From contig CAIRCN010000010.1 in the NCBI GenBank assembly GCA_903877135.1, positions 62,001-126,000 of the forward strand: a stretch of DNA of 64,000 nt. Reading direction: 5' to 3'. This document shows, in pieces, positions 1-64,000 of the stretch (its first letter is position 1; each line of letters opens with the position of its first letter). The notes beneath the pieces are model-generated. The model saw only the letters and a program-made list of their open reading frames with translations. It ran no database searches and was not told where the DNA came from. A program made the translations under genes and the position numbers. This DNA is from an uncultured Opitutia bacterium (lineage in GTDB: Bacteria; Verrucomicrobiota; Verrucomicrobiia; Opitutales; Opitutaceae).

Positions 1-51
1 TTTGCGACAATGGAAGCGCTGCGGCTCTCTCGAACCGCCTGGCATCAAAAA

Positions 52-3666
<3,615 letters not shown>

Positions 3667-3677
3667 CGCACCCCGCC

Positions 3678-4670
3678 ATGAAACTCGCCACCCACTACCT
3701 CGGCCTCAAGCTCCGCAATCCCCTGATCGTCGGCGCCTCGCCGTTCTCCGACAACACCCACGTCGCCTGCCAGCTCCAGGATGCCGGTGCCGCCGCCATC
3801 GTCATGCGCTCGCTGTTCGAGGAACAGATCGACGCCGAGCAGCGCGCGCTCACCCACCATGTCGAGACCGCCGCGGAGAGCACCTCCGAGGCAACCTCGT
3901 ATTTTCCGGCTTTTGAGGAATACCAGCTCACGCCCGACCGCTACCTCCGCCAGCTCGAACAGCTCAAGGCCTCGCTCACCATTCCCGTCATCGCTTCGCT
4001 CAATGGCTACCGGCCCGGCGGCTGGACTGACTACGCCCGCCGCTTCGAAACTGCCGGCGCCGATGCCATTGAGCTGAACCTCTACCAACTCACCACCGAT
4101 CCCGAGGTGTCGGGCGACGAGGTTGAGGCCGACATGCTGGAAACGGTGAAAAGCGTCACGACGAGCGTGAAGATCCCGGTCGCCGTCAAGCTGTCCGCGT
4201 TTCACACCTCGCCCGCCCAATTCGCGTCCTCGCTCGAGCACGCCGGGGCGGCCGGCGTTGTGGTGTTCAACCGTTTTTACCAGCCCGACTTCAACATCGA
4301 GGAGTTGGAGGTCGAGCCCCAGCTCAAGCTCTCCGACTCCTCGGACCTGCTCCTGCGCCTGCGCTGGCTTGCCATCCTCTCACCGCACGTGCGCGGCTCG
4401 CTCGGCGCCACCGGCGGCGTGCACACCTCCGAGGACGTCGTGAAGGCGCTGCTCGCCGGCGCACACGGTGTGCAACTCGTGTCGGTGCTATTGAAACACG
4501 GACCGCGGATCATCACGTCGCTGCTGAACGGCCTGCAGGAGTGGATGACCCAGCGCGGCTACCAAAGCGTCGACGAACTGCGCGGCACGATGAACCTCCG
4601 CCGCTGCCCCGACCCCGCGGCCTACGAGCGCGCCAACTACCAGCGCATCCTCCAAAGCTGGCGCGTCTGA
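3678..4670 (+). CDS. Dihydroorotate dehydrogenase-like flavoprotein
   Basis: A 330-residue TIM-barrel flavoprotein of the dihydroorotate dehydrogenase superfamily. Visible blocks are the N-terminal NPLIVGASPFSDN, the substrate-side ELNLYQL and KLSAFH strands, and the C-terminal phosphate/FMN-binding GGVHTSEDVVKALLAGAHG. It starts 11 nt after nifJ on the same strand. This DHOD-like family is frequently found directly downstream of nifJ in bacteria, so a role linked to the oxidoreductase is more likely than pyrimidine synthesis; no pyrK or other pyr gene is nearby. The substrate cannot be assigned from sequence. The family call is secure, the reaction is not. Confidence 0.88.
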   Translation: MKLATHYLGLKLRNPLIVGASPFSDNTHVACQLQDAGAAAIVMRSLFEEQIDAEQRALTHHVETAAESTSEATSYFPAFEEYQLTPDRYLRQLEQLKASLTIPVIASLNGYRPGGWTDYARRFETAGADAIELNLYQLTTDPEVSGDEVEADMLETVKSVTTSVKIPVAVKLSAFHTSPAQFASSLEHAGAAGVVVFNRFYQPDFNIEELEVEPQLKLSDSSDLLLRLRWLAILSPHVRGSLGATGGVHTSEDVVKALLAGAHGVQLVSVLLKHGPRIITSLLNGLQEWMTQRGYQSVDELRGTMNLRRCPDPAAYERANYQRILQSWRV

Positions 4671-4749
4671 GCCTAAGGAAACGCTGATTAAGTCCCACGG
4701 TCTTCGATTAATTGCAGACGGCGAGCGGGGATTAGCCAAACAGCCTGGC

Positions 4750-5560
4750 ATGAACCAGCAGACCAGTTATGCCCAGGCCGAGTTTGCGGGGCAGAAGAAG
4801 CGCACCCGGCGCGAGCAGTTTCCCGCGCGCATGGCGGCAGTCCTCCCGTGGGCCAAGCTGTTGGCCGTCATCGCGCCGTATTAGCCCAAGGGGGCGCGCG
4901 GCCGCCCGCCCCTTGGGCGGGAGCGGAGGCGGTGGGTCTATGGCCTCCAGCAATGGGAGGGCCTGGCAAACGAAGCCCTCGCAGACGCCCTCGACGACCG
5001 CCAGGCCCTGCGCCGCTGCGCCCGGATTGACCTGAGCGCCAAGGGCGGGCCCGCCGCCCCCACGCTCCTGCAATTCCGCCGCCGGCTCGAAACCCACGAC
5101 CTGTGCAAGGGCCTGTTCACCGCCAGCAACGCCGACCTGACCGCGCGCGGCCTGCAGCTGCGCGAAGGCCCCTTGGTGGACGCCACGCTGATCGCCGCGC
5201 CGCCCTCGCCCAAGCATCAGGCCCGGCAACGCGACCCGGCAATGCCCCCGACCAAGAAAGGCCCCCAAGGGTCTTTCGGAGAGCGGGGCGCTGGCCCGCA
5301 AGATCGCTTGGCCGATCGCGGGCAAACGCGGGTTGAGCAAAGCCATGGCCAAAGGGGTGCAAAAGGCGGCCCGCCAGGCGGTGGAAAACGAGAAAGCGTC
5401 CGGGCGGGCCTTTGGCGAACATCCCTGCCACCTCGTGCAGAATATATTCCGGCATCGGCAAGTGCGGTATCGGGGACGGGCGAAGAACCGTCATCCGCGC
5501 TACACGCTCTTCGGGCTGGCCAACGGGGTGAACGGAGCGCGGGCGCGGGCCGCGGCGTGA
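4750..5560 (+). pseudogene. IS5-family transposase remnant with stop, deletion and frameshift
   Basis: Reading from the ATG at 4750 gives an IS5/InsH-like N-terminus (AVLPWAKLLAVIAPY), then an in-frame TAG at 4882-4884 where the family continues with PKGARGRPP. The same frame then runs through YGLQQWEGLANEALADAL and the first catalytic Asp region LVDATLIAAP up to PTKKGPQGSFG near 5275. After that the family core, including the second catalytic Asp block, is missing, and the C-terminal part (VENEKASGRAFGEHPCHLVQ, RYRGRAKNRH, LFGLANGV) resumes in the +1-shifted frame from about 5290. One nonsense codon, an internal deletion of roughly 50 codons and a frameshift make it inactive. Confidence 0.85.
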
Positions 5561-5755
5561 AAAAACGGGCCGGGCGCCGCCCAGCCGGATCGAAAAAGGA
5601 GGCACACGACCGCGACCGATAGGCTCCTGCAAACTGGAGATTCCAGCCGTCCGCTCCGGTGCAAAACTTCCGCAATCCGACCCGCAGCAACCGGAAATTG
5701 AAAAACCGCTTTGTTCAGCGCTTCCCTAGTATATCGTTACACCAACAAGGGAACA

Positions 5756-6292
5756 TATTAGAGGCCCTCTCCCATTGGCTCCGACTTGTCCAAGGCGTCG
5801 AATTATTTCCACTGATGGGCGACCGGCGCGGCATTGATCTCGGCCAACCCGCCGGGCGGCCAGGCTGCGCAGGGGATCGGGCGCACGAAGGTTGGATTCA
5901 ACACGAAGCTGGCAGCGGTCGTCGCCGCCAAAGGACGGGTCGTCACCATCAGCCTCGCGCCGGGCCAACGGCACGATCTGAAAGCCGTCGCACCCCTCGT
6001 GCCGGTCTTGCGGGGGAAACGCGCCGTCGGCGACAAAGGGTTCGATGCCGATAGTTTTCGCGCTAGCCTGAGCCGGCAGTGCGTGCGCGGATGCATCGCC
6101 CCGCGTCGCAACCGCCGGCAGCCGGTGAGCTTCCATCGCGGCTACTATCGGCAGCGCCACCACGTCGAAACCTTCTTCTGCCGGACTAAGCGTTTCCGCC
6201 TCATCAGCACGCGTTACGACAAACTGGCGCTCACGTTTCTCGCCTTCGTGCAGTTCGCCGCCGTCTTGGATTGGTTTACTCGTGAGGTTTGA
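5756..6292 (+). pseudogene. IS5-superfamily (IS427-like) transposase, N-terminally degraded
   Basis: The open part from 5834 (152 aa) is the C-terminal half of a DDE transposase: GRTKVGFNTKLAAVV, APGQRHDLKA, the second catalytic Asp in VGDKGFDADSF, and the catalytic Glu in YYRQRHHVETFFCRTKRF, ending RYDKLALTFLAFVQFAAVLDW. Upstream in the same frame are stops at 5759-5761 and 5813-5815, and no recognisable N-terminal half with the first Asp is present. The sequence differs from the neighbouring IS remnant, so these are two separate past insertions. Family assignment is confident; the 5' boundary is a guess. Confidence 0.8.
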
Positions 6293-6307
6293 AAACACTC
6301 CCTAGGC

Positions 6308-6339
6308 AAAAAAGAAGGCCGCCCCACAACGGGCGGCCT
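6308..6339 (-). terminator. Rho-independent terminator, minus strand
   Basis: A perfect 9-bp stem (AGGCCGCCC at 6316-6324, GGGCGGCCT at 6331-6339) with a 6-nt loop is preceded on the plus strand by an A-rich run (6308-6315), which reads as a T-rich tract after the hairpin on the minus strand. It lies about 170 nt beyond the stop of the minus-strand rhomboid gene and is probably its terminator. It also marks the right edge of the IS remnants. Confidence 0.7.
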
Positions 6340-6506
6340 CCCACCAAGAAAGCTCAAACTGCAAACTATGAACATGGGGAGAGACGCCGGACTCGCTCCG
6401 ACGTTCAAACTTCCCTCGAAAACCGCGCTGTTCCAGTGTCATAAAACCGCTTGCGGAAAAATTCATCGAACTATTCCAGACTCTTCGAACAGACCAACAG
6501 GGGACA

Positions 6507-7352
6507 CTACCGTCTGCGCGCCCGTTCGGCTCCAAAACCCACGGCCAGACCCGCCGCAAAACCCGTGACGTGGGCCCCCACGTCGATGTTCAGCCCGCCC
6601 GCGCCATGCAGCGCCAGCACCGTGAAACCGGCGGCAAACGGCACGAACAGTCCCCGCCAACGGTGCGGGTGATCCGCTTCCTGCGCCGAACGGATCGCCC
6701 GGCCGGTGAGCAAACCGAGCCCGGCGAAAATCGCGGTCGAAGCGCCGAGCGACCGGTAGGGGCCCGGATAGCTCAACCCCGCCACCGCGAGATTGCCCGC
6801 GACGGCCGCCAGCGCCAGCAGGAGCCACCCGCGCAGCCGGCCGAACGTCGAGAGGACGGCTGGAAAAACGAAAAGACCACCCAGCACGTTCGTGAGCACA
6901 TGCGCTGTGTCGGCATGGAGAAACAACGCCGTGCCCGCCCGCCACACCTCTCCACGGTCGAACACCGCCTGACTGTCCAGCACGCCCGCCTCCGTCCACG
7001 CCGGCCACCGGCCCTGCGCCCAGAACACATCCAGCACGCCCGCCGCCCACAACACCGGCCCGATCAGCGCGCCCCTCCGCGGCGGTGTCTGGTCCATCAT
7101 CGGCTTGGGCGGCCAGCCGACGCTCTCTCGGTCGAAACAAGCCAGTTGCTCCCGAACCAAGCCGGTCGTGGCCGGTTCCACGAACAACCGGTGCCCGTCA
7201 TCGCCCGCCACCAGCCAGCACGGCAGCCCCTGCGCGAGCACGACCAGACTGTGCTCGAAACCCGCCGCGTAGTCCGGATAAACGCCCGCCACGACCAGGT
7301 CCGCAGGGACGCTCTCCTGTGTCTCCGTAAAGTAATTTTCCGGCTCAGACAT
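6507..7352 (-). CDS. Rhomboid-family intramembrane serine protease
   Basis: Integral membrane protease that cleaves substrates within the bilayer. The 281-residue protein has a soluble N-terminal segment of about 90 residues, then six or so hydrophobic helices. The rhomboid signatures are present: the HADTAHVLTN segment (His146/His151 and Asn155), the nucleophile Ser205 in LGASTAIFAGLG, and the catalytic His261 in VGAHVTGFAAG. The N-terminal segment (residues 20-75) resembles a short sensor-like cytosolic domain but I cannot name it. The gene stands alone, divergent from the downstream PLP enzyme. Substrates cannot be predicted. Confidence 0.9.
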   Translation of the reverse strand: MSEPENYFTETQESVPADLVVAGVYPDYAAGFEHSLVVLAQGLPCWLVAGDDGHRLFVEPATTGLVREQLACFDRESVGWPPKPMMDQTPPRRGALIGPVLWAAGVLDVFWAQGRWPAWTEAGVLDSQAVFDRGEVWRAGTALFLHADTAHVLTNVLGGLFVFPAVLSTFGRLRGWLLLALAAVAGNLAVAGLSYPGPYRSLGASTAIFAGLGLLTGRAIRSAQEADHPHRWRGLFVPFAAGFTVLALHGAGGLNIDVGAHVTGFAAGLAVGFGAERARRR

Positions 7353-7487
7353 CGGGAAACGGTAAACACTCCCGCCGATTCCGCCACCCCGTTGTCGCCT
7401 ACGGGCCGGCGCACCGTCGGGGCCGTATTCGTCGCAGCCCGGTTGACGCGCCTTCGCTCCGGACCAACTTCACCGCACCCCGCCACC

Positions 7488-8834
7488 ATGAAAGAACTCC
7501 TGACCGACGCTTCCGCCCGCGCGATCCGCTACCTCGAGGGCCTCGACGCCCGCTCCGTCGCGCCCACCACCGCCGCCGTGGCGGGACTGCGGGCGTTCGA
7601 CGAGCAGCTGCGCGACGGACCGTCCGATCCCGCGCAAACCCTACGTTTGCTCGACGAGGCCTGCTCGCCCGCGACGATGGCGATGGCGGGCCCGCGGTTT
7701 TTCGATTTCGTCATCGGCGGCGTGCTGCCCGTCACGCTCGCGGCCAACTGGCTCGCCGGCGCGTGGGACCAAAACAGCGCCTACTACCGCGCCACACCCG
7801 GCACTGCCTACGTGGAACAGGTCGCGTTGCGCTGGCTGCTCGATGTGCTGCGGCTCCCGCCCGGTTGCAGCGGCGCCTTCGTCACCGGCGCGACCGTCGC
7901 CAATCTCTGCGCGCTCGCCGCCGCGCGCCACGCCGTGCTCAAGCGCGCCGGCTGGAACGTCGAGGCGGACGGCCTGTTCGGCGCCCCGCCCATCACCGTG
8001 ATCGTCGGCGCCGAGGTGCACCCCTCGGTCGTCAAATCGCTCGGCGTCCTCGGCCTCGGCCGCAGCCGCGTCGTGAAGATTCCGGTGGACGATCAGGGTC
8101 GGATGCGCGCCGATCAACTGCCGGCGATCTCCGGGCCCACGATCGTCTGCACGCAGGCCGGCAATGTGAATACCGGCGCCTTTGATCCCATCGCGGAAAT
8201 CTGCGCCCGCGCTCAGTCCGCCGGCGCGTGGATCCACGTCGACGGCGCCTTCGGCCTCTGGGCCGCCGCCGCGCCCACGCGGGCCCACCTCACCGCCGGC
8301 AGCGCGCAGGCCGACTCGTGGGCGACCGACGCCCACAAGTGGCTCAACGTGCCCTACGACTGCGGCCTCGCCTTCGTGCGCGATCCCCACGCGCTGCAGG
8401 CGGCGATGGCAATCACCGCGGAGTATTTGCCCACACAGAGCGAGTTTCGCAACCCGGCCGACTTCACGCCAGAGCTCTCGCGCCGCTCCCGCGGCATCGA
8501 GGTGTGGGCGGCGCTGCATTCGCTAGGCCGCGCCGGCATCGCCAAGATGATCGAGCGCAACTGCGCCCAAGCGCACCGCTTCGCCGACCAACTCGCCGCG
8601 GCCGGCTGCGTGATTCTGAACGACGTCGTGCTCAACCAAGTGCTGGTGTCGTTCGGCAGCGCCGCGACCACGCAACGCGTCATCCATGCCGTCCAGGACG
8701 ATGGCACCTGCTGGGCGGGCGTCACGGTCTGGCAAGGCCAGACCGCCATGCGCCTCAGCGTCTCCTCCTGGGCCACGACCGAGGCCGACATCGATCGCAG
8801 CGTGGCGGCGATCCTCCGCGCCGTCGGGCGCTAA
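7488..8834 (+). CDS. PLP-dependent group II decarboxylase / aminotransferase-fold enzyme
   Basis: Cytoplasmic fold-type I PLP enzyme of the glutamate/aromatic-L-amino-acid decarboxylase family, 448 aa. The Schiff-base lysine is Lys284 in ATDAHKWLNVPYDCG; other family blocks are AFVTGATVANLCALAAARHA, VHPSVVKSLGVLG and WIHVDGAFGLWAA. The ATG at 7488 was chosen because family similarity starts there; the frame is open much further upstream but that part overlaps the rhomboid gene antisense. Substrate specificity (diaminobutyrate, tyrosine, glutamate or other) cannot be read from the sequence. It is divergent from the rhomboid gene and convergent with lpxA, with no pathway neighbour. Confidence 0.85.
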   Translation: MKELLTDASARAIRYLEGLDARSVAPTTAAVAGLRAFDEQLRDGPSDPAQTLRLLDEACSPATMAMAGPRFFDFVIGGVLPVTLAANWLAGAWDQNSAYYRATPGTAYVEQVALRWLLDVLRLPPGCSGAFVTGATVANLCALAAARHAVLKRAGWNVEADGLFGAPPITVIVGAEVHPSVVKSLGVLGLGRSRVVKIPVDDQGRMRADQLPAISGPTIVCTQAGNVNTGAFDPIAEICARAQSAGAWIHVDGAFGLWAAAAPTRAHLTAGSAQADSWATDAHKWLNVPYDCGLAFVRDPHALQAAMAITAEYLPTQSEFRNPADFTPELSRRSRGIEVWAALHSLGRAGIAKMIERNCAQAHRFADQLAAAGCVILNDVVLNQVLVSFGSAATTQRVIHAVQDDGTCWAGVTVWQGQTAMRLSVSSWATTEADIDRSVAAILRAVGR

Positions 8835-8863
8835 ATCGTGTAACAACAAAACACCCGCGCCCC

Positions 8864-9652
8864 TCAACCGCCGCCCGGCGCGAGTCCGCGCTGGCTGCTG
8901 TTCGCAAACACCAGCACGCGCTGGAACTCGGCGCTCGACGCCTGCGAATCCGCCGCAAGTTTTTCCAGCGCCTGTGTGCGGTTGAGTCCGCCGCGATAGA
9001 GGAGGCGGAAAATCTGTTTCACCCGCTCGACCTGCTCAGCCGTGAAGCCATTGCGCTCGAGGCCGATCTTGTTGACGGCGCGCACCACGGCCGGCGTGCC
9101 ATCAGCGATGAAAAACGGCGGCAGGTCATGCACGAGTTTTGCCGTGGCCGAGAGCATGGAATAGGCGCCGAGCCGGCAGAACTGGTGGATGCCGCCGTAG
9201 CCGCCGATGACAACACGGTCCTCGACGATGACGTGGCCACCCAGCACGGCTCCGTTGCTCATGACGATGTGGTCGCCGAGCACGCAGTCGTGCGCCACGT
9301 GGCAGGTCGCGAGAAGGACGTTGTGCGAACCGACCCGCGTGATGTCGCCATCGTTGGTCGCGCAATGCACGGTGACGTATTCGCGAAAGACGTTGTGGTC
9401 GCCAATCTTCAGGCCCGGGTGCCCGCCCTTGAATTTCAGGTCTTGGGTCTTGCCGCCGATGCAGGCGAAGGGGTACACCTCGCACGCCACGCCCAAAACC
9501 GTGTGGCCCTCGACCGCGGCGTGGTGGTGAAGTCGCGTGCCCGCGCCGATCGTCACGCCGCCGCCCACAAAGGCGTAAGCACCAATATCGACCTCTGCGC
9601 CGAGCTGCGCGCCCAGTTCGATCACGGCGGTGGGATGGATTCTTTCGGCCAT
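8864..9652 (-). CDS. lpxA: UDP-N-acetylglucosamine O-acyltransferase
   Basis: First step of lipid A synthesis: transfers a 3-hydroxyacyl chain from ACP to UDP-GlcNAc in the cytoplasm. The 262-residue protein is a left-handed beta-helix with hexapeptide repeats (IGAYAFVGGGVTIG, VGSHNVLLATCHVAHD), the catalytic His in CHVAHDCVLGD (about residue 120), and the C-terminal helical part typical of LpxA rather than LpxD. It begins 4 nt after the lpxC-fabZ stop and is surely in the same transcript. Length matches the family (about 260). The presence of this gene shows an LPS-bearing outer membrane. Confidence 0.96.
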   Translation of the reverse strand: MAERIHPTAVIELGAQLGAEVDIGAYAFVGGGVTIGAGTRLHHHAAVEGHTVLGVACEVYPFACIGGKTQDLKFKGGHPGLKIGDHNVFREYVTVHCATNDGDITRVGSHNVLLATCHVAHDCVLGDHIVMSNGAVLGGHVIVEDRVVIGGYGGIHQFCRLGAYSMLSATAKLVHDLPPFFIADGTPAVVRAVNKIGLERNGFTAEQVERVKQIFRLLYRGGLNRTQALEKLAADSQASSAEFQRVLVFANSSQRGLAPGGG

Positions 9653-9656
9653 ACGC

Positions 9657-11003
9657 TCAGACCACGTCGGCGCTTTCCACCAAGGCGAACATCAGCTCGG
9701 CGCTCGAGACCACCTGGCCGTTGACGGTGCACTCGCCCTCAGCGACGCCGATCTTGTTGCCGCGGCTCTTCGTCATTTTGACGTTGATGAGCAACTGGTC
9801 GCCGGGCCGGACGGCCCGGCGGAACTTGACCTTGTCGCAGCTCATGAAGAACGCCGTCCGGTCCTCGCTGGTAATTTTTCGAAGCAGCAGCAGACCGGCC
9901 GCCTGCGCCATCGCCTCGATCTGCAGCACGCCCGGCATCACGGGATTGCCCGGAAAGTGGCCCTGGAAAAACGGTTCGTTAATCGTGACGTTCTTCAGCG
10001 CCACCAGCCCGTCGGCCCCCTTGAACTCCACCACCCGGTCGATCATGAGGAACGGATACCGGTGTGGCAGCATGTCGAGGATGCGGCGGATATCGAGCGA
10101 GGTCTCCGTGGCGAGGACCATCGCCGGGCCGCGGCCGGCGGCAGGAGTCGGCTTCCGGGCGCCGGTGTTCCGCCGGGCCTGCAGTTTGTCGAACAGCAGC
10201 CGCGTGAGTTCGGCGTTGATGGCGTGGCCGGGCCGCGTGGCGACGATGTGCGCCTTGAGCGGCATCCCGAGCAGCAGCACGTCGCCGATGATGTCGAGGA
10301 TCTTGTGGCGCACGAACTCGTCTTTGAACCGCAGCGGCTCCTTCGAGATGATTTTGTCGCCGCGGAGCACAACCGCGCAGTCCAGCGAACCGCCGCGGAT
10401 TTTGCCGAGTTTCAGGAGTTCCTCGATGTCCTCATAGATCGTGAACGTCCGCGCGGCAGCAATCTGCGACTGGTAGGTCTCCGGATCGATCGTGAGCGAA
10501 AGGTGCTGCGTGTGGATGCCTCGGTCATCCGCCGACGTGCAGGAAATCTTCAGCGCGTCGCAGGGCAACGCGATGATCGACGAGTTGCCGCGTGTGACCG
10601 ACACGGCCTCATCCAGCACGAAATACTCGCGCTCCTTCTCCTGCTCGATCGGCTCCCCCTGCAAAATGAGGTTCACGAACGGCCGCGCCGAACCGTCCAT
10701 GATCGGCGGCTCGGAGGCGTCCATCTCGATTACCACGTTGTCCACGCCGCAGCCGTGCAATGCGCTAAGCACGTGCTCTACGGTGTGGATCTTGGCGTGA
10801 CCGACCTGGATGGTTGTGGCCCGCACGAGATCCGTAACCTGATCGATGCGCGGACGCAGTTCGGGGCTGCCGTGTAGGTCGATGCGTTTGAAAACGATGC
10901 CGTGGTCGATCGGGGCCGGTTTCATCGTGAGGGTCACGGCGTCACCGGTGTGAAGGGCGCTGCCTTTGATCGAGACTTCGCGCGCGAGAGTGCGTTGCTT
11001 CAT
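9657..11003 (-). CDS. lpxC/fabZ: Bifunctional LpxC deacetylase / FabZ dehydratase fusion
   Basis: A 448-residue fusion. Residues 1 to about 295 are LpxC, the zinc deacetylase that commits UDP-acyl-GlcNAc to lipid A, with [17 protein letters not shown] and the second zinc site [13 protein letters not shown] Pro/Ala/Arg-rich linker leads to FabZ (about 305-448), the 3-hydroxyacyl-ACP dehydratase, with [28 protein letters not shown] and the catalytic Glu in [12 protein letters not shown]. Such fusions are known in Bacteroidota and related phyla. The ATG at 11003 fits the LpxC N-terminus (MKQRTL...); upstream in-frame codons add a segment without family similarity. It is cotranscribed with lpxA. 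Confidence 0.95.
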
Positions 11004-11108
11004 GGGGCTGATAAAACCCGCAGTCTCGGCATCGGAGTGGAAATGACAAGAGCCGAGATGAATCGCGCGACTTCGCATCTCGTCTAGGTGTCCGCCGGCG
11101 GAGCGGCC

Positions 11109-11138
11109 TTGACAGAGGTAACTCGCACTCCTTACTCC
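11109..11138 (+). promoter_or_regulatory. Possible sigma-70-type promoter of efp
   Basis: A perfect TTGACA (11109-11114) lies about 60 nt upstream of the efp start in the gap between the divergent lpxC-fabZ and efp genes. The matching -10 at 17-18 nt spacing (TTACTC or TACTCC, 11132-11138) is poor. The call therefore rests on the -35 and on position. Confidence 0.35.
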
Positions 11139-11175
11139 CTTACCCTTTCACCACTCAAAACCGTCATCTATCGTC

Positions 11176-11733
11176 ATGCCCGCAGCCAACGACATTCGCA
11201 GAGGCCAAGTCATCAAATTCAACGGCGAGGCCCACCTCGTCATGGAAACGCAGCACCGCACGCCCGGTAATCTCCGCGCCTTTGTGCAGGTGAAGATGCG
11301 TAACCTTCGCTACGGCAAGGCGCTCGACCAGCGGTTCGCCTCTACCGACACCATCGAGGTGCTGCCGACCGACAAGCGCACGCTCGAGTTCAGCTACGCT
11401 GACCGCGAAAACTTCGCGTTCATCGACCCGGAGACCTTCGATCAGATCGAACTGAGCGGCGAAACGATCGGCGACCTGAAGCATTACCTCACCGCCGGCG
11501 GCAAAGTCGATGTGCTCTTCGTCAACGACAAAGCGCTCACGGTCGAATTGCCCTCCACGGTCTCCCTGAAAGTCATCGAGAGCGCCGAGGGCATCAAGGG
11601 CGACACCGCCAGCAACGTCCAGAAGCCCGCCAAGCTCGAGACCGGCCTGATCGTCCAGGTGCCGCTCTTCATCAAGGAAGGCGAGATCATCAAGGTCAGC
11701 ACCGCCGACGGCAGCTACCTCGGCCGCGTCTGA
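11176..11733 (+). CDS. efp: Translation elongation factor P
   Basis: Binds the ribosome between P and E sites and relieves stalling at polyproline. The 185-residue protein has the three beta-barrel domains, with the C-terminal signature region KGDTASNVQKPAKLETG and VPLFIKEGEIIKV. At the tip loop of domain I the sequence is RTPGNLRAF: the residue aligned with the modified Lys34 of the E. coli protein is Asn32, with Arg34 two residues later. Lysyl- or rhamnosyl-type modification at the usual position is thus impossible as known. The gene is monocistronic, followed by a strong terminator. Identification is certain; activation chemistry is open. Confidence 0.96.
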   Translation: MPAANDIRRGQVIKFNGEAHLVMETQHRTPGNLRAFVQVKMRNLRYGKALDQRFASTDTIEVLPTDKRTLEFSYADRENFAFIDPETFDQIELSGETIGDLKHYLTAGGKVDVLFVNDKALTVELPSTVSLKVIESAEGIKGDTASNVQKPAKLETGLIVQVPLFIKEGEIIKVSTADGSYLGRV

Positions 11734-11756
11734 GGCACCGGACCCGGATTTTCCCA

Positions 11757-11784
11757 AGCCCGCGAGCCACTCGTGGGCTTTTTT
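11757..11784 (+). terminator. Rho-independent terminator of efp
   Basis: A 10-bp stem with one mismatch (AGCCCGCGAG at 11757-11766, CTCGTGGGCT at 11770-11779), a 3-nt loop and a run of six T (11779-11784) begin 23 nt after the efp stop codon. The convergent carbonic anhydrase gene ends 4 nt further on. Confidence 0.85.
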
Positions 11785-11788
11785 GTGC

Positions 11789-12436
11789 CTATGCAGTCAA
11801 CGCCGCGATCGCGGACACATAGCTGGCGCCCGCCTCCTTGGAACCATTTGCCGTGCAATTCAGATCACGCAACAACCCGTCGCGCAGGCCGTAAATCCAC
11901 CCGTGCACCGTCAGCGGCTGCCCCCGCGCCCAAGCATCGCGCACGATCGAAGTGTGGCAGACATTGGAGACCTGCTCGATGACATTGAACTCGCACAGCC
12001 GCGCGCTGCGCGCGGTCTCGTCGGACAACCGGCAGAGGCAGGCGTCGTGTTTCTCCCGCACGTCTTCAACGTGGCGGAGCCAGTTGTCGGCCAGTCCCAC
12101 CCGCTCGCAACGCAACGCCGCACGCACGCCGCCGCAGCCATAGTGCCCGACCACCATGATATGCCGCACCTTCAGCACATCGACGGCAAACTGGATCACG
12201 CTCAGGCAATTCAGGTCAGTGTGCACGACCACGTTGGCGATGTTGCGATGCACGAAGACCTCGCCCGGCAGCAGGCCGATGATCTCGTTGGCCGGCACAC
12301 GGCTGTCCGAGCAGCCGATCCAGAGATAGTCCGGACTCTGCTGGCGTGATAGCTTCAGGAAAAACTCCGGGTCCCGCCGCTTGATCGCCTCGGCCCAGGA
12401 ATGGTTTTGCGCAAAGAGATGGCTCAGTTCCGTCAT
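11789..12436 (-). CDS. can: Beta-class carbonic anhydrase
   Basis: Zinc enzyme interconverting CO2 and bicarbonate in the cytoplasm. The 215-residue protein carries the zinc and active-site motifs of the beta class: IGCSDSRVP (Cys, then the Asp-Arg dyad) and GHYGCGGV (His and Cys ligands), plus PGEVFVHRNIANVV. Length is normal. It is a single gene convergent with efp. Bicarbonate supply for carboxylations is the usual role; nothing in the context points to a more specific one. Confidence 0.94.
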   Translation of the reverse strand: MTELSHLFAQNHSWAEAIKRRDPEFFLKLSRQQSPDYLWIGCSDSRVPANEIIGLLPGEVFVHRNIANVVVHTDLNCLSVIQFAVDVLKVRHIMVVGHYGCGGVRAALRCERVGLADNWLRHVEDVREKHDACLCRLSDETARSARLCEFNVIEQVSNVCHTSIVRDAWARGQPLTVHGWIYGLRDGLLRDLNCTANGSKEAGASYVSAIAALTA

Positions 12437-12592
12437 GTGCGGCGGATGTTTCAGGCCGAGTCAGGATTGTCCACCGGAAACATTGCGCGCGGGGCAGCTC
12501 CGGCAATTACGGGTCGCTGGCCTGCGCGTGGCTGACGGTCCGGGCAAGTCACACTCGGCCAAGTTCCCGGCGCTTGGGCTGGTCGACCGCGA

Positions 12593-13819
12593 CTACACCA
12601 CCCGCGCCCAAAGCACCTTGAGGTAGCGGCTTTCGAGGCAGTTGGAATAAACAGGATGATCCACGCCCGGTCCCGTGCGATCGAAGAACTGCAGGCGGCG
12701 GTTCTGTCGGTGCGCGGCCTTGATTACGTGCGCCTCAAAATCCTCTAGCGAGAGCAGCCCCGCGCACGAGCACGTCACGAAAATGCCGCCGAGCTTCACC
12801 AGTGAGATCGCGAGCAGGTTGAGGTCCTCGTATTTCTGGCGGCCTTCCCAGTTGCCAGCGGCGTCGCGCGTGAAGATGAACTTCGGCGGATCGAGCACGA
12901 CGACGTCCCACTTCTCCCCGTTCTGTTGCATCTGGCGCGCGTAGCCGAAGGCGTCGGCGTGCACGAACTTCAACCGCGCCTGGTTCAGGTTGGCGTTTCG
13001 CTTCGCCTGCGCGATGGCGGCCTCGTCGAGGTCCACGCTCGTCACCTCGGCCGCGCCGCCGGTGACCTTCGCATTGAGCGAGAAGCCGCCGGTGTAACAG
13101 CAGAGGTCGAGCACGCGGGCGTCCTTGGTGAACCGCGCGAGGGCGCGGCGGTTGTCGCGCTGGTCACAGAAAAATCCGGTCTTGTGCCCCTCGGCAAAAT
13201 CCACCTCGTAGCGCACGCCGTACTCGCGGATTTTCACCACGCGCGGTGCGGCAGCGTTGGTCTCGTTGAAGGCCGATGGCTTGATGCCCTCAAGGCTGCC
13301 GAGATCGTGATCGACATGGACGCGCGCGAACTTTGTGCCGGCCAGTTCGTGCAGCAGTGGCAGCCACTGCGGCAGCCGGTGCGCGATGCCGAGCGAGTAG
13401 ATTTCGCAGAACAGCGTGTCGCCGTAGCGGTCGATCGTCAGGCCGCTGAGCCCGTCGCCGTCGGAGTTGATGAGCCGGTAGGCGTCGGTCGTCTCGTCGA
13501 GCCTGAAGAGGTCGCGGCGCAGCGCGACGGCGCGGCGGAGGGCGGTGTCGAAATATGCCTCGGTGACCGGCTCCGTCGAGTGGCAGACGACGCGCAGTGG
13601 AATCTTCGCGCGCGGGTTGAAGAGCCCGCCACCGGTGAGATTGCCGTTCTTGTCGTAGACGTTGACGAAGTCGCCCGGCCGCGCGTCGGAAGAAACCTGT
13701 CCGAGCAGTCGCGGGAAAATGGCCGGCTGAAACGTGAAGTATTTCAACTGCGCCCACGGCTTCGGCCACGCGGAGCGGTCGAAGGCGATGACGGGTTTTT
13801 CTTCAGGCGCTTCATCCAT
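12593..13819 (-). CDS. Class I SAM-dependent rRNA methyltransferase, RlmI/RlmK-like
   Basis: Probable 23S rRNA cytosine-5 methyltransferase. About 408 residues: an N-terminal PUA-like part (PGDFVNVYDKNGNLTGGG), a central EEHEE-like region (LINSDGDGLSGLTIDRYGD), and a Rossmann methyltransferase domain with the SAM loop VLDLCCYTGGFSLNA and the catalytic motif VVLDPPKF. The start is uncertain: ATG at 13819 (MDEAPEE) gives the family-like N-terminus, while an in-frame ATG at 13921 would overlap the first base pairs of the divergent lyase gene and add an Arg/Lys-rich leader. The family is secure; the exact RNA target is inferred. Confidence 0.85.
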   Translation of the reverse strand: MDEAPEEKPVIAFDRSAWPKPWAQLKYFTFQPAIFPRLLGQVSSDARPGDFVNVYDKNGNLTGGGLFNPRAKIPLRVVCHSTEPVTEAYFDTALRRAVALRRDLFRLDETTDAYRLINSDGDGLSGLTIDRYGDTLFCEIYSLGIAHRLPQWLPLLHELAGTKFARVHVDHDLGSLEGIKPSAFNETNAAAPRVVKIREYGVRYEVDFAEGHKTGFFCDQRDNRRALARFTKDARVLDLCCYTGGFSLNAKVTGGAAEVTSVDLDEAAIAQAKRNANLNQARLKFVHADAFGYARQMQQNGEKWDVVVLDPPKFIFTRDAAGNWEGRQKYEDLNLLAISLVKLGGIFVTCSCAGLLSLEDFEAHVIKAAHRQNRRLQFFDRTGPGVDHPVYSNCLESRYLKVLWARVV

Positions 13820-13919
13820 GTGCAAGACATGGCGCGCGACCGCGCTGCTGGCAAGGTCGCGAACATTCACCGCGGGAAAGCTTGTCCGTGCCGCGCGTTT
13901 TCGTGTCTTCTTCGCCACC

Positions 13920-16256
13920 ATGCGCGTCATCCCGATCAACAGCGCGGAAGCTGTCTTCGAGCTGTTTTTCGACGAAAATCTTCGCGAGTTCGACCAATGG
14001 ACCTTCGACGCCCCCGGTGCCACCGGCGTCACCCGGGTTCCCGGTTGGGCTTTCATCACTTTCCAATGGACCCTGCCTGCGCCAGACGGGCTCGTGCTCC
14101 GGATGCACCGCGCCTACGCCGCGCTTGACTGCTCGGCCTACGACCGGCTGCTGATCTGCAACAACGTCCCCGAGGAGAGCCGCACCACGATCATCGCCGA
14201 GACCAATGTCGGCACGCTCCGCTACACGGGCGAACCCGCCGGCCCCACGCGTCACGAGGAACTGCTCGATCTCGCCGGCGCCACGCGGATCACAGCGCTC
14301 ACCGTCGAGGTGCGCAACCCCCACCCTCGCGCCGGTTCCGGCTGGCTGCTCTGGTTCGGCCTGCAGCACACCGACCGCCTGCCCGCCCACCTCGCCCAGT
14401 GGGCAGGCTACGACGAGTGCTGGGAAAAATACCTCCAGCCGCCGGACTTCGCCGCCAAGTTCGAGCCCGTCTACGGCCTCATGATCGACACCGCCGAGCT
14501 CGACGGCGTCCGGCGCGACTTCGGCGCCACGCCCGTAACCGACGAACTGCGTTTCGTCGCCGAGCGCGCCCGCCGGCAGCGGCCAGAGCGCATGATCGGG
14601 GAGAACCTGAATTTCTGGAGCGCCAACGTGTTTCGCCGCGAGCGCGACATCGGCAAAATGCTCTCGCTCCACGGTTCGTTCGCCGCACAGGCCGGCGTGC
14701 TCTGGCGCGACCCGGAGCTGTGCCGCCTCGCCGCGCGCTTTGCGATCAGCATGGTGCACTGCGACCATTGGGAGGACATTTTCTTTGCGCACCTTCGGGG
14801 CAGCACCTGGGACCAGCGCGGTTTCGTGCAGTCGATCGGCGCGTGGGACTGCGCCGTGATCCTGGACCTGTGCGGCGAGTGGTTCACCCCGCTCGGACGC
14901 GAACTCGTCCTGCGCCGCCTCGCCACCGAGGCGCACGGCGCGATGTGTCACGCCTCGTGGTGGTGGGAATACATGTATCACACCAACCAGATGGCGTGGA
15001 TTTCGCCGTCGCGCATCTACGCCCTGTTGGTGCTCGAGCGCCACATGCCGGCCCGCCATGAAAACTACCCGAAGCCCGACCACTCGCGCGTGGCGCCGCA
15101 CACCGATCTCGCTTGGCAAAATCTTGCGGAAAACATTACCAAAGCCCTCCTGCCCGACGGCGGTTACCTTGAGGGCGCGACCTATTTCACCTGGACCGCA
15201 CGCCAGGCGATCCTCGGCGCGCAGCTCTATGCCCGGGGACGCGGGCGCGACCCGCGGGAGTTCGTCTCACCCTCGCTCCAGAAAACCGGCCGGCTGGCGG
15301 AAATGCTTTATTCGACCGACGACGGCCAGGAGATGATCCTCATCTGCGACGCCGTGATGACGATCGGCGACGGCGTGGCGTTCCTCGCGTGGCTGCTGCC
15401 GCATTCACATTGGGTCACCATCCTGCGCAAACAGCTCAAGCGCGCCGGCGCCGCGCCGCTCCTGCTGGCGCTGCGCCTGGCCCGCGAGTTGCCGGCGCAG
15501 GGACCGGCGTTGGCACCGTTTCTCGAGATGCCCGACACCGGCATGATGTGCTCGGTCCGCAGGCTCGGCCCGGAGCTCGTGAAGTTGTTCATCATGGGCA
15601 ACAAGTCAGGCGGCGACCACCAGCACGAGGACAAGGGCCACTTCGTCCTCGAGTGCGCCGGCGACAGTTTTGCGTTCGACTTCGGCGTCGTCGATTACGC
15701 CAATCCCGTCACAGAACTTCTCAAGCAGTGCCAGCGCCACAACATGCTCACGCCATGGAGCGACGACGCGCGACCCAAGCCGAAGAACCCGATCTTCGCC
15801 GACATTAAACCGCACGGCGCGGGCGACGAAACCCGGTTCCGCGCCACGATGGACCTCGCCGCCGGCTGGGAAGGCTGGTTCGAGCGCTGGCAGCGCACCT
15901 GGGATTCGCCGACGCCCGACCGTTTCGTCATCACCGACGACTGGGCCGTCGCGCAGGGCAAGGGCGTAATCTTCCACTGGACCACTCATCTGCCGATGCG
16001 CCTCGCCGGGGACCGCGTGATCATCGAGGGCCGCCGCGCCACGGCGGAAATTCTGATTCCCCCGGGCGTCGAGGCGAAGATCGACCACCTGCCGCTGCAA
16101 GATCCGCGGCGCACAGCCGTCGAGCAGGACCGGCGCGACATCATCCAGTTCGGCTGGAAACTCGCTGAGACGCAGCCGCGCCTCACACTGCGCCAGCCGG
16201 GCAAATCCGGCGTGCTCCGCATCGTGGTGCACTTCTCCTTCAAAGTTCCCCAATGA
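13920..16256 (+). CDS. Heparinase II/III-like protein, copy 1
   Basis: A 778-residue protein whose C-terminal half matches the heparinase II/III-like fold: GGDHQHEDKGHFVLE (about residues 563-577) followed by DSFAFDFGVVDYANP, preceded by an alpha/alpha-toroid-like helical part (LPDGGYLEGATYFTW, HASWWWEYMYHTNQMAW). Enzymes of this fold are polysaccharide lyases acting on uronic-acid glycans. The N-terminal 170 residues form a separate beta-rich module opening PINSAEAVFE, also present in copy 2 at 18663. No signal peptide is visible, so a cytoplasmic location is likely unless export is non-classical. The gene heads a four-gene operon; its stop overlaps the next start by 4 nt. Substrate is unknown. 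Confidence 0.8.
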   Translation: MRVIPINSAEAVFELFFDENLREFDQWTFDAPGATGVTRVPGWAFITFQWTLPAPDGLVLRMHRAYAALDCSAYDRLLICNNVPEESRTTIIAETNVGTLRYTGEPAGPTRHEELLDLAGATRITALTVEVRNPHPRAGSGWLLWFGLQHTDRLPAHLAQWAGYDECWEKYLQPPDFAAKFEPVYGLMIDTAELDGVRRDFGATPVTDELRFVAERARRQRPERMIGENLNFWSANVFRRERDIGKMLSLHGSFAAQAGVLWRDPELCRLAARFAISMVHCDHWEDIFFAHLRGSTWDQRGFVQSIGAWDCAVILDLCGEWFTPLGRELVLRRLATEAHGAMCHASWWWEYMYHTNQMAWISPSRIYALLVLERHMPARHENYPKPDHSRVAPHTDLAWQNLAENITKALLPDGGYLEGATYFTWTARQAILGAQLYARGRGRDPREFVSPSLQKTGRLAEMLYSTDDGQEMILICDAVMTIGDGVAFLAWLLPHSHWVTILRKQLKRAGAAPLLLALRLARELPAQGPALAPFLEMPDTGMMCSVRRLGPELVKLFIMGNKSGGDHQHEDKGHFVLECAGDSFAFDFGVVDYANPVTELLKQCQRHNMLTPWSDDARPKPKNPIFADIKPHGAGDETRFRATMDLAAGWEGWFERWQRTWDSPTPDRFVITDDWAVAQGKGVIFHWTTHLPMRLAGDRVIIEGRRATAEILIPPGVEAKIDHLPLQDPRRTAVEQDRRDIIQFGWKLAETQPRLTLRQPGKSGVLRIVVHFSFKVPQ

Positions 16257-17062
16257 AATTCGGCCGGTGTCTTTCGCTCGCTCTGGCTGTCGCCGCCCTC
16301 AGCCCGGCGCCACGAACCCGGGCGGAATCCCCCGCGCCAGTGCTCGCTGAAGCGTGGCAGACGCTGTCTGACGGGTTTTACGACGACGCCATCCGGCAGT
16401 TCGCGGCAGCTGGCGATTCGCGCGAGTCACGGCTCGGCCGCGCGATGGCCCAGTGCAACCGCCCGCCTGTGACCACGTCGTCGCTCGGCGACGCACAGCG
16501 GCAGTTCGAAGAACTGGCCGCGGCCGACGACGACATCGGCCACGCTGCGCGTTACTTTCTCGGCCGGCTGCAGCAGTTGCACCCGATGACACCCGACCCA
16601 ACGGCAGCGGCGCGCACCTATGAGCGTCTCGTCGCCACCGGCGCCGACGATCGCTGGTGCCGGCTGGCGCTGGTGAAAATCGCCGTGCTGCGGCTCACTG
16701 TGCTGCCCTCGCCCAACGGTCTCGCCGCCCATCTCGCCACCGCCGAGCCGTTGCTCGCGCGCACCAACGACCCGGTCACACGCCGCGACCTGCACCTCGT
16801 GATTTCCGAGGTGCGGATGCACCACCAGCACTACGACGCCACCACGCTCGGGCACCTGCAGGCCGCGCTCAGCGAGCCGACATTGCCGGCGGATTTGCGT
16901 GCCGACCTGCTCGTCCAGACGGCGCAGGTCTCGCTCCAGCTCGGCGACCCGGCCGCCACGCGCGCCCACTACGGGCGTTTTCTGCGAGAGTTTCCGAAGG
17001 ACCGCCGGCACTACACAGTGCAGCAGGCGCTCGCCCGTCTCGGCGGGCCGTTGCCGCCATGA
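16253..17062 (+). CDS. Secreted TPR-like helical protein of the lyase operon
   Basis: Not recognised as a named family. The 269-residue product has a clear signal peptide (MKFGRCLSLALAVAALSPAP, cleavage near ARAES) and then repeated helix pairs of tetratricopeptide type: YDDAIRQFAAAGD, DAQRQFEELAAADDD, AARTYERLVATGAD, ATRAHYGRFLREFPKD. It overlaps the gene before by ATGA and the gene after by ATGA, so translation is probably coupled. Context suggests an exported accessory protein that scaffolds the adjacent solute-binding protein or lyases. Function beyond that is unknown. Confidence 0.7.
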   Translation: MKFGRCLSLALAVAALSPAPRTRAESPAPVLAEAWQTLSDGFYDDAIRQFAAAGDSRESRLGRAMAQCNRPPVTTSSLGDAQRQFEELAAADDDIGHAARYFLGRLQQLHPMTPDPTAAARTYERLVATGADDRWCRLALVKIAVLRLTVLPSPNGLAAHLATAEPLLARTNDPVTRRDLHLVISEVRMHHQHYDATTLGHLQAALSEPTLPADLRADLLVQTAQVSLQLGDPAATRAHYGRFLREFPKDRRHYTVQQALARLGGPLPP

Positions 17063-18666
17063 GCCGCCGGAGAATCTCCACCCTGGTCGCGCTGGCGCTG
17101 CTCGCCGCCGCCTACGCGCTGTCGGTCAGCCATGTGGCGCACTGGCGCGGCACCGGCCCGGCGGCGCACCCGCCGCAGGTCACGATCCGTTTCGCCCACT
17201 GGCAGCTAGAGGCGGGGATGCGCGAGGCGTTCGATCTGGTAGCCCGCCGCTACATGGAGCTGCACCCCGGGGTGCACGTCGAACAGTTCGCGGTGCCGGG
17301 GGCCGTTTACAAGCAGTGGCTCAACACCCAGCTCGCCGGCGGCACCGTGCCCGACCTCGTCTCGTTCAACTCCACCGACCTCACGCTGGTCGCGCAACTG
17401 CCGCGGCACTTCGAGGCCCTCACCCGCTGGCTGGAGGAACCGAATCCCTACAACGCCGGCACGCGCCTCGCCGGCGTGCCCTGGCGGCTGACCTTCATCG
17501 ACGGCGGGCGTAACCGCTCCACCTACCTCGACCAATACCGCAATTACTACGCCGTCGGCCTGTGCACGCACACCATGCGGATCTTTTACAACCGCGACCT
17601 GCTGCGCGCCATCACGGGCCGCGATGCGCCGCCGCAGAATCTCCGCGAGTGGCTGGAGCTGGGCAAAAAAGTGCGCGCCCACCGCCCGGGCCTGCAGGCC
17701 GTCGCCGGCGCACGGGAAAACACGCTCTGGCTGATGCCCACGTTTGTGAACCAGGCGATGTCCCGCTGGCTGCTGGCCAGCGACTGCGCGCTGCGTTTCT
17801 CGACCACGTCCTGCGATTTCTTCGGCGACGTGCTACTCGGCCGGTGGAGCCTGCGCTCGCCGGAAATGCAGCAAGCCCTGCGTCTCGCCCGGGCCTTCGG
17901 CGGCGAGATGCCCCCGGGCTTCCTCCAGGTGGACCGCGACAGCGCGCTGCAGGCGTTCCTGCGCGGTGACGCGTTTTCGATCCCGGCTGGCACCTGGGAT
18001 TATCCGACCATGCGCGCCCAGGCGGCGTTCCCCATCGGTGCGTTCCGCCTGCCCATGCCCGCGGCCGACGATCTCGAGTTTGGCGGCTTCGTCCTCCTGC
18101 CAGTGGCGGACGGCAACTTGTCCACCGCGATGCCGTTCTACCTCGCGAAGCAAAGCCGCCACAAGGCCGAGGCCCTCGACTTTCTGCGCTTCGTGACTGG
18201 GCTGGAGGGCAACCGACTCTTTTCGCACGCCAGCCACTGGATGCCGTCGATCGAGGGTGCCGAGATCGACGCCGAATTGGAACCCTTCAAACAAACGCTG
18301 GGCGGTTACAACGTCATCGACGTGCAGAATGGCCCCTCCGTGCTCACCGGGCCCGGGGCGGACTACACCCGCCTGCTCGAGACCAACCTCCACCTCCTCT
18401 ACGCGCCCAACGGCGGTGTCGAGGCGTTCACCCGCGCCATCGAGGGACGGTTTCGTGACACCGTGCGCTCCGACCTGCAAAAGCAGCTCCACGTCCAACT
18501 CGAGAATCTGCGCCGCCGCGACCTCGCGCTCGGGGCGCTGGAGTTTCTCGACGCCGGCGAACGCGCCGAGGCCGGCCGGCAGCTCTCCGGCCAGCACCTC
18601 GTCGAAACCCAGGCGTGCCTGCTGGCCGGCACGCTGACCGACACTGCGCCGCAATCACTCCCATGA
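17059..18666 (+). CDS. Extracellular solute-binding protein (ABC sugar-type)
   Basis: Family 1 extracellular solute-binding protein for carbohydrate uptake, 535 aa. After an N-terminal membrane segment (ISTLVALALLAAAYALSVSH) the binding-protein fold begins with VTIRFAHWQLEAGMREAFD and contains ELHPGVHVEQFAVPG, GTVPDLVSFN, THTMRIFYNRDLLR and DAFSIPAGTWDYPTM. It is longer than the usual 400-450 residues because of a charged helical C-terminal extension (residues about 455-535). No lipobox Cys is seen, so it may stay anchored by its N-terminal helix. No permease or ATPase gene accompanies it; the nearest genes are the two lyases and the TPR-like protein. Start ATG overlaps the previous stop by 4 nt. 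Confidence 0.85.
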   Translation: MSRRRISTLVALALLAAAYALSVSHVAHWRGTGPAAHPPQVTIRFAHWQLEAGMREAFDLVARRYMELHPGVHVEQFAVPGAVYKQWLNTQLAGGTVPDLVSFNSTDLTLVAQLPRHFEALTRWLEEPNPYNAGTRLAGVPWRLTFIDGGRNRSTYLDQYRNYYAVGLCTHTMRIFYNRDLLRAITGRDAPPQNLREWLELGKKVRAHRPGLQAVAGARENTLWLMPTFVNQAMSRWLLASDCALRFSTTSCDFFGDVLLGRWSLRSPEMQQALRLARAFGGEMPPGFLQVDRDSALQAFLRGDAFSIPAGTWDYPTMRAQAAFPIGAFRLPMPAADDLEFGGFVLLPVADGNLSTAMPFYLAKQSRHKAEALDFLRFVTGLEGNRLFSHASHWMPSIEGAEIDAELEPFKQTLGGYNVIDVQNGPSVLTGPGADYTRLLETNLHLLYAPNGGVEAFTRAIEGRFRDTVRSDLQKQLHVQLENLRRRDLALGALEFLDAGERAEAGRQLSGQHLVETQACLLAGTLTDTAPQSLP

Positions 18667-20987
18667 AACTCACCCCCATCAATAGCGCCGAGGCCGTCTT
18701 CGAGGCCTTTCACGACCCGCAGATCAGCGAACTCAGCCAGTGGACCGTCACCGCCGACGGCGTCACCGGCTTCAAGGTCTGGCAGAACTGGATCTGGGTG
18801 CAGTGGACTTGGCAGCAGCCCGCGCCCGACGGGCTCGTGGTGCGCTTCACCCGTGCGCTCGACCTCGATTGCTCGGTCTACGACCGCATCATCGTTTGCG
18901 TCGCCATCCCTGACGGCGGCACCATTACACTGCACGCCGAGACCGATGCCGGACCGCTCACGCGCCGCGGCGAACCGTTCGCCGCGACCAAACGCGAAGA
19001 GTGGCTGCCGCTCGATGGCGCGAGACGCGTGACAGCGCTAACCATCGAGGCGCATTTTCCCAGCAAGAACACTGGCACCGGCTGGATTTACTGGATGGCC
19101 CTCCAAAGCACTGCGCGCCTCCCGTCACATCTCGCCCAATGGCAAGGCTACGACGAATGCTGGGAAAAATACCTGCAGCCGGTGGAGTTCGAGCCCACGT
19201 TCAGACCTGCGCATGGCCTGCTTCTGGATGCCGACGAACTCGACGCCGTGCGCAAAGAGTTTGCGGATTCACCTATGGCTGGAGCTTTGCGCGAGGCCGC
19301 CGAAGACGCGACGGTGGTGCCGCCGGAGCGGCTCATCGGTCAATACGTCAATTTCTGGAATTCCAACTCTCTCCGCCGCGAGCGAGACCACGGCAAAGTC
19401 ATCACCATCCACGGTGCCAACGCCGCGCAGGCCGGCATGCTCTTTCGCGACAAGCGCCTCTGTCGCCTCGCTGCGCGCTTCGCCCTGAGCATCGCTCACT
19501 GCGAGCGTTGGGACGACAATTTCGTCTGCTACATGCCCGGCAGCACCTGGGAGCAGCGCGCCTTCATCCAGTCGGTGTGCGTGTTCGAGTGCTCGCTCAT
19601 CCTCGACCTCTGCGGCGAGTGGTTCACCGAGGTCGGCCGCCAGCTCATCCTGCGCCGCATCGCAGAAGAAGGCATCGGCAACCTCAATTTCAATATCTGG
19701 TGGTGGGAATATATTTTCCACTGCAATCAGATCGCGTGGTTCACCCCGGGCCGCATCCTCGGTTACCTTCTACTCGAGCGCACCATGCCGGCGCGCTGTG
19801 AAAATTATCCGCGCCCCTCACCTTCCCGTGTCGCCCCCTACACCGAACTCGCGATCAAGGATCTCATCGAAAATCTCGACCGCTGCCTTCTGCCCGACGG
19901 CGGCTACGTCGAGGGGCCGACCTATTTCACCTGGGTCGCGCGGCAGGCGTTCGTCGCGCTGCACCTCTACGCCCGCGCCCGCGGCCGACCGCTGCACGAA
20001 CTGATGCCGGCGCAGATGAAACAGACTGCGCTGATGGCCGAGGTGCTCTACTCGACCGACGACCGCCTCGACGTGATCCTGATTTGCGACGCGATGTATG
20101 CGTTTCCCGAGGCTCTGGCCCACCTCGCGGCGTTCATGCCCGACAGCCACTGGGTCACCATTTACCACAAGCAGCTCAGCCGCGCCGGCGCCTCGCCCTC
20201 GCTCCTCGCCATGGCGCTCTCGCGGAACATCCCGGCGGAAGGCCCGCCACTGCGCCCGTTCGTGGACATGCCGTCCACCGGCATGATGTGCTCCGTGCGC
20301 CGCCATCAGGGCGAACTGGTGAAGCTTTTTCTGATGGGCAACAAAGCCGGCGCCGGGCACACCCACGAGGACAAAGGCAGCTTCGTCCTCGAGTTTGCCG
20401 GCGACAGTTTCGCGATGGATTTTGGCGTGGTGGACTACAGCAACCCGCTCGTCCCGGAACTGAAAACCGCCCAGCGCCACAACATGCTAACCCCCTGGTC
20501 GCTCGGCGCGCGAGCCTGTCCCAGTAATCCGATCAACGCCGACATCCGCGCCGCCGGCCGCGGCGACGCGACCGCGTTTCACGCCACGATGGATGCCACC
20601 GCCGGCTGGGAAGGCTGGTTCACGAAATGGCAGCGCACCTGGGATTCGCCTACACCCGACACGCTGGTCATCACCGACGAGTGGGCCGTCGCGCAGGGCG
20701 AAGGCGCGGTGTTTCACTGGACCACCCCGGTGCCCATGCATCGCGAGGGCGACAGGATCATCGTCACTGGCCGTCGCGGGTGTGCTGAGATCACGATCCC
20801 GCCCGACACCGAGGCCATCCTCGAGGAACTGCCGCTGATGAATCCGGAACGTCGCGCCATCGACGAACTCCGCCGCGAACTGGTGCGCTTCGGTATTCGC
20901 CACGCCGACACCCAACCCCGCCTCACGATCCGCCAGCGCGGTTCCTCCGGGATGTTGCGGGTCGAAGTGCGCCTGCACCGGTTGTGA
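18663..20987 (+). CDS. Heparinase II/III-like protein, copy 2
   Basis: A 774-residue paralog of the protein at 13920, similar along its whole length: same PINSAEAVFE N-terminus, shared blocks GYDECWEKYLQP, LPDGGY.EG.TYFTW, DMPSTGMMCSVRR, and the lyase motif HTHEDKGSFVLE at the same residue position (about 563), then DSFAMDFGVVDYSNP. Differences are spread evenly, indicating an old duplication rather than a recent copy. No signal peptide. It overlaps the binding-protein stop by 4 nt (ATGA). Two different but related lyases in one operon suggest two linkages or two steps of one glycan. The reaction itself is inferred from fold only. Confidence 0.8.
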   Translation: MKLTPINSAEAVFEAFHDPQISELSQWTVTADGVTGFKVWQNWIWVQWTWQQPAPDGLVVRFTRALDLDCSVYDRIIVCVAIPDGGTITLHAETDAGPLTRRGEPFAATKREEWLPLDGARRVTALTIEAHFPSKNTGTGWIYWMALQSTARLPSHLAQWQGYDECWEKYLQPVEFEPTFRPAHGLLLDADELDAVRKEFADSPMAGALREAAEDATVVPPERLIGQYVNFWNSNSLRRERDHGKVITIHGANAAQAGMLFRDKRLCRLAARFALSIAHCERWDDNFVCYMPGSTWEQRAFIQSVCVFECSLILDLCGEWFTEVGRQLILRRIAEEGIGNLNFNIWWWEYIFHCNQIAWFTPGRILGYLLLERTMPARCENYPRPSPSRVAPYTELAIKDLIENLDRCLLPDGGYVEGPTYFTWVARQAFVALHLYARARGRPLHELMPAQMKQTALMAEVLYSTDDRLDVILICDAMYAFPEALAHLAAFMPDSHWVTIYHKQLSRAGASPSLLAMALSRNIPAEGPPLRPFVDMPSTGMMCSVRRHQGELVKLFLMGNKAGAGHTHEDKGSFVLEFAGDSFAMDFGVVDYSNPLVPELKTAQRHNMLTPWSLGARACPSNPINADIRAAGRGDATAFHATMDATAGWEGWFTKWQRTWDSPTPDTLVITDEWAVAQGEGAVFHWTTPVPMHREGDRIIVTGRRGCAEITIPPDTEAILEELPLMNPERRAIDELRRELVRFGIRHADTQPRLTIRQRGSSGMLRVEVRLHRL

Positions 20988-20990
20988 ATG

Positions 20991-21020
20991 AAAAAGGCCG
21001 ACCGGAATCCGGTCGGCCTT
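20991..21020 (-). terminator. Rho-independent terminator after the phosphorylase gene
   Basis: A 12-bp perfect stem (AAGGCCGACCGG, then CCGGTCGGCCTT, 20994-21020) with a 3-nt loop. On the minus strand it ends in a T tract (A run at 20991-20995 on the plus strand), placing it 28 nt beyond the stop of the minus-strand phosphorylase. It also lies just beyond the plus-strand lyase operon and may stop that transcript less efficiently, since no T run follows on that side. Confidence 0.8.
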
Positions 21021-21048
21021 GGCAGAAGTAACGGGAGCCTCGCGGTGT

Positions 21049-22392
21049 TTATGCCACCCGCTCGACGATGAGCGGCGGGGGCGTCGGGCGCTTCGGGGCG
21101 AGACGGTAGGCGTTTTTGAAATATTCCAGCGCCTGTTCGAGCTTCGACTCGTCGTTGTAATGGATCATCATCAGCGGCTCGCCCTGCTTCACCTGCGTGC
21201 CGACTTTTTTGATCTCGGAGACGCCGACCGCGTAATCTATCTTGTCGTGCGCATGCATCCTGCCGGCGCCGAGCAAATGCACGCCGCGGGCGATCATCGC
21301 CGCGTTGATGGTGTGCACGTAGCCGCGCTTCGGGGCGGGCAGTTTGCGGATGTGTTTCGCCGCCGGGAACTGGTCCGGATGGTCAATGAACGTGGTGTCA
21401 CCACCCTGCGCCTTGACGAGATCCTTGAACTTCGCGAGCGCAGAGCCGTCGGTCAGGTGGCGCTGCACGGTCTGCTTCGCTGAGAGCGTAGAGCCAGCAA
21501 CACCGGCCAGTCGCACGATTTCCATGCCAAGCTTGAGCACCAGTTCCTTCATGTCCGCGGGGCCTTCGCCCTTCAGCAGCGCGATCGCCTCCTTCACTTC
21601 CAACGCGGTGCCGACGGTGTCGCCGAGCGGCTGGTTCATATCGGTCACGAGCGCCACGCAGCGGCGCTTCATCGAGCGGCCGACCCGCGTCATCGAACGG
21701 GCAAGCTGCTTGGCCTGCTCCAGATCCTTGATGAAGGAGCCGTTGCCCCATTTGACGTCAATCACGAGGCCCTCAGAGCCCTCGGCGAGCTTCTTGGAAA
21801 GGACGCTGCCCGTGATGAGCGGCAGCGACGGGATGGTGCCGGTTTCCTTGCGCAGGGCGTAAAACTTGGCGTCGGCGGGCGCGAGGCCTTCGTTCTGCTG
21901 CACGATCGCGCCGCCGATCCGCGCCAACTGCGCCGTAAACTGCTCGACGGTCGCGGTGGTCTTGAACCCGGCAAAGCAGCCAAGCTTGTCGAGCGTGCTG
22001 ATCACGTAGTCATGCTCGACACCGCACATCATCGGGACCACCACGCCGCTGGCCATTGCGAGTGGCACGAGCACCAAGGCCGTCTTATCGCCGATACCGC
22101 CGGTCGAATACTTGTCGATCTTCGGTTTCGCGATGTGCGAAAGGTCGATGACTTCGCCCGACAGCATCATTTCCTCAGTGAGGTCCGCTGTCTCCTGCGC
22201 CGACATGTTGGAGAAATAGATCGCCATCATCAGCGCCGCCAACTGGTGTTGGGGCATCTCGCCATCAAGCGTGCTATCAATGATATAGCGGATTTCCTCC
22301 TGGGTGAATTCCCCGCCGTCGCGCTTCTTCTCGATCAGAAACTCAAAGGTGGGCTTGATGAACCGGCGGGCCGGAATGGTGCGTTTCGTCAT
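21049..22392 (-). CDS. Thymidine/pyrimidine-nucleoside phosphorylase, divergent
   Basis: Reversible phosphorolysis of thymidine or uridine to base plus (deoxy)ribose-1-phosphate. 447 aa with the family layout: helical N-domain (FTQEEIRYIIDSTLDGEMP), glycine loop YSTGGIGDKTALVLVPLA (about residue 93), LPLITGSVLSKKLAEG with the substrate Arg/Ser/Lys region, DVKWGNGSF, and the C-terminal domain. Two departures are notable: the family K-H-S-T-G-G is KYSTGG here, and the signature S-G-R-G-L-G-H-T-G-G-T-x-D is replaced by CGVEHDYVISTLD (about 117-129). The rest of the active site is kept. ATG at 22392 (MTKRTIPAR) fits the family N-terminus. Activity as annotated is likely but not assured. Confidence 0.8.
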   Translation of the reverse strand: MTKRTIPARRFIKPTFEFLIEKKRDGGEFTQEEIRYIIDSTLDGEMPQHQLAALMMAIYFSNMSAQETADLTEEMMLSGEVIDLSHIAKPKIDKYSTGGIGDKTALVLVPLAMASGVVVPMMCGVEHDYVISTLDKLGCFAGFKTTATVEQFTAQLARIGGAIVQQNEGLAPADAKFYALRKETGTIPSLPLITGSVLSKKLAEGSEGLVIDVKWGNGSFIKDLEQAKQLARSMTRVGRSMKRRCVALVTDMNQPLGDTVGTALEVKEAIALLKGEGPADMKELVLKLGMEIVRLAGVAGSTLSAKQTVQRHLTDGSALAKFKDLVKAQGGDTTFIDHPDQFPAAKHIRKLPAPKRGYVHTINAAMIARGVHLLGAGRMHAHDKIDYAVGVSEIKKVGTQVKQGEPLMMIHYNDESKLEQALEYFKNAYRLAPKRPTPPPLIVERVA

Positions 22393-22800
22393 GTGTATAG
22401 GGTGTGAACAACCGCGGTAGCCCGCGGCGCGGAAAAGGATTCGATCAAGCCTACTTATAGTGATTTGTCGAGTTAAAACCACCCGCTGGTCGCGGCCAAT
22501 TCCAACGGCTGCAACATGCCGCCCCAGTAATTTTTTCCCGCGCACATTCTATTTAGCGACCATAAGACGCTCACAACAGGTGAGATGATCGACTTTCATT
22601 TTGGAGTGCGGCGCATAGAAACGCTCGCGGGCGACTTGCTGCACGTTTTGCCTGATCGCCGACAGAGGTAAAAGCGCGCGCCAACCGGCGACCGCGAGTC
22701 TATCCCGTGCATACCGGTCAAACGTGGGCCCCGGGCTGGCTTTCGAGCCTTCCGAGCAAGAGGCTTGCCTCGAGCGCACGGGTTTTCGTTTCCTCGCGGG
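22393..22800. other. Intergenic gap between phosphorylase and argS
   Basis: About 408 bases between two divergent genes. The part near 22430-22480 and 22540-22610 is AT-richer than the surroundings and probably holds both promoters, but I see no convincing -35/-10 pair, no riboswitch-like or T-box-like structure, and no ORF with protein character. A minor hairpin CCGCGGTAGCCCGCGG lies near 22410. Confidence 0.5.
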
Positions 22801-24567
22801 ATGCAAGTTGCCTTCAACCTCGCCGCCGCGCTCGACACGACCCTCCAGGCTGCCGCCCACGCAGCCGGTCTCGCCGCCGCCGAAGCTTTCCGGCCCGAGG
22901 TGCGCACTGCCGATCCTCAACACGGCGACTTCCAGGCCAACGGCGTGCTTGGCTACGCGAAGGCCCGAAAGCTCAATCCCCGCGCCGTTGCCACGCAACT
23001 GGTCGCCGCCCTCCCCGCCGCCTTTAGCGAACATTGCGCCGTCACCGTCGCTGGCCCCGGTTTTATCAATTTCACCCTGAAGCCAGCCGCCCTGCTCGCC
23101 TGGCTGTGCGCCCACGATTCCGCCGCGCACCTCCGTGCCGGGGCCGCCGCCGCGCATGCCGTTCAGACCTGGGTGGTCGATTACTCATCGCCCAACACCG
23201 CGAAGCAGATGCACGTTGGCCATCTCCGCTCCGCGGTAATCGGCGAGGCCATCTGCCGGCTCCTCGCGTTCACTGGCGCCCGCGTCATCCGCGACAACCA
23301 CCTCGGCGACTGGGGCACAGGGTTCGGCAAACTGCTCTGGGCTTACGAGCGCCATCTCGATAGCAACTCGCTCGCGACCGACGCCCTCGAAGAATTCGAG
23401 CGCCTCTACAAGATTGGCCACAATGCCGCCGAGTCAGACCCTGCCGTGATGAACCAGGCCCGCGCTGAGCTCGTGAAACTCCAGTCCCGCGATCCGGTGA
23501 GCCTGGCACGATGGAAGACGATCAACGACTGCTCACTCGCAGCTTTTCAACAAATCTACGACCGCCTCGGCATCAATTTCGACTGTCACCTCGGCGAATC
23601 CTTTTACTACGACAAGGTCGACCGCGTATACCGCGAGCTCACGGACACCATCCCACCCCTCGCCGAAATCAGCGAGGGCGCGCTCGTGGTTTTTCACCCC
23701 GAGCATCCGCGGTTCAAGACGCAGCCCTTCCTCATTCGCAAAACCGACGGTGCCTCGAACTACGCCACCACCGACCTCGCGACCGCGCTCTATCGCGCCG
23801 AGCATTTCCATGCCGACGGCGTCGTCGTTCTCACCGATTTTCGCCAAGGCGATCACTTCGAGCAGCTGTTTCTCACGGTGAAAAAATGGTTCGCCGCGAA
23901 ACACTACCGCCTGCCCGAGCTGCACCATGTCACCTTCGGCGCCGTCACCGGCGAGGACGGCAAGGCGCTCAAGACCCGTGATGGCGATGTGATCAAATTG
24001 AAGGACTTGCTCGACGAGGCCGTGGAGCGCGCCTTCACCATCGTCACCGAGAAGAATTCCGAACTACCCGAGCCTGAGCGCCGCGACATCGCGCGTGTCG
24101 TCGGCGTTGGCGCTGTGCAATACGCCGACCTCGCGCAAAATCGCAACAGCAATTACGTCTTTTCGTGGGACAAAACACTCGCCCTCGACGGCAATACCGC
24201 GCCCTACCTCCTCTACGCCGTCACGCGCGTCCACTCGATTTTCCGAAAACTCGGTGTCGCGCCCGGCGACCCCGCGACTGAATCGCTAGCCTCGGCGCTC
24301 GAAACGCCCGCCGAGCTCGCCCTCGCCCGCCAGCTCGTGAAGTTCCCCAACGCGCTCGACACCGCCCTCGCCACCCTGCGCCCGCACTTCCTCTGCCTCT
24401 ACCTCTACGATCTCGCCGGCGAGTTCAGCTCGTTCTACAACGCCGACAAAGTCGCCGTGGACGATCCCGCCATCCGCGCCCGCCGGCTGCTCCTCTGCGC
24501 TCGCACTTTGCTCCTGCTCGAGACCGGCCTGGACCTCCTCGGCCTCCGCACGCTGACGCGCATGTGA
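22801..24567 (+). CDS. argS: Arginyl-tRNA synthetase
   Basis: Charges tRNA-Arg in the cytoplasm. 588 residues: N-terminal Add1 domain, class I catalytic core with SSPNTAKQMHVGHLRSA (HIGH motif, about residue 138), RDNHLGDWGTGFGKLLWAY, the ArgRS variant of the KMSK loop KALKTRDGDVIKL, and a C-terminal anticodon-binding DALR domain ending LLLLETGLDLLGL.TLTRM. ATG at 22801 gives the typical short N-terminus; a longer frame from 22765 is less likely. It stands alone with no obvious operon partner. Confidence 0.96.
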   Translation: MQVAFNLAAALDTTLQAAAHAAGLAAAEAFRPEVRTADPQHGDFQANGVLGYAKARKLNPRAVATQLVAALPAAFSEHCAVTVAGPGFINFTLKPAALLAWLCAHDSAAHLRAGAAAAHAVQTWVVDYSSPNTAKQMHVGHLRSAVIGEAICRLLAFTGARVIRDNHLGDWGTGFGKLLWAYERHLDSNSLATDALEEFERLYKIGHNAAESDPAVMNQARAELVKLQSRDPVSLARWKTINDCSLAAFQQIYDRLGINFDCHLGESFYYDKVDRVYRELTDTIPPLAEISEGALVVFHPEHPRFKTQPFLIRKTDGASNYATTDLATALYRAEHFHADGVVVLTDFRQGDHFEQLFLTVKKWFAAKHYRLPELHHVTFGAVTGEDGKALKTRDGDVIKLKDLLDEAVERAFTIVTEKNSELPEPERRDIARVVGVGAVQYADLAQNRNSNYVFSWDKTLALDGNTAPYLLYAVTRVHSIFRKLGVAPGDPATESLASALETPAELALARQLVKFPNALDTALATLRPHFLCLYLYDLAGEFSSFYNADKVAVDDPAIRARRLLLCARTLLLLETGLDLLGLRTLTRM

Positions 24568-24642
24568 TTCACATCATTTATTTTCCGTTTTTCAGCAGCT
24601 AATTTCTTGATTTGAATGTTCGCGTAAACTCCATTTTCACTC

Positions 24643-25559
24643 GTGAACACCCCTACCCCATTATGCTTTCTACAATTGCTATTGGCAGCCTGCGTGACCC
24701 TCTCGGCCAGAACGCCTCACGTGCTCAAACACCGGTCCTAACTTCGAACGGTTTGGAAAAAATTGAGGACTACCAGCAAACTGGGGCCAACAGCACTACC
24801 GGACCATTTGGCTATCGCTTCAATCTCGCTGTCGGTGGTTCCAATCCCGGGAGTCTTACCGCCACATTGACTCCGCCCTCCAACACGCCACTCGGGCCAT
24901 CTTCCCTCGCGCCGAAATATAGCGGACCTTATTCTGATTCATCTTTTTCCACCACCGGCCTGCCCACCCTAGCCGATGGAAACTTCACCATTACTGTTGG
25001 CACCTCTAGCTCGACACTGAACTCTACCAGCGACCTATTTCCTTCTGCCATTCCCCTCGTAAATGGAGCCGGCATGACGTGGAGCGGAGAAAACCTCATC
25101 GTGAATGCCGACATAGCGAACACTTTCAACTTCAACACCCGTGCTTCAAATTTCGCGACCAACGGGTTTCCAAAAAATTCTATCTCATTAACCCAATGGG
25201 GCGGCAGCATTTCTTTGCTCATCTACGACGCCCAGAATCAACCTTTCGCTGGGACCGGTTCAACTGCGCTAAAGGGCCAAAGCGCGCTCACTTCGTTTGA
25301 TCTCCCCGCAAACACATTGACAGCGGGCATGACTTATACTGCCACGCTCGAATTCAATATTCTCGTCGCGGTGGACACAACAGGAGCGATAGCCAGGGAT
25401 TTTTAAGGCGCCGCTACCTACGCGCTCTACGGCACGCAGACGCATCTCACAATCATTGCCGTGCCTGAGCCCGCGAACGCCGCGGTCATTGCGGCGTCTG
25501 TTGCTTTTATCGCCATGTCTGCTCGCACCTACTGGCAGCGCCGTAGATCTGCCGCGTGA
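24643..25559 (+). pseudogene. Broken PEP-CTERM exported protein gene
   Basis: Three pieces of one former gene lie in order. From a GTG at 24643 one frame reads a signal-peptide-like segment (PLCFLQLLLAACVTLSA) and stops near 24741. From about 24710 another frame gives a Ser/Thr/Gly/Asn-rich beta-type passenger (TPVLTSNGLEKIEDYQQTG ... MTYTATLEFNILVAVD) that ends in TAA at 25404-25406. Read through that stop, the same frame continues 50 codons to TGA at 25557-25559 and contains VPEPANAAVIAASVAF followed by a basic tail (RRRSAA), a classic PEP-CTERM anchor. A frameshift plus a nonsense codon thus separate sorting signals from the passenger. Base composition is clearly less GC-rich than the neighbours. 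Confidence 0.75.
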
Positions 25560-25635
25560 TCGTTCGCCCGGCGTTTTCTCGGTTTATCACTAAACTCTTG
25601 CCGCTCTCCGCCCCGGCGGCCACAGTCGCCGTCCT

Positions 25636-26385
25636 ATGGCCATGGAGGAACTTTACATCCGCAATCCCACGGAAACCGAGGCCCGCGGCCCGTTCAATCT
25701 CGAGAAGGTCACCTCGCTCGTCGAGGCTGGTCAGGTCACGCCCGACACCCTGTTCTACGACACCACGACGGAGCAATGGACCGCCATCGGCACCAACGCC
25801 GTGATGAAAGACCTGCTGTTTCCCGAGAAGAAGAAACTCACGGTCCGGGCGAAACCAAAGATCGAGGCGCTTAACCAGGAAAAGGACAGCCGTCCGCCCA
25901 TCACGGTTGACGACATGCTGGCCGCCGCCGAAGGCCGCACCGACGACACCAAGGACAAGGCCGACCCCACCGAGGCCATGGCCCGCGCGGCAAATCTCGG
26001 CCGCTGGGCCGCGATCCTCATGCTCCTCGTCAGCGCTGCTGGCGAAGTGCTCCCCTCGACCGATGTGGCGATGTCTATGGACCCGATGAAAATCCTCGGC
26101 AGCCCGCTAGTGATTCTCGGCGCCCTCGATCTGCTGCTGGCCGTCATGCTGAGCCTCGGCGTCGTCACGCTCTACCCGTTCGTGCGTTTTCGCGCCGCCC
26201 TCGGCCTCGGCTTTCTCGGTTTCATATTTTGGACGCACGGACAAGCCGCTTCGCTGCTCCTGCTCGCGGCCGGTTCGAGCGGCCTCTACTTGAGCACCGT
26301 GTTCGTGAGCTACCTTCCGGTTGGCCTTGCGGCGCTGGCCGGGCTCGGCGGGCTCGGCTTGCTGACCTGGAGAATGATTTCCTGA
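25636..26385 (+). CDS. GYF_2-domain membrane protein
   Basis: A 249-residue protein with an N-terminal GYF_2-type domain (residues 5-60: ARGPFNLEKVTSLVEAGQV, TLFYDTTTEQWTAIG), a charged linker (about 65-120), and four hydrophobic helices (WAAILMLLVSAAGEVL, SPLVILGALDLLLAVMLSLG, ALGLGFLGFIFWTHG, VGLAALAGLGGLGLL). GYF_2 domains are thought to mediate protein contacts in bacteria. It is followed after 25 nt by the BrkB-like gene in the same direction, so the two probably form an operon. Function is unknown; an envelope-associated role is inferred. A start at the second ATG (25642) is equally possible. Confidence 0.75.
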   Translation: MAMEELYIRNPTETEARGPFNLEKVTSLVEAGQVTPDTLFYDTTTEQWTAIGTNAVMKDLLFPEKKKLTVRAKPKIEALNQEKDSRPPITVDDMLAAAEGRTDDTKDKADPTEAMARAANLGRWAAILMLLVSAAGEVLPSTDVAMSMDPMKILGSPLVILGALDLLLAVMLSLGVVTLYPFVRFRAALGLGFLGFIFWTHGQAASLLLLAAGSSGLYLSTVFVSYLPVGLAALAGLGGLGLLTWRMIS

Positions 26386-26410
26386 TCGCGTTTCTGTTTT
26401 CGCTCCCCGC

Positions 26411-27916
26411 ATGCCCTCGCTGGCCGATCACTGGGGAAAAGCTGTCCGCCACTACCGCGAGACGATCTGGCAGCCGGATCACCTGAAAGACCAGTCGCTG
26501 CGCGGCCGCATTTACGCGATGCTGCGGGTGTTCTCGATCACGTTCACCGTCTTCAGGGAGACCAACGCCGCCAGCCGTGCCGCCGCACTCAGCTTCAGCT
26601 CGCTGCTCGGGCTCGGCCCGGTCATCGCCCTCGTGGTGCTCGTCGCCGGCTTTGCGCTGGGCACGAAGGAAGATCCCGACCGCGTCGTGAACACGCTTAA
26701 CCGCATCATCAAGTTCGTCGCCCCGCAGATCAACCAATACGAAAACCTCTCCACCCCGGCCCAAGGCGCCGCCGCGCTCGCCGCCGATGGGCGCGCGCCC
26801 ACGGTGATGCTCAACGCCAAGCTCGTGGACCTCCTCAACGGCATCATCGACGCCGCCCAGTCGGGCTCCGCCGGCGTTTACGGCGCCCTCTCCCTGATCC
26901 TGATTGTCCTGCTGCTGTTCAGTTCGATCGAGGATGAGTTCAACGCCATCTGGGGCGTGCGCACCGGCCGCACCCTGCTCATGCGCGTGGCGTTCTACTG
27001 GACCATCCTCACCTTGGGCGCCGTGCTCTTTTTCGCCGCCATCACCCTGCTCGGCGCCGGCACGTTCATCAACGTGTTTATGGAGCGCCTCCCCTTCGGC
27101 GCCGAACTGCTCCGCGTCCTCGGCTGGTCGCTGCCGCTGTTTTCCTTCACCCTGCTCGTGTCGCTGCTGACACTGTTCTACCGCGTCGTCCCCAACACCC
27201 GCGTGTTCTGGGGTGCCGCGGCCACCGGCGCGTTGGTGGTGGCGGCCTTGCTACTCCTCAATAATTACATCGCGTTCCTCTACCTGCGCCGCGTTTTCCT
27301 CACAAAAAGCCTCTACGGTTCGCTCGGCCTTCTCCCGGTTCTGATGCTGGGCCTTTTCATCTTCTGGCTCTATGTCCTGATCGGCGGCATCATCAGCTAC
27401 GCCGTCCAAAACGCCCACGTGCGCAACAGCCAAGCGGCCTGGTCGCAGCTCTCCGAGGCCATGCGCGAGCGCCTCTCGCTTGTGGTGCTGCTCACCATCT
27501 GCCGCCGTTTCCAAACCTGCCTCCCGCCCATCACCGCCTCGGCCCTCGGCATCCTGCTCAATCTGCCCACGCAGCTCCTCAACGAATGCCTCAACCGCCT
27601 CGTCGACATGCGGCTCATCACCCCGCTGCCGCCGGCCACTGGCACGCCCAGCACCGCGCTGCTTTACCAACCCGCCCGCCCCCTCAACCGCATCAGCCTC
27701 CTCGAATTCAAAAACCTCAACGCGCACCTCGGCAATGATCCCCCGGGTGCCACGCTCGAGTGCATCGATCCCATTTTGCCCTGTTACCAAGCCGTCTGCG
27801 ACAGTCTCGGCCAGCAGGAACTCTTTCAGAAATCCTTAGAGCGACTCATCGAAGAATTCGACTTCGACATCTCCCGCCCCCCGTTTGCCCTCGGGGAACG
27901 GCCGGCCAGCCACTGA
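26411..27916 (+). CDS. YihY/BrkB-family membrane protein
   Basis: A 501-residue integral membrane protein of the YihY (BrkB, formerly misnamed RNase BN) family. Family features are the N-terminal NAASRAAALSFSSLLGLGP, about six transmembrane helices to residue 340, and the internal YGSLGLLPVLMLGLFIFW segment. The C-terminal 150 residues form a soluble winged-helix-like extension (CLPPITASALGILLNLP..LLNECLNRLVDMRLI). Its molecular role is not established; members are often described as envelope or transport proteins. It lies between the GYF_2 and SurA-N genes. Confidence 0.85.
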   Translation: MPSLADHWGKAVRHYRETIWQPDHLKDQSLRGRIYAMLRVFSITFTVFRETNAASRAAALSFSSLLGLGPVIALVVLVAGFALGTKEDPDRVVNTLNRIIKFVAPQINQYENLSTPAQGAAALAADGRAPTVMLNAKLVDLLNGIIDAAQSGSAGVYGALSLILIVLLLFSSIEDEFNAIWGVRTGRTLLMRVAFYWTILTLGAVLFFAAITLLGAGTFINVFMERLPFGAELLRVLGWSLPLFSFTLLVSLLTLFYRVVPNTRVFWGAAATGALVVAALLLLNNYIAFLYLRRVFLTKSLYGSLGLLPVLMLGLFIFWLYVLIGGIISYAVQNAHVRNSQAAWSQLSEAMRERLSLVVLLTICRRFQTCLPPITASALGILLNLPTQLLNECLNRLVDMRLITPLPPATGTPSTALLYQPARPLNRISLLEFKNLNAHLGNDPPGATLECIDPILPCYQAVCDSLGQQELFQKSLERLIEEFDFDISRPPFALGERPASH

Positions 27917-28014
27917 GGACTGACCGTCAGCCACTGCATGCAACGGTAACGGCCCCGCCCCACTTCGCCCTTGCCACACGCCCGGCGCAACCTACCGTCC
28001 GACGTTTTCTCCCC

Positions 28015-29685
28015 ATGATTTCCTGGATTCAGCGCTACTTCCAACATCACTTCAAACTCGTCTTTGCAGTGCTGCTTTTCATCATGGCCCTCCCGCTTGT
28101 GTGGGTCTTCAACCCCTCCTCCGGCGTCGGTAGGGGCGACCAGCGCTCGGTCGAGCGCCGCTTCTTCGGCTACAACCTCGGTTCGCAGGAAGATCAGGGC
28201 CGGCTCATCGGCGACGCCAGTCTCAGCGCCCAACTCCAGGCCGGCTATGCCGCGCTCGAAGGCGACCAGCTCCAGAACTACGCGCTCCAGCGCGCCGCCG
28301 CCCTCGCCCTCGCCGACCAACTCCACGTGCCCGTCAGCAGCAAGCAGGAGGTAGCCGACTACATCAAAAATCTCCGCCTCTTCGCCGGCGACGATGGCCA
28401 GTTCGACGCCCAGCGCTACGCCGGCTTCCGCGACTCCCTAAAGACCAACCCCCGCATGACCGAAGCCACTGTCAGCCGCGTCCTCGCTGACGATGTGCGC
28501 TCGGAAAAAATTCAGAAACTCATCACCGGCCCCGGCTACGTGCTGCCGGCCGACGTCAAGACCCAGCTCGACCGCGCCGACTCCGTATGGACGCTCGGCG
28601 TCGCCAGCGTTGACTTCGCGAGCTTTAATCCCGCGATTGCCACGCCCGCGGCGGAGCTTGAAAAATTCTTCGCTGAAAATTCCTTCCGCTACGAGATTCC
28701 GCCCCGCATCGTCGTCAGCCGGGCCGATTTCTCTGCCCTCACCTACATAGGCGCCGTCAGCGTTACCGAGAGCGAAGTTCGGGCGTTTTACGACGCCAAC
28801 CCCGAACGCTTCCCAAAACCGCCCGCCAACCCCAAGGCCACGGCACCCGCCAGGACCAATGCTACCGCCGAATACACGGCCGTGCGCGGGCAGGTCGAGT
28901 CCACCCTGAAGCTCGACCGCGCCCGGCGTCTTGCCGCCAAAGCCGCCTCCGACCTCTCCTACGCCCTATATGAGGGCAAGATCACCCCCGGCACCCCGGC
29001 CTTTGAGCAATTGCTCGCCGCGCAAAAAATCACGCTCCGCCCTCTCGCGCCCTTCACGCAGCGCGAAGGCCCCCCCGAGTTCACCGGCTCCCCCGAAGTT
29101 GCCACCGAGGCCTTCAAGCTCGGGCCGGGCCGCGCCTACTCCGACGCCGTGACCGTCCCGACCGGCGCCGTCGTGCTGTTCTGGAAGGAACTTCTCCCCG
29201 CGCGCAAACCGCTGTTCGCCGAGGTGCGCGTGAAGGTGGCTGCCGACTACGTCGCCGGCGAAAAGACCAAACGCTTCGTCGAGCTCGGCCGGACGCTACG
29301 CGCGCTCCTCGAAACCCGGCTCAAGGCCGGCGACACCTTTGTGAAAGCCGTGACCGCCGCCGCGACCGGCACCAGCGCCAAAATCGAGGGCACGATGCTC
29401 GCGCCCTTCACGCGCCGCCAGCCGCCCAAGGACATCGACCAATCGGTCGCGGCCACCATCGACCGCCTCGAAAAAGGCCGCTTCAGCGACATGGTCATCG
29501 GCCGCGAAAAGGGCCTGCTCGTTTACGCTGCGGACAGGAAATCCCCCGACCTCAGCGAGACGAGCCCGGGTTTCGCCTCGATGCGCAACCAGATGGCGCT
29601 GATGAACGCCCGCATGAGCGCCAGCAGCTACCTCGGCGAAATCGTCGAGCAGGAGCTCAAGAAGTCCGAACCCGCGGTGAAGTGA
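28015..29685 (+). CDS. SurA N-terminal-domain (PpiD-like) periplasmic folding factor
   Basis: A 556-residue inner-membrane-anchored protein: one N-terminal helix (FKLVFAVLLFIMALPLVWVF), then a SurA/PpiD-type helical chaperone domain (about 40-190, with LQNYALQRAAALALADQLHVPV) and a second long helical/beta region. I see no convincing parvulin (PPIC) signature in the middle, so it may be a chaperone without isomerase activity. Members of this group hold outer-membrane proteins on their way out; the TolC-type gene next downstream would be a plausible client. ATG at 28015 begins directly before the anchor. The family call is moderate. Confidence 0.7.
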   Translation: MISWIQRYFQHHFKLVFAVLLFIMALPLVWVFNPSSGVGRGDQRSVERRFFGYNLGSQEDQGRLIGDASLSAQLQAGYAALEGDQLQNYALQRAAALALADQLHVPVSSKQEVADYIKNLRLFAGDDGQFDAQRYAGFRDSLKTNPRMTEATVSRVLADDVRSEKIQKLITGPGYVLPADVKTQLDRADSVWTLGVASVDFASFNPAIATPAAELEKFFAENSFRYEIPPRIVVSRADFSALTYIGAVSVTESEVRAFYDANPERFPKPPANPKATAPARTNATAEYTAVRGQVESTLKLDRARRLAAKAASDLSYALYEGKITPGTPAFEQLLAAQKITLRPLAPFTQREGPPEFTGSPEVATEAFKLGPGRAYSDAVTVPTGAVVLFWKELLPARKPLFAEVRVKVAADYVAGEKTKRFVELGRTLRALLETRLKAGDTFVKAVTAAATGTSAKIEGTMLAPFTRRQPPKDIDQSVAATIDRLEKGRFSDMVIGREKGLLVYAADRKSPDLSETSPGFASMRNQMALMNARMSASSYLGEIVEQELKKSEPAVK

Positions 29686-29925
29686 GTTGACGGCCCTAGG
29701 CGCCCGCCGCCGCATGGCCGACCACTCATCCCCCCAGCCAACCGCTCGCCCTGTTTCGCCTCGAAACCGGGCCGGCGGGCCCTGAGTCTGTGCGTGCCAT
29801 GCCGCCCGCTTTCCACGCCCCTCCCGCCCGTCTTGCCGCCGCGCCGGAAGCTGGCCGCGAAAAGCAGTAACTTTTCGACACCGGCTGTGTTCTCCCTCTC
29901 AATCGCCGCTCACTCCATTTTTCTT

Positions 29926-31401
29926 ATGTCCCGCCCATTTGCCCGCGCCCTCTTTCTTGTCCTCAGTTGCACCGCCCTTGCCTGCGCCCGTGCCGAAGAA
30001 ACCGCCGCCGCCCCGGCGCCCGCACTAACCATCGACGCCTGCATCGCCCGCGCCATGCAGAAAAACTTCGACCTGAAGATCCAAAGCTACTCGACCGACA
30101 TCGCCAAGGAGGCGCTCAACGTCGCCAACACCGTCTTCGAACCAACCTTGACCGCCGCGACCACCCGCACCCTCACCCAAACCTCCGCGGCCCTCGGCCC
30201 CGCACTGCGCTCGGACTTCACCGACACCCGCGTCGGCGTGCAACAGGTCATCCCGAGTGGTGCCACCATTAACCTCACCACCACGCTCGACCGCAGCGCC
30301 TACAGTCCCGCCGTCTCGACTTTCAACCCTTCGTTCAACAGCGACGTGGCTATCAACATCAGCCAGCCGTTGCTCAAGGGCGCCGGCTCCACCGTCACCC
30401 GCGCCGGCATTGAGCGCTACCGGCTGGGCGTCACCATCGCCAATCTCTACTACCGGGGAAAAATCCTGCAGGTGATCCACGACACCGAGGCGGCCTATTA
30501 CAACGTCGTCTTTGCGCGCGGCCAGCTGGGCGTCAAACTACATAGCCTCGATCTCGCGGAGAAGCTGCTCGAGGAAAACAAGACCCGCAAGCTCACTGGT
30601 GTCGCCACCGATCTCGATGTCCTCTCCGCTGAGGTCGGCGTGGCCAACGCCCGCAACGGCGTTCTGCTTGCCCGCCAGAGCGTCCACGATACCGAGGACG
30701 CCATCACCGCCCTGATCGGACAGTTCGAATTTGACCACGAGGTCGGCGCAGTGGCCCTGCCCAACTATGAGGAGGCCGTGCCGACGTTTGCCCGCACCTA
30801 CCAGCTCGCCCGCGACAACCAACCCGACTACGTCGCCACCCAGGAAAACATCAAGCAGCTCGAGATCGACGCCACTACCGCCAAAAACGGCAGCCTCCCC
30901 ACGCTCAATCTCGGTGGCACCCTCGGCTTCAACGGCACCGACCACTCCTACGGCAGCGCCATCGGTAATGTTCCCAACGGCGACGGCTACAACTGGCAGG
31001 TCGATCTCTCGCTCAGCGTGCCGTGGGGCCTCCATGCCGACAAGGCCCGCTACCGCAGCGCCATGGCCAGCCTTCACCAGCAGCAGGCCCACCTCCAGCA
31101 GCTCGAACAGAACCTCATGGTCAGCGTCCGCACCGCAGTGCGTGCAGTCGAGACCAACCGCCAGAGTGTCGATATTTTTGCCAAGGCAACCGAACTCGCC
31201 GGACGCCAATACGAGCTCGAACTCGCCCGATTCAAGGCGGGCCTCTCCACCAGCCGCCAAGTGCTGCAGACGCAGGACGACCTCGAGGCCGCGCGCGTCA
31301 ATGAGTTGCAGGCCCGCGTCAACCTCCGCACGGCAGTGGCGAATCTGCACCAGCTCGACAGCACCTCGCTCGCGCGTTACCATATAGCGCTGGCCGAATA
31401 A
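29926..31401 (+). CDS. TolC-family outer membrane efflux protein
   Basis: Outer-membrane channel subunit. 491 residues with a signal peptide (ALFLVLSCTALACARAEE), then two OEP repeats: LTIDACIARAMQKNFDLKIQ (first helix), SQPLLKGAGSTVTRAGIERYR, LEENKTRKLTGVATDLDVLSAE, and in the second half TYQLARDNQPDYVATQENIKQ and LARFKAGLSTSRQVLQTQDDLEAA. No inner-membrane pump or adaptor gene is adjacent, so it may serve several exporters. The ATG at 29926 was chosen because it opens the signal peptide; the 240 bases before it contain no gene or clear terminator. Confidence 0.9.
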   Translation: MSRPFARALFLVLSCTALACARAEETAAAPAPALTIDACIARAMQKNFDLKIQSYSTDIAKEALNVANTVFEPTLTAATTRTLTQTSAALGPALRSDFTDTRVGVQQVIPSGATINLTTTLDRSAYSPAVSTFNPSFNSDVAINISQPLLKGAGSTVTRAGIERYRLGVTIANLYYRGKILQVIHDTEAAYYNVVFARGQLGVKLHSLDLAEKLLEENKTRKLTGVATDLDVLSAEVGVANARNGVLLARQSVHDTEDAITALIGQFEFDHEVGAVALPNYEEAVPTFARTYQLARDNQPDYVATQENIKQLEIDATTAKNGSLPTLNLGGTLGFNGTDHSYGSAIGNVPNGDGYNWQVDLSLSVPWGLHADKARYRSAMASLHQQQAHLQQLEQNLMVSVRTAVRAVETNRQSVDIFAKATELAGRQYELELARFKAGLSTSRQVLQTQDDLEAARVNELQARVNLRTAVANLHQLDSTSLARYHIALAE

Positions 31402-31480
31402 ACGGCACTCCCTGCGGTAGGGCTTGAACAGGGCGTTGTAGCCTGCCTAGCTTGGGCCGATCTCCGCCGTTCACGAGCAC

Positions 31481-32002
31481 ATGTTCACCTCTTCCAGCAC
31501 TCGCGCCCCAGCCCGCCGCTCCCCCCGAGCCGCCTTCTCGCTGGTGGAGCTTTCGGTGGTGGTGACCATCCTCAGTATCCTCATCGCCATCGCCGTGCCG
31601 ACGACGAAGAATCTTACCTTCCGCGCGCGTTCCAGCACGATGCAGAACGACCTGCGGGTTTTCTCTGCGGCGTTTTCCCTCTATGCCCAGGAAAACGGCG
31701 ACTGGCCAACAGGTGACGGCACGCCCGGGGCGATCCCCCCAGGAATGGAAAGTTACCTCAACAACACCGCCTGGCAACGCAACACCCCCATCGGCGGCAA
31801 CTACGCCTGGGACCCCAACAGCATGCAGCAGGGCGTGCGCTATCGTGCCGTTATCGGTATCTACTCCACCACCAACAATCCGGTCACCTCCGATCGCAAT
31901 CAGTTGCTCGATCTCGACCGCCTGACCGACGACGGCGATCTCACCACGGGTAACTTTCTCCTGGGTTACCGCAACTACCCGATCTACGTGCTTGAGCATT
32001 GA
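31481..32002 (+). CDS. Prepilin-type pseudopilin-like protein
   Basis: A 173-residue protein with a type IV prepilin N-terminus: a basic leader, then AFSLVELSVVVTILSILIAIAVP, where Glu5 of the mature form and the hydrophobic helix are intact. The residue before the cleavage point is Ala instead of the usual Gly. The globular part (SLYAQENGDWPTGDGTPGAI, PIGGNYAWDPNSM) resembles the short pseudopilin-like proteins that are abundant in Verrucomicrobiota and Planctomycetota. No secretion ATPase or pilus genes are near. It is followed after 24 nt by a membrane protein gene on the same strand. Confidence 0.8.
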   Translation: MFTSSSTRAPARRSPRAAFSLVELSVVVTILSILIAIAVPTTKNLTFRARSSTMQNDLRVFSAAFSLYAQENGDWPTGDGTPGAIPPGMESYLNNTAWQRNTPIGGNYAWDPNSMQQGVRYRAVIGIYSTTNNPVTSDRNQLLDLDRLTDDGDLTTGNFLLGYRNYPIYVLEH

Positions 32003-32026
32003 GTTCACCTGATTCTCCGCGGCGCC

Positions 32027-32776
32027 ATGTTCAAAATCACCCTAGTTAACCTTTCGCCCGACGACCTGAGCCCCAATGCGAGCTTCGGTTCGCATGCGGT
32101 TGGCGAAATCGAGCAGGACCAGTTCATTACCCTGCTGGAGTTATTTCGCACATTCGAATCCCAGCAGCTTCTCGAAGCCGATCCGCATATTATCGTCGAA
32201 AGTCATCAGGGGAAATTTCTGATCCGCACCGGCCAGGGTAAACTTTTCCTTTACGACGCCCGGGACAGCGCGAAGCCTTACACCGAACTTGCGGCTGCCG
32301 AAATAGTCCAGTTGATCTCCGCCGCTCCCACCGTCGCCCAGGAGGAAGCTGCCTCCATGCCCGAGGCCTCGGCACACACGCCACACCGGGGAATCGCCAT
32401 TGCGATGCTCGTGGCCGGCCTCTGCCTCAACGGCTACACCCTCTATTCCGTCTTCTACATCGACGACGTGAACCAAAAGCCGGCCATCACCCTGATCACC
32501 GACCCAATCGAACTCGCAGCCCGCCAGAGCGCCTTGGTCGGCCGCTACGCAACCGGCAACGAGCCTGGCGACCGTCTCATTGTTGTCGGAGCAGACGGTA
32601 GCGTGCACTTCGGCGAAATCGCCGAGAAAGGCCACCGGCCAGAGTCAAATGACACCTATCACATCGGTCACCATGAGGACAAACTCTGCCTGACCACGCC
32701 CGAAAGCGGCGTGATCGACGTCACGGGTCTCAACACCCTCTCCTACTACCGCGATATTTACCGGCGCATGAAATAG
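32027..32776 (+). CDS. Uncharacterised single-span membrane protein
   Basis: Not recognised. 249 residues: an N-terminal soluble domain of about 105 residues (ITLLELFRTFESQQLLEADP, GKFLIRTGQGKLFLYDARD), an acidic linker, one transmembrane helix (GIAIAMLVAGLCLNGYTLYSVFY, about 125-147), and a C-terminal domain of about 100 residues that would lie on the other side of the membrane. It begins 24 nt after the pseudopilin gene and may work with it. It is convergent with miaA, 16 nt apart. Confidence 0.7.
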   Translation: MFKITLVNLSPDDLSPNASFGSHAVGEIEQDQFITLLELFRTFESQQLLEADPHIIVESHQGKFLIRTGQGKLFLYDARDSAKPYTELAAAEIVQLISAAPTVAQEEAASMPEASAHTPHRGIAIAMLVAGLCLNGYTLYSVFYIDDVNQKPAITLITDPIELAARQSALVGRYATGNEPGDRLIVVGADGSVHFGEIAEKGHRPESNDTYHIGHHEDKLCLTTPESGVIDVTGLNTLSYYRDIYRRMK

Positions 32777-32792
32777 CGGTGCGGTCGTTGCG

Positions 32793-33701
32793 TCAGCTCA
32801 CCTCAAACAGCCCATCGCCACGTTCCAGCGCCTCCGCTGTCACGACCCGATGGGTGGGCAACTGGGTGCGAAACCAAGTGCGCTGTTTCTTCACGAGCGC
32901 CCGGGTGTTTTTCGTGATCTCCTGCGCGAGCTGGTCTTCAGGCAGCTGCCCTTCCAGCAGCGCGATCACCTCCCGGTAGCCGATCGCTCGCGCCGCGCTC
33001 GGATTTTCTTTAAACCCCGCCCCAACCAGCCGGCGCACCTCGTCCACCAACCCCGTGCGCACCATTGCTTGCACCCGCGCCTCGATTCGCCGCTCCAATT
33101 CCTCCGCCGGCCGCTCGATTCTCGTCAGCCGCACTTCCCAACCGGTGAACGCTGGCGTCAGCCGTGCAAAATCCGCCGCCAGCGCTGCCAGTGTGCGCCC
33201 CGAGGCGCGGCAGCGCTCCAGCGCGCGCACCACCCGCCGCGGATTGGCAGTGTCGAGTGCGCCGAGTCCCTCTGGGTTTAGCGCGCGCAGCCGCGCCAGT
33301 GCGACCTGCAGCGGCAGCGCCGCCACCTCAGCCCGCAACTCCGGCGACACCGCCACCTCATCGGCCACCGGCGCAAAAAACGTCTTCAGGTAGAATCCGC
33401 TACCGCCCACCACGAGCACGTCGCGCTCGCGCCCCGCGATCTCCGCCACCGCCCGCTGAGCCAGTGTCACGTAATATGTGACATTCATCGGCTCCGTCAC
33501 CTCGCGGATGTCGATCAGATGGTGCGGCACGCGGGCGCGCTCGGCTGCCGTCGGCTTGGCCGTGCCGATGTCCATGCCGCGGTAAAATAGCAGCGAGTCG
33601 CACGACACAATCTCGGCGCCGCGGCGCTCCGCCCAACGGAGCGCCCACTCCGTCTTGCCGACAGCGGTGCAGCCGGTGAGCACTCGCAAAATGGGTTTCA
33701 T
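32793..33701 (-). CDS. miaA: tRNA dimethylallyltransferase
   Basis: Transfers a dimethylallyl group to A37 of tRNAs that read UNN codons. 302 residues with the P-loop GCTAVGKTEWAL (residues 10-21), the catalytic Asp region SCDSLLFYRGMDIGTAKPT, VPHHLIDI, VVGGSGFYLKTF and the C-terminal AIGYREVIALLEG / TKNTRALVKKQRTWF. The ATG at 33701 fits the family; the frame is open further upstream but that part lies antisense to the lipid kinase gene. miaA is divergent from the lipid kinase gene. Confidence 0.95.
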   Translation of the reverse strand: MKPILRVLTGCTAVGKTEWALRWAERRGAEIVSCDSLLFYRGMDIGTAKPTAAERARVPHHLIDIREVTEPMNVTYYVTLAQRAVAEIAGRERDVLVVGGSGFYLKTFFAPVADEVAVSPELRAEVAALPLQVALARLRALNPEGLGALDTANPRRVVRALERCRASGRTLAALAADFARLTPAFTGWEVRLTRIERPAEELERRIEARVQAMVRTGLVDEVRRLVGAGFKENPSAARAIGYREVIALLEGQLPEDQLAQEITKNTRALVKKQRTWFRTQLPTHRVVTAEALERGDGLFEVS

Positions 33702-33794
33702 CGGCCGGAGCGAAACGACTATGCGCTGCGGGTGCGAGCCGAACAAACGGCCTCGGCGCTCGCCCCGCACGCCGCCACCTGCCTGACTCGCACC

Positions 33795-34658
33795 GTGAAG
33801 ACGCGGTTCATCGTAAATCCGCACTCCGGCCGCGCCCTCCGCGCGCTGGCCGCAGTGCGCGTTTTCGCCGGGCAACAGGGCGCGACCGTCGTGCTCACGG
33901 AACGCCCGGGCCAAGCCGCCCAGCTCGCCGCCCAGGCCCTGACCGACGGCTGCGCACTCGTAGTCGCGGTCGGCGGCGACGGCACGATGAACGAAATTGC
34001 CGGCGTGCTCACCGGCACCGGCGCCACGCTCGGTCTCGTGCCCTGCGGCTCCGGCGACGGCCTGGGCCGGCACCTCGGCATCCACGGATCCCTCGCGCAC
34101 ACCTTCACTGTGCTGCGCTCCGGCCGTTCACGGTTGATCGACACCGGGCTGGCCGACGGACACCCGTTTTTCACCGTCGCCGGGCTCGGCTTCGAGGCGG
34201 AAATCTCGGCGCGGTTCAACCGGCTCGCGCCGCGCGGATTTCTGCGCTATCTCACCACCAGCGCTACCGCCCTGCGGAACCACGTTCCGGAAATCTTCCG
34301 CATCAGTCATGTTGGTGAAACCGTTTCCATGTGCGGCTTCACACTCGCGGTCGCCAACGCCGCCCAATACGGCAACGCCGCCCGCATCGCGCCCGGCGCC
34401 CTTGTGGACGACGGGATACTCGATCTCGTGGTGGCGCCGCCGGTCACGCCCCTCAACGCCCTGCCGCTCCTCACGCGCCTCTTCGCCGGCACGCTCGACC
34501 GCGATCGCAGCGTCAGGCGCTGGCGCGGCGCGCACTTCGTGGTCGAGCGCGCGGGGCCAGGCCTGATCCACACGGACGGGGAAACGCACAGTGCCGGAGC
34601 GCGGGTCGAGTTCACCGTCCGTCCGCGCAGCCTCCGCGTGCTGGTGCCCGACACGTAA
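33795..34658 (+). CDS. Diacylglycerol kinase-family lipid kinase
   Basis: Lipid kinase of the DAGK_cat/YegS type, about 287 residues, acting at the inner face of the membrane. Visible are the N-terminal RFIVNPHSGRA, the nucleotide-binding GGDGTMNEIAGVL, and PCGSGDGLGRHLG, the counterpart of the usual PxGTxND loop, then DDGILDLVV near the C-terminus. The start is a GTG at 33795, directly before the family N-terminus; a GTG at 33732 in the same frame would add 21 residues. The natural lipid substrate cannot be told from sequence. Confidence 0.85.
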   Translation: MKTRFIVNPHSGRALRALAAVRVFAGQQGATVVLTERPGQAAQLAAQALTDGCALVVAVGGDGTMNEIAGVLTGTGATLGLVPCGSGDGLGRHLGIHGSLAHTFTVLRSGRSRLIDTGLADGHPFFTVAGLGFEAEISARFNRLAPRGFLRYLTTSATALRNHVPEIFRISHVGETVSMCGFTLAVANAAQYGNAARIAPGALVDDGILDLVVAPPVTPLNALPLLTRLFAGTLDRDRSVRRWRGAHFVVERAGPGLIHTDGETHSAGARVEFTVRPRSLRVLVPDT

Positions 34659-34673
34659 GCGTCGCCGCTCGCC

Positions 34674-35576
34674 TCACAGCTCGCTGAAAGCAATCACGCG
34701 ATTCCTGCCGGCGGCCTTGGCAGCGTAGAGCGCCTTGTCCGCCGCCACCACCAGCGCGTCACCGGCTTGGGCGTCCTGCGGAAGCAACGCTACCCCCGCG
34801 CTCACGGTGATGTTCAACGGCAGCGTTTCCTTCGCCAGCACCGGATCGCGCCGCACTGTGGCGCAAATCCGCTGTGCCGTGCTAGACGCCATCGCCTGGT
34901 CGGCCTCCATCATTACGACGGCAAATTCCTCTCCACCAAACCGGGCCACGCGATCCACGCTGCGCACTTCGCTCGCGATCCGCCTCGCCACCTCACGCAG
35001 CACCGTATCGCCCGCCGGATGCCCATGCGTGTCGTTGACCGACTTGAAATGATCGACGTCGAACATCACGAGCGCCATCGGGTGTCCGAAACGTTGCGAG
35101 CGCTCGCACTCCTCGGCGAGGATGCGGTCGAACTCTCGGCGGTTCAGCAGGCTGGTGAGCTGGTCGTGCGTCGCCAGCTGGCGCAGCGCCTCCAGCGTCT
35201 CGCCCAGCTTGAGCGCATAGCGGAGGGAGCGCTCGAGCGTGCGCGCCGAGATCTCGCCCTTGACGAGATAGTCGAGCGCGCCGGCATTCATCGCGAGGAT
35301 GTCCACGCGCTCGGAGGAATCGGCGGTGAGAAACACGATCGGCGTGCGGCAGCCCCGACCGATCGCCTCGTGGATGAGCGCGAGCCCGTCGCGCTCGCCC
35401 AGTTGGTAATCGAGCAGGCAAGCCGCGTAGTCGCCGTTGAGAAGTTTCGCGAGCCCATCCTCGTAGGTTCCGGCCCAGTCGAGGGCGAACGTCTCCGCGT
35501 GGAAACTCCCAAAATACGCCTGCGTGAGCCGGAACTGCATCCGGTCGTCGTCAATCAGCAAAATGCGGCGACTCAT
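34674..35576 (-). CDS. Response regulator with diguanylate cyclase output (REC-GGDEF)
   Basis: Makes cyclic di-GMP in response to phosphorylation. 300 residues: a receiver domain (1-120) with ILLIDDD, phospho-acceptor Asp in CLLDYQLGERDG, the switch Thr in VFLTAD and Lys in YLVKGE; and a GGDEF domain (about 135-300) with ARFGGEEFAVV (catalytic motif about 213-217) and an intact inhibitory I-site RSVD five residues before it. All catalytic residues are present. Its start overlaps the stop of the upstream epimerase gene by 4 nt, so the two are translationally coupled. No cognate histidine kinase is adjacent. Confidence 0.93.
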   Translation of the reverse strand: MSRRILLIDDDRMQFRLTQAYFGSFHAETFALDWAGTYEDGLAKLLNGDYAACLLDYQLGERDGLALIHEAIGRGCRTPIVFLTADSSERVDILAMNAGALDYLVKGEISARTLERSLRYALKLGETLEALRQLATHDQLTSLLNRREFDRILAEECERSQRFGHPMALVMFDVDHFKSVNDTHGHPAGDTVLREVARRIASEVRSVDRVARFGGEEFAVVMMEADQAMASSTAQRICATVRRDPVLAKETLPLNITVSAGVALLPQDAQAGDALVVAADKALYAAKAAGRNRVIAFSEL

Positions 35577-36514
35577 GTCCGTGAGGTTGCCACCAGTTCA
35601 GCGAGGCCGTCGGCCACGCTCGTGGGAGCGGTGAAACCGAGCTCCGCGGCCGCCACCGCCCGAGCGCCCAGCGAGTGCCGGATGTCGCCCGGGCGCATAG
35701 GGGCCAGCACCGGCGCCGGCGCCCCGGGACGGAGCTGCGCGAAGATCGCGGCGATTTCGAGCAGCGACGTCGCGCGGCCGGTGCAGATGTTGGCCGCACC
35801 CGGGGCGAGGCCGGGGTGCGTGGCCGCGAGCACGTTGGCCCGCGCCACGTCACGCACGGCGATAAAGTCGCGGGTCTGCCCGCCGTCGCCGAAAATCGTC
35901 ACGGCCTGGCCCTCGCGATACCGGCGCTCGAAGATCGAGATGACTCCGGTATACGGCGACGCCGGATCCTGGCGCGGGCCGAAGACGTTGAAATAGCGCT
36001 GGCAGCGCACCGTGAAGCCGTAGGCCGTGCCATGGCCCAGCAGCAGCGCCTCCGAGGCAAGCTTGGCGGCGCCGTAGGGGCTGATCGGCATTTTCGCCGC
36101 CGTCTCCCGGATCGGCAGATCGGTGGTGTCGCCGTAAATCGCCGCCGAGGAGGCAAACACGACGCGCGCCACCCCGTGCCGCCGCGCGGCCTCCGCGACG
36201 AACTGCGTCGCCTGGACGTTCAGCCGGAAATTCAACTCCGGGTCGGCGATGCTCTCCTGCACGCTTACCAGCGCCGCCAGATGGATGATCGCTGCCGGCC
36301 GCTCTTTCGCCACCAGTCGGTCGAGCGCGTCGAGCTGCGCAACGTCGAACTCATGCAGCGAAAACGCCGGCGCACGCAGCGCCACCGCGAGGTTCTCGCG
36401 CCGGCCGGTGCGGAAATTGTCCACGCCCACGACGGCGTGCCCCGCCGCCAGCAGGTGATCCACCGTGTGGCTGCCGATGAATCCAGCGGCACCCGTGACG
36501 AGAATCTTGGCCAT
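35573..36514 (-). CDS. NAD-dependent sugar-nucleotide epimerase/dehydratase
   Basis: Short-chain dehydrogenase of the UDP-glucose 4-epimerase type, 313 residues. It has the NAD-binding GAAGFIGSHTVDHLL, the catalytic Ser-Tyr-Lys set (FASSAAIYGD and PYGAAKLASE), and RYFNVFGPRQDPASPY. It probably acts on UDP-sugars for polysaccharide or LPS synthesis; the exact sugar is undetermined. The downstream diguanylate cyclase gene begins inside its last codons, which links the enzyme to a cyclic di-GMP regulator. The ATG at 36514 (MAKILVTG) was chosen over one eight codons upstream because of fit to the fold. Confidence 0.88.
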   Translation of the reverse strand: MAKILVTGAAGFIGSHTVDHLLAAGHAVVGVDNFRTGRRENLAVALRAPAFSLHEFDVAQLDALDRLVAKERPAAIIHLAALVSVQESIADPELNFRLNVQATQFVAEAARRHGVARVVFASSAAIYGDTTDLPIRETAAKMPISPYGAAKLASEALLLGHGTAYGFTVRCQRYFNVFGPRQDPASPYTGVISIFERRYREGQAVTIFGDGGQTRDFIAVRDVARANVLAATHPGLAPGAANICTGRATSLLEIAAIFAQLRPGAPAPVLAPMRPGDIRHSLGARAVAAAELGFTAPTSVADGLAELVATSRT

Positions 36515-36560
36515 GGGCTGAGGTTGAGTGGGCGTCAAATTCGGGGCAAGAATACTCGTT

Positions 36561-37364
36561 TCAGCGCTGCGTGCCGGCCGCCAGCTCGGCCACGACGGCC
36601 GCGAGCCGCGCGGTGATTTTTTCCGGCGAGCCGAGGTGGTCGCGGATGCAGTTGACCAGCACGCTGCCCACCACCACGCCGTCGGCGTGCGTGGCCACCT
36701 GCGTCACCTGCGCCCGCGTCGAGATGCCGAAACCCACGGCCACCGGCAGCGCGGTGCGCGCACGAATTCGGGCGACTGCCTCGGGAATGTTGGCGGCCAC
36801 CTGCTCGCGCACTCCGGTCACGCCCTCGCGCGACACATAGTAGATGAACCCGGTCGTCGCCGCCGCGATCCGGGCAATTCGCGCGTCGGGCGTGGTGGGC
36901 GCGACGATGAAAACCGTGTCGAGCCCGTGCGTGCGGCACGCCGCCGCCATCTCGCCCGCCTCCTCAGGCGGCAGATCGAGCGTGAGCATGCCGTCCACGC
37001 CGGCCTCCTTCGCGGCGTGGAGGTAGGCCTCGACGCCGTTCGAGAACACGAGGTTGTAGTAGGTGTAGAAAACGATCGGCGCCGCGGGAAACTCGGCGCG
37101 GATGCGGCGCACCAGTTCGAACACCCGCGCAGCCGTCATGCCGCCCGCGAGCGCACGCTGGGCCGCGAGCTGGTTCGTAGGCCCGTCGGCCAACGGATCG
37201 GAGAACGGCACGCCGAGTTCCAGCACATCGACGCCGTTGGCCAACAGCGTGCGGCAGGCCGCCAGCGACCTCTCGAAATCCGGATCGCCTGCGCAGAGGT
37301 AGGCCACGAGGGCGGCGCGGTTCCGGGCGCGGGCGAGTTGGAAGGCGGAGGCGAGGCGGGACAT
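36561..37364 (-). CDS. trpA: Tryptophan synthase alpha chain
   Basis: Cleaves indole-3-glycerol phosphate to indole and glyceraldehyde-3-phosphate, passing indole to TrpB. 267 residues with the catalytic Glu and Asp in LELGVPFSDPLADGP, YYNLVFSNGVEAY, and the phosphate loop VGFGISTRAQV / ADGVVVGSVLV. Length is typical. No trpB or other trp gene is in the window, so the tryptophan genes are scattered. The ATG at 37364 (MSRLASAF) gives a normal N-terminus; in-frame codons further upstream were rejected as non-conserved. Confidence 0.94.
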   Translation of the reverse strand: MSRLASAFQLARARNRAALVAYLCAGDPDFERSLAACRTLLANGVDVLELGVPFSDPLADGPTNQLAAQRALAGGMTAARVFELVRRIRAEFPAAPIVFYTYYNLVFSNGVEAYLHAAKEAGVDGMLTLDLPPEEAGEMAAACRTHGLDTVFIVAPTTPDARIARIAAATTGFIYYVSREGVTGVREQVAANIPEAVARIRARTALPVAVGFGISTRAQVTQVATHADGVVVGSVLVNCIRDHLGSPEKITARLAAVVAELAAGTQR

Positions 37365-37540
37365 GAGGCGCCAACTCAAAGACAAAGTCCCCGCGGCGCA
37401 ACGGCAGTTTTCGCGCCACTCATGGCAGGGCACCTCTCAGTTTTCTGGTATCGTTGCGGAACGGCTTCCCGTTCCGTGCGGAGCCAGGAGCGGCTTCGCT
37501 ACGACGCGCCTTGGCCACGCAGAAAACGGAGATACGCCGT

Positions 37541-38314
37541 TCAAGGTAGCTCAAAGTCCACCAGCACCGGCCGGTGGTCTGAGAGCATCGAGCGGACCAC
37601 CTTGCTCGCCCCGCAGCCGCAGGCGACCGGCAGAAAGACAAAGTCGAGCAGCCGGCCCGGCAACGGCGACGGAAACGTCCGCCCGCTCGCCGGGTGGAGC
37701 GTGTAGTCGCCATAGTCCGAGAGGTGGCTGAGCAGCGAGGCCGTGACGTCGGCCCCCTTGGCGGTGTTGTTGAGGTCGCCACAGACGATGGGCGAGATGT
37801 GCCAGGCCGCCCGGCGCTGCCGCTGTTTCTCGCGCAGCCACGCCAGCAAGCGTGCGAGCTGGCGAAAACGGTGGGCGCGCGAGCTGAAATGCAGGTGCAG
37901 GTTGACCAACGGCACTATCCGGCCGCCCACGTCGATTTCGACATACAGAAATCCCTTCTCCCCCACCCGTTTCTGGCCAAACACCACTGTCTCCGTCGCA
38001 ACGATCGGGTAGCGCGACAGGATGGCGTTGCCATAGCTCAGGTTGAGCAGGCCCGCGCGCCGGTTGTGGATGCCAAACACGGCGTGCTTGAAGCCGGCGA
38101 GCAGGCGCAGGTAGTCGAGCTGGTCGAAATTGCCCGCCCAGCGCGAGCGCTGGTCGATTTCCTGCAGCGCCACGACATCCGGGGCGAGTTCGTCCAGCAG
38201 CCGCGCGATCCGTCGGAGGTTCACGCGGAGTTTGCGCTGCGACGTCAGACCCTGAATCGGGTTCAGGCCGCGCGCATGGGCAATGTTGAACGTGACGAGG
38301 CGCAAGCGCGACAT
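37541..38314 (-). CDS. Endonuclease/exonuclease/phosphatase-family protein
   Basis: EEP-superfamily metal-dependent phosphoesterase, 257 residues. Characteristic motifs run in order: LRLVTFNIAHARG, VVALQEIDQRS, LVNLHLHF, VCGDLNNTA and the C-terminal LSDHRPVLVDF. The superfamily covers nucleases, sugar and lipid phosphatases, so the substrate is open. No signal peptide. The 176 bases between this gene and trpA include a short palindrome (CGGAACGG / CCGTTCCG near 37457-37476) but no clear terminator. Confidence 0.85.
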   Translation of the reverse strand: MSRLRLVTFNIAHARGLNPIQGLTSQRKLRVNLRRIARLLDELAPDVVALQEIDQRSRWAGNFDQLDYLRLLAGFKHAVFGIHNRRAGLLNLSYGNAILSRYPIVATETVVFGQKRVGEKGFLYVEIDVGGRIVPLVNLHLHFSSRAHRFRQLARLLAWLREKQRQRRAAWHISPIVCGDLNNTAKGADVTASLLSHLSDYGDYTLHPASGRTFPSPLPGRLLDFVFLPVACGCGASKVVRSMLSDHRPVLVDFELP

Positions 38315-38575
38315 GAGCAGGCCGAGCGTAAAACCCAGCGGCCATGACGCAACGGCAAAGCCGGGGACGATACGTTGCGGGAGTGGCTCAAACTTGCCAG
38401 ATACGGACGGGAGAGTCGACGGAAATCACGGACATCCTGAGAAAAAGCATAGGCCTTAGACCCTCATTGATAACCAGTCACGTAATACAACAACCTGATG
38501 CAGAATCCTACAGGCTATGAACTTTGGTTAAATTTCATCAACATGCTCTGATTTAGGTGTTAACGAAACAACACT

Positions 38576-40213
38576 CTAGTTTATTTTACAAATGTTACAT
38601 AGGTCATTTAAGAAGTCATTGCCCTTGTCGTCAACGAGGATGAATGCCGGGAAATCCTTCACCTCGATTTTCCACACCGCCTCCATGCCCAGTTCGGGAT
38701 ACTCGAGCACCTCGACTTTTTTGATGTTTTCCTTGGCGAGAATCGCCGCCGGCCCGCCGATGCTGCCGAGATAAAACCCGCCGTGTTTCTTGCATGCATC
38801 GGTCACCGTTTTGCTGCGATTGCCCTTCGCGAGCATGATCATCGAGCCGCCGTTCGCCTGGAACAGATCAACGTAGCTGTCCATCCGGCCCGCGGTCGTC
38901 GGCCCGAACGATCCCGACGCGTAGCCCTTGGGCGTCTTCGCCGGTCCCGCGTAGTAGACCGCGTGATCCTTGAGATATTGCGGCAAACCCTGACCGGCTT
39001 CGATGCGCTCCTTCAGCTTTGCGTGCGCGATGTCGCGCGCGACAATCAGCGGACCGGTCAACGAGAGGCGCGTCGTCACGGGATACTTCGAGAGTTCGGC
39101 GAGAATAGCTTTCATCGGCCGGTTGAGATCGACCCGCACGATGTTGTTGTCCTTCCACAGGCGGGCCGCCGCGGGAATGAAGCGGCCGGGGTTGGTTTCC
39201 ATTTTCTCGAGGAAGATGCCGTCCTTGGTGATCTTCGCCTTGATGTTGCGGTCGGCGGTGCAGGAGACACCCATTGCGACCGGGCAGCTCGCACCATGGC
39301 GCGGCAGGCGCACGACTCGCGCATCGATCGCAAAATATTTTCCGCCGAACTGAGCGCCGAGGCCCGTCGCCCGCGCGATTTCCATGACCTTCGCCTCCAT
39401 CGCGAGGTCGCGGAACGCCCGGCCGTGCTGATTGCCGGTGGTCGGCAGCGCATCGAGATATTTTGCCGAGGTGAGCTTCAGCGTCTTCATGCACGCCTCG
39501 GCGCTCGTGCCGCCAACGACGAACACGAGGTGGTAAGGCGGACACGCCGACGTGCCGAGGAGCGGAAGTTTGTCGGCAACAAATTTCTCGAAGCTCTTCG
39601 GGTTGAGCACCGCCTTGGTCTCCTGGAACAGAAACATCTTGTTCGCGGAGCCGCCGCCCTTGGCCACGAAAAGGAACTCGTATTTCGCGCCCTCTGTGGC
39701 GAGCACGTCGATCTGCGCGGGGAGATTCGTGCCGGTGTTCACTTCCTTCCACATGTCGAGCGGCGCCGTCTGCGAATAGCGCAGGTTTTCCTTCGTGAAG
39801 CACTCGTAAACGCCCTTGGAAATCCACTCGGCGTCGTTCGCGCCGATCCACACCTGCTGGCCCTTCTTCGCCATGATGGCGGCGGTGCCCGTGTCCTGGC
39901 ACATCGGCAGGATGCCCTCGGCGGAAATCTCGGCGTTCTTCAGGAACGTGAGTGCGACATAGCGATCGTTCGCCGACGCCTCGGGATCGTCGAGGATGGC
40001 GGCGATTTGCTCGAGATGCTTGGTCCGGAGCATGAACGCCGTGTCGTGAAACGCCTGCTGCGCCAGAAACGCGAGCGCCTCCGGCGCCACCTTTAGTATC
40101 TCGCGCCCCTCGAAGGTCGTCGTGCTGACACCCTCCTTCGAGAGCAGGCGATACTCGGTCGTATCATCGCCGAGGGGAAACGGTTCTTGGTAGAAAAACG
40201 GCGGCGTAGGCAT
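38576..40213 (-). CDS. fumA: Class I fumarate hydratase, iron-sulfur type
   Basis: Reversible hydration of fumarate to malate in the TCA cycle; oxygen-sensitive [4Fe-4S] enzyme, cytoplasmic. 545 residues, the normal length. The three cluster cysteines are in [22 protein letters not shown] and the [15 protein letters not shown] block; the C-terminal beta-type domain has [14 protein letters not shown] and [14 protein letters not shown]. Choice of this form fits an organism adapted to low oxygen. The upstream 60-90 bases contain two GC-rich hairpins. Downstream (38315-38575) is an AT-rich gap without a recognisable gene. Confidence 0.95.
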
Positions 40214-40276
40214 ACCTCCAACTTGGCGGGAAACGCCGCCGAGACAAGCGGGCAGGCGGCCTCGCCGCCTTTTGCA

Positions 40277-40305
40277 GAAAAAGTTGGCGGGCGCATTAGC
40301 CCGCC
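40277..40305 (-). terminator. Rho-independent terminator after the Gfo/Idh gene
   Basis: A 7-bp stem (GGCGGGC at 40286-40292, GCCCGCC at 40299-40305) with a 6-nt loop is followed on the minus strand by a T-rich tract (A run at 40278-40282 on the plus strand). It lies 16 nt beyond the stop of the Gfo/Idh oxidoreductase gene. A second stem (AGGCGGC / GCCGCCT, 40254-40270) lies between it and fumA. Confidence 0.7.
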
Positions 40306-40320
40306 GGGGCCGGACCTGTG

Positions 40321-41580
40321 CTACGGGTGAGCGGCCACCGCCATCGCGGCGATCACGGCATGGAAACGAGGCAGATCGGCCGCCGTCACCACTTCGCCCG
40401 GATCGCGCAGCCAGCCGTTGGCTCCGGGCCAGAGGCCGCGCACCAGAAATGCCTCCTGCGCAGCCTGTATCCCGGCGACATCGAGATAGTTCTTCTGCTC
40501 TTTCATCTCATGCACTCCCATCACGAGCGCCGCAGGAATGGGCGCGATGCGACCGCTGGAAACGTGAGCGAGATCGTTGAGCACTACGAAGGGGCGGGAA
40601 TCGGCCAGCGTCGTGGCGGGCCGTGCGCTCTCGCCGCGCAGGTAACGGTAGTATTCGAGGTGGTTATCAGCTAGACCGTCGAACGTCTCCGGGGTGAGCC
40701 GCTCGACCTTCCCGTCGGTCCAGCGCACCTCCGCCTGTTGGCCGATGATGTAGCGCACGGTGGCCTTCTCGCACACGATCGTCTCGGTTTGCGAACTCGC
40801 GCCCGCGCAGGCGTGCGAGAGCGCGAAGCGCAGCGTCTCGCCGGCCGCCGTGTCAGCCTCGACAAAAAACGTGTCGGCCCCCTCGATGGCGTGGGCCCGG
40901 TAAAGCTCGGCGCGCACCGCCGTCGGCTGCGCCCAGCTGAAGAGCTGGTCGCGGCCGACCCAGAACAGCAGGTTGTGGACGAAGTGAGCGAGGGCGTTGC
41001 CGAAACAGGAGTCGAGCACGACGCGGCCGTCCATCATGAGCCGCCCGGCCCAATTGTTGCGCCGGAAATAGTCAGCCGGTCGCGGCCAGAGCGCGGCGAG
41101 CGTCGCCCCGCGCACGGCGCCGAACTCGCCGGCGAGGATGCGCGACTTCAGGGCCAGCCGCGTTTTCTCGATGATGAAATTGAAGCCGACGAGCGACGAT
41201 TTTCTCGCCAGTCGGTCGCGGGTGATCATGTCCTCCAACTCCGCGTAATCGAGCGTCGGCGGTTTTTCGAGATAGACGGGCAGGCCGAGTTCGACGCCGG
41301 CGCGGTGCATATCCGCGTGCAGTTGGATCGGCGTGGGCACGACCAGCATGTCGAGATCGTGGTGGCACGCTGCAAGCATCGCGCGATAGTCGTCGAACAC
41401 GCGCACGCCGCGGCCAGCAAACCGCCAGCTTTCCCGCTGCGTGACAAACAATGGTGCATGTGGATCGCAGGTGCAGATGAGCTTCGCTTCGCCGCGCTCC
41501 TCGAGCCGGGCCACGGTGTTGTGGTGCCAGCCGGCGAAGCCCCCCATGCCGATGATCCCTATGCGCACCGGGTTCATCAT
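40321..41580 (-). CDS. Gfo/Idh/MocA-family oxidoreductase
   Basis: NAD(P)-dependent sugar or sugar-derivative dehydrogenase, 419 residues. The Rossmann domain has [14 protein letters not shown], and the family motif EKPPTLDY (Lys about 105) is intact; the C-terminal alpha/beta domain contains [20 protein letters not shown], where a catalytic His is expected. Its start overlaps the stop of kdsD by 4 nt, so the two are translationally coupled. Families of this kind are very diverse and the substrate cannot be given; the coupling to Kdo synthesis hints at a role in surface sugar metabolism. Confidence 0.85.
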
Positions 41581-42563
41581 ACGATTTTGAGCTTGGGCAA
41601 ATCCTGGCCGTCGATCAGCCCGACGGGCCGGCCGCGTGCGTCCACCACGATCAGGTCGTCAATCTTGTGCGCCTCGAATAGCCGCAGCGCATCGACGCCC
41701 AGCGCGTCCTGGGCAATGACCTTCGGGTTTTTTGTCATGAACAGCGCCACCGGTTTCTGCAGGAAATCCGGCCCGGTCAGCGCGCTGCGGCGGAAATCGC
41801 CGTCGGTCAAAATGCCTGTGAGCCGGCCGGACTTCGCCTGCACGAGCGCGATGCTGCCCGATTTCGCCCGCGTCATCGTCAGAATCGCGTCCTGCGTCGT
41901 CACCGTCTCGGCGGCGACGGGCAGCCGGTCGCCCGTGCGCATGATGTCGCGGACCTTGAGCAAGAGCGCCCCGATGTTACCGGCGGGATGGAATTTCGCA
42001 AAATCGTCGCGCGTGAAGCCGCGTTCCTCGAGGAGGACCATCGCAAGCGCGTCGCCAAGCGCGAGGGCGGCGGTCGTGCTGGCAGTGGGGGCGAGCGCAA
42101 GCGGACAGGCCTCGCGGCGCACCCGGTAAAACAGGTGGTGCTCCGCGTTCTTCGCCAAGTCGGATTCTGGGTAGCCAGTGAACGCGACCAGTTTCACACC
42201 CACGCGCTTGAGCACGGGAATGAGCCGGAGGATCTCCTCGGTCTGGCCGCTGTTGCTCAGGAGGATCGCAAGGTCACCCTCGGCGCAGAGGCCGACATCC
42301 CCGTGCAGTGCCTGTGTGGCATCGAGGAAACACGAGTTGACCCCGGTGCTGTTGAACGTGCCGGTGAGCTTCTGCGCAATATGCGCCGACTTGCCGACGC
42401 CGGTGAAGATGAGCTTGTTGCCAGCCGCGACGGTGGCGGCCACTGCACGGGCGGTTTCGACAAATTCAGCCCCTAAGCCCTTCGCAGTCTCGGCAAGCGC
42501 AGCTGCCTCGATGCGGATGCAGTCACGGGCACGGGCGAGGACAGATTTAAGTTGCAGTGCCAT
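41577..42563 (-). CDS. kdsD: D-arabinose-5-phosphate isomerase (KpsF/GutQ family)
   Basis: Converts ribulose-5-phosphate to arabinose-5-phosphate, the precursor of Kdo in LPS. 328 residues: an SIS domain (about 40-180) with FTGVGKSAHIAQK, ALHGDVGL, LSNSGQTEEI and the CPLALAPTASTTAAL loop, then two CBS domains (about 205-328) ending VVDARGRPVGLIDGQDL. Length matches the family. It heads a two-gene unit with the Gfo/Idh gene and is divergent from the LysM lipoprotein gene. Confidence 0.93.
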   Translation of the reverse strand: MALQLKSVLARARDCIRIEAAALAETAKGLGAEFVETARAVAATVAAGNKLIFTGVGKSAHIAQKLTGTFNSTGVNSCFLDATQALHGDVGLCAEGDLAILLSNSGQTEEILRLIPVLKRVGVKLVAFTGYPESDLAKNAEHHLFYRVRREACPLALAPTASTTAALALGDALAMVLLEERGFTRDDFAKFHPAGNIGALLLKVRDIMRTGDRLPVAAETVTTQDAILTMTRAKSGSIALVQAKSGRLTGILTDGDFRRSALTGPDFLQKPVALFMTKNPKVIAQDALGVDALRLFEAHKIDDLIVVDARGRPVGLIDGQDLPKLKIV

Positions 42564-42638
42564 TTATAGTTTGAGTCGCCGAAGGAGAGTGGGAATTTAC
42601 GGCGAACCGCTATTCGTTCAATCCCTTTCCCTCGTCAG

Positions 42639-43511
42639 ATGAGAATACGTTCCCTTGCCTCCGTTTGGCTGACTGCCGCACTTCTTTTGCTTGTGGCCGG
42701 CTGTGACCGTGGCGACGGCCCGAGCCTCTCCTCCGAGACCGACGAGCCCGGCTACCGGCAGGGCCAGCAACTCGCCAAGCAGGGCCGCACCCAGGAAGCG
42801 CTCTCCTCGTATCTCAAGGTCATTGCCAAACGTGGCGACGCTGCGCCCGAGTCGCACCTTGAGACGGGCCTCATCTACCTACAGAGCATCAAGGATCCGC
42901 TCGCGGCGATTTATCATTTCCGCAAGTATCTCGAACTGCAGCCCAACTCCCGGCAGGCAGTCTATGTGAAGGGTCTCGTGGACACCGCCAAACGCGAGTT
43001 CGCCCGCACCTTGCCCGCCCAGCCGCTCGAAAATCAGGCGGAACGGCTCGACAACCTCGACCAGATCGACCGCCTCCAACGGGAAAACGAGCAGCTGAAG
43101 GCTGAACTCTCCTCCCTCCGGTCGGGCGGTGCGCTCCCGACCATCACCACCCGCGCGACTCTAGGCAGCCCCGATGCCGGGGAAAACCACCCGCCGCCGT
43201 TCGTCGCGCCGCAGGTCGGCGCCGAGGAGTCGCCCATCAAACTCGACTCCGAACCGCCGAAGATCGTGGCCACCTTGCCACTCGCACAGGCGTCCCCGCA
43301 GTCGTCCGGTGGCGAACATGCGGTGCGGGCCAAGCCCACGCCGCCGTCGGGCACGCGCACCCACACCGTGCAACGGGGCGACACGCTGTTCAACCTCGCC
43401 CAACGCTACTACGGCTCCTCCTCGAAGTGGCGCGCAATCTACGACGCCAACCGTGATCAGTTGCCCAGCCAGAACTCGCTCCGGATCCGTATGGTGTTGA
43501 AGATTCCCTGA
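42639..43511 (+). CDS. LysM-domain lipoprotein with TPR-like region
   Basis: A 290-residue lipoprotein: lipobox LLLLVAGC (Cys22), a TPR-like helical segment (about 40-115, GYRQGQQLAKQGRTQEALSSY and PLAAIYHFRKYLELQPNS), a short coiled coil (RLQRENEQLKAELSSLR), a Pro-rich linker, and a C-terminal LysM domain (about 245-290, THTVQRGDTLFNLAQRYYG). LysM binds peptidoglycan, so it probably tethers the outer membrane or a complex to the cell wall. It ends 3 nt before the aminotransferase gene. The specific role is unknown. Confidence 0.85.
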   Translation: MRIRSLASVWLTAALLLLVAGCDRGDGPSLSSETDEPGYRQGQQLAKQGRTQEALSSYLKVIAKRGDAAPESHLETGLIYLQSIKDPLAAIYHFRKYLELQPNSRQAVYVKGLVDTAKREFARTLPAQPLENQAERLDNLDQIDRLQRENEQLKAELSSLRSGGALPTITTRATLGSPDAGENHPPPFVAPQVGAEESPIKLDSEPPKIVATLPLAQASPQSSGGEHAVRAKPTPPSGTRTHTVQRGDTLFNLAQRYYGSSSKWRAIYDANRDQLPSQNSLRIRMVLKIP

Positions 43512-43514
43512 CGC

Positions 43515-44666
43515 ATGCCCGCCACCTCCCGCCGCACCTCCGTCTTCACGGAGTCGCTCATCCGTGAGATGTCGCGCGTCGCCGCGCGCCACGGCGCGAT
43601 CAACCTCGCGCAGGGCTTCCCCGACTGGGATCCGCCCGCCGCGCTCGTGCAGGCGGCGAAGGACGCGATGGACGCGCACCGCCACCAATACGCCGTCACC
43701 TGGGGCTCCGCCGAATTGCGCACCGCCCTCGCCGCGAAAATCACACGCTTCATGGGCGTGCCGGTCGACGCCGAGCGCGAACTCGTTGTTACCTGCGGCG
43801 CCACCGAGGCGATGATGGTGGCGATGCTGACCGTCTGCGATCCGGGCGACCGCGTTGGTCTCTTCTCACCGTTCTACGAAAACTATTCAGCTGACGCGAT
43901 CCTCACGGGCGCCACCCCGGTGCTCGTGCCGCTGCACCCGCCGCACTACCGCTTCGATCCGACGGAACTGCGCGCCGTCTTCGCAAGCGGGCTAAAGGCG
44001 TTTGTGCTCTGCAACCCGTCGAACCCCTGCGGGCGGGTCTTCACGCGCGAGGAACTCCTGCAGATCGCCGCGCTCGCGGAGGAATTCGACGTGTGGGTGC
44101 TGACCGACGAGGTTTACGAGCACATCGTGTTCGCGCCGCACCGACACGTTTACTTCGCGACCCTCCCCGGCATGGCGAAACGCACGCTGATGTGCTCGTC
44201 GCTCTCAAAAACCTTTTCGATCACCGGCTGGCGGCTCGGCTACGTGCATGCCGCGCCGGAGGTCATCGCGCAGGCGCGCAAGGTCCACGACTTCCTCACC
44301 GTCGGCGCCGCCGCGCCGCTCCAGCACGCGGTCGTCACCGCGCTGAATTTTCCCGCGAGCTACTACGACGGGCTCTGCGCGGAATACGCCGCCTCGCGCG
44401 ACGTGCTGCTCGGCTACCTCGACCAAACGGGCCTCAGCTACACGCGACCCGAGGGCGCCTACTTCGTGATGGTGGACATTTCGCGCTTCGGCTACGCGAG
44501 CGACGTGGAGTTCGCGCATTGGATGACGCGCGAGATCGGCGTCGCGCCGGTGCCCGGCTCGAGTTTTTTTGCGCCCGGCGAGAATCGCTACATCCGGCTT
44601 AACTTCGCGAAAAAACCCGCGACGCTGCACGCCGCGGGCGAGAGATTGCTCAAGCTCAGGCGCTGA
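43515..44666 (+). CDS. Class I PLP aminotransferase (methionine/kynurenine type)
   Basis: Fold-type I aminotransferase of 383 residues, resembling the methionine or kynurenine-oxoglutarate aminotransferase branch (INLAQGFPDWDPP, LVVTCGATEAMMVA, FYENYSADA). The PLP lysine is about residue 232 in SSLSKTFSITGWRLGY and the Arg that binds the substrate carboxylate is in RLNFAKK. It starts 3 nt after the LysM gene, though functions seem unrelated. It is convergent with the class III aminotransferase gene, with a single base between the two stop codons. The exact amino acid substrate is not determined. Confidence 0.88.
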   Translation: MPATSRRTSVFTESLIREMSRVAARHGAINLAQGFPDWDPPAALVQAAKDAMDAHRHQYAVTWGSAELRTALAAKITRFMGVPVDAERELVVTCGATEAMMVAMLTVCDPGDRVGLFSPFYENYSADAILTGATPVLVPLHPPHYRFDPTELRAVFASGLKAFVLCNPSNPCGRVFTREELLQIAALAEEFDVWVLTDEVYEHIVFAPHRHVYFATLPGMAKRTLMCSSLSKTFSITGWRLGYVHAAPEVIAQARKVHDFLTVGAAAPLQHAVVTALNFPASYYDGLCAEYAASRDVLLGYLDQTGLSYTRPEGAYFVMVDISRFGYASDVEFAHWMTREIGVAPVPGSSFFAPGENRYIRLNFAKKPATLHAAGERLLKLRR

Positions 44667-44667
44667 C

Positions 44668-46008
44668 TCAGAGCGCGCCGATCGCCTCGTCGAGGACGGC
44701 GAGGACGAAGTCGGCGTCGGCCTGCGTGATGTTCATCGGCGGGGCGAAGCGGATAGTCTGGCCCCAGAGGCCGCCTTTGCCGAGGAGCAGGCCGAGTTCG
44801 CGGGCGTTTTCCACGGCCTGCGCGCACTCTTCCTTGCCGGGCGCCTTGGTCGCGCGGTCCTTCACGAACTCAATGCCGAGCATCAGGCCCTTGCCTCGGA
44901 CGTCGCCGATGACCGGGTATTTTCCCTTCAGCTTGTTCAGGCCAGCGAGGAGGTAGGTGCCGAGCTTCAGGCAATTTTCTTGCGTTTTTTCCTGTTCGAT
45001 GACCTCGAGGACGGCTTTGCCAATGGCGCTGACGACGGGGTTGCCGCCGAAGGTGTTGAAGTGGACCTTTTGGGTCATCACAGCGGCGATCTTCGGCGTG
45101 GTGACGACGGCGGCGAGGGGCGCGCCGTTGCCGATGCCCTTGGCCATCGTGACGATGTCGGGGATGACACCCTGCGTCTCGAAGCCCCAGAAATGCGTGC
45201 CAGTGCGGCCGAAGCCCGTCTGGACCTCGTCGGCGATGCAGACGCCGCCGGCGGCGCGGACGTGAGCGTAGACCTGCTGGAGGTAGCCCTGGGGAAACTC
45301 GACGAAGCCGCCCACGCCCTGGATCGACTCGGCGATGAACGCGGAGACCTTGCCGGGCGTGGCGTATTCGATGAGGTTCTTGACGTCGTCGGCGTATTTG
45401 CGACCGGCGTCGGGGTCGTCGTAGCCAAAGTTGCCGCGGTAGGGGTAGGGAGACTGCGCGTGGTGGACGCCGAAGGAGTGGGGCGTGTTGAATTTCCAGG
45501 TGCTGTGTGCGGTGAGGCCCATTGAGGCGGGGCTGCCGCCGTGGTAGGCGTTGCGGAGGGCGATGGCGTCGTAGTTGCCGGTGTAGAGGCGCGCCATGAG
45601 CATCGCGAGGTCGTTGGCCTCGGAGCCGGAGTTGACGAAGTAGCAGACCTTGAGGTCACCGGGCATCTTCGAGGCGAGTTTCTCCGCGTATTCCGCGATT
45701 TTCGGTTGGAGATAAATGGTGGTGGAGTGCTGGAGCGTGGCGTTCTGGGCGTTGGCGGCGGCGAGGACGTGCGGGTGGCAGTGACCGACGCTGACGGTCA
45801 CGATGCCGCCGAGGCCGTCGAGGTAGCGTTTGCCGGTGTCGTCCCAGACATACTGCATTTTCCCCTCCACGATCATGATTGGCTGCTTGTAATAGAGGAA
45901 GAGGCCGGGGTTGAGGTATTGCTTGCGCAGCGCGAGCACGTGGTCGGCGGACGGGCCGGTATAGGGCGCGGGAGTGTGCGCGGTGGGAGGAAGAGGGATG
46001 GATTTCAT
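44668..46008 (-). CDS. Class III aminotransferase, probable beta-alanine transaminase
   Basis: PLP enzyme of 446 residues, similar to alanine-glyoxylate/beta-alanine transaminases (AGXT2-like). It shows [42 protein letters not shown] and the PLP lysine about residue 287 in [15 protein letters not shown]. As last gene of the pyrimidine cluster it most likely converts beta-alanine or beta-aminoisobutyrate to malonate or methylmalonate semialdehyde, the substrate of the MmsA encoded upstream. That specificity is inferred from context. The ATG at 46008 (MKSIPLPP) is the first in the conserved region, 41 nt after the transporter stop. Confidence 0.88.
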
Positions 46009-46049
46009 GGGACTAGTGAACAGCGAAATGGGGCGGGTGACGAGCGGGT

Positions 46050-47558
46050 TCAGCCGCGGGGGGCGAGTTTCCGAAGGACGAGGTAGACGAGGAAGGCGAC
46101 GCCGAAGCCGACGAACCAGGCGTAATTGTAGAGCGAGAGCAGGAACGGGGAAACGTGGGCGCCGTCGATGACCTTCACGTTCGCGAGGAAACCCGGCAGG
46201 CTCGGGAGCACGCCGACGGTGAAGGCCGCGATCGCGACGAGGCTGAAGCCGCCTTGGTAGCGATACTCGCCCTCGGGGAGGTAGAGGTTGAGCACGTCGA
46301 GGTGCCGGCGGCGCACGACGAAATAGTCGGCAATCATCACACCGCCGATCGGCCCGAGCAGGCCACTGTAGGCGATGAGCCAGGTGAAGATGTAGCCGTT
46401 GGGGTCGGCGACGAGTTTCCATGGCATCATCACGATGCCGATGAGCCCAGTGATGAAGCCGCCGACGCGGAAGGAAATTTTTTTCGGCGCGAGGTGGGCA
46501 AAGTCGTTGGCAGGCGAGACGACGTTGGCGGCGATGTTGGTCGCAAGCGTGGCGATGCAGAGCGCGAGCATCGAGACGACGAGGAGCGCGGGATTCTTGA
46601 ACCGCGTGAGCACGTCCACCGGGTCCCAGATTGTGGTGCCGTAGATGATCGTGGTGGCCGAGGTGACGGCGACGCCGATGAAGGCGTAGAGCGCCATGGT
46701 GGCCGGGAGGCCGACGAGCTGGCCGACGACTTGGTCGCGCTGCGTGTAGGCATAGCGCGAGAAGTCGGGGATGTTGAGCGAGAGCGTCGCCCAGAAGCCG
46801 ACCATACCGGTGAGCGCCGGGAAGAAAAACGTCCAGAATTGTCCGGCCTTGGGCTGGCCGGCGTCGAAGGCGGAGGGCTGCGAGAGGATGGGGCCGAAGC
46901 CGCCGGCGTTGCGGTAGGCCCACCAGAGCAGAAGCAGGCCGAGGGCGATGAGGAGCGGCGCCTTGATGTTCAGGAGCACGCGGATGGTGTCGATGCCGCG
47001 CCAGATGACCCACATATTGATGCACCAAAAAAACAGGAAGCAGAGGAACTGCGCGCCCGTGATGCCGAGAAAATTGGCCGTCGAGCCCGACGCGAGCGAC
47101 GGCCAGAAGACGGCGAGGATTTTGTAGATGGCGTTGCCGCCGATCCACGTCTGGATGCCGAACCAGCCGCAGGCGACGAGCGCGCGGAGAAGCGCGGGGA
47201 GGTTAGCGCCCGCGGTGCCGAACGAGGCGCGGCAGAAAACGGGAAACGGAATGCCGTATTTCGTGCCGGCGTGGGCGTTGAGGATCATCGGCACCACGAC
47301 GACCAAATTGCCGAGGAAGATGGTGACAATGGCCTGCGACCAGTTCATGCCGCCGCCGATGAGCGACGAGGCGAGCATGTAGGTGGGGATGCACGCCGAC
47401 ATCGAGATCCACAGCGCGGCAAAGCTCAGCAGTCCCCACTTGCGCTGGGCGCGCGTAACGGGTGCGAGGTCGGCGTTGTAGAGGTGCGAGTGCTGGATTT
47501 GCGCGAGGTCAAACTCGACGTCGGGGGCGTTATGAACGAGGCCGGGGTTGGTGGGCAT
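46050..47558 (-). CDS. NCS1-family nucleobase:cation symporter
   Basis: Twelve-helix inner membrane transporter of 502 residues in the NCS1 family (purines, pyrimidines, hydantoins, allantoin). Family-like segments are the N-terminal [47 protein letters not shown] and [16 protein letters not shown]. Placed in the middle of the reductive pyrimidine operon, it most likely imports uracil or thymine. A palindromic element sits between its start and the upstream dihydropyrimidinase stop. Confidence 0.9.
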
Positions 47559-47568
47559 GTTTGGGGTA

Positions 47569-47618
47569 GCGCCGGCTCCCAGCCGGCAGGGTTGAGATGG
47601 CCGGCTGGAAGCCGGCGC
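47569..47618. repeat. REP-like palindrome between transporter and dihydropyrimidinase genes
   Basis: Two 19-nt arms (GCGCCGGCTCCCAGCCGGC at 47569-47587 and GCCGGCTGGAAGCCGGCGC at 47600-47618) are inverted copies with one mismatch, separated by 12 nt. There is no T tract, so it is not a classic terminator. Each arm contains its own GCCGGCT/AGCCGGC sub-repeat. It fills the 62-nt gap in an operon and may act as an RNA-stability or attenuation hairpin; its form suggests a dispersed repeat family. Confidence 0.75.
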
Positions 47619-47620
47619 AA

Positions 47621-49003
47621 CTAGAAGTGGCTCGGTTTGCGTTGGAGGAACTGGCCGCGACCGAGGGTGCCGGTGAACCGGCCGTCGCGGGCGGCGACTT
47701 GGCCGCGGACGGTGACCACGCTCGCGCGGCCCTCGATCGGCAAGCCTTCGAACGCGCTGTAGTCGACGGCCATGTGCTGCGTCTTCACGGAGATGTTCCC
47801 GCGATAGTTCGGATCGAAGACAACGAGATCGGCGTCGGCGCCAGGCTGGATCGCGCCTTTGCGCGGGAAGAGGTCGAACTGTTTCGCGACCTGAGTGCTG
47901 GCGGCGTTGACCATCGTGTGGAGGTCGATCTTGCCGGTCTTCACGCCGTAGGTGTAGAGGAGGTTGATGCGTTCCTCGAGCGAGGGGATGCCATTGGGGA
48001 TCTTGGTAAAGTCGTCCTTCCCCATCGGCTTTTGTGTCTTGAAGTCGAACGGCGCATGGTCGGTGGCCACGGTGTTGATGAGGCCGTCGCGGAGACCGCT
48101 CCAGAGGACGGATTGGTTCCCCTTGTCGCGCAGCGGCGGCGACATCACGTATTTCGCTCCCTCGAACTTCGGCTTCTCGGCGTAGGTTTTGTCGAGCGTG
48201 AGATATTGGATGAGCGTCTCGATGCCGACGCGCACTCCGCGCTGGCGGGCATTAATGGCCTGGTCGAGCGACTCCTTGCAGCTCAGGTGGACAATGTAGA
48301 CCGTGGCACCGGTGAGCTCGGCGAACGTCATGAGGTGGTGCACGCCCTCGGCCTCGACGGCGGGCGGGCGACTCTCGTGGTGATAGGAGGGATCGGTCTT
48401 GCCCGCGGCGATGAGCTCGCGGCAGCGCTCGGTGACGAGAGTCTCGTTTTCGCAGTGCGCGGTGACGACGACGCCGAGTTCATTGGCGAGCTTAAGCGTC
48501 CGGTAGAGTTCGGTGTCGTCGACGCCGAAGGCGCCCTTGTAGGCGAGGAAAATTTTAAAGGAGCTGATGCCGCGTTTCACGATCTCGCGAAGTTGGGATT
48601 CAGTCTGTGCGTCGTAGCGGGAGACGCCCATGTGGAACGAGAAATCGCACGCGGACTTGCCGACGGCCTGGCTCATCCAGAGATCGAAAGAGGCGAGGGC
48701 GTCATCCTTCTTCGCGGGGCAGCACATCTCGATGAGGGTGGTAGTGCCGCCGACGAGCGCTGCCTGCGAGCCGGTGACATAGGTGTCTTTCGAAAACGTC
48801 CCCATGAAGGGGAGGTAGATGTGGACGTGGGGGTCGATGAAGCCGGGGAAGACAAATTTGCCCGTGGCGTCGATGACCTCGGCGCCAGCGGGGGCGGAGA
48901 GGTTCTGGTCGATGCGGGTGATGGTGTCGCCTTCGCAGTAGATGTCGGCGACGTAGCGCGAGTCGGCCGTTACGATTTCTCCATTCTTGATCAAGAGTGC
49001 CAT
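47621..49003 (-). CDS. hydA: Dihydropyrimidinase (D-hydantoinase)
   Basis: Zinc amidohydrolase that opens dihydrouracil to N-carbamoyl-beta-alanine and dihydrothymine to its methyl homolog. 460 residues with the metal motif FIDPHVHIYLPFMG, the carboxylated lysine in SFKIFLAYKGAFGVDD (about residue 152), VTAHCENETLV, HLSCKESLDQA and the Asp in VATDHAPFDFKTQ. Length and motifs match dihydropyrimidinases. It starts 18 nt after mmsA stops and belongs to the pyrimidine operon. Confident. Confidence 0.95.
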   Translation of the reverse strand: MALLIKNGEIVTADSRYVADIYCEGDTITRIDQNLSAPAGAEVIDATGKFVFPGFIDPHVHIYLPFMGTFSKDTYVTGSQAALVGGTTTLIEMCCPAKKDDALASFDLWMSQAVGKSACDFSFHMGVSRYDAQTESQLREIVKRGISSFKIFLAYKGAFGVDDTELYRTLKLANELGVVVTAHCENETLVTERCRELIAAGKTDPSYHHESRPPAVEAEGVHHLMTFAELTGATVYIVHLSCKESLDQAINARQRGVRVGIETLIQYLTLDKTYAEKPKFEGAKYVMSPPLRDKGNQSVLWSGLRDGLINTVATDHAPFDFKTQKPMGKDDFTKIPNGIPSLEERINLLYTYGVKTGKIDLHTMVNAASTQVAKQFDLFPRKGAIQPGADADLVVFDPNYRGNISVKTQHMAVDYSAFEGLPIEGRASVVTVRGQVAARDGRFTGTLGRGQFLQRKPSHF

Positions 49004-49021
49004 GGTGAAGGTGGGTTAAGG

Positions 49022-50509
49022 TTATTTTTTCCAGACGTCGCCGACGTCGCCGCCGAACCAGCGGGAGCTGACGACTTTTTGCTGGGTGTAGAACTGGATG
49101 CTTTCTTTGCCCTGGATGTGGAGGTCGCCGAAGAACGACTCGTCCCAGCCGGTGAAGGGAAACATCGCCATCGTGGCGGGCACGCCGACGTTCACGCCGA
49201 CCATGCCGGCTTTCACGCGCATCGTGAACTCGCGGGCGGCGCGTCCGCTGTTGGTGAAGATCGCCGCGCCGTTGCCGAAGACGGACTTGTTGGCCTGCTC
49301 AATGGCGGCGTCGAGATCGACCATCCGCATGACGTTGAGCACAGGGCCGAAAATCTCCTCGCGGGCGAGGGTCATGTTGTTCCGCACGCCGTCGACGACT
49401 GTGGCGCCGAGGTAGAAACCGCGCGGGGCGTCGGGGACTTTCACGCTGCGGCCGTCGGCGATGATCCGGGCGCCCTCGGACTCGCCGCTGGCGAGGAGGC
49501 TGAGCACGCGGTCGCGGTGGGCGGCGGTGATGACGGGGCCCATGTCGGGCTGCGCGGCGCGGTCGGTCGGGCCGACCCGGATGGCGTTGGCGGCCTTGAC
49601 GAGATCGGGGAGCACGCGTTCGGCGGCGGCGCCGATGGCGATGGCGGTCGAGCCGGCCATGCAGCGTTCGCCGGCGCAACCGAAGGCGGCGGTAGCGAGA
49701 TTCTCGACGGTCTTGGCGACGTCGGCGTCGGGCATGACGACGATGTAGTTTTTCGCGCCGCCGTTGGCTTGGACGCGTTTGCCGTGCTTGATGCCGGTTT
49801 CGTAGATGTATTTCGCGATGGGGGTGGAGCCGACGAATGAGACCGCCGTGACCTTCGGGTGCATGAGCAGGCCGTCGACGACGGCGCGGCCACCGTGGAC
49901 GAGGTTGAAGACGCCCTTGGGCAGGCCGGCCTGCTCGAGGAGCTGGCCGAGAAGGATGGCGCTAAGCGGGACTTTCTCGCTCGGCTTCAGGACGAAGGTG
50001 TTGCCGCAGGCGAGGGCGACGGGGAACATCCAGAGCGGCACCATCGCGGGGAAATTGAAGGGCGTGATGCCGACGCAGACGCCGAGCGGCATGTTGATGG
50101 TGTCGCAGTCCACGCCGCGGGCGATGTTGCGGAGCGAGTCGCCGAAAAGGAGCGTGGGGATGCCGCAGGCGTATTCGATGTTTTCGAGGCCGCGGAAGAT
50201 GGAGCCGCGGGCCTCGGCGTGGGTCTTGCCGTGCTCGCGCGAGACGGTCTGGCAGAGCCGATCGAAGTTGGCCTCGACGAGCTGGCGGTAGCGAAAAAAC
50301 ACGCGGGCGCGTTCAATCGGCGGAGTGTCACGCCAGGCGGGGAAGGCGGCGTTCGCGGCCTCAACGGCGGCGTTGACCTCGGCAAGGCCGCCCGCGGGGC
50401 ACTCGGCGATGACGTCGCCCGTGGAGGGATTGAAGACGGGCGTGGTGACGCCGGAGGGCGTCTGCCATTCGCCGCCAATGAAATTGGGGCAGGGTGCTAG
50501 ATGATTCAT
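49022..50509 (-). CDS. mmsA: CoA-acylating (methyl)malonate-semialdehyde dehydrogenase
   Basis: Oxidises malonate or methylmalonate semialdehyde with NAD and CoA to acetyl- or propionyl-CoA, releasing CO2. 495 residues with the aldehyde dehydrogenase fold; the catalytic Cys (about 281) is in GCAGERCMAG, without the general-base Glu motif of hydrolytic ALDHs, as in MmsA. Other blocks: GITPFNFPAMVPLWMFP, LKPSEKVPLSAI, REEIFGPVLNV. It follows preA after 3 nt. In this cluster it provides the last step of uracil/thymine breakdown. Confidence 0.94.
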   Translation of the reverse strand: MNHLAPCPNFIGGEWQTPSGVTTPVFNPSTGDVIAECPAGGLAEVNAAVEAANAAFPAWRDTPPIERARVFFRYRQLVEANFDRLCQTVSREHGKTHAEARGSIFRGLENIEYACGIPTLLFGDSLRNIARGVDCDTINMPLGVCVGITPFNFPAMVPLWMFPVALACGNTFVLKPSEKVPLSAILLGQLLEQAGLPKGVFNLVHGGRAVVDGLLMHPKVTAVSFVGSTPIAKYIYETGIKHGKRVQANGGAKNYIVVMPDADVAKTVENLATAAFGCAGERCMAGSTAIAIGAAAERVLPDLVKAANAIRVGPTDRAAQPDMGPVITAAHRDRVLSLLASGESEGARIIADGRSVKVPDAPRGFYLGATVVDGVRNNMTLAREEIFGPVLNVMRMVDLDAAIEQANKSVFGNGAAIFTNSGRAAREFTMRVKAGMVGVNVGVPATMAMFPFTGWDESFFGDLHIQGKESIQFYTQQKVVSSRWFGGDVGDVWKK

Positions 50510-50512
50510 AGA

Positions 50513-51829
50513 TTAGGGGTGCGGCGGGATGGGCTGCATTTCACCGGCGGCGAGTTTTTCCTGGTAGTTGCTCCAGCTCATCGGGGGTTGGCCGTTGTCG
50601 ATCACGGTCATCTTGATGCAGTCGTCCACGGGGCAGACGAGACTGCACAGGTTGCAGCCGACACAGTCGTCTTCGCGGACTTTCGGGACCGGTTTGTGCG
50701 GGACGCGACCGGGGCCGAGGTCGAGACCGAGCTCCTCGGGCGTTTTCAGGTCGATGCACTGGTGGGCGCCGTCTTCGCAGGCGATGTAGCACAGGTTGCA
50801 GCCGATGCATTTCGCGTAGTCGATGCGGGCGACGCGCTGCCAGTGGAGGTCGAGCGTCTCCCATTTTTGCAGGGTGGGCACGGAGCGCCCGATGAGTTCG
50901 GTGACGGACTTCATGCCCTTGCTGTCGAGGTAGGAGCTGAGGCCTTCGTGCATGTCCTCCACGATACGGAAGCCGTAGTGCATGATCGCGGTGCAGACCT
51001 GCACGCTGGTGGAGCCGAGGGCGATGAACTCGGCGGCGTCGCGCCAGGTGGCGATGCCGCCGATGCCGGAAATGGGGAGGCGGACATCGGGGTCGGCGGC
51101 GCAGGACTGGACCATGTTGAGCGCGATCGGCTTCACGGCGGGACCGCAGTAGCCGCCGTGCGAGCTGCGGCCGGCGACGGTGGGCTCGGGCACGAACGTG
51201 TCGAGGTTCACGTTGGTGATCGAGTTGATGGTGTTGATGAGCGAGAGGGCATTGGCGCCGGCGCGGCGCGCGGCGCGGGCGACGGCGGTGACGTCGGTGA
51301 CGTTGGGGGTGAGCTTGACGATGACGGGGATGGTGGCGACCTCCATGACCCAGCTGGTGATTTTCTCGGCGACGGCGGGTTGCTGGCCGACGGCGGAGCC
51401 CATGCCGCGCTCGCACATGCCGTGGGGGCAGCCGAAGTTGAGCTCGATGCCGTCGGCGCCGGCGTCGGCGGCGCGCTTGACGAACTCGTGCCACTGCTCG
51501 CGCGTCTCGACCATGAGGGAGGCGATGACGGCGTGGTGCGGCCAGCGGGCCTTCACCTCGGCGATTTCGCGGAAATTTTTCTCGGGCGAGCGGTCGCTGA
51601 TGAGCTCGATGTTGTTGAAGCCGACCATGCGGTCGGGGCCGTGGTTGAGCGCGGAGTAGCGGGAGGCGACGTTGACGATGGGGGCGCCGATGGTCTTCCA
51701 GACGACGCCGCCCCAGCCGGCCTCGAAGGCGCGGTGGGCCTGGTAGCCGGTGTTGGACGGCGGGCCGGAGGCGACCCAGAAGGGGTTGGGGGATTTGATG
51801 CCGGCGAGGTTAGTGGAGAGGTCGGCCAT
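50513..51829 (-). CDS. preA: NAD-dependent dihydropyrimidine dehydrogenase, subunit PreA
   Basis: Catalytic FMN/Fe-S subunit reducing uracil or thymine to the dihydro form. 438 residues: a DHOD-like barrel with NPFWVASGPPSNT, the active-site loop NFGCPHGMCERGMGSAVGQ (catalytic Cys), SGIGGIATWRDAAEF; then two 4Fe-4S motifs at the C-terminus, CIGCNLCYIACEDGAHQC (about 343) and CVGCNLCSLVCPVDDC (about 395). It pairs with the PreT encoded 37 nt upstream. Confident. Confidence 0.95.
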   Translation of the reverse strand: MADLSTNLAGIKSPNPFWVASGPPSNTGYQAHRAFEAGWGGVVWKTIGAPIVNVASRYSALNHGPDRMVGFNNIELISDRSPEKNFREIAEVKARWPHHAVIASLMVETREQWHEFVKRAADAGADGIELNFGCPHGMCERGMGSAVGQQPAVAEKITSWVMEVATIPVIVKLTPNVTDVTAVARAARRAGANALSLINTINSITNVNLDTFVPEPTVAGRSSHGGYCGPAVKPIALNMVQSCAADPDVRLPISGIGGIATWRDAAEFIALGSTSVQVCTAIMHYGFRIVEDMHEGLSSYLDSKGMKSVTELIGRSVPTLQKWETLDLHWQRVARIDYAKCIGCNLCYIACEDGAHQCIDLKTPEELGLDLGPGRVPHKPVPKVREDDCVGCNLCSLVCPVDDCIKMTVIDNGQPPMSWSNYQEKLAAGEMQPIPPHP

Positions 51830-51866
51830 GGGGTATAGTGATGAGTGAAGAGTGGCGAGTGATGAG

Positions 51867-53315
51867 CTACTTTTTCAGCGCTTCCACCAACTCGTGGGCG
51901 CGGATGGGTGAGAGGAGGCCGGAGCCGCTGGAGCCCTGCTTCGCGCCGAGGCGCGAGGGCTGGACGAGCGGCGTGGCGGTTTCTTTCGTGAGGAACGTGT
52001 GGATGCCGTGCGCGGCCTTCTTACCCTCGCCGACGGCGTTGACGACTTCGCGACCGCCGTTGGCGCAGTCGCCGCCGGTGAAGATGTGCGGGACGTTGGT
52101 CTGACCAGTGAGCGGGTCGTGGGCGATGACGCCGCGCGAGTCGATTTGGAGCGCGGGGAAGAGCTGCCGGAGCAGCGCGACCTGCTTTTCCTGGCCGACG
52201 GCCTTGAGGACGAGATCGCAGGGCTCGATATATTCGGTTTCGGGAATCGGCTCGGGACGACCGTCCGCGCCGGCGCGGGTGCGGACCAGGCGGAGGCCGA
52301 TCACATGGCCGGCGCTGCCGCGCACCTCGACGGGCATGACGTTGAAGAGGAAGCGGGCGCCGTCGTGCTTCGCCAGTTGGTATTCGAAGTTGTATGCGGA
52401 CATGTCGCCTTCGCTGCGGCGGTAAACGACTGTGGCCTGCTCGGCGCCGAGGCGAAGCGACTGCGTGACGGCGTCGATGGCGGTATTGCCAGCACCGATG
52501 ACGACGACGCGGCGGCCGATCGGCACCCGGTCGAGGGGGTGGGTGTGGATCTGGTCGATGAAGTCGAGGGCGTCGACGACTTCGGGGAGATTCTCGCCCG
52601 GGATGCGCAGGCGGGTGGCAGCACCAAGGCCGACCCCGACAAAGATCGCGTCGAAGGCCTTTTCAAGTTGGGCCACGGTGAGATCCTTGCCGATGGTGAG
52701 GCCGCAGCGGAGCTCGACGCCGAGGGAACCGACGAGTTCGGCCTCGGCCAGGCTGACATCGGGTTTCATCTTGTAGTAGGCGATGCCGTAGGTGTTGAGG
52801 CCGCCGGGCCGGGCCTGTTTCTCGAAGACAACGACAGTGTGGCCGAGCTGGGCGAGTTCGGCGGCGCAAGCGAGGCCGGCGGGGCCAGCGCCGATGACGG
52901 CGACGCGCTTGCCGGAGGTCTGCGCAGGGAGAGAAAAGACCTTGATCCCACGCTCGGCCACGTAGTCGGTGGCGTAGCGCTGGAGGCGGCCGATCTGGAT
53001 GGGTTGCTCATCGCGGTCTTCGAGCACGCAGGCGCCTTCGCAGAGGACGGAGGTTGGGCAAACGCGGGCGCAGGAAGCGCCGAGGATGTTGGCGGTGAGG
53101 ATGGTTTTGGCGGCGGCGACGGGGTTGCCGTGGGCGATTTTCTTGATGAAGGCGGGGACGTCGATGCCGGCCGGGCACGCCATGATGCAGGGTGCGTCGA
53201 AGCAGTAAAGGCAGCGGTTCGCCTCGACGAGGGCTTCCTGGCGGCGCAGGGCGGGTTTCAACTCGGCCATGTTGGCCGCGATGGTGGCGGCGGGAAGGAG
53301 TGGTTGGAGTGGCAT
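51867..53315 (-). CDS. preT: NAD-dependent dihydropyrimidine dehydrogenase, subunit PreT
   Basis: Flavin subunit delivering NAD(P)H electrons to PreA. 482 residues with the N-terminal Fe-S region (CLYCFDAPCIMACPAGIDVP and CARVCPTSVLCEGACVL), the FAD site VAVIGAGPAGLACAAELA, the NAD(P) site VVVIGAGNTAIDAV, and IFTGGDCANGGREVVNAVGE near the C-terminus. It is the first gene of the minus-strand pyrimidine operon. A 228-nt gap separates it from the divergent amidohydrolase gene. It is somewhat longer than the E. coli protein. Confidence 0.94.
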   Translation of the reverse strand: MPLQPLLPAATIAANMAELKPALRRQEALVEANRCLYCFDAPCIMACPAGIDVPAFIKKIAHGNPVAAAKTILTANILGASCARVCPTSVLCEGACVLEDRDEQPIQIGRLQRYATDYVAERGIKVFSLPAQTSGKRVAVIGAGPAGLACAAELAQLGHTVVVFEKQARPGGLNTYGIAYYKMKPDVSLAEAELVGSLGVELRCGLTIGKDLTVAQLEKAFDAIFVGVGLGAATRLRIPGENLPEVVDALDFIDQIHTHPLDRVPIGRRVVVIGAGNTAIDAVTQSLRLGAEQATVVYRRSEGDMSAYNFEYQLAKHDGARFLFNVMPVEVRGSAGHVIGLRLVRTRAGADGRPEPIPETEYIEPCDLVLKAVGQEKQVALLRQLFPALQIDSRGVIAHDPLTGQTNVPHIFTGGDCANGGREVVNAVGEGKKAAHGIHTFLTKETATPLVQPSRLGAKQGSSGSGLLSPIRAHELVEALKK

Positions 53316-53543
53316 GGAGAGAATGCGCAGGAGAAATAGGCGCGGCGCTAGGACGGGAGGCAGCCGAAGAGGCGGAGGAGGGGGTTTCCGGCAACGCGGT
53401 GCGGCTGCGATCAGGAATTTTTCTTGGCGGGGACGTAAACGGTGCGTTGCATGCTGCGCAGGGAAGGCTATTTTCCAAGCAGAAACAACCCCTGCCCGCA
53501 GTGGGCAATCGGGTGAAAGAGGACAAAATCACCCCCTTGATCC
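53316..53543. promoter_or_regulatory. Divergent control region of the pyrimidine cluster
   Basis: The 228 bases between preT (minus) and the amidohydrolase gene (plus) must contain the promoters of both transcripts. I see no convincing -35/-10 pair or clear operator; a short inverted feature TGCGTTGCATGCTGCGCA lies near 53440. No regulator gene is encoded in the cluster. Confidence 0.45.
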
Positions 53544-54794
53544 ATGAGCACCGAGATTGACCCCAAGCGAACCGTGGCCGAGTTGAAGGATCTCCGCCGG
53601 CTCACCGCCGACGGAAATGGCGCGCAGCGAGTTGCGTTCACGCCGATGTGGGTGAAGACGCGGGTGTGGTTGCGGCAGAAGCTCGACGAGGTTTCCGGGC
53701 TTGAGGTGCGCACCGACGCGGCGGGAAATCTCTGGGCGACGCTGCATGGCGACTCGGAACGGGCGCTCCTCATCGGCGGGCATATGGACTCTGTGCCGAA
53801 CGGTGGCTGGCTTGACGGCTGCCTCAATGTGCTGGCGGGCGTGGAAATTTTGCGGCGGATTAGCGCGCAATACGGCGGCCGCCCACCGGTGACGGTGCGA
53901 CTGGTCGATTGGGCAGACGAGGAGGGCGCGCGCTTTGGGAAAAGCCTGTTCGGGTCGTCGGCGTGCTCGGGTAACCTCGACATGGATGAGGCGCGCAAGT
54001 TGCGCGACCGGGACGGCATCGGCCTATCGGACGCGCTGAAGACGGTCGGCGTGGATTTCGAGCGCGTGAAGGAGAGCGGCGCGGAGTTGGTAAATGCCGC
54101 GGCGTATCTTGAGCTGCACATCGAGCAGGGGCCGGTGCTGCTCGACCTGGATTTGCCGCTGGGCGCGGTGCTGGGGACGTTTGGCGTCGAGCGACACGCG
54201 ATCACGTTTCACGGGCAGGCGGCGCATTCCGGGAGCACGCCGATGAACCGGCGCAAGGACGCGTTTCTCGCGGCGGCGAAGCTGAGCCCGGAAATTTACG
54301 AAATCGCGCGGCGTAGCGGCAACGGCGTGTGCACCATCGGTTCGTGCACGACGAAGCCCGGCATCGTGACGAGCGTTGTCGAGGAGTGCCGGATCACGCT
54401 CGACCAACGGCATCTCGATGGCGCGGCGCTCGCGCGGATGTTGCAGGAGGCACGCGAGGCGAGCGAGCGCTTCGCGAAGGAAGGCAACGTGCGCGTGAAC
54501 TGGGAGCGGTTGTGGCACATCGAACCGCGGCCGTTTCACCCGGAGTTGATCGAGCTGTGCAACGCGGCGATCAAGGAGACTTGCGGGGTGTCGCACCGGC
54601 TGCCGTCGGGTCCGCTGCACGACGCGGCGGAGGTCGCTTGCGCCGGGGTGCCGACGATCATGATGTTCGTGCAGAGCCTGCACGGCATCAGCCACAACAA
54701 GATCGAGGACACCAAAGAGGAGCATCTGGAGTTGTGTGTGAAGGCGTTCGACCGACTGGCGGAAGAGGCGATGCGGTGGGTGGCGGCGAGTTAA
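53544..54794 (+). CDS. Zn-dependent carbamoyl-amidohydrolase, probable beta-ureidopropionase
   Basis: M20-related hydantoinase/carbamoylase family enzyme, 416 residues. It shows the metal site GGHMDSVPNGGWLDGCLNVLAG (His and Asp), WADEEGARFGKSLFGS (Glu pair), LHIEQGPVLLD, and the dimerisation-domain AAHSGSTPMNRRKDA. Family members hydrolyse N-carbamoyl amino acids or allantoate. Divergent placement next to the preT-preA-mmsA-hydA operon makes N-carbamoyl-beta-alanine the likeliest substrate, completing the pathway. That substrate is inferred; the family is clear. Confidence 0.88.
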   Translation: MSTEIDPKRTVAELKDLRRLTADGNGAQRVAFTPMWVKTRVWLRQKLDEVSGLEVRTDAAGNLWATLHGDSERALLIGGHMDSVPNGGWLDGCLNVLAGVEILRRISAQYGGRPPVTVRLVDWADEEGARFGKSLFGSSACSGNLDMDEARKLRDRDGIGLSDALKTVGVDFERVKESGAELVNAAAYLELHIEQGPVLLDLDLPLGAVLGTFGVERHAITFHGQAAHSGSTPMNRRKDAFLAAAKLSPEIYEIARRSGNGVCTIGSCTTKPGIVTSVVEECRITLDQRHLDGAALARMLQEAREASERFAKEGNVRVNWERLWHIEPRPFHPELIELCNAAIKETCGVSHRLPSGPLHDAAEVACAGVPTIMMFVQSLHGISHNKIEDTKEEHLELCVKAFDRLAEEAMRWVAAS

Positions 54795-54849
54795 GGGCTT
54801 GTGTTTCGAGACTGATGCGGAGAGATAACAGCTGTCGTCCTTACCCCTA

Positions 54850-55131
54850 ATGCCTCCCCTTGCACCGTTGGCGGAGATTTTTGGACAACCTGCCTATGAA
54901 TTTATTGGCTTGGTTGGTGGCACCACCATGGCTTTTGCCGCTTGGCTGAAGTGGCGGCTCTCCTGGCTCTGCTCCGATGTGGAGGAGGAGGAGAAGGACG
55001 CGAAAATCACAGCGAGGCAGGCGCAAAATCGCCTGCGCGTTTTGCGCCTGATGGTTCCATTACTGATGCTAGTCGGGATGGGGCTGCTGGTGTTTGCCGC
55101 ACGCAATTGGGTTCATAGGCTGCCATTCTGA
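54850..55131 (+). CDS. Small two-helix membrane protein
   Basis: Not recognised. 93 residues with two hydrophobic helices (FIGLVGGTTMAFAAWLKW and LMVPLLMLVGMGLLVFAA) joined by a charged, probably cytoplasmic helix (VEEEEKDAKITARQAQ). It starts 55 nt after the amidohydrolase and ends 75 nt before the convergent large oxidoreductase gene. The protein-like composition and ATG make it a plausible real gene, but there is no family evidence. Confidence 0.55.
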   Translation: MPPLAPLAEIFGQPAYEFIGLVGGTTMAFAAWLKWRLSWLCSDVEEEEKDAKITARQAQNRLRVLRLMVPLLMLVGMGLLVFAARNWVHRLPF

Positions 55132-55206
55132 CCGGGCGCCACGACACGCATCGCCTGTAGGCAGGCTTCTACACCCGGGAAAGTAGAAATCAGCTGGATG
55201 CCTGTG

Positions 55207-58200
55207 TTACTTCACAGCGGCGAGTTCGGTGGTGAAGAGTTCGCGGGTTCTCGCTTTCGCGTCGGCGAAGACGAGCTCGCCTTTGTCGATTTTGGTGAGA
55301 AAAGCTTTTTGCGCGACGTAGTCCTTGTTCGCCACGCCGGCCTTGCCCTGGAGCATGCGCCAGGCTTTGCGGCGTTCGACGGCAAAAAGCACCATCTGGC
55401 GTGAGACGGCGTAGTATTTCATTTTGCCGTGCTCCTCGGCCTTGATGAAGCAACCGAAGTTGGGGACGAAGCTGCGGTGCTTGGGCTCAAACACGCGGCG
55501 GTGGACGACGTCGTCCTGCGTGATGAAGAGCAGGATGTCGTCGAACGGGATGAGCTTGGCGGTGTCCTCCTCCTTGACCGCCTTCACGTGCTTGCGGAAG
55601 CGGCCCTCGGTGATCGCCCAGTGGGCGACGCCGAAGCTATATTCCTCGCCGGTGGTGGAGTATTTCGTGCGCCACCAATCACGGTCGATACTCGGATTGC
55701 CCTTGAGGTCGAAGGCCTCCTGTGCGGTCTCGCCCTTCCGGGGGTTGAAGACGAATTCCGGCATGCCGCGGGCGTCGCGGACAAACTTCGCCTGATCGGC
55801 GCTCATGTTGTCGCCCACGCCGTGCTCGGGCTGGCAGGTCGTGTAGGATTGGAAGAACGCGGTGCCGCGATACTCGAGGCCGTCGAGCAGCGCCTTGTAG
55901 AGCTTGGCGGCGTTGGCCATCGAGACTTGGGCGACGAACGGCGAACCGTGACCGGCAGTCAGGATTTCGGAAACGTTTTTCTTCTCGATCAGCTTGCCCT
56001 GTGAGGCGACGCCGAACTGGTTCATGTCGTAACCGCCGAGCATCGTGGACGAGTCGGAGTTCTGGCCGCCGGTGTTGGAGTAAACCTGCGTGTCGAGCAT
56101 GAGGATCTTCACGTTGGGGCGGTTCTGCAGGACGACCTTGGAGACGTTCTGGAAACCGATGTCGCCGAGCGCGCCGTCGCCACCGACGACCCAGACCTTC
56201 GGGAGTTCGCGGATTTCCTGCTCTGTCATGAGCGCGTCGTCCAGATGCGTGAGGAGGAAGTAATCCGCCTCGCTCGCGACGTCGGTGGCGCGATCGAGCA
56301 GTGCATCGGAGAGGCGCTCGGGCACGACAGAGCGGCGCGAGTGCTCGAGGATGGCCGACTCGGCCATGAGCCAGGAGATCGTCGCGCCGTCCTGGAAGAG
56401 CGAGTTCATCCACGGGTAAGGGTGCGGATTGCCCGGGGGCGTGGAGCCGTAAACGGTGTTACAACCGGTGCTCGCGCCCATCATCATCACGGACATGCCG
56501 TTCGCCCGGCGACCGTCGACGGATTGAAGCTCCTTGTGGTTGAACGCGTCCTGCTCCAGGACGGCTACGAGGCCGCCGATGAGCTGTTCGTCAGTGATCG
56601 GGCCATGCTTGGCCTCGTAGTCAGCGATGCGCAAAGCGGTGTCGGCGTCATTTTCGCCGCCGAGGCCGACGATGACGTGGGTGTAGGTTTTGCGGAAGAG
56701 CTGATATTCCTGCTCGCTGCGGGCCTTGAGGGCGGCGAGTTTTTGCATGCCTTCGGTGCGGAGGCGCGAGGCCTTGGCGCGGAGGCGATCAGCCTTCTTG
56801 TGGTAGAGCGGGCGCATGTAGGCTTCCGTCACGCTCGCGACAGAGCGAAGGATGCTCTTCTCACCGCAGCCCGCGCAGGCGCCGTCGCCGGAGACGAGGG
56901 CCTCGTAGTTCCGGCGGACCATGAGGTGATTGCGGAGCGCGGCCTCGCGGGAGCTGGCGGCGTCGCTGTCGTTGTAGAGCCCGAGGTATTTCTGCGGGGT
57001 GTCGGGGAGGAGGCGCGAGAAGACCTGAGCGGTGGTTAGCTCGGCGTTGAGGTCCTCGGTTTCGCGGGTCATGCGCAGGGCGTCGTGGTCGCCGCAGACC
57101 TGCACGCACTCGCCGCAGCCCTTGCAGAGGTCGGAGACGAAGATGGAGAACAGGCCGCCGGCGCCGGGATTCTTGGCCTCGATGGACCGGAAGATCGCGG
57201 GGACGTTGCCGTAGGCGAGGGGGAGCGTGGCGATGATGCCGGTGAACTCGGTCTTTGCCTTGTCCGAGATGCCGGCGAGCGCGGTAACCTCCTCGCGGAT
57301 GATGTCCTTGAAGGGGAGCTTGGCCTTGGTCTTGACGGCCTCGTTCATCCGGGCGCGGGCGCGCTGCTCGAGGGCGGGCATTTCGGCACCAAGCTTGAGG
57401 CGCTCGGCACGGTCAGTGATGTAGTTGTTGACCGCGGTCTTGAGCACGGTGGCGACGTCCTGTGCGGTGTTGGGCAGTGCGGTGTCGGGGCACGCGGTGA
57501 TGCACTCCATGCACTGGGTGCAGTTTTCGGCGATGTAGACGGGCGTCTCGCGGCGCGCGACGTATTTGGACTGCGTGGCGCCGGTGCCGGCGCCCATGAG
57601 ACCGACGGAGGCGAGTGCACCGGCGGGCTGGTGATAGCCGAGCCCGGCGCGGAATTCGGAGTCGAATTTGGCGAGCGTCTGGAGCGGGGCGCGGGCGGGC
57701 TGAGCCGCCGGCATAGCGATGCTGTCGCAACCAGAAGCGGCGCAGCCGGCGGTCGGAATGATAGCGTGCTGGCCCTGGGGCGCGATGGCCGGATTGCGCA
57801 TCGACGAGCGGTCGGGATCGCCGAGGCTGCCGAGCTTGATCTCGGTGACGCGCGAGAACCCTTCTGTCATCACCGTCATGTTGGAGGTGACAACGGCGTC
57901 GCCGAAGCGGCCGAATTTCTTCACATATTGCTTCCGCACGCTCTCGAGGAATTTTTCCTCGGTGATCGCGTAGGTCTGGAGGAAGGGGCTGACGCGGAAG
58001 AACGCACCGAGGAAGGAATTGCCCTGCATGCGGAGCTGGAGCTCCGCCTGATTGGTGGCCTTGCGGGCGATCTCGAAGCCGGGGAGGATGAAGACGCGGA
58101 TGTTGTTTTCCTGGACAAACTGGCGGTATTTCGCGGGGATGCGCTGCCACGCGACCTCGGGGGTGTCGCTCGATTCCCAGACGAGCGAGCCGCCCTTCTT

Positions 58201-59994
58201 GATGCCCTCAAGAGGATTGGTGTGGGTGAAGGCCTTGGGATCGCAGCAGAGGACGACGTCGACGTGGTTCAGTTCGCAGTTCACCTTGATCTGCGAGGGG
58301 GCGACGGTGAGGTAGTAGTTGGTGGGGGCGCCCTTTTTCTCGGAACCGTATTTCGGGTTAGCCATCACGTTGAGCCGTTCGACGAGGAAGCCGCTTTCGT
58401 CGTAAACGGGGTCGCGCTCGGAGACGAATTTGCCGAACTCGCCGATGAGTTCGCCGAGGTTCTTGCCCGTCGTGATCATGCCCCAGCCGCCGATGGAATG
58501 GAAGCGCACGGCGATCGCGCCATCTGGGAGGAGCGAGGGGGTGTCCTTGCTGATGACGGCGTAAGGGTGATCGACGCCGAGCACGAAGAACGTCTCGCCG
58601 TCGGCGGCGCGGCGGCCGTCCTTGCGGGCGACGGTGCCGGTGGCAAATTCATAGGCGCCGAGTGTGTGCTCGGGGCGGAAGTCGCGGGAGCCGATGCCGT
58701 AGGCACCGCGGAAGAGGCGGGGCGTCTCGGCGGGCGTGAGCGAAGGAAGGGACGCTTCTCCGAGGCGTCCCGCGTCATTCGATTCCAAGCCCGGTCGCCT
58801 CGGAGAAGCGTCCCTACCAAAACGTGCATTTTCATTGGCCTTGCCGAGGGCGACGCGGATGTCGCGGGCGAGCGGGTTGTCGCCGGCGAGGCCCTCGTCG
58901 GTGCGTTCGAGGATGATCACGTTTTTCTTGCCGCGGAGGGCGTTGATGACGGCGGCCTCGGGGAAGGGGCGGATGACGTTGATGTGGATCGAGCCGACCT
59001 TGGCGTTGCGCTGTTCGCGGAGGTAGTCGCAGGCGGCCTCGATGTTGTCGGCGGCGCAGCCGAGGGAGACGAAGACCGTGTCGGCGTCGGCGGTCTTGAA
59101 TTCGCTGATGAAGCCGTATTGGCGGCCGGTGAGGCGGCCGAACTGGGCGTAGGCTTCGCCGAGGAAGCCGAGGATGGGTTCGTTGAAGTTGTTCCGACGC
59201 GCGACGACGCCGTTCATGTGGTGCTCCTGGTTCTGCACCGGCCCGAGCAGGACGGGGTTCTTGAGGTCGATCATCTGCGGCACGCGGCGGCGTTTCGGGC
59301 CGAAAAGCTCGCGCTGGGCGGGCGTGGGGCAGTCGATCTGGTCGTCGGGCGCGCCGAGGAACTCGCGGAGCAACCCGGCCTCGGGGGCGAGATACATGCG
59401 CTCGGAATGGGTGGTGAGCATGCCGTCCTGGATGTTCATGCCCGGGTTGAGCGCGGTCTCGGCGACCTGGCGGAGGATGATGGCCTGGTCGGCGGCCTGC
59501 TGGGCATCGCGCGACATCAGCATGATCCAGCCGGTGTCGAGGACGGCGTAGATGTCGTCGTGGGCGCAATGGACGTTGAGGGCCTGCTTCGTGAGCGCGC
59601 GGGCGCCGATCTCGAGGACCATTGTCGAGAGCTTGCCGGGCGCGTGGTAATACTGCTCTGCCGCGTAGACAATGCCCTGGCCCGATGTGAAGTTGACGGT
59701 GCGGCGGCCGGTGATGGCGAAGGCAGTGGCGCCGCCCTGGGCGGCATGCTCGCCCTCGGTTTCGACGGCGATTTTTTGCTGGCCCCAGACGTTGAGCTCA
59801 CCCTGCGCGTAGGACTGCTGGTAGATTTCGCCGCCCTCGGTCGATGGGGTGATCGGGTAGAAGACGCCGCCCTCGGTGACGCGCGTCTCAACGTGCTGGG
59901 CGACGAGCTGGTTGCCGTTACAGGTGACGCGCAGGCCGGGGTATTTCGGCTTGGCATGGGCGGGAGCGGACGGGTTTGTGGTGGAGTTGCTCAT
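55207..59994 (-). CDS. Large pyruvate:ferredoxin oxidoreductase-type 2-oxoacid oxidoreductase
   Basis: 1595 residues, about 400 longer than normal NifJ. Domain order is conserved: N-terminal PFOR domain (VFYPITPSTEGGEIYQQ), gamma domain (about 560-780, VRFHSIGGWGMITTGKNL), ferredoxin motifs CTQCMECITACPDT (about 825) and CKGCGECVQVCGD (about 960), CAGCGEKS (about 1038), and the TPP site GGDGALGDIGFQN (about 1271) with YSNTGGQNSDSS. Extra length comes from a helical insert after CAGCGE (about 1050-1130, DRLRAKASRLRTEGMQK), a long C-terminal tail, and other spacers. Residues 393-415 are encoded by a DNA palindrome. Pyruvate or another 2-oxoacid is the likely substrate; physiological direction unknown. 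The ATG at 59994 opens the conserved region. Confidence 0.88.
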   Translation of the reverse strand: MSNSTTNPSAPAHAKPKYPGLRVTCNGNQLVAQHVETRVTEGGVFYPITPSTEGGEIYQQSYAQGELNVWGQQKIAVETEGEHAAQGGATAFAITGRRTVNFTSGQGIVYAAEQYYHAPGKLSTMVLEIGARALTKQALNVHCAHDDIYAVLDTGWIMLMSRDAQQAADQAIILRQVAETALNPGMNIQDGMLTTHSERMYLAPEAGLLREFLGAPDDQIDCPTPAQRELFGPKRRRVPQMIDLKNPVLLGPVQNQEHHMNGVVARRNNFNEPILGFLGEAYAQFGRLTGRQYGFISEFKTADADTVFVSLGCAADNIEAACDYLREQRNAKVGSIHINVIRPFPEAAVINALRGKKNVIILERTDEGLAGDNPLARDIRVALGKANENARFGRDASPRRPGLESNDAGRLGEASLPSLTPAETPRLFRGAYGIGSRDFRPEHTLGAYEFATGTVARKDGRRAADGETFFVLGVDHPYAVISKDTPSLLPDGAIAVRFHSIGGWGMITTGKNLGELIGEFGKFVSERDPVYDESGFLVERLNVMANPKYGSEKKGAPTNYYLTVAPSQIKVNCELNHVDVVLCCDPKAFTHTNPLEGIKKGGSLVWESSDTPEVAWQRIPAKYRQFVQENNIRVFILPGFEIARKATNQAELQLRMQGNSFLGAFFRVSPFLQTYAITEEKFLESVRKQYVKKFGRFGDAVVTSNMTVMTEGFSRVTEIKLGSLGDPDRSSMRNPAIAPQGQHAIIPTAGCAASGCDSIAMPAAQPARAPLQTLAKFDSEFRAGLGYHQPAGALASVGLMGAGTGATQSKYVARRETPVYIAENCTQCMECITACPDTALPNTAQDVATVLKTAVNNYITDRAERLKLGAEMPALEQRARARMNEAVKTKAKLPFKDIIREEVTALAGISDKAKTEFTGIIATLPLAYGNVPAIFRSIEAKNPGAGGLFSIFVSDLCKGCGECVQVCGDHDALRMTRETEDLNAELTTAQVFSRLLPDTPQKYLGLYNDSDAASSREAALRNHLMVRRNYEALVSGDGACAGCGEKSILRSVASVTEAYMRPLYHKKADRLRAKASRLRTEGMQKLAALKARSEQEYQLFRKTYTHVIVGLGGENDADTALRIADYEAKHGPITDEQLIGGLVAVLEQDAFNHKELQSVDGRRANGMSVMMMGASTGCNTVYGSTPPGNPHPYPWMNSLFQDGATISWLMAESAILEHSRRSVVPERLSDALLDRATDVASEADYFLLTHLDDALMTEQEIRELPKVWVVGGDGALGDIGFQNVSKVVLQNRPNVKILMLDTQVYSNTGGQNSDSSTMLGGYDMNQFGVASQGKLIEKKNVSEILTAGHGSPFVAQVSMANAAKLYKALLDGLEYRGTAFFQSYTTCQPEHGVGDNMSADQAKFVRDARGMPEFVFNPRKGETAQEAFDLKGNPSIDRDWWRTKYSTTGEEYSFGVAHWAITEGRFRKHVKAVKEEDTAKLIPFDDILLFITQDDVVHRRVFEPKHRSFVPNFGCFIKAEEHGKMKYYAVSRQMVLFAVERRKAWRMLQGKAGVANKDYVAQKAFLTKIDKGELVFADAKARTRELFTTELAAVK
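58748..58815. repeat. Palindromic element inside the large oxidoreductase gene
   Basis: Two 20-nt arms, perfect inverted copies of each other (58748-58767 and 58796-58815; core GACGCTTCTCCGAGGCG), flank a 28-nt loop. The element lies in frame within the coding sequence and encodes an Arg/Gly/Ser-rich stretch (GRDASPRRPG ... GRLGEASLP) at residues about 393-415, between conserved blocks. No stop or frameshift results. This is how a dispersed palindromic repeat inserted in a tolerant surface loop would look. Confidence 0.85.
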
Positions 59995-60082
59995 GTAAAA
60001 GGAAGGCAATGTGAAAACACAAAGCGCGCAAACTGATGCCGCATTCAGTAGGAGATTCAAAGGAAAAGAATGTCCTAGGCGC

Positions 60083-60280
60083 GAATGGCTGCCGGGAGCG
60101 TTGACGGCGGCTCCGGTTTGCAGTGTCATGCAGGGCATGAAGGCGGACTGCGACTGGCGGCGCCGGGTTTGCCCCATCCGGGGGGTGATAGGAGTGTGTC
60201 ATCTGCTCATCGAGCCGGACAAAAAGGGTGCGATCCTGCTCGACACGGGGCTTGTGGACGAGCCGTGGCAGATCTGGTGA
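60083..60280 (+). pseudogene. Truncated MBL-fold metallo-hydrolase remnant
   Basis: The plus-strand frame ending in TGA at 60278-60280 reads VIGVCHLLIEPDKKGAILLD followed by TGLVDEPWQIW. This resembles the first beta strands of metallo-beta-lactamase-fold hydrolases (a VxCHLLIE...xxLxDTGL pattern), but the HxHxDH metal motif that should follow is absent because the frame stops 30 nt before the tRNA-His gene. Upstream residues back to an ATG at 60011 have no protein character I recognise. Probably a gene stump left by a deletion or rearrangement beside the tRNA. Confidence 0.4.
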
Positions 60281-60310
60281 CAACTGCGGCGGTTACCCCC
60301 GTAGTTAAGA

Positions 60311-60388
60311 TGGGGCGGCCAACGGGACTCGAACCCGCGACCCCAAGATTCACAATCTTGTGCTCTAACCAACTGAGCTATGACCGCC
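60311..60388 (-). tRNA. tRNA-His (GTG)
   Basis: A full cloverleaf on the minus strand: acceptor GCGGTCA paired with TGGCCGC, D arm GCTC/GAGC, anticodon stem CAAGA/TCTTG around loop TTGTGAA (anticodon GTG), T arm GCGGG-TTCGAGT-CCCGT, and encoded CCA at 60311-60313. A G precedes position 1 (60388) opposite discriminator C73 (60314), the G-1:C73 identity pair specific to tRNA-His. Confidence 0.96.
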
Positions 60389-61010
60389 ACAAAGAGCCGT
60401 GGAACTTCGCGAGGGGCTCCGGCACTGTCAATCCCTTCTTCCCGGCTTTGCCATTGGTAGGGGGGGAGAGATTGAGGTTTCTCCTCGGTGATGTCGGGTA
60501 ATGTCTTTTGACCAATCTCACCGGTGGCTCAACGATTGTGAAAATAGCGACCGATTTGCCGGAAAGTGTTTGGCATGCGTGCCAAACAGATTGGCGGGTA
60601 TTTGGTGTCACGGAATGATGGTGGGAGCGATGAATGACGACCGCGACAACACGTTCTACTGGGGCGATTGGCGACTGGGTTGGTCGGGTCGGGTCGGGTT
60701 GGGTTGGGTTGGGTTGGTGGCGGGACAAATTGATAGCGAAACCGCTCTCACCAAACCGAGATGGTTCATCGTAACCTTGGCAAATCCATGAAGCGTCTGC
60801 TGATTTTGTTGTTCATTGGGGCTGGTGCGCGTCACCGGACAGGTCGCAGCCAAGTGCTCAACGATGCCGGTGTGGCGCGCAAACGCCGCCCACGGCACCA
60901 GCCCCGCCGTAAGTGTTTAATTCCTATAAGACCACTTCGCCAACGGTTGCGGTGCGTGCCTGCCTGCGAAAAATTGAGAGGCCGATGCCACCCCTGCGAA
61001 CGACCCCCGC
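60389..61010. other. Long gap without a convincing gene
   Basis: About 620 bases between tRNA-His and the terminator of the anti-sigma-like gene. Apart from the G-rich pentanucleotide array at 60677-60717, I find nothing firm. A plus-strand frame 60501-60791 runs through the array and has low-complexity Gly/Trp/Leu content, so it is probably not a gene. An ATG at 60788 opens with signal-like MKRLLILLFIGAGA but continues as Arg-rich sequence, suggesting at most a decayed small gene. Confidence 0.5.
60677..60717 (+). repeat. GGGTY pentanucleotide tandem repeat (G-quadruplex motif)
   Basis: Six GGG runs start at 60686, 60691, 60696, 60701, 60706 and 60711, at exact 5-nt spacing, as three GGGTC-type and three GGGTT-type units, flanked by imperfect units (GGGTTGG at 60677). 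Four or more GGG runs with 2-nt loops satisfy the intramolecular G-quadruplex pattern on the plus strand. The array is in the non-coding gap next to tRNA-His. Confidence 0.9.
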
Positions 61011-61034
61011 AAAAAAGCCCCGCAGGAGCGGGGC
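61011..61034 (-). terminator. Rho-independent terminator of the sigma factor operon
   Basis: A 7-bp perfect GC stem (GCCCCGC at 61017-61023, GCGGGGC at 61028-61034) with a 4-nt loop, followed on the minus strand by six T (A run 61011-61016). It starts 28 nt beyond the stop of the anti-sigma-like gene. Confidence 0.88.
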
Positions 61035-61062
61035 GGGAAAACGGGCGTGCCAGACGGCGCGC

Positions 61063-61890
61063 TCAGAATTTCACGAGCACACCGGCCCCCATGGCGTTGA
61101 CACGGCTGATGCTATCGTAAAGCCGGTCCTCAGTCAGGCCACGGGAAACGCGATCCGTCGTGCGCACCGACGCCTCGCTGAGGCTGGCGATCGCCGGCAG
61201 ACCGGGAGCAAGGAGACGGGCAAGTCGCGCCTCGCTGGGCGTGGCCACCTGCGCCAGCGGCTCACGCATGGATTGGCGCACACTGATCGCCCGCGCCGGA
61301 TGAACGAGGACTTCGCCCAAGCCTGGTTCGGCCTCCTGAGCAGCGGCCAAATTGGCCGACATATAACGGACGGAAGGGGTGACTGCGCGCTCGCGGGCAA
61401 GTCCATCACCAAACATCGCGAACGACGCTGCCGCCTGGCGCGGCATGGTGTCAGCCGCCGCCGTCGATTGGGTTGACGCAGCCGGCGCCGCTACGGCTTC
61501 AACCGCGACCACCGGTGCCTCCACGCCCACTGTCTCAGGTTGCACTGCGACCAGTTGCTCCGTCTTGGCCGGTTCAGCCGGAGCAGTCACTTGCGCAGCA
61601 ATATCAGAGCTGTAAACGGGCGCGACGTCCGTCGTGCGATATTCGCGGATGGTCAGGAAACTCAACGTCAGGATGGCTGCAGCTCCCACCGGGAGTTGAT
61701 AATGCGAAAAACGGGCGCCCAGCCGGATGAAAGGAGCCCACCACGGGCGCGGCTCGACAATCGCGGCAAGCTGTTTGGCCCGCAGTTCGCAGTCAAACTG
61801 GTTCCAGAACTCAAGCGGCGGCCGCTCTGCCCGCTTGAGCCGCAGCAAATCTTCCAAAGTGACGGTGGCTTTCTGACGGTCGGGATTCAT
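61063..61890 (-). CDS. Membrane protein coupled to ECF sigma factor (putative anti-sigma)
   Basis: 275 residues: a basic cytoplasmic N-terminus (about 1-68, LEDLLRLKRAERPPLEFWNQ), a short hydrophobic span (LPVGAAAILTLSFLTI, about 68-84), and a long Ala/Val/Pro-rich periplasmic part. It overlaps the stop of the upstream ECF sigma gene by 4 nt, the usual arrangement for an anti-sigma factor, but the zinc-binding HxxxCxxC motif of common anti-sigma domains is absent. The role is inferred from position and topology. A terminator follows. Confidence 0.65.
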   Translation of the reverse strand: MNPDRQKATVTLEDLLRLKRAERPPLEFWNQFDCELRAKQLAAIVEPRPWWAPFIRLGARFSHYQLPVGAAAILTLSFLTIREYRTTDVAPVYSSDIAAQVTAPAEPAKTEQLVAVQPETVGVEAPVVAVEAVAAPAASTQSTAAADTMPRQAAASFAMFGDGLARERAVTPSVRYMSANLAAAQEAEPGLGEVLVHPARAISVRQSMREPLAQVATPSEARLARLLAPGLPAIASLSEASVRTTDRVSRGLTEDRLYDSISRVNAMGAGVLVKF

Positions 61891-62522
61891 CGGCGGATAT
61901 AGGGCTGGAGCTCAGACTGAAGCAATTGCTTCGCGTAATGCACGCGCGAACGAACCGTGCCCACCGAGCAATTCATGATTTCGGCAATTTCCTGATGGCT
62001 GAGCCCATCGATCTCAAAAAGAGTTATCACGGTTCTGTGATTGATAGACAGTTTTTGCATCGCCTCGTTCAATTTTTCCTGGAGTTCATGGACGAATGTA
62101 TCGCGGTCGGCCCCAGTTGTGTCGGTGAGGGCGGCGATAACTTCGGCAGAGACCTTCTCGTCCTCGTTGATTTTTTCGAAGCTGAAAAAAGTTCGCAACT
62201 TGTTCTTGCGCAAATGGGAAAGCGCGGAATTTACCGCAATACGGTAGAGCCAGGTGAAAAACGCGGACTGCCCTTGAAAACGATTGATTGACTGGAAAGC
62301 GCTGATGAAAGCGTCCTGGGTCAAATCGGCCGCATCCTCGCGGTTAGAGGTTAGATTATAGACCACACCAAAGACCCGGGCACGGTATTTGTGAACGATC
62401 TGGTCAAAAGCAGCCACATCCCCCGCCTGAACCTGACGCACCACGGTCAAGTCGGCGTCGGCCTCATGCTGGCGCTCGGGCGACGCGACGAGCGTCTTGC
62501 CGAAGGTCTTGACCGCGTCCAT
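61887..62522 (-). CDS. ECF-type RNA polymerase sigma factor (RpoE-like)
   Basis: Extracytoplasmic-function sigma-70 factor, 211 residues. Region 2 (about 35-100) has FDQIVHKYRARVFGVVYNLT, DAADLTQDAFISAFQ and FFTWLYRIAVNSALSHLR; region 4 (about 150-205) has LSINHRTVITLFEIDGLS and the HTH EIAEIMNCSVGTVRSRVHYA. The ATG at 62522 (MDAVKTFG) was chosen; fourteen further in-frame residues upstream lack similarity. It is the first gene of a two-gene unit with its membrane partner, so control by that partner is likely. No autoregulated promoter could be recognised upstream. Confidence 0.92.
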   Translation of the reverse strand: MDAVKTFGKTLVASPERQHEADADLTVVRQVQAGDVAAFDQIVHKYRARVFGVVYNLTSNREDAADLTQDAFISAFQSINRFQGQSAFFTWLYRIAVNSALSHLRKNKLRTFFSFEKINEDEKVSAEVIAALTDTTGADRDTFVHELQEKLNEAMQKLSINHRTVITLFEIDGLSHQEIAEIMNCSVGTVRSRVHYAKQLLQSELQPYIRR

Positions 62523-62595
62523 GGCACTAAATGAAAGCCCAATAGCCGCGAAGCGCAAACGCAAATTTGATCAGACCGGGCGCTTTACAAAAAAT

Positions 62596-63639
62596 TCAAG
62601 CGCTCCGGCCAAATGGCGGTCGCAGCGAAGCAACCTGAGCTTGCAGAACGTCGCACAAGCCAAGCAACAGCGGTGTGGGCGCTTCGTCCGGCCAGGCGCG
62701 AAGCGCGCCGGTCGCGGCGGCGATTTCAGCCTGCACGGCCTCTGTAACCGCGCCAAAAACATCGCAATCATCCATCTGCTTCAGATGCAAGGCCGGCTGC
62801 TTCGGACGCTGGCCGAGAATCTCGGCCGTCAGCTCGGCGCGCGCGGCCGCGGGGAGTCGCTCCATCAGCACCAGCAGCGGCAGAGTGAGTTTTCCGCTGG
62901 CGAGGTCGGTGCCAAGGGTTTTGCCGATGCGCTTTTCTTCGCCAAAGAAATCCACAAGGTCGTCGTAAATTTGGTAGGCGATGCCGAGATGCCGTCCGAA
63001 ACGGGACGTCGCGTCGGCATACTCGGGCGAAAAACCGCTGTAGCGCGCGCCGAGACGGCAAGAAACGCGGAAGAGCTCCGCCGTCTTTAGGTCGATCACG
63101 CGCTGGTAGTCGGCACGGGTGACGTTGGTCGAGCCACGGCGCAGCGTCTGCACGATCTCACCGGCGCAGACGCGGCGGGTGGACTCGGAGACCGCGGAGC
63201 AGACGTCGGTGGTGGGAAACTGCGTGGCGAGGTTAAGCGCGTGGGCAAACAACGCGTCGCCCAGCAGCACGGCCGCCGTAGGGCCAAATTCGCGAGCGGC
63301 GGTGCGGCGGTTGCGGCGTACCTCGGCGCCGTCCATGATGTCGTCGTGCACGAGCGTGGCGAGGTGGACGAGTTCGACCACAGCCGCGATGCGCACGAGG
63401 TCGGGCACGATCACCGCGGGGCCGCGCCAGCCGCTGAAGAAAACCAGCGCAGGACGGATGCGCTTGCCCGAGGTATCGATGCAGTAGTCGGCCATCGCGC
63501 GGATCTCTGGCTCGAAGGCGTCGAGTTGCCCATGGAGAAATCTGTCGAGTTCGGCCAGGTGCGGCGACACGAGGGTGAACACGCTCGAAAACGCATGGCT
63601 GGGTGCGGAATCTGACGTGGCGGATGAGTTGGCGCTCAT
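62596..63639 (-). CDS. Long-chain polyprenyl diphosphate synthase
   Basis: Trans-prenyltransferase extending farnesyl or geranylgeranyl diphosphate for quinone side chains, 347 residues. It has both aspartate-rich motifs: LVHDDIMDGAEVRRNR (first) and IAYQIYDDLVDFFGEEK (second), plus SGKRIRPALVFF and the GKLTLPLLVLMERL region. The small residues before the first DDxxD and the length fit octaprenyl/heptaprenyl-type synthases, but chain length cannot be fixed from sequence. The ATG at 63639 opens a Ser-rich N-terminus of about 20 residues. Confidence 0.9.
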   Translation of the reverse strand: MSANSSATSDSAPSHAFSSVFTLVSPHLAELDRFLHGQLDAFEPEIRAMADYCIDTSGKRIRPALVFFSGWRGPAVIVPDLVRIAAVVELVHLATLVHDDIMDGAEVRRNRRTAAREFGPTAAVLLGDALFAHALNLATQFPTTDVCSAVSESTRRVCAGEIVQTLRRGSTNVTRADYQRVIDLKTAELFRVSCRLGARYSGFSPEYADATSRFGRHLGIAYQIYDDLVDFFGEEKRIGKTLGTDLASGKLTLPLLVLMERLPAAARAELTAEILGQRPKQPALHLKQMDDCDVFGAVTEAVQAEIAAATGALRAWPDEAPTPLLLGLCDVLQAQVASLRPPFGRSA

Positions 63640-63759
63640 GGATGTCCTGACGCTAGAGCGGAATTGGAAAATGGCTAATAAATACGCCGAAGAATAAGGC
63701 GGCCAGGATGCACTATCAGCGGGATTGCTTCGGCACCGCGCTCTCGCAATGACAGGAGG

Positions 63760-64000
63760 GTGAACAATCCGCTGCTGCTTCTGCTCATGACCGCGGCCGG
63801 CCTTTACGTCGGCAAACTCTGGCTCGACGACCTGCGGGCGGCGCGCGCCGGGGCGCCGAACCGAGGCGCATTGCCCGGTGCGACACTGGCGACGAAGACA
63901 GCCGTGATCATCGCGGGCGCAGGTGCCTTGGTGATCCTCGTGGGCGAGACGTGGGGCGAGAACCGGCTCGGACTGACGGCGCAACAGTCACGGGTGATGT
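63760..64000 (+). CDS. Membrane protein, 5' part only (cut by window end)
   Basis: A plus-strand frame from GTG at 63760 stays open to the window end (80 codons). It has a first hydrophobic helix (NPLLLLLMTAAGLYVGKLWL), a polar segment, and a second helix (TAVIIAGAGALVILVGETWG). The pattern recalls the N-terminus of CPBP-type intramembrane proteases, but the motif-bearing part is outside the window. A perfect AGGAGG (63754-63759) abuts the GTG with no spacer, which is unusual and leaves the start uncertain. Confidence 0.5.
   Translation, partial: MNNPLLLLLMTAAGLYVGKLWLDDLRAARAGAPNRGALPGATLATKTAVIIAGAGALVILVGETWGENRLGLTAQQSRVM

Follow-up and report, generated by a model that had tools for sequence, protein, structure and literature searches.

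The stretch of DNA analyzed here, called the window, covers 64 kb of contig C10 in the draft genome of an uncultured Opitutaceae bacterium (G000; 4.2 Mb, 87 contigs). Between positions 13920 and 20987 it contains four genes, all on the plus strand, which encode a first heparinase-fold protein (lyase A), a TPR protein, a solute-binding protein (SBP), and a second heparinase-fold protein (lyase B) (Table 1). The coordinates confirm the layout proposed in the original prediction for this DNA, in which all three junctions are 4-nt ATGA overlaps (16253-16256, 17059-17062, and 18663-18666). As had also been claimed, the operon carries no gene for a permease, ATPase, TonB receptor, sulfatase, or regulator, and no ABC permease is encoded in the operon or the rest of the 64-kb window. 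With no SusC/SusD (TonB receptor) genes, the operon is not a SusCD-type polysaccharide utilization locus; the TonB plug domains of the host genome are found on other contigs. Genes were called with a home-made program and the lists of neighbors are approximate; the search for SBPs and permeases was run a second time on stop-to-stop frames.

Table 1. Features of the four-gene operon and its borders (window coordinates).
Feature	Position	Strand	Basis
Gap between the operon and a divergent rRNA-methyltransferase-like gene, ~100 bp	13820..13919	.	Probable promoter region
Lyase A, heparinase-II/III-fold protein, 778 aa	13920..16256	+	No signal peptide by eye
HQHEDKG motif of lyase A: candidate catalytic His567 and two metal ligands	15618..15638	+	Alignment with lyase B; columns invariant in 34
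TPR protein, 269 aa, probable signal peptide, standing partner of the SBP	16253..17062	+	Pfam TPR_14
SBP, 535 aa, probable uncleaved N-terminal membrane helix and C-terminal helical hairpin	17059..18666	+	SBP_bac_8/SBP_bac_1; model
SBP N-terminal helix 2-32, probable membrane anchor	17062..17154	+	Model; hydrophobic segment in 26/26 aligned homologues
SBP C-terminal helical hairpin, residues 454-528	18418..18642	+	Model
Lyase B, three-domain heparinase-II/III-fold protein, 774 aa	18663..20987	+	No signal peptide by eye
Asn355 of lyase B, candidate carboxylate neutralizer	19725..19727	+	Invariant in 34; role by fold position versus PL35
Tyr421 of lyase B, candidate catalytic acid/base	19923..19925	+	Invariant in 34; role by fold position
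HTHEDKG motif of lyase B: candidate catalytic His566, metal ligands His568 and Asp570	20358..20378	+	8khv alignment; invariant
Asp586 of lyase B, candidate metal ligand (8khv Asp421)	20418..20420	+	8khv alignment; invariant
His606 of lyase B, candidate metal ligand (role of 8khv His457)	20478..20480	+	Invariant; role by position
12-bp hairpin 3' of lyase B	20994..21020	.	Sequence

The probable start of the divergent methyltransferase-like gene was re-placed near 13819 by comparison with two relatives (L003 and L008), in which the corresponding gap is 118-133 bp. About 100 bp are therefore left for a promoter, and no sigma-70-like match was found in this gap. At the other border, the hairpin downstream of lyase B is likely the end of the operon.

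The overlaps had been considered rare for a whole operon and taken as a sign of stoichiometric production. Overlaps of this size are not rare here, as two further gene pairs within the window also overlap by 4 nt. Only the overlap between the TPR and SBP genes is general among relatives (55/76 SBP genes in the family set and 10/14 outside the family). The junction between the lyase A and TPR genes is -4, -4, -1, or +40 nt in relatives, and that between the SBP and lyase genes ranges from +16 to +264 nt. Because the overlaps outside the TPR-SBP pair are not conserved, the stoichiometric argument fails, and the conserved unit is this pair rather than the four-gene operon.

Conservation of the four-gene order had been proposed as a test, and the gene set was found to vary. 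In relatives the locus is flanked by efp and a carbonic-anhydrase-like gene on one side, and by a pyrimidine phosphorylase gene and argS on the other. At this same chromosomal place the arrangement is A-TPR-SBP-A'-B (L008), A-TPR-SBP-B (L010 and L071), TPR-SBP-B (L004), A-TPR-SBP (L073), or A-B with no TPR-SBP pair (L001 and L003); the last case indicates that the lyases do not need the TPR-SBP receptor. Also at this place, A and B are separated by other genes (L005) or A is alone (L006). The six SBPs encoded beside these lyases form a clade with full support (100/100) that is found only beside them (6/6). In the lyase tree, the B proteins are a single clade (97/85) and the A proteins fall within a wider set of paralogues.

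Lyases A and B share 57% identity along their entire length, in agreement with the claim that they are paralogues, and they start with MRVIPINSAEAVFE (A) and MKLTPINSAEAVFE (B). The heparinase assignment by Pfam is less even: the C-terminal heparinase domain is the only one detected, and Hepar_II_III_C (PF07940; cut-off 24 bits) is passed by B (32.2 bits) and narrowly missed by A (22.6 bits). The H-x-HEDKG motif, said to lie at the same residue in both, is offset by one, at position 567 of A and 566 of B. No signal peptide was seen in either protein when judged by eye, as predicted, and the start is conserved across the lyase family; both enzymes are thus presumably cytoplasmic.

An AlphaFold model of lyase B, built from a 34-sequence alignment (pLDDT 90.3, pTM 0.89), has an N-terminal beta-rich domain, a middle alpha-helical domain, and a C-terminal beta domain, the last two corresponding to an alpha/alpha toroid followed by an antiparallel beta domain. 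Its best fold matches in the PDB are GAGase II (PL35), the exo-alginate lyase Atu3025 (PL15), a chondroitinase, exoHep, and PL33; Atu3025 comes second, with an alignment that covers nearly the entire length. In addition, the extra N-terminal beta-sandwich known from PL15 is present throughout the lyase A/B family. Sequence similarity to the solved enzymes is low, since the fold alignments with PL35 and PL15 give 12-15% identity and a phmmer comparison of B with 8khv matched only 38 residues (E = 0.0039). Over the catalytic module, the two proteins therefore belong by sequence to neither PL35 nor PL15, and they may represent a new family of polysaccharide lyases.

The mechanism published for PL35 assigns catalysis to Tyr246, His401, and Asn192 and metal binding to His403, Asp405, Asp421, and His457 (PMC12088678). 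The phmmer alignment places His566, His568, Asp570, and Asp586 of lyase B on His401, His403, Asp405, and Asp421 of 8khv, and Asn355, Tyr421, and His606 are candidates, by position, for the remaining roles. All of these residues are invariant across 34 members of the lyase family, distant ones included. The structural comparison advocated in the original prediction thus yielded a candidate active site, with lyase B as the modeled protein, and its invariance in both copies led us to reject the idea of a pseudogene or degenerate lyase. Like PL35, PL15, and PL33 (8khv, 3a0o, and 8r70), the proteins combine a toroid and beta-sandwich with Tyr/His/Asn candidates and a His/Asp metal site; they differ from these families by their 12-15% identity, the lack of a signal peptide, and an Asn-Gln pair where the solved lyases have Asn-Asn or Asn-His. 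This substitution, together with a fold match at rank 19 to human dermatan sulfate epimerase 1 (6hzn), could point to a different reaction on the same fold, for example uronyl epimerization. We give this little credence, as lyases head the list of fold matches and no Tyr/His/Asn or metal-ligand candidate is missing. On the basis of the model, lyases A and B probably cut acidic sugars by beta-elimination at a uronic acid.

Which glycan would be cut is suggested by gene neighborhoods. Alginate_lyase (PF05426) is absent from the host genome, so that a linked alginate pathway of that type is lacking, and the genome has one GH88-type unsaturated uronidase that could handle unsaturated products. Lyase matches number ten in this genome, and several are partial or distant. 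Lyase paralogues located elsewhere have LacI regulators, an MFS carrier, RhaT, a GH106 alpha-L-rhamnosidase, GH38, and mandelate-racemase-type enzymes as neighbors, a hint, and only that, of a glycan with rhamnose and uronic acid. At one locus (L009:4121-9948), a lyase gene and a GH106 alpha-L-rhamnosidase gene overlap by 1 nt, and additional lyase paralogues surround them. One genome with lyases at 45% identity has no SBP match (G620). Among plasmid records, only rhizobial SBPs at 22-26% identity were found, with no sign of plasmid spread.

The SBP has the fold of an oligosaccharide-type binding protein. Its model (pLDDT 86.9) has a binding-protein core between an N-terminal helix and a helical hairpin at the C terminus, and the nearest solved structures are RafE (2i58, 18% identity) and other oligosaccharide SBPs. 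In line with its SBP_bac_1/8 assignment, it is a binding protein of the kind used by CUT1 importers, and a PNP-x-N-x-G motif is common to 26/26 aligned homologues. The model and inspection by eye suggest that the N-terminal helix anchors the protein in the membrane. Beyond sharing the fold of RafE-type CUT1 SBPs, whose family is typically served by a shared ATPase, the protein is distinguished from RafE by its membrane helix and C-terminal hairpin, by a TPR partner gene, and by the lack of a permease in the operon. A resemblance of its tail to polyubiquitin was dismissed, the score being a sum of eight weak copies of which none was significant alone. Pfam recognizes a single TPR in the TPR protein. 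A TPR homologue is encoded upstream of the SBP for at least 55/76 SBP genes in the family set and for 12/14 outside the family; the TPR protein may be a standing extra subunit. The SBP fold, a lyase fold in which every candidate active-site residue is present, and the lack of lyase signal peptides all support the central idea of the original prediction, namely capture outside the cell and cleavage inside it.

Outside the host's family, the SBP gene is directly followed by ABC permease genes in all 14 loci fetched, whether these are fused or separate, and in three of these (L140, L143, and L146) an ABC ATPase gene comes after them. The host genome has a permease pair homologous to these with no SBP beside it (G000:C20:2985-4780), and each of its five other CUT1-type permease pairs has its own SBP. 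Within the family, one genome (G164) carries the TPR-SBP pair directly followed by orthologues of the C20 pair (79% and 63% identity), and in another (G050) an ABC ATPase gene follows the orthologous pair. The statement that the operon is neither a standard polysaccharide utilization locus nor a standard ABC cassette is right in its first half; the second half is misleading, because permeases follow the TPR-SBP homologues outside the family and the host has an orthologous pair without an SBP. Permeases in homologous loci, named in advance as evidence against the original prediction, are regular for the TPR-SBP module but not for loci with these lyases, and its interpretation as a whole is partly supported. 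Its picture of a self-contained four-gene capture-and-cleavage device that involves no ABC permease fits the lack of a permease in the operon and the window; we regard it as very improbable in view of the phylum-wide linkage of module and permease, the orthologous pair in the host genome, and the variability of the gene set.

The distribution of the two components leads in the same direction. Among 80 genomes of the family, a C20-type permease was found in 18/18 with a strong SBP match, spread over 13 genera, and in 2/62 of the others, both of which have a weaker SBP adjoining it on the same contig (Fisher p ~5e-16, not corrected for shared ancestry). The TPR-SBP module is present in 1-12 copies per genome and almost always lacks a permease: the 18 genomes contain 72 strong SBP genes, of which four adjoin such a permease (L137, L237, L239, and L251), and one genome has 12 SBPs and one permease pair (G600). 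The host itself has five copies besides that of the operon. Orthology and co-occurrence, as opposed to physical contact, suggest that these receptors may share the permease.

The SBP might instead use another permease of the host, either a CUT1 pair with its own SBP or one of Opp/Dpp type, the SBP-less pair co-occurring by common descent. There would be a choice of partners, given 21 BPD_transp_1 matches in the host genome, and at one locus (L235:7653-10973) a fused SBP_bac_5/BPD_transp_1 protein of 1106 aa, of an ABC type unlike the C20 permeases, is encoded 12 nt after TPR-SBP. This appears quite unlikely, because the SBP-less pair is the only one orthologous to the permeases behind this SBP family (40-79% identity) and is distributed like the SBP over 13 genera.

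Permease-less TPR-SBP pairs adjoin, or lie within a few genes of, unrelated glycan enzymes. These include rhamnogalacturonan lyases of PL26 and PL11 type, accompanied by a LacI regulator (L134), GH20 (L204), GH10 (L211), GH123 (L226), GH127 (L236), GH35 (L241), GH1 together with a heparinase-fold protein (L132), and, in another family of the order, GH4 (L139). Further heparinase-fold proteins are encoded near TPR-SBP at four loci (L131, L205, L210, and L216). Substrate-specific receptors on a shared importer would look like this. A different role, as a sensor or glycan-retention device with the substrate entering by an MFS or other carrier, could be read from the 68/72 family SBP copies with no adjoining permease, the tethering of the SBP, the histidine kinase and response regulator near one host-genome copy (L058), and the MFS and RhaT genes near lyase paralogues. 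We judge it unlikely: ABC permeases follow the pair in 14/14 loci outside the family, the permease orthologue co-occurs without exception, and the operon of the window has no kinase gene.

Two other kinds of genes recur beside these modules. Prepilin-like genes (N-terminus TLIELLTVIAIIG or similar) lie near TPR-SBP at eight loci (L131, L134, L206, L207, L208, L210, L211, and L245; G600 and G633), and pseudopilins may have some connection with glycan uptake. One TPR-SBP clade is accompanied by a protein of 617-635 aa that starts with or contains MGAYDFNF (L216:8886-10739, L220:4219-6072, L229:8169-10022, and L232:8292-10199), of which the L216 copy gives a weak match to the heparinase C-domain (E = 1.1e-4).

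We consider it reasonably probable that the operon encodes a receptor that plugs into a shared ABC permease, along with two cytoplasmic lyases for a uronic-acid glycan, perhaps one with rhamnose. The TPR protein and the membrane-anchored SBP would form a periplasmic oligosaccharide receptor, which would deliver its ligand to the C20 permease, common to this receptor and the five other TPR-SBP copies of the genome. The permease would probably be driven by an unlinked ATPase of MsmK/UgpC type, for which the host has a 55% match cut by a contig end (C16) and a 46% match (C44). Once imported, the oligosaccharide would be cleaved in the cytoplasm by lyases A and B through metal-assisted beta-elimination next to a uronic acid.

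Alginate is imported by an ABC transporter and degraded by cytoplasmic lyases in known systems, as exemplified by AlgQ/AlgM/AlgS of Sphingomonas A1 and the PL15 exolyase Atu3025 of Agrobacterium. The route proposed here is similar in that sugar acid oligomers would enter through an ABC importer and be cleaved by cytoplasmic lyases. It differs in the 12-14% identity to Atu3025, the location of the permease outside the operon, the TPR partner, the tethering of the SBP by an N-terminal helix, and the two paralogous lyases. The use of several binding proteins by one ABC permease is also known (Thomas, 2010, a review), for example for Cbc of Pseudomonas (Chen, 2010), both cited in PMC12838199. As in these systems, unlinked binding proteins would serve one permease here, a sharing that we infer; in contrast, these are glycan receptors, number up to 12 per genome, and each have a TPR partner and their own glycan enzymes. 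No description of TPR-SBP or Opitutaceae heparinase systems was found in the searched, mostly open-access literature, and the term "ABC transporter" does not occur in a paper on a Verrucomicrobiota alginate degrader (PMC13274419). Against the literature that could be searched, the scale of the proposed system, the presence of a TPR partner, and the association with distinct glycan enzymes appear to be new.

More generally, the locus may be part of a hub-and-spoke mode of ABC glycan import in some of the Verrucomicrobiota, with a TPR protein as extra subunit and 1-12 tethered receptors on one permease core, each beside its own glycan enzymes; the receptor of the window would then be dedicated to a new family of cytoplasmic heparinase-fold lyases. 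Our belief in this wider picture and our doubt about it are nearly in balance. Many glycans of algae and plants are broken down by Verrucomicrobiota, and how the fragments enter the cell is poorly described for many of these bacteria. If the hypothesis is correct, a shared permease would explain how the substrate range grows by addition of a two-gene module, the specificities of receptor and enzymes would be tied together, which would help to predict function, and loss of a single permease would abolish growth on several unrelated glycans.

Two further regions of the window deserve mention. A pyruvate:ferredoxin-oxidoreductase-type protein was called at 1595 aa (55207-59994), which is longer than usual for this enzyme. 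A run of minus-strand genes (44668-53315), which includes an aminotransferase and a Transp_cyt_pur permease, resembles a cluster for pyrimidine or hydantoin catabolism.
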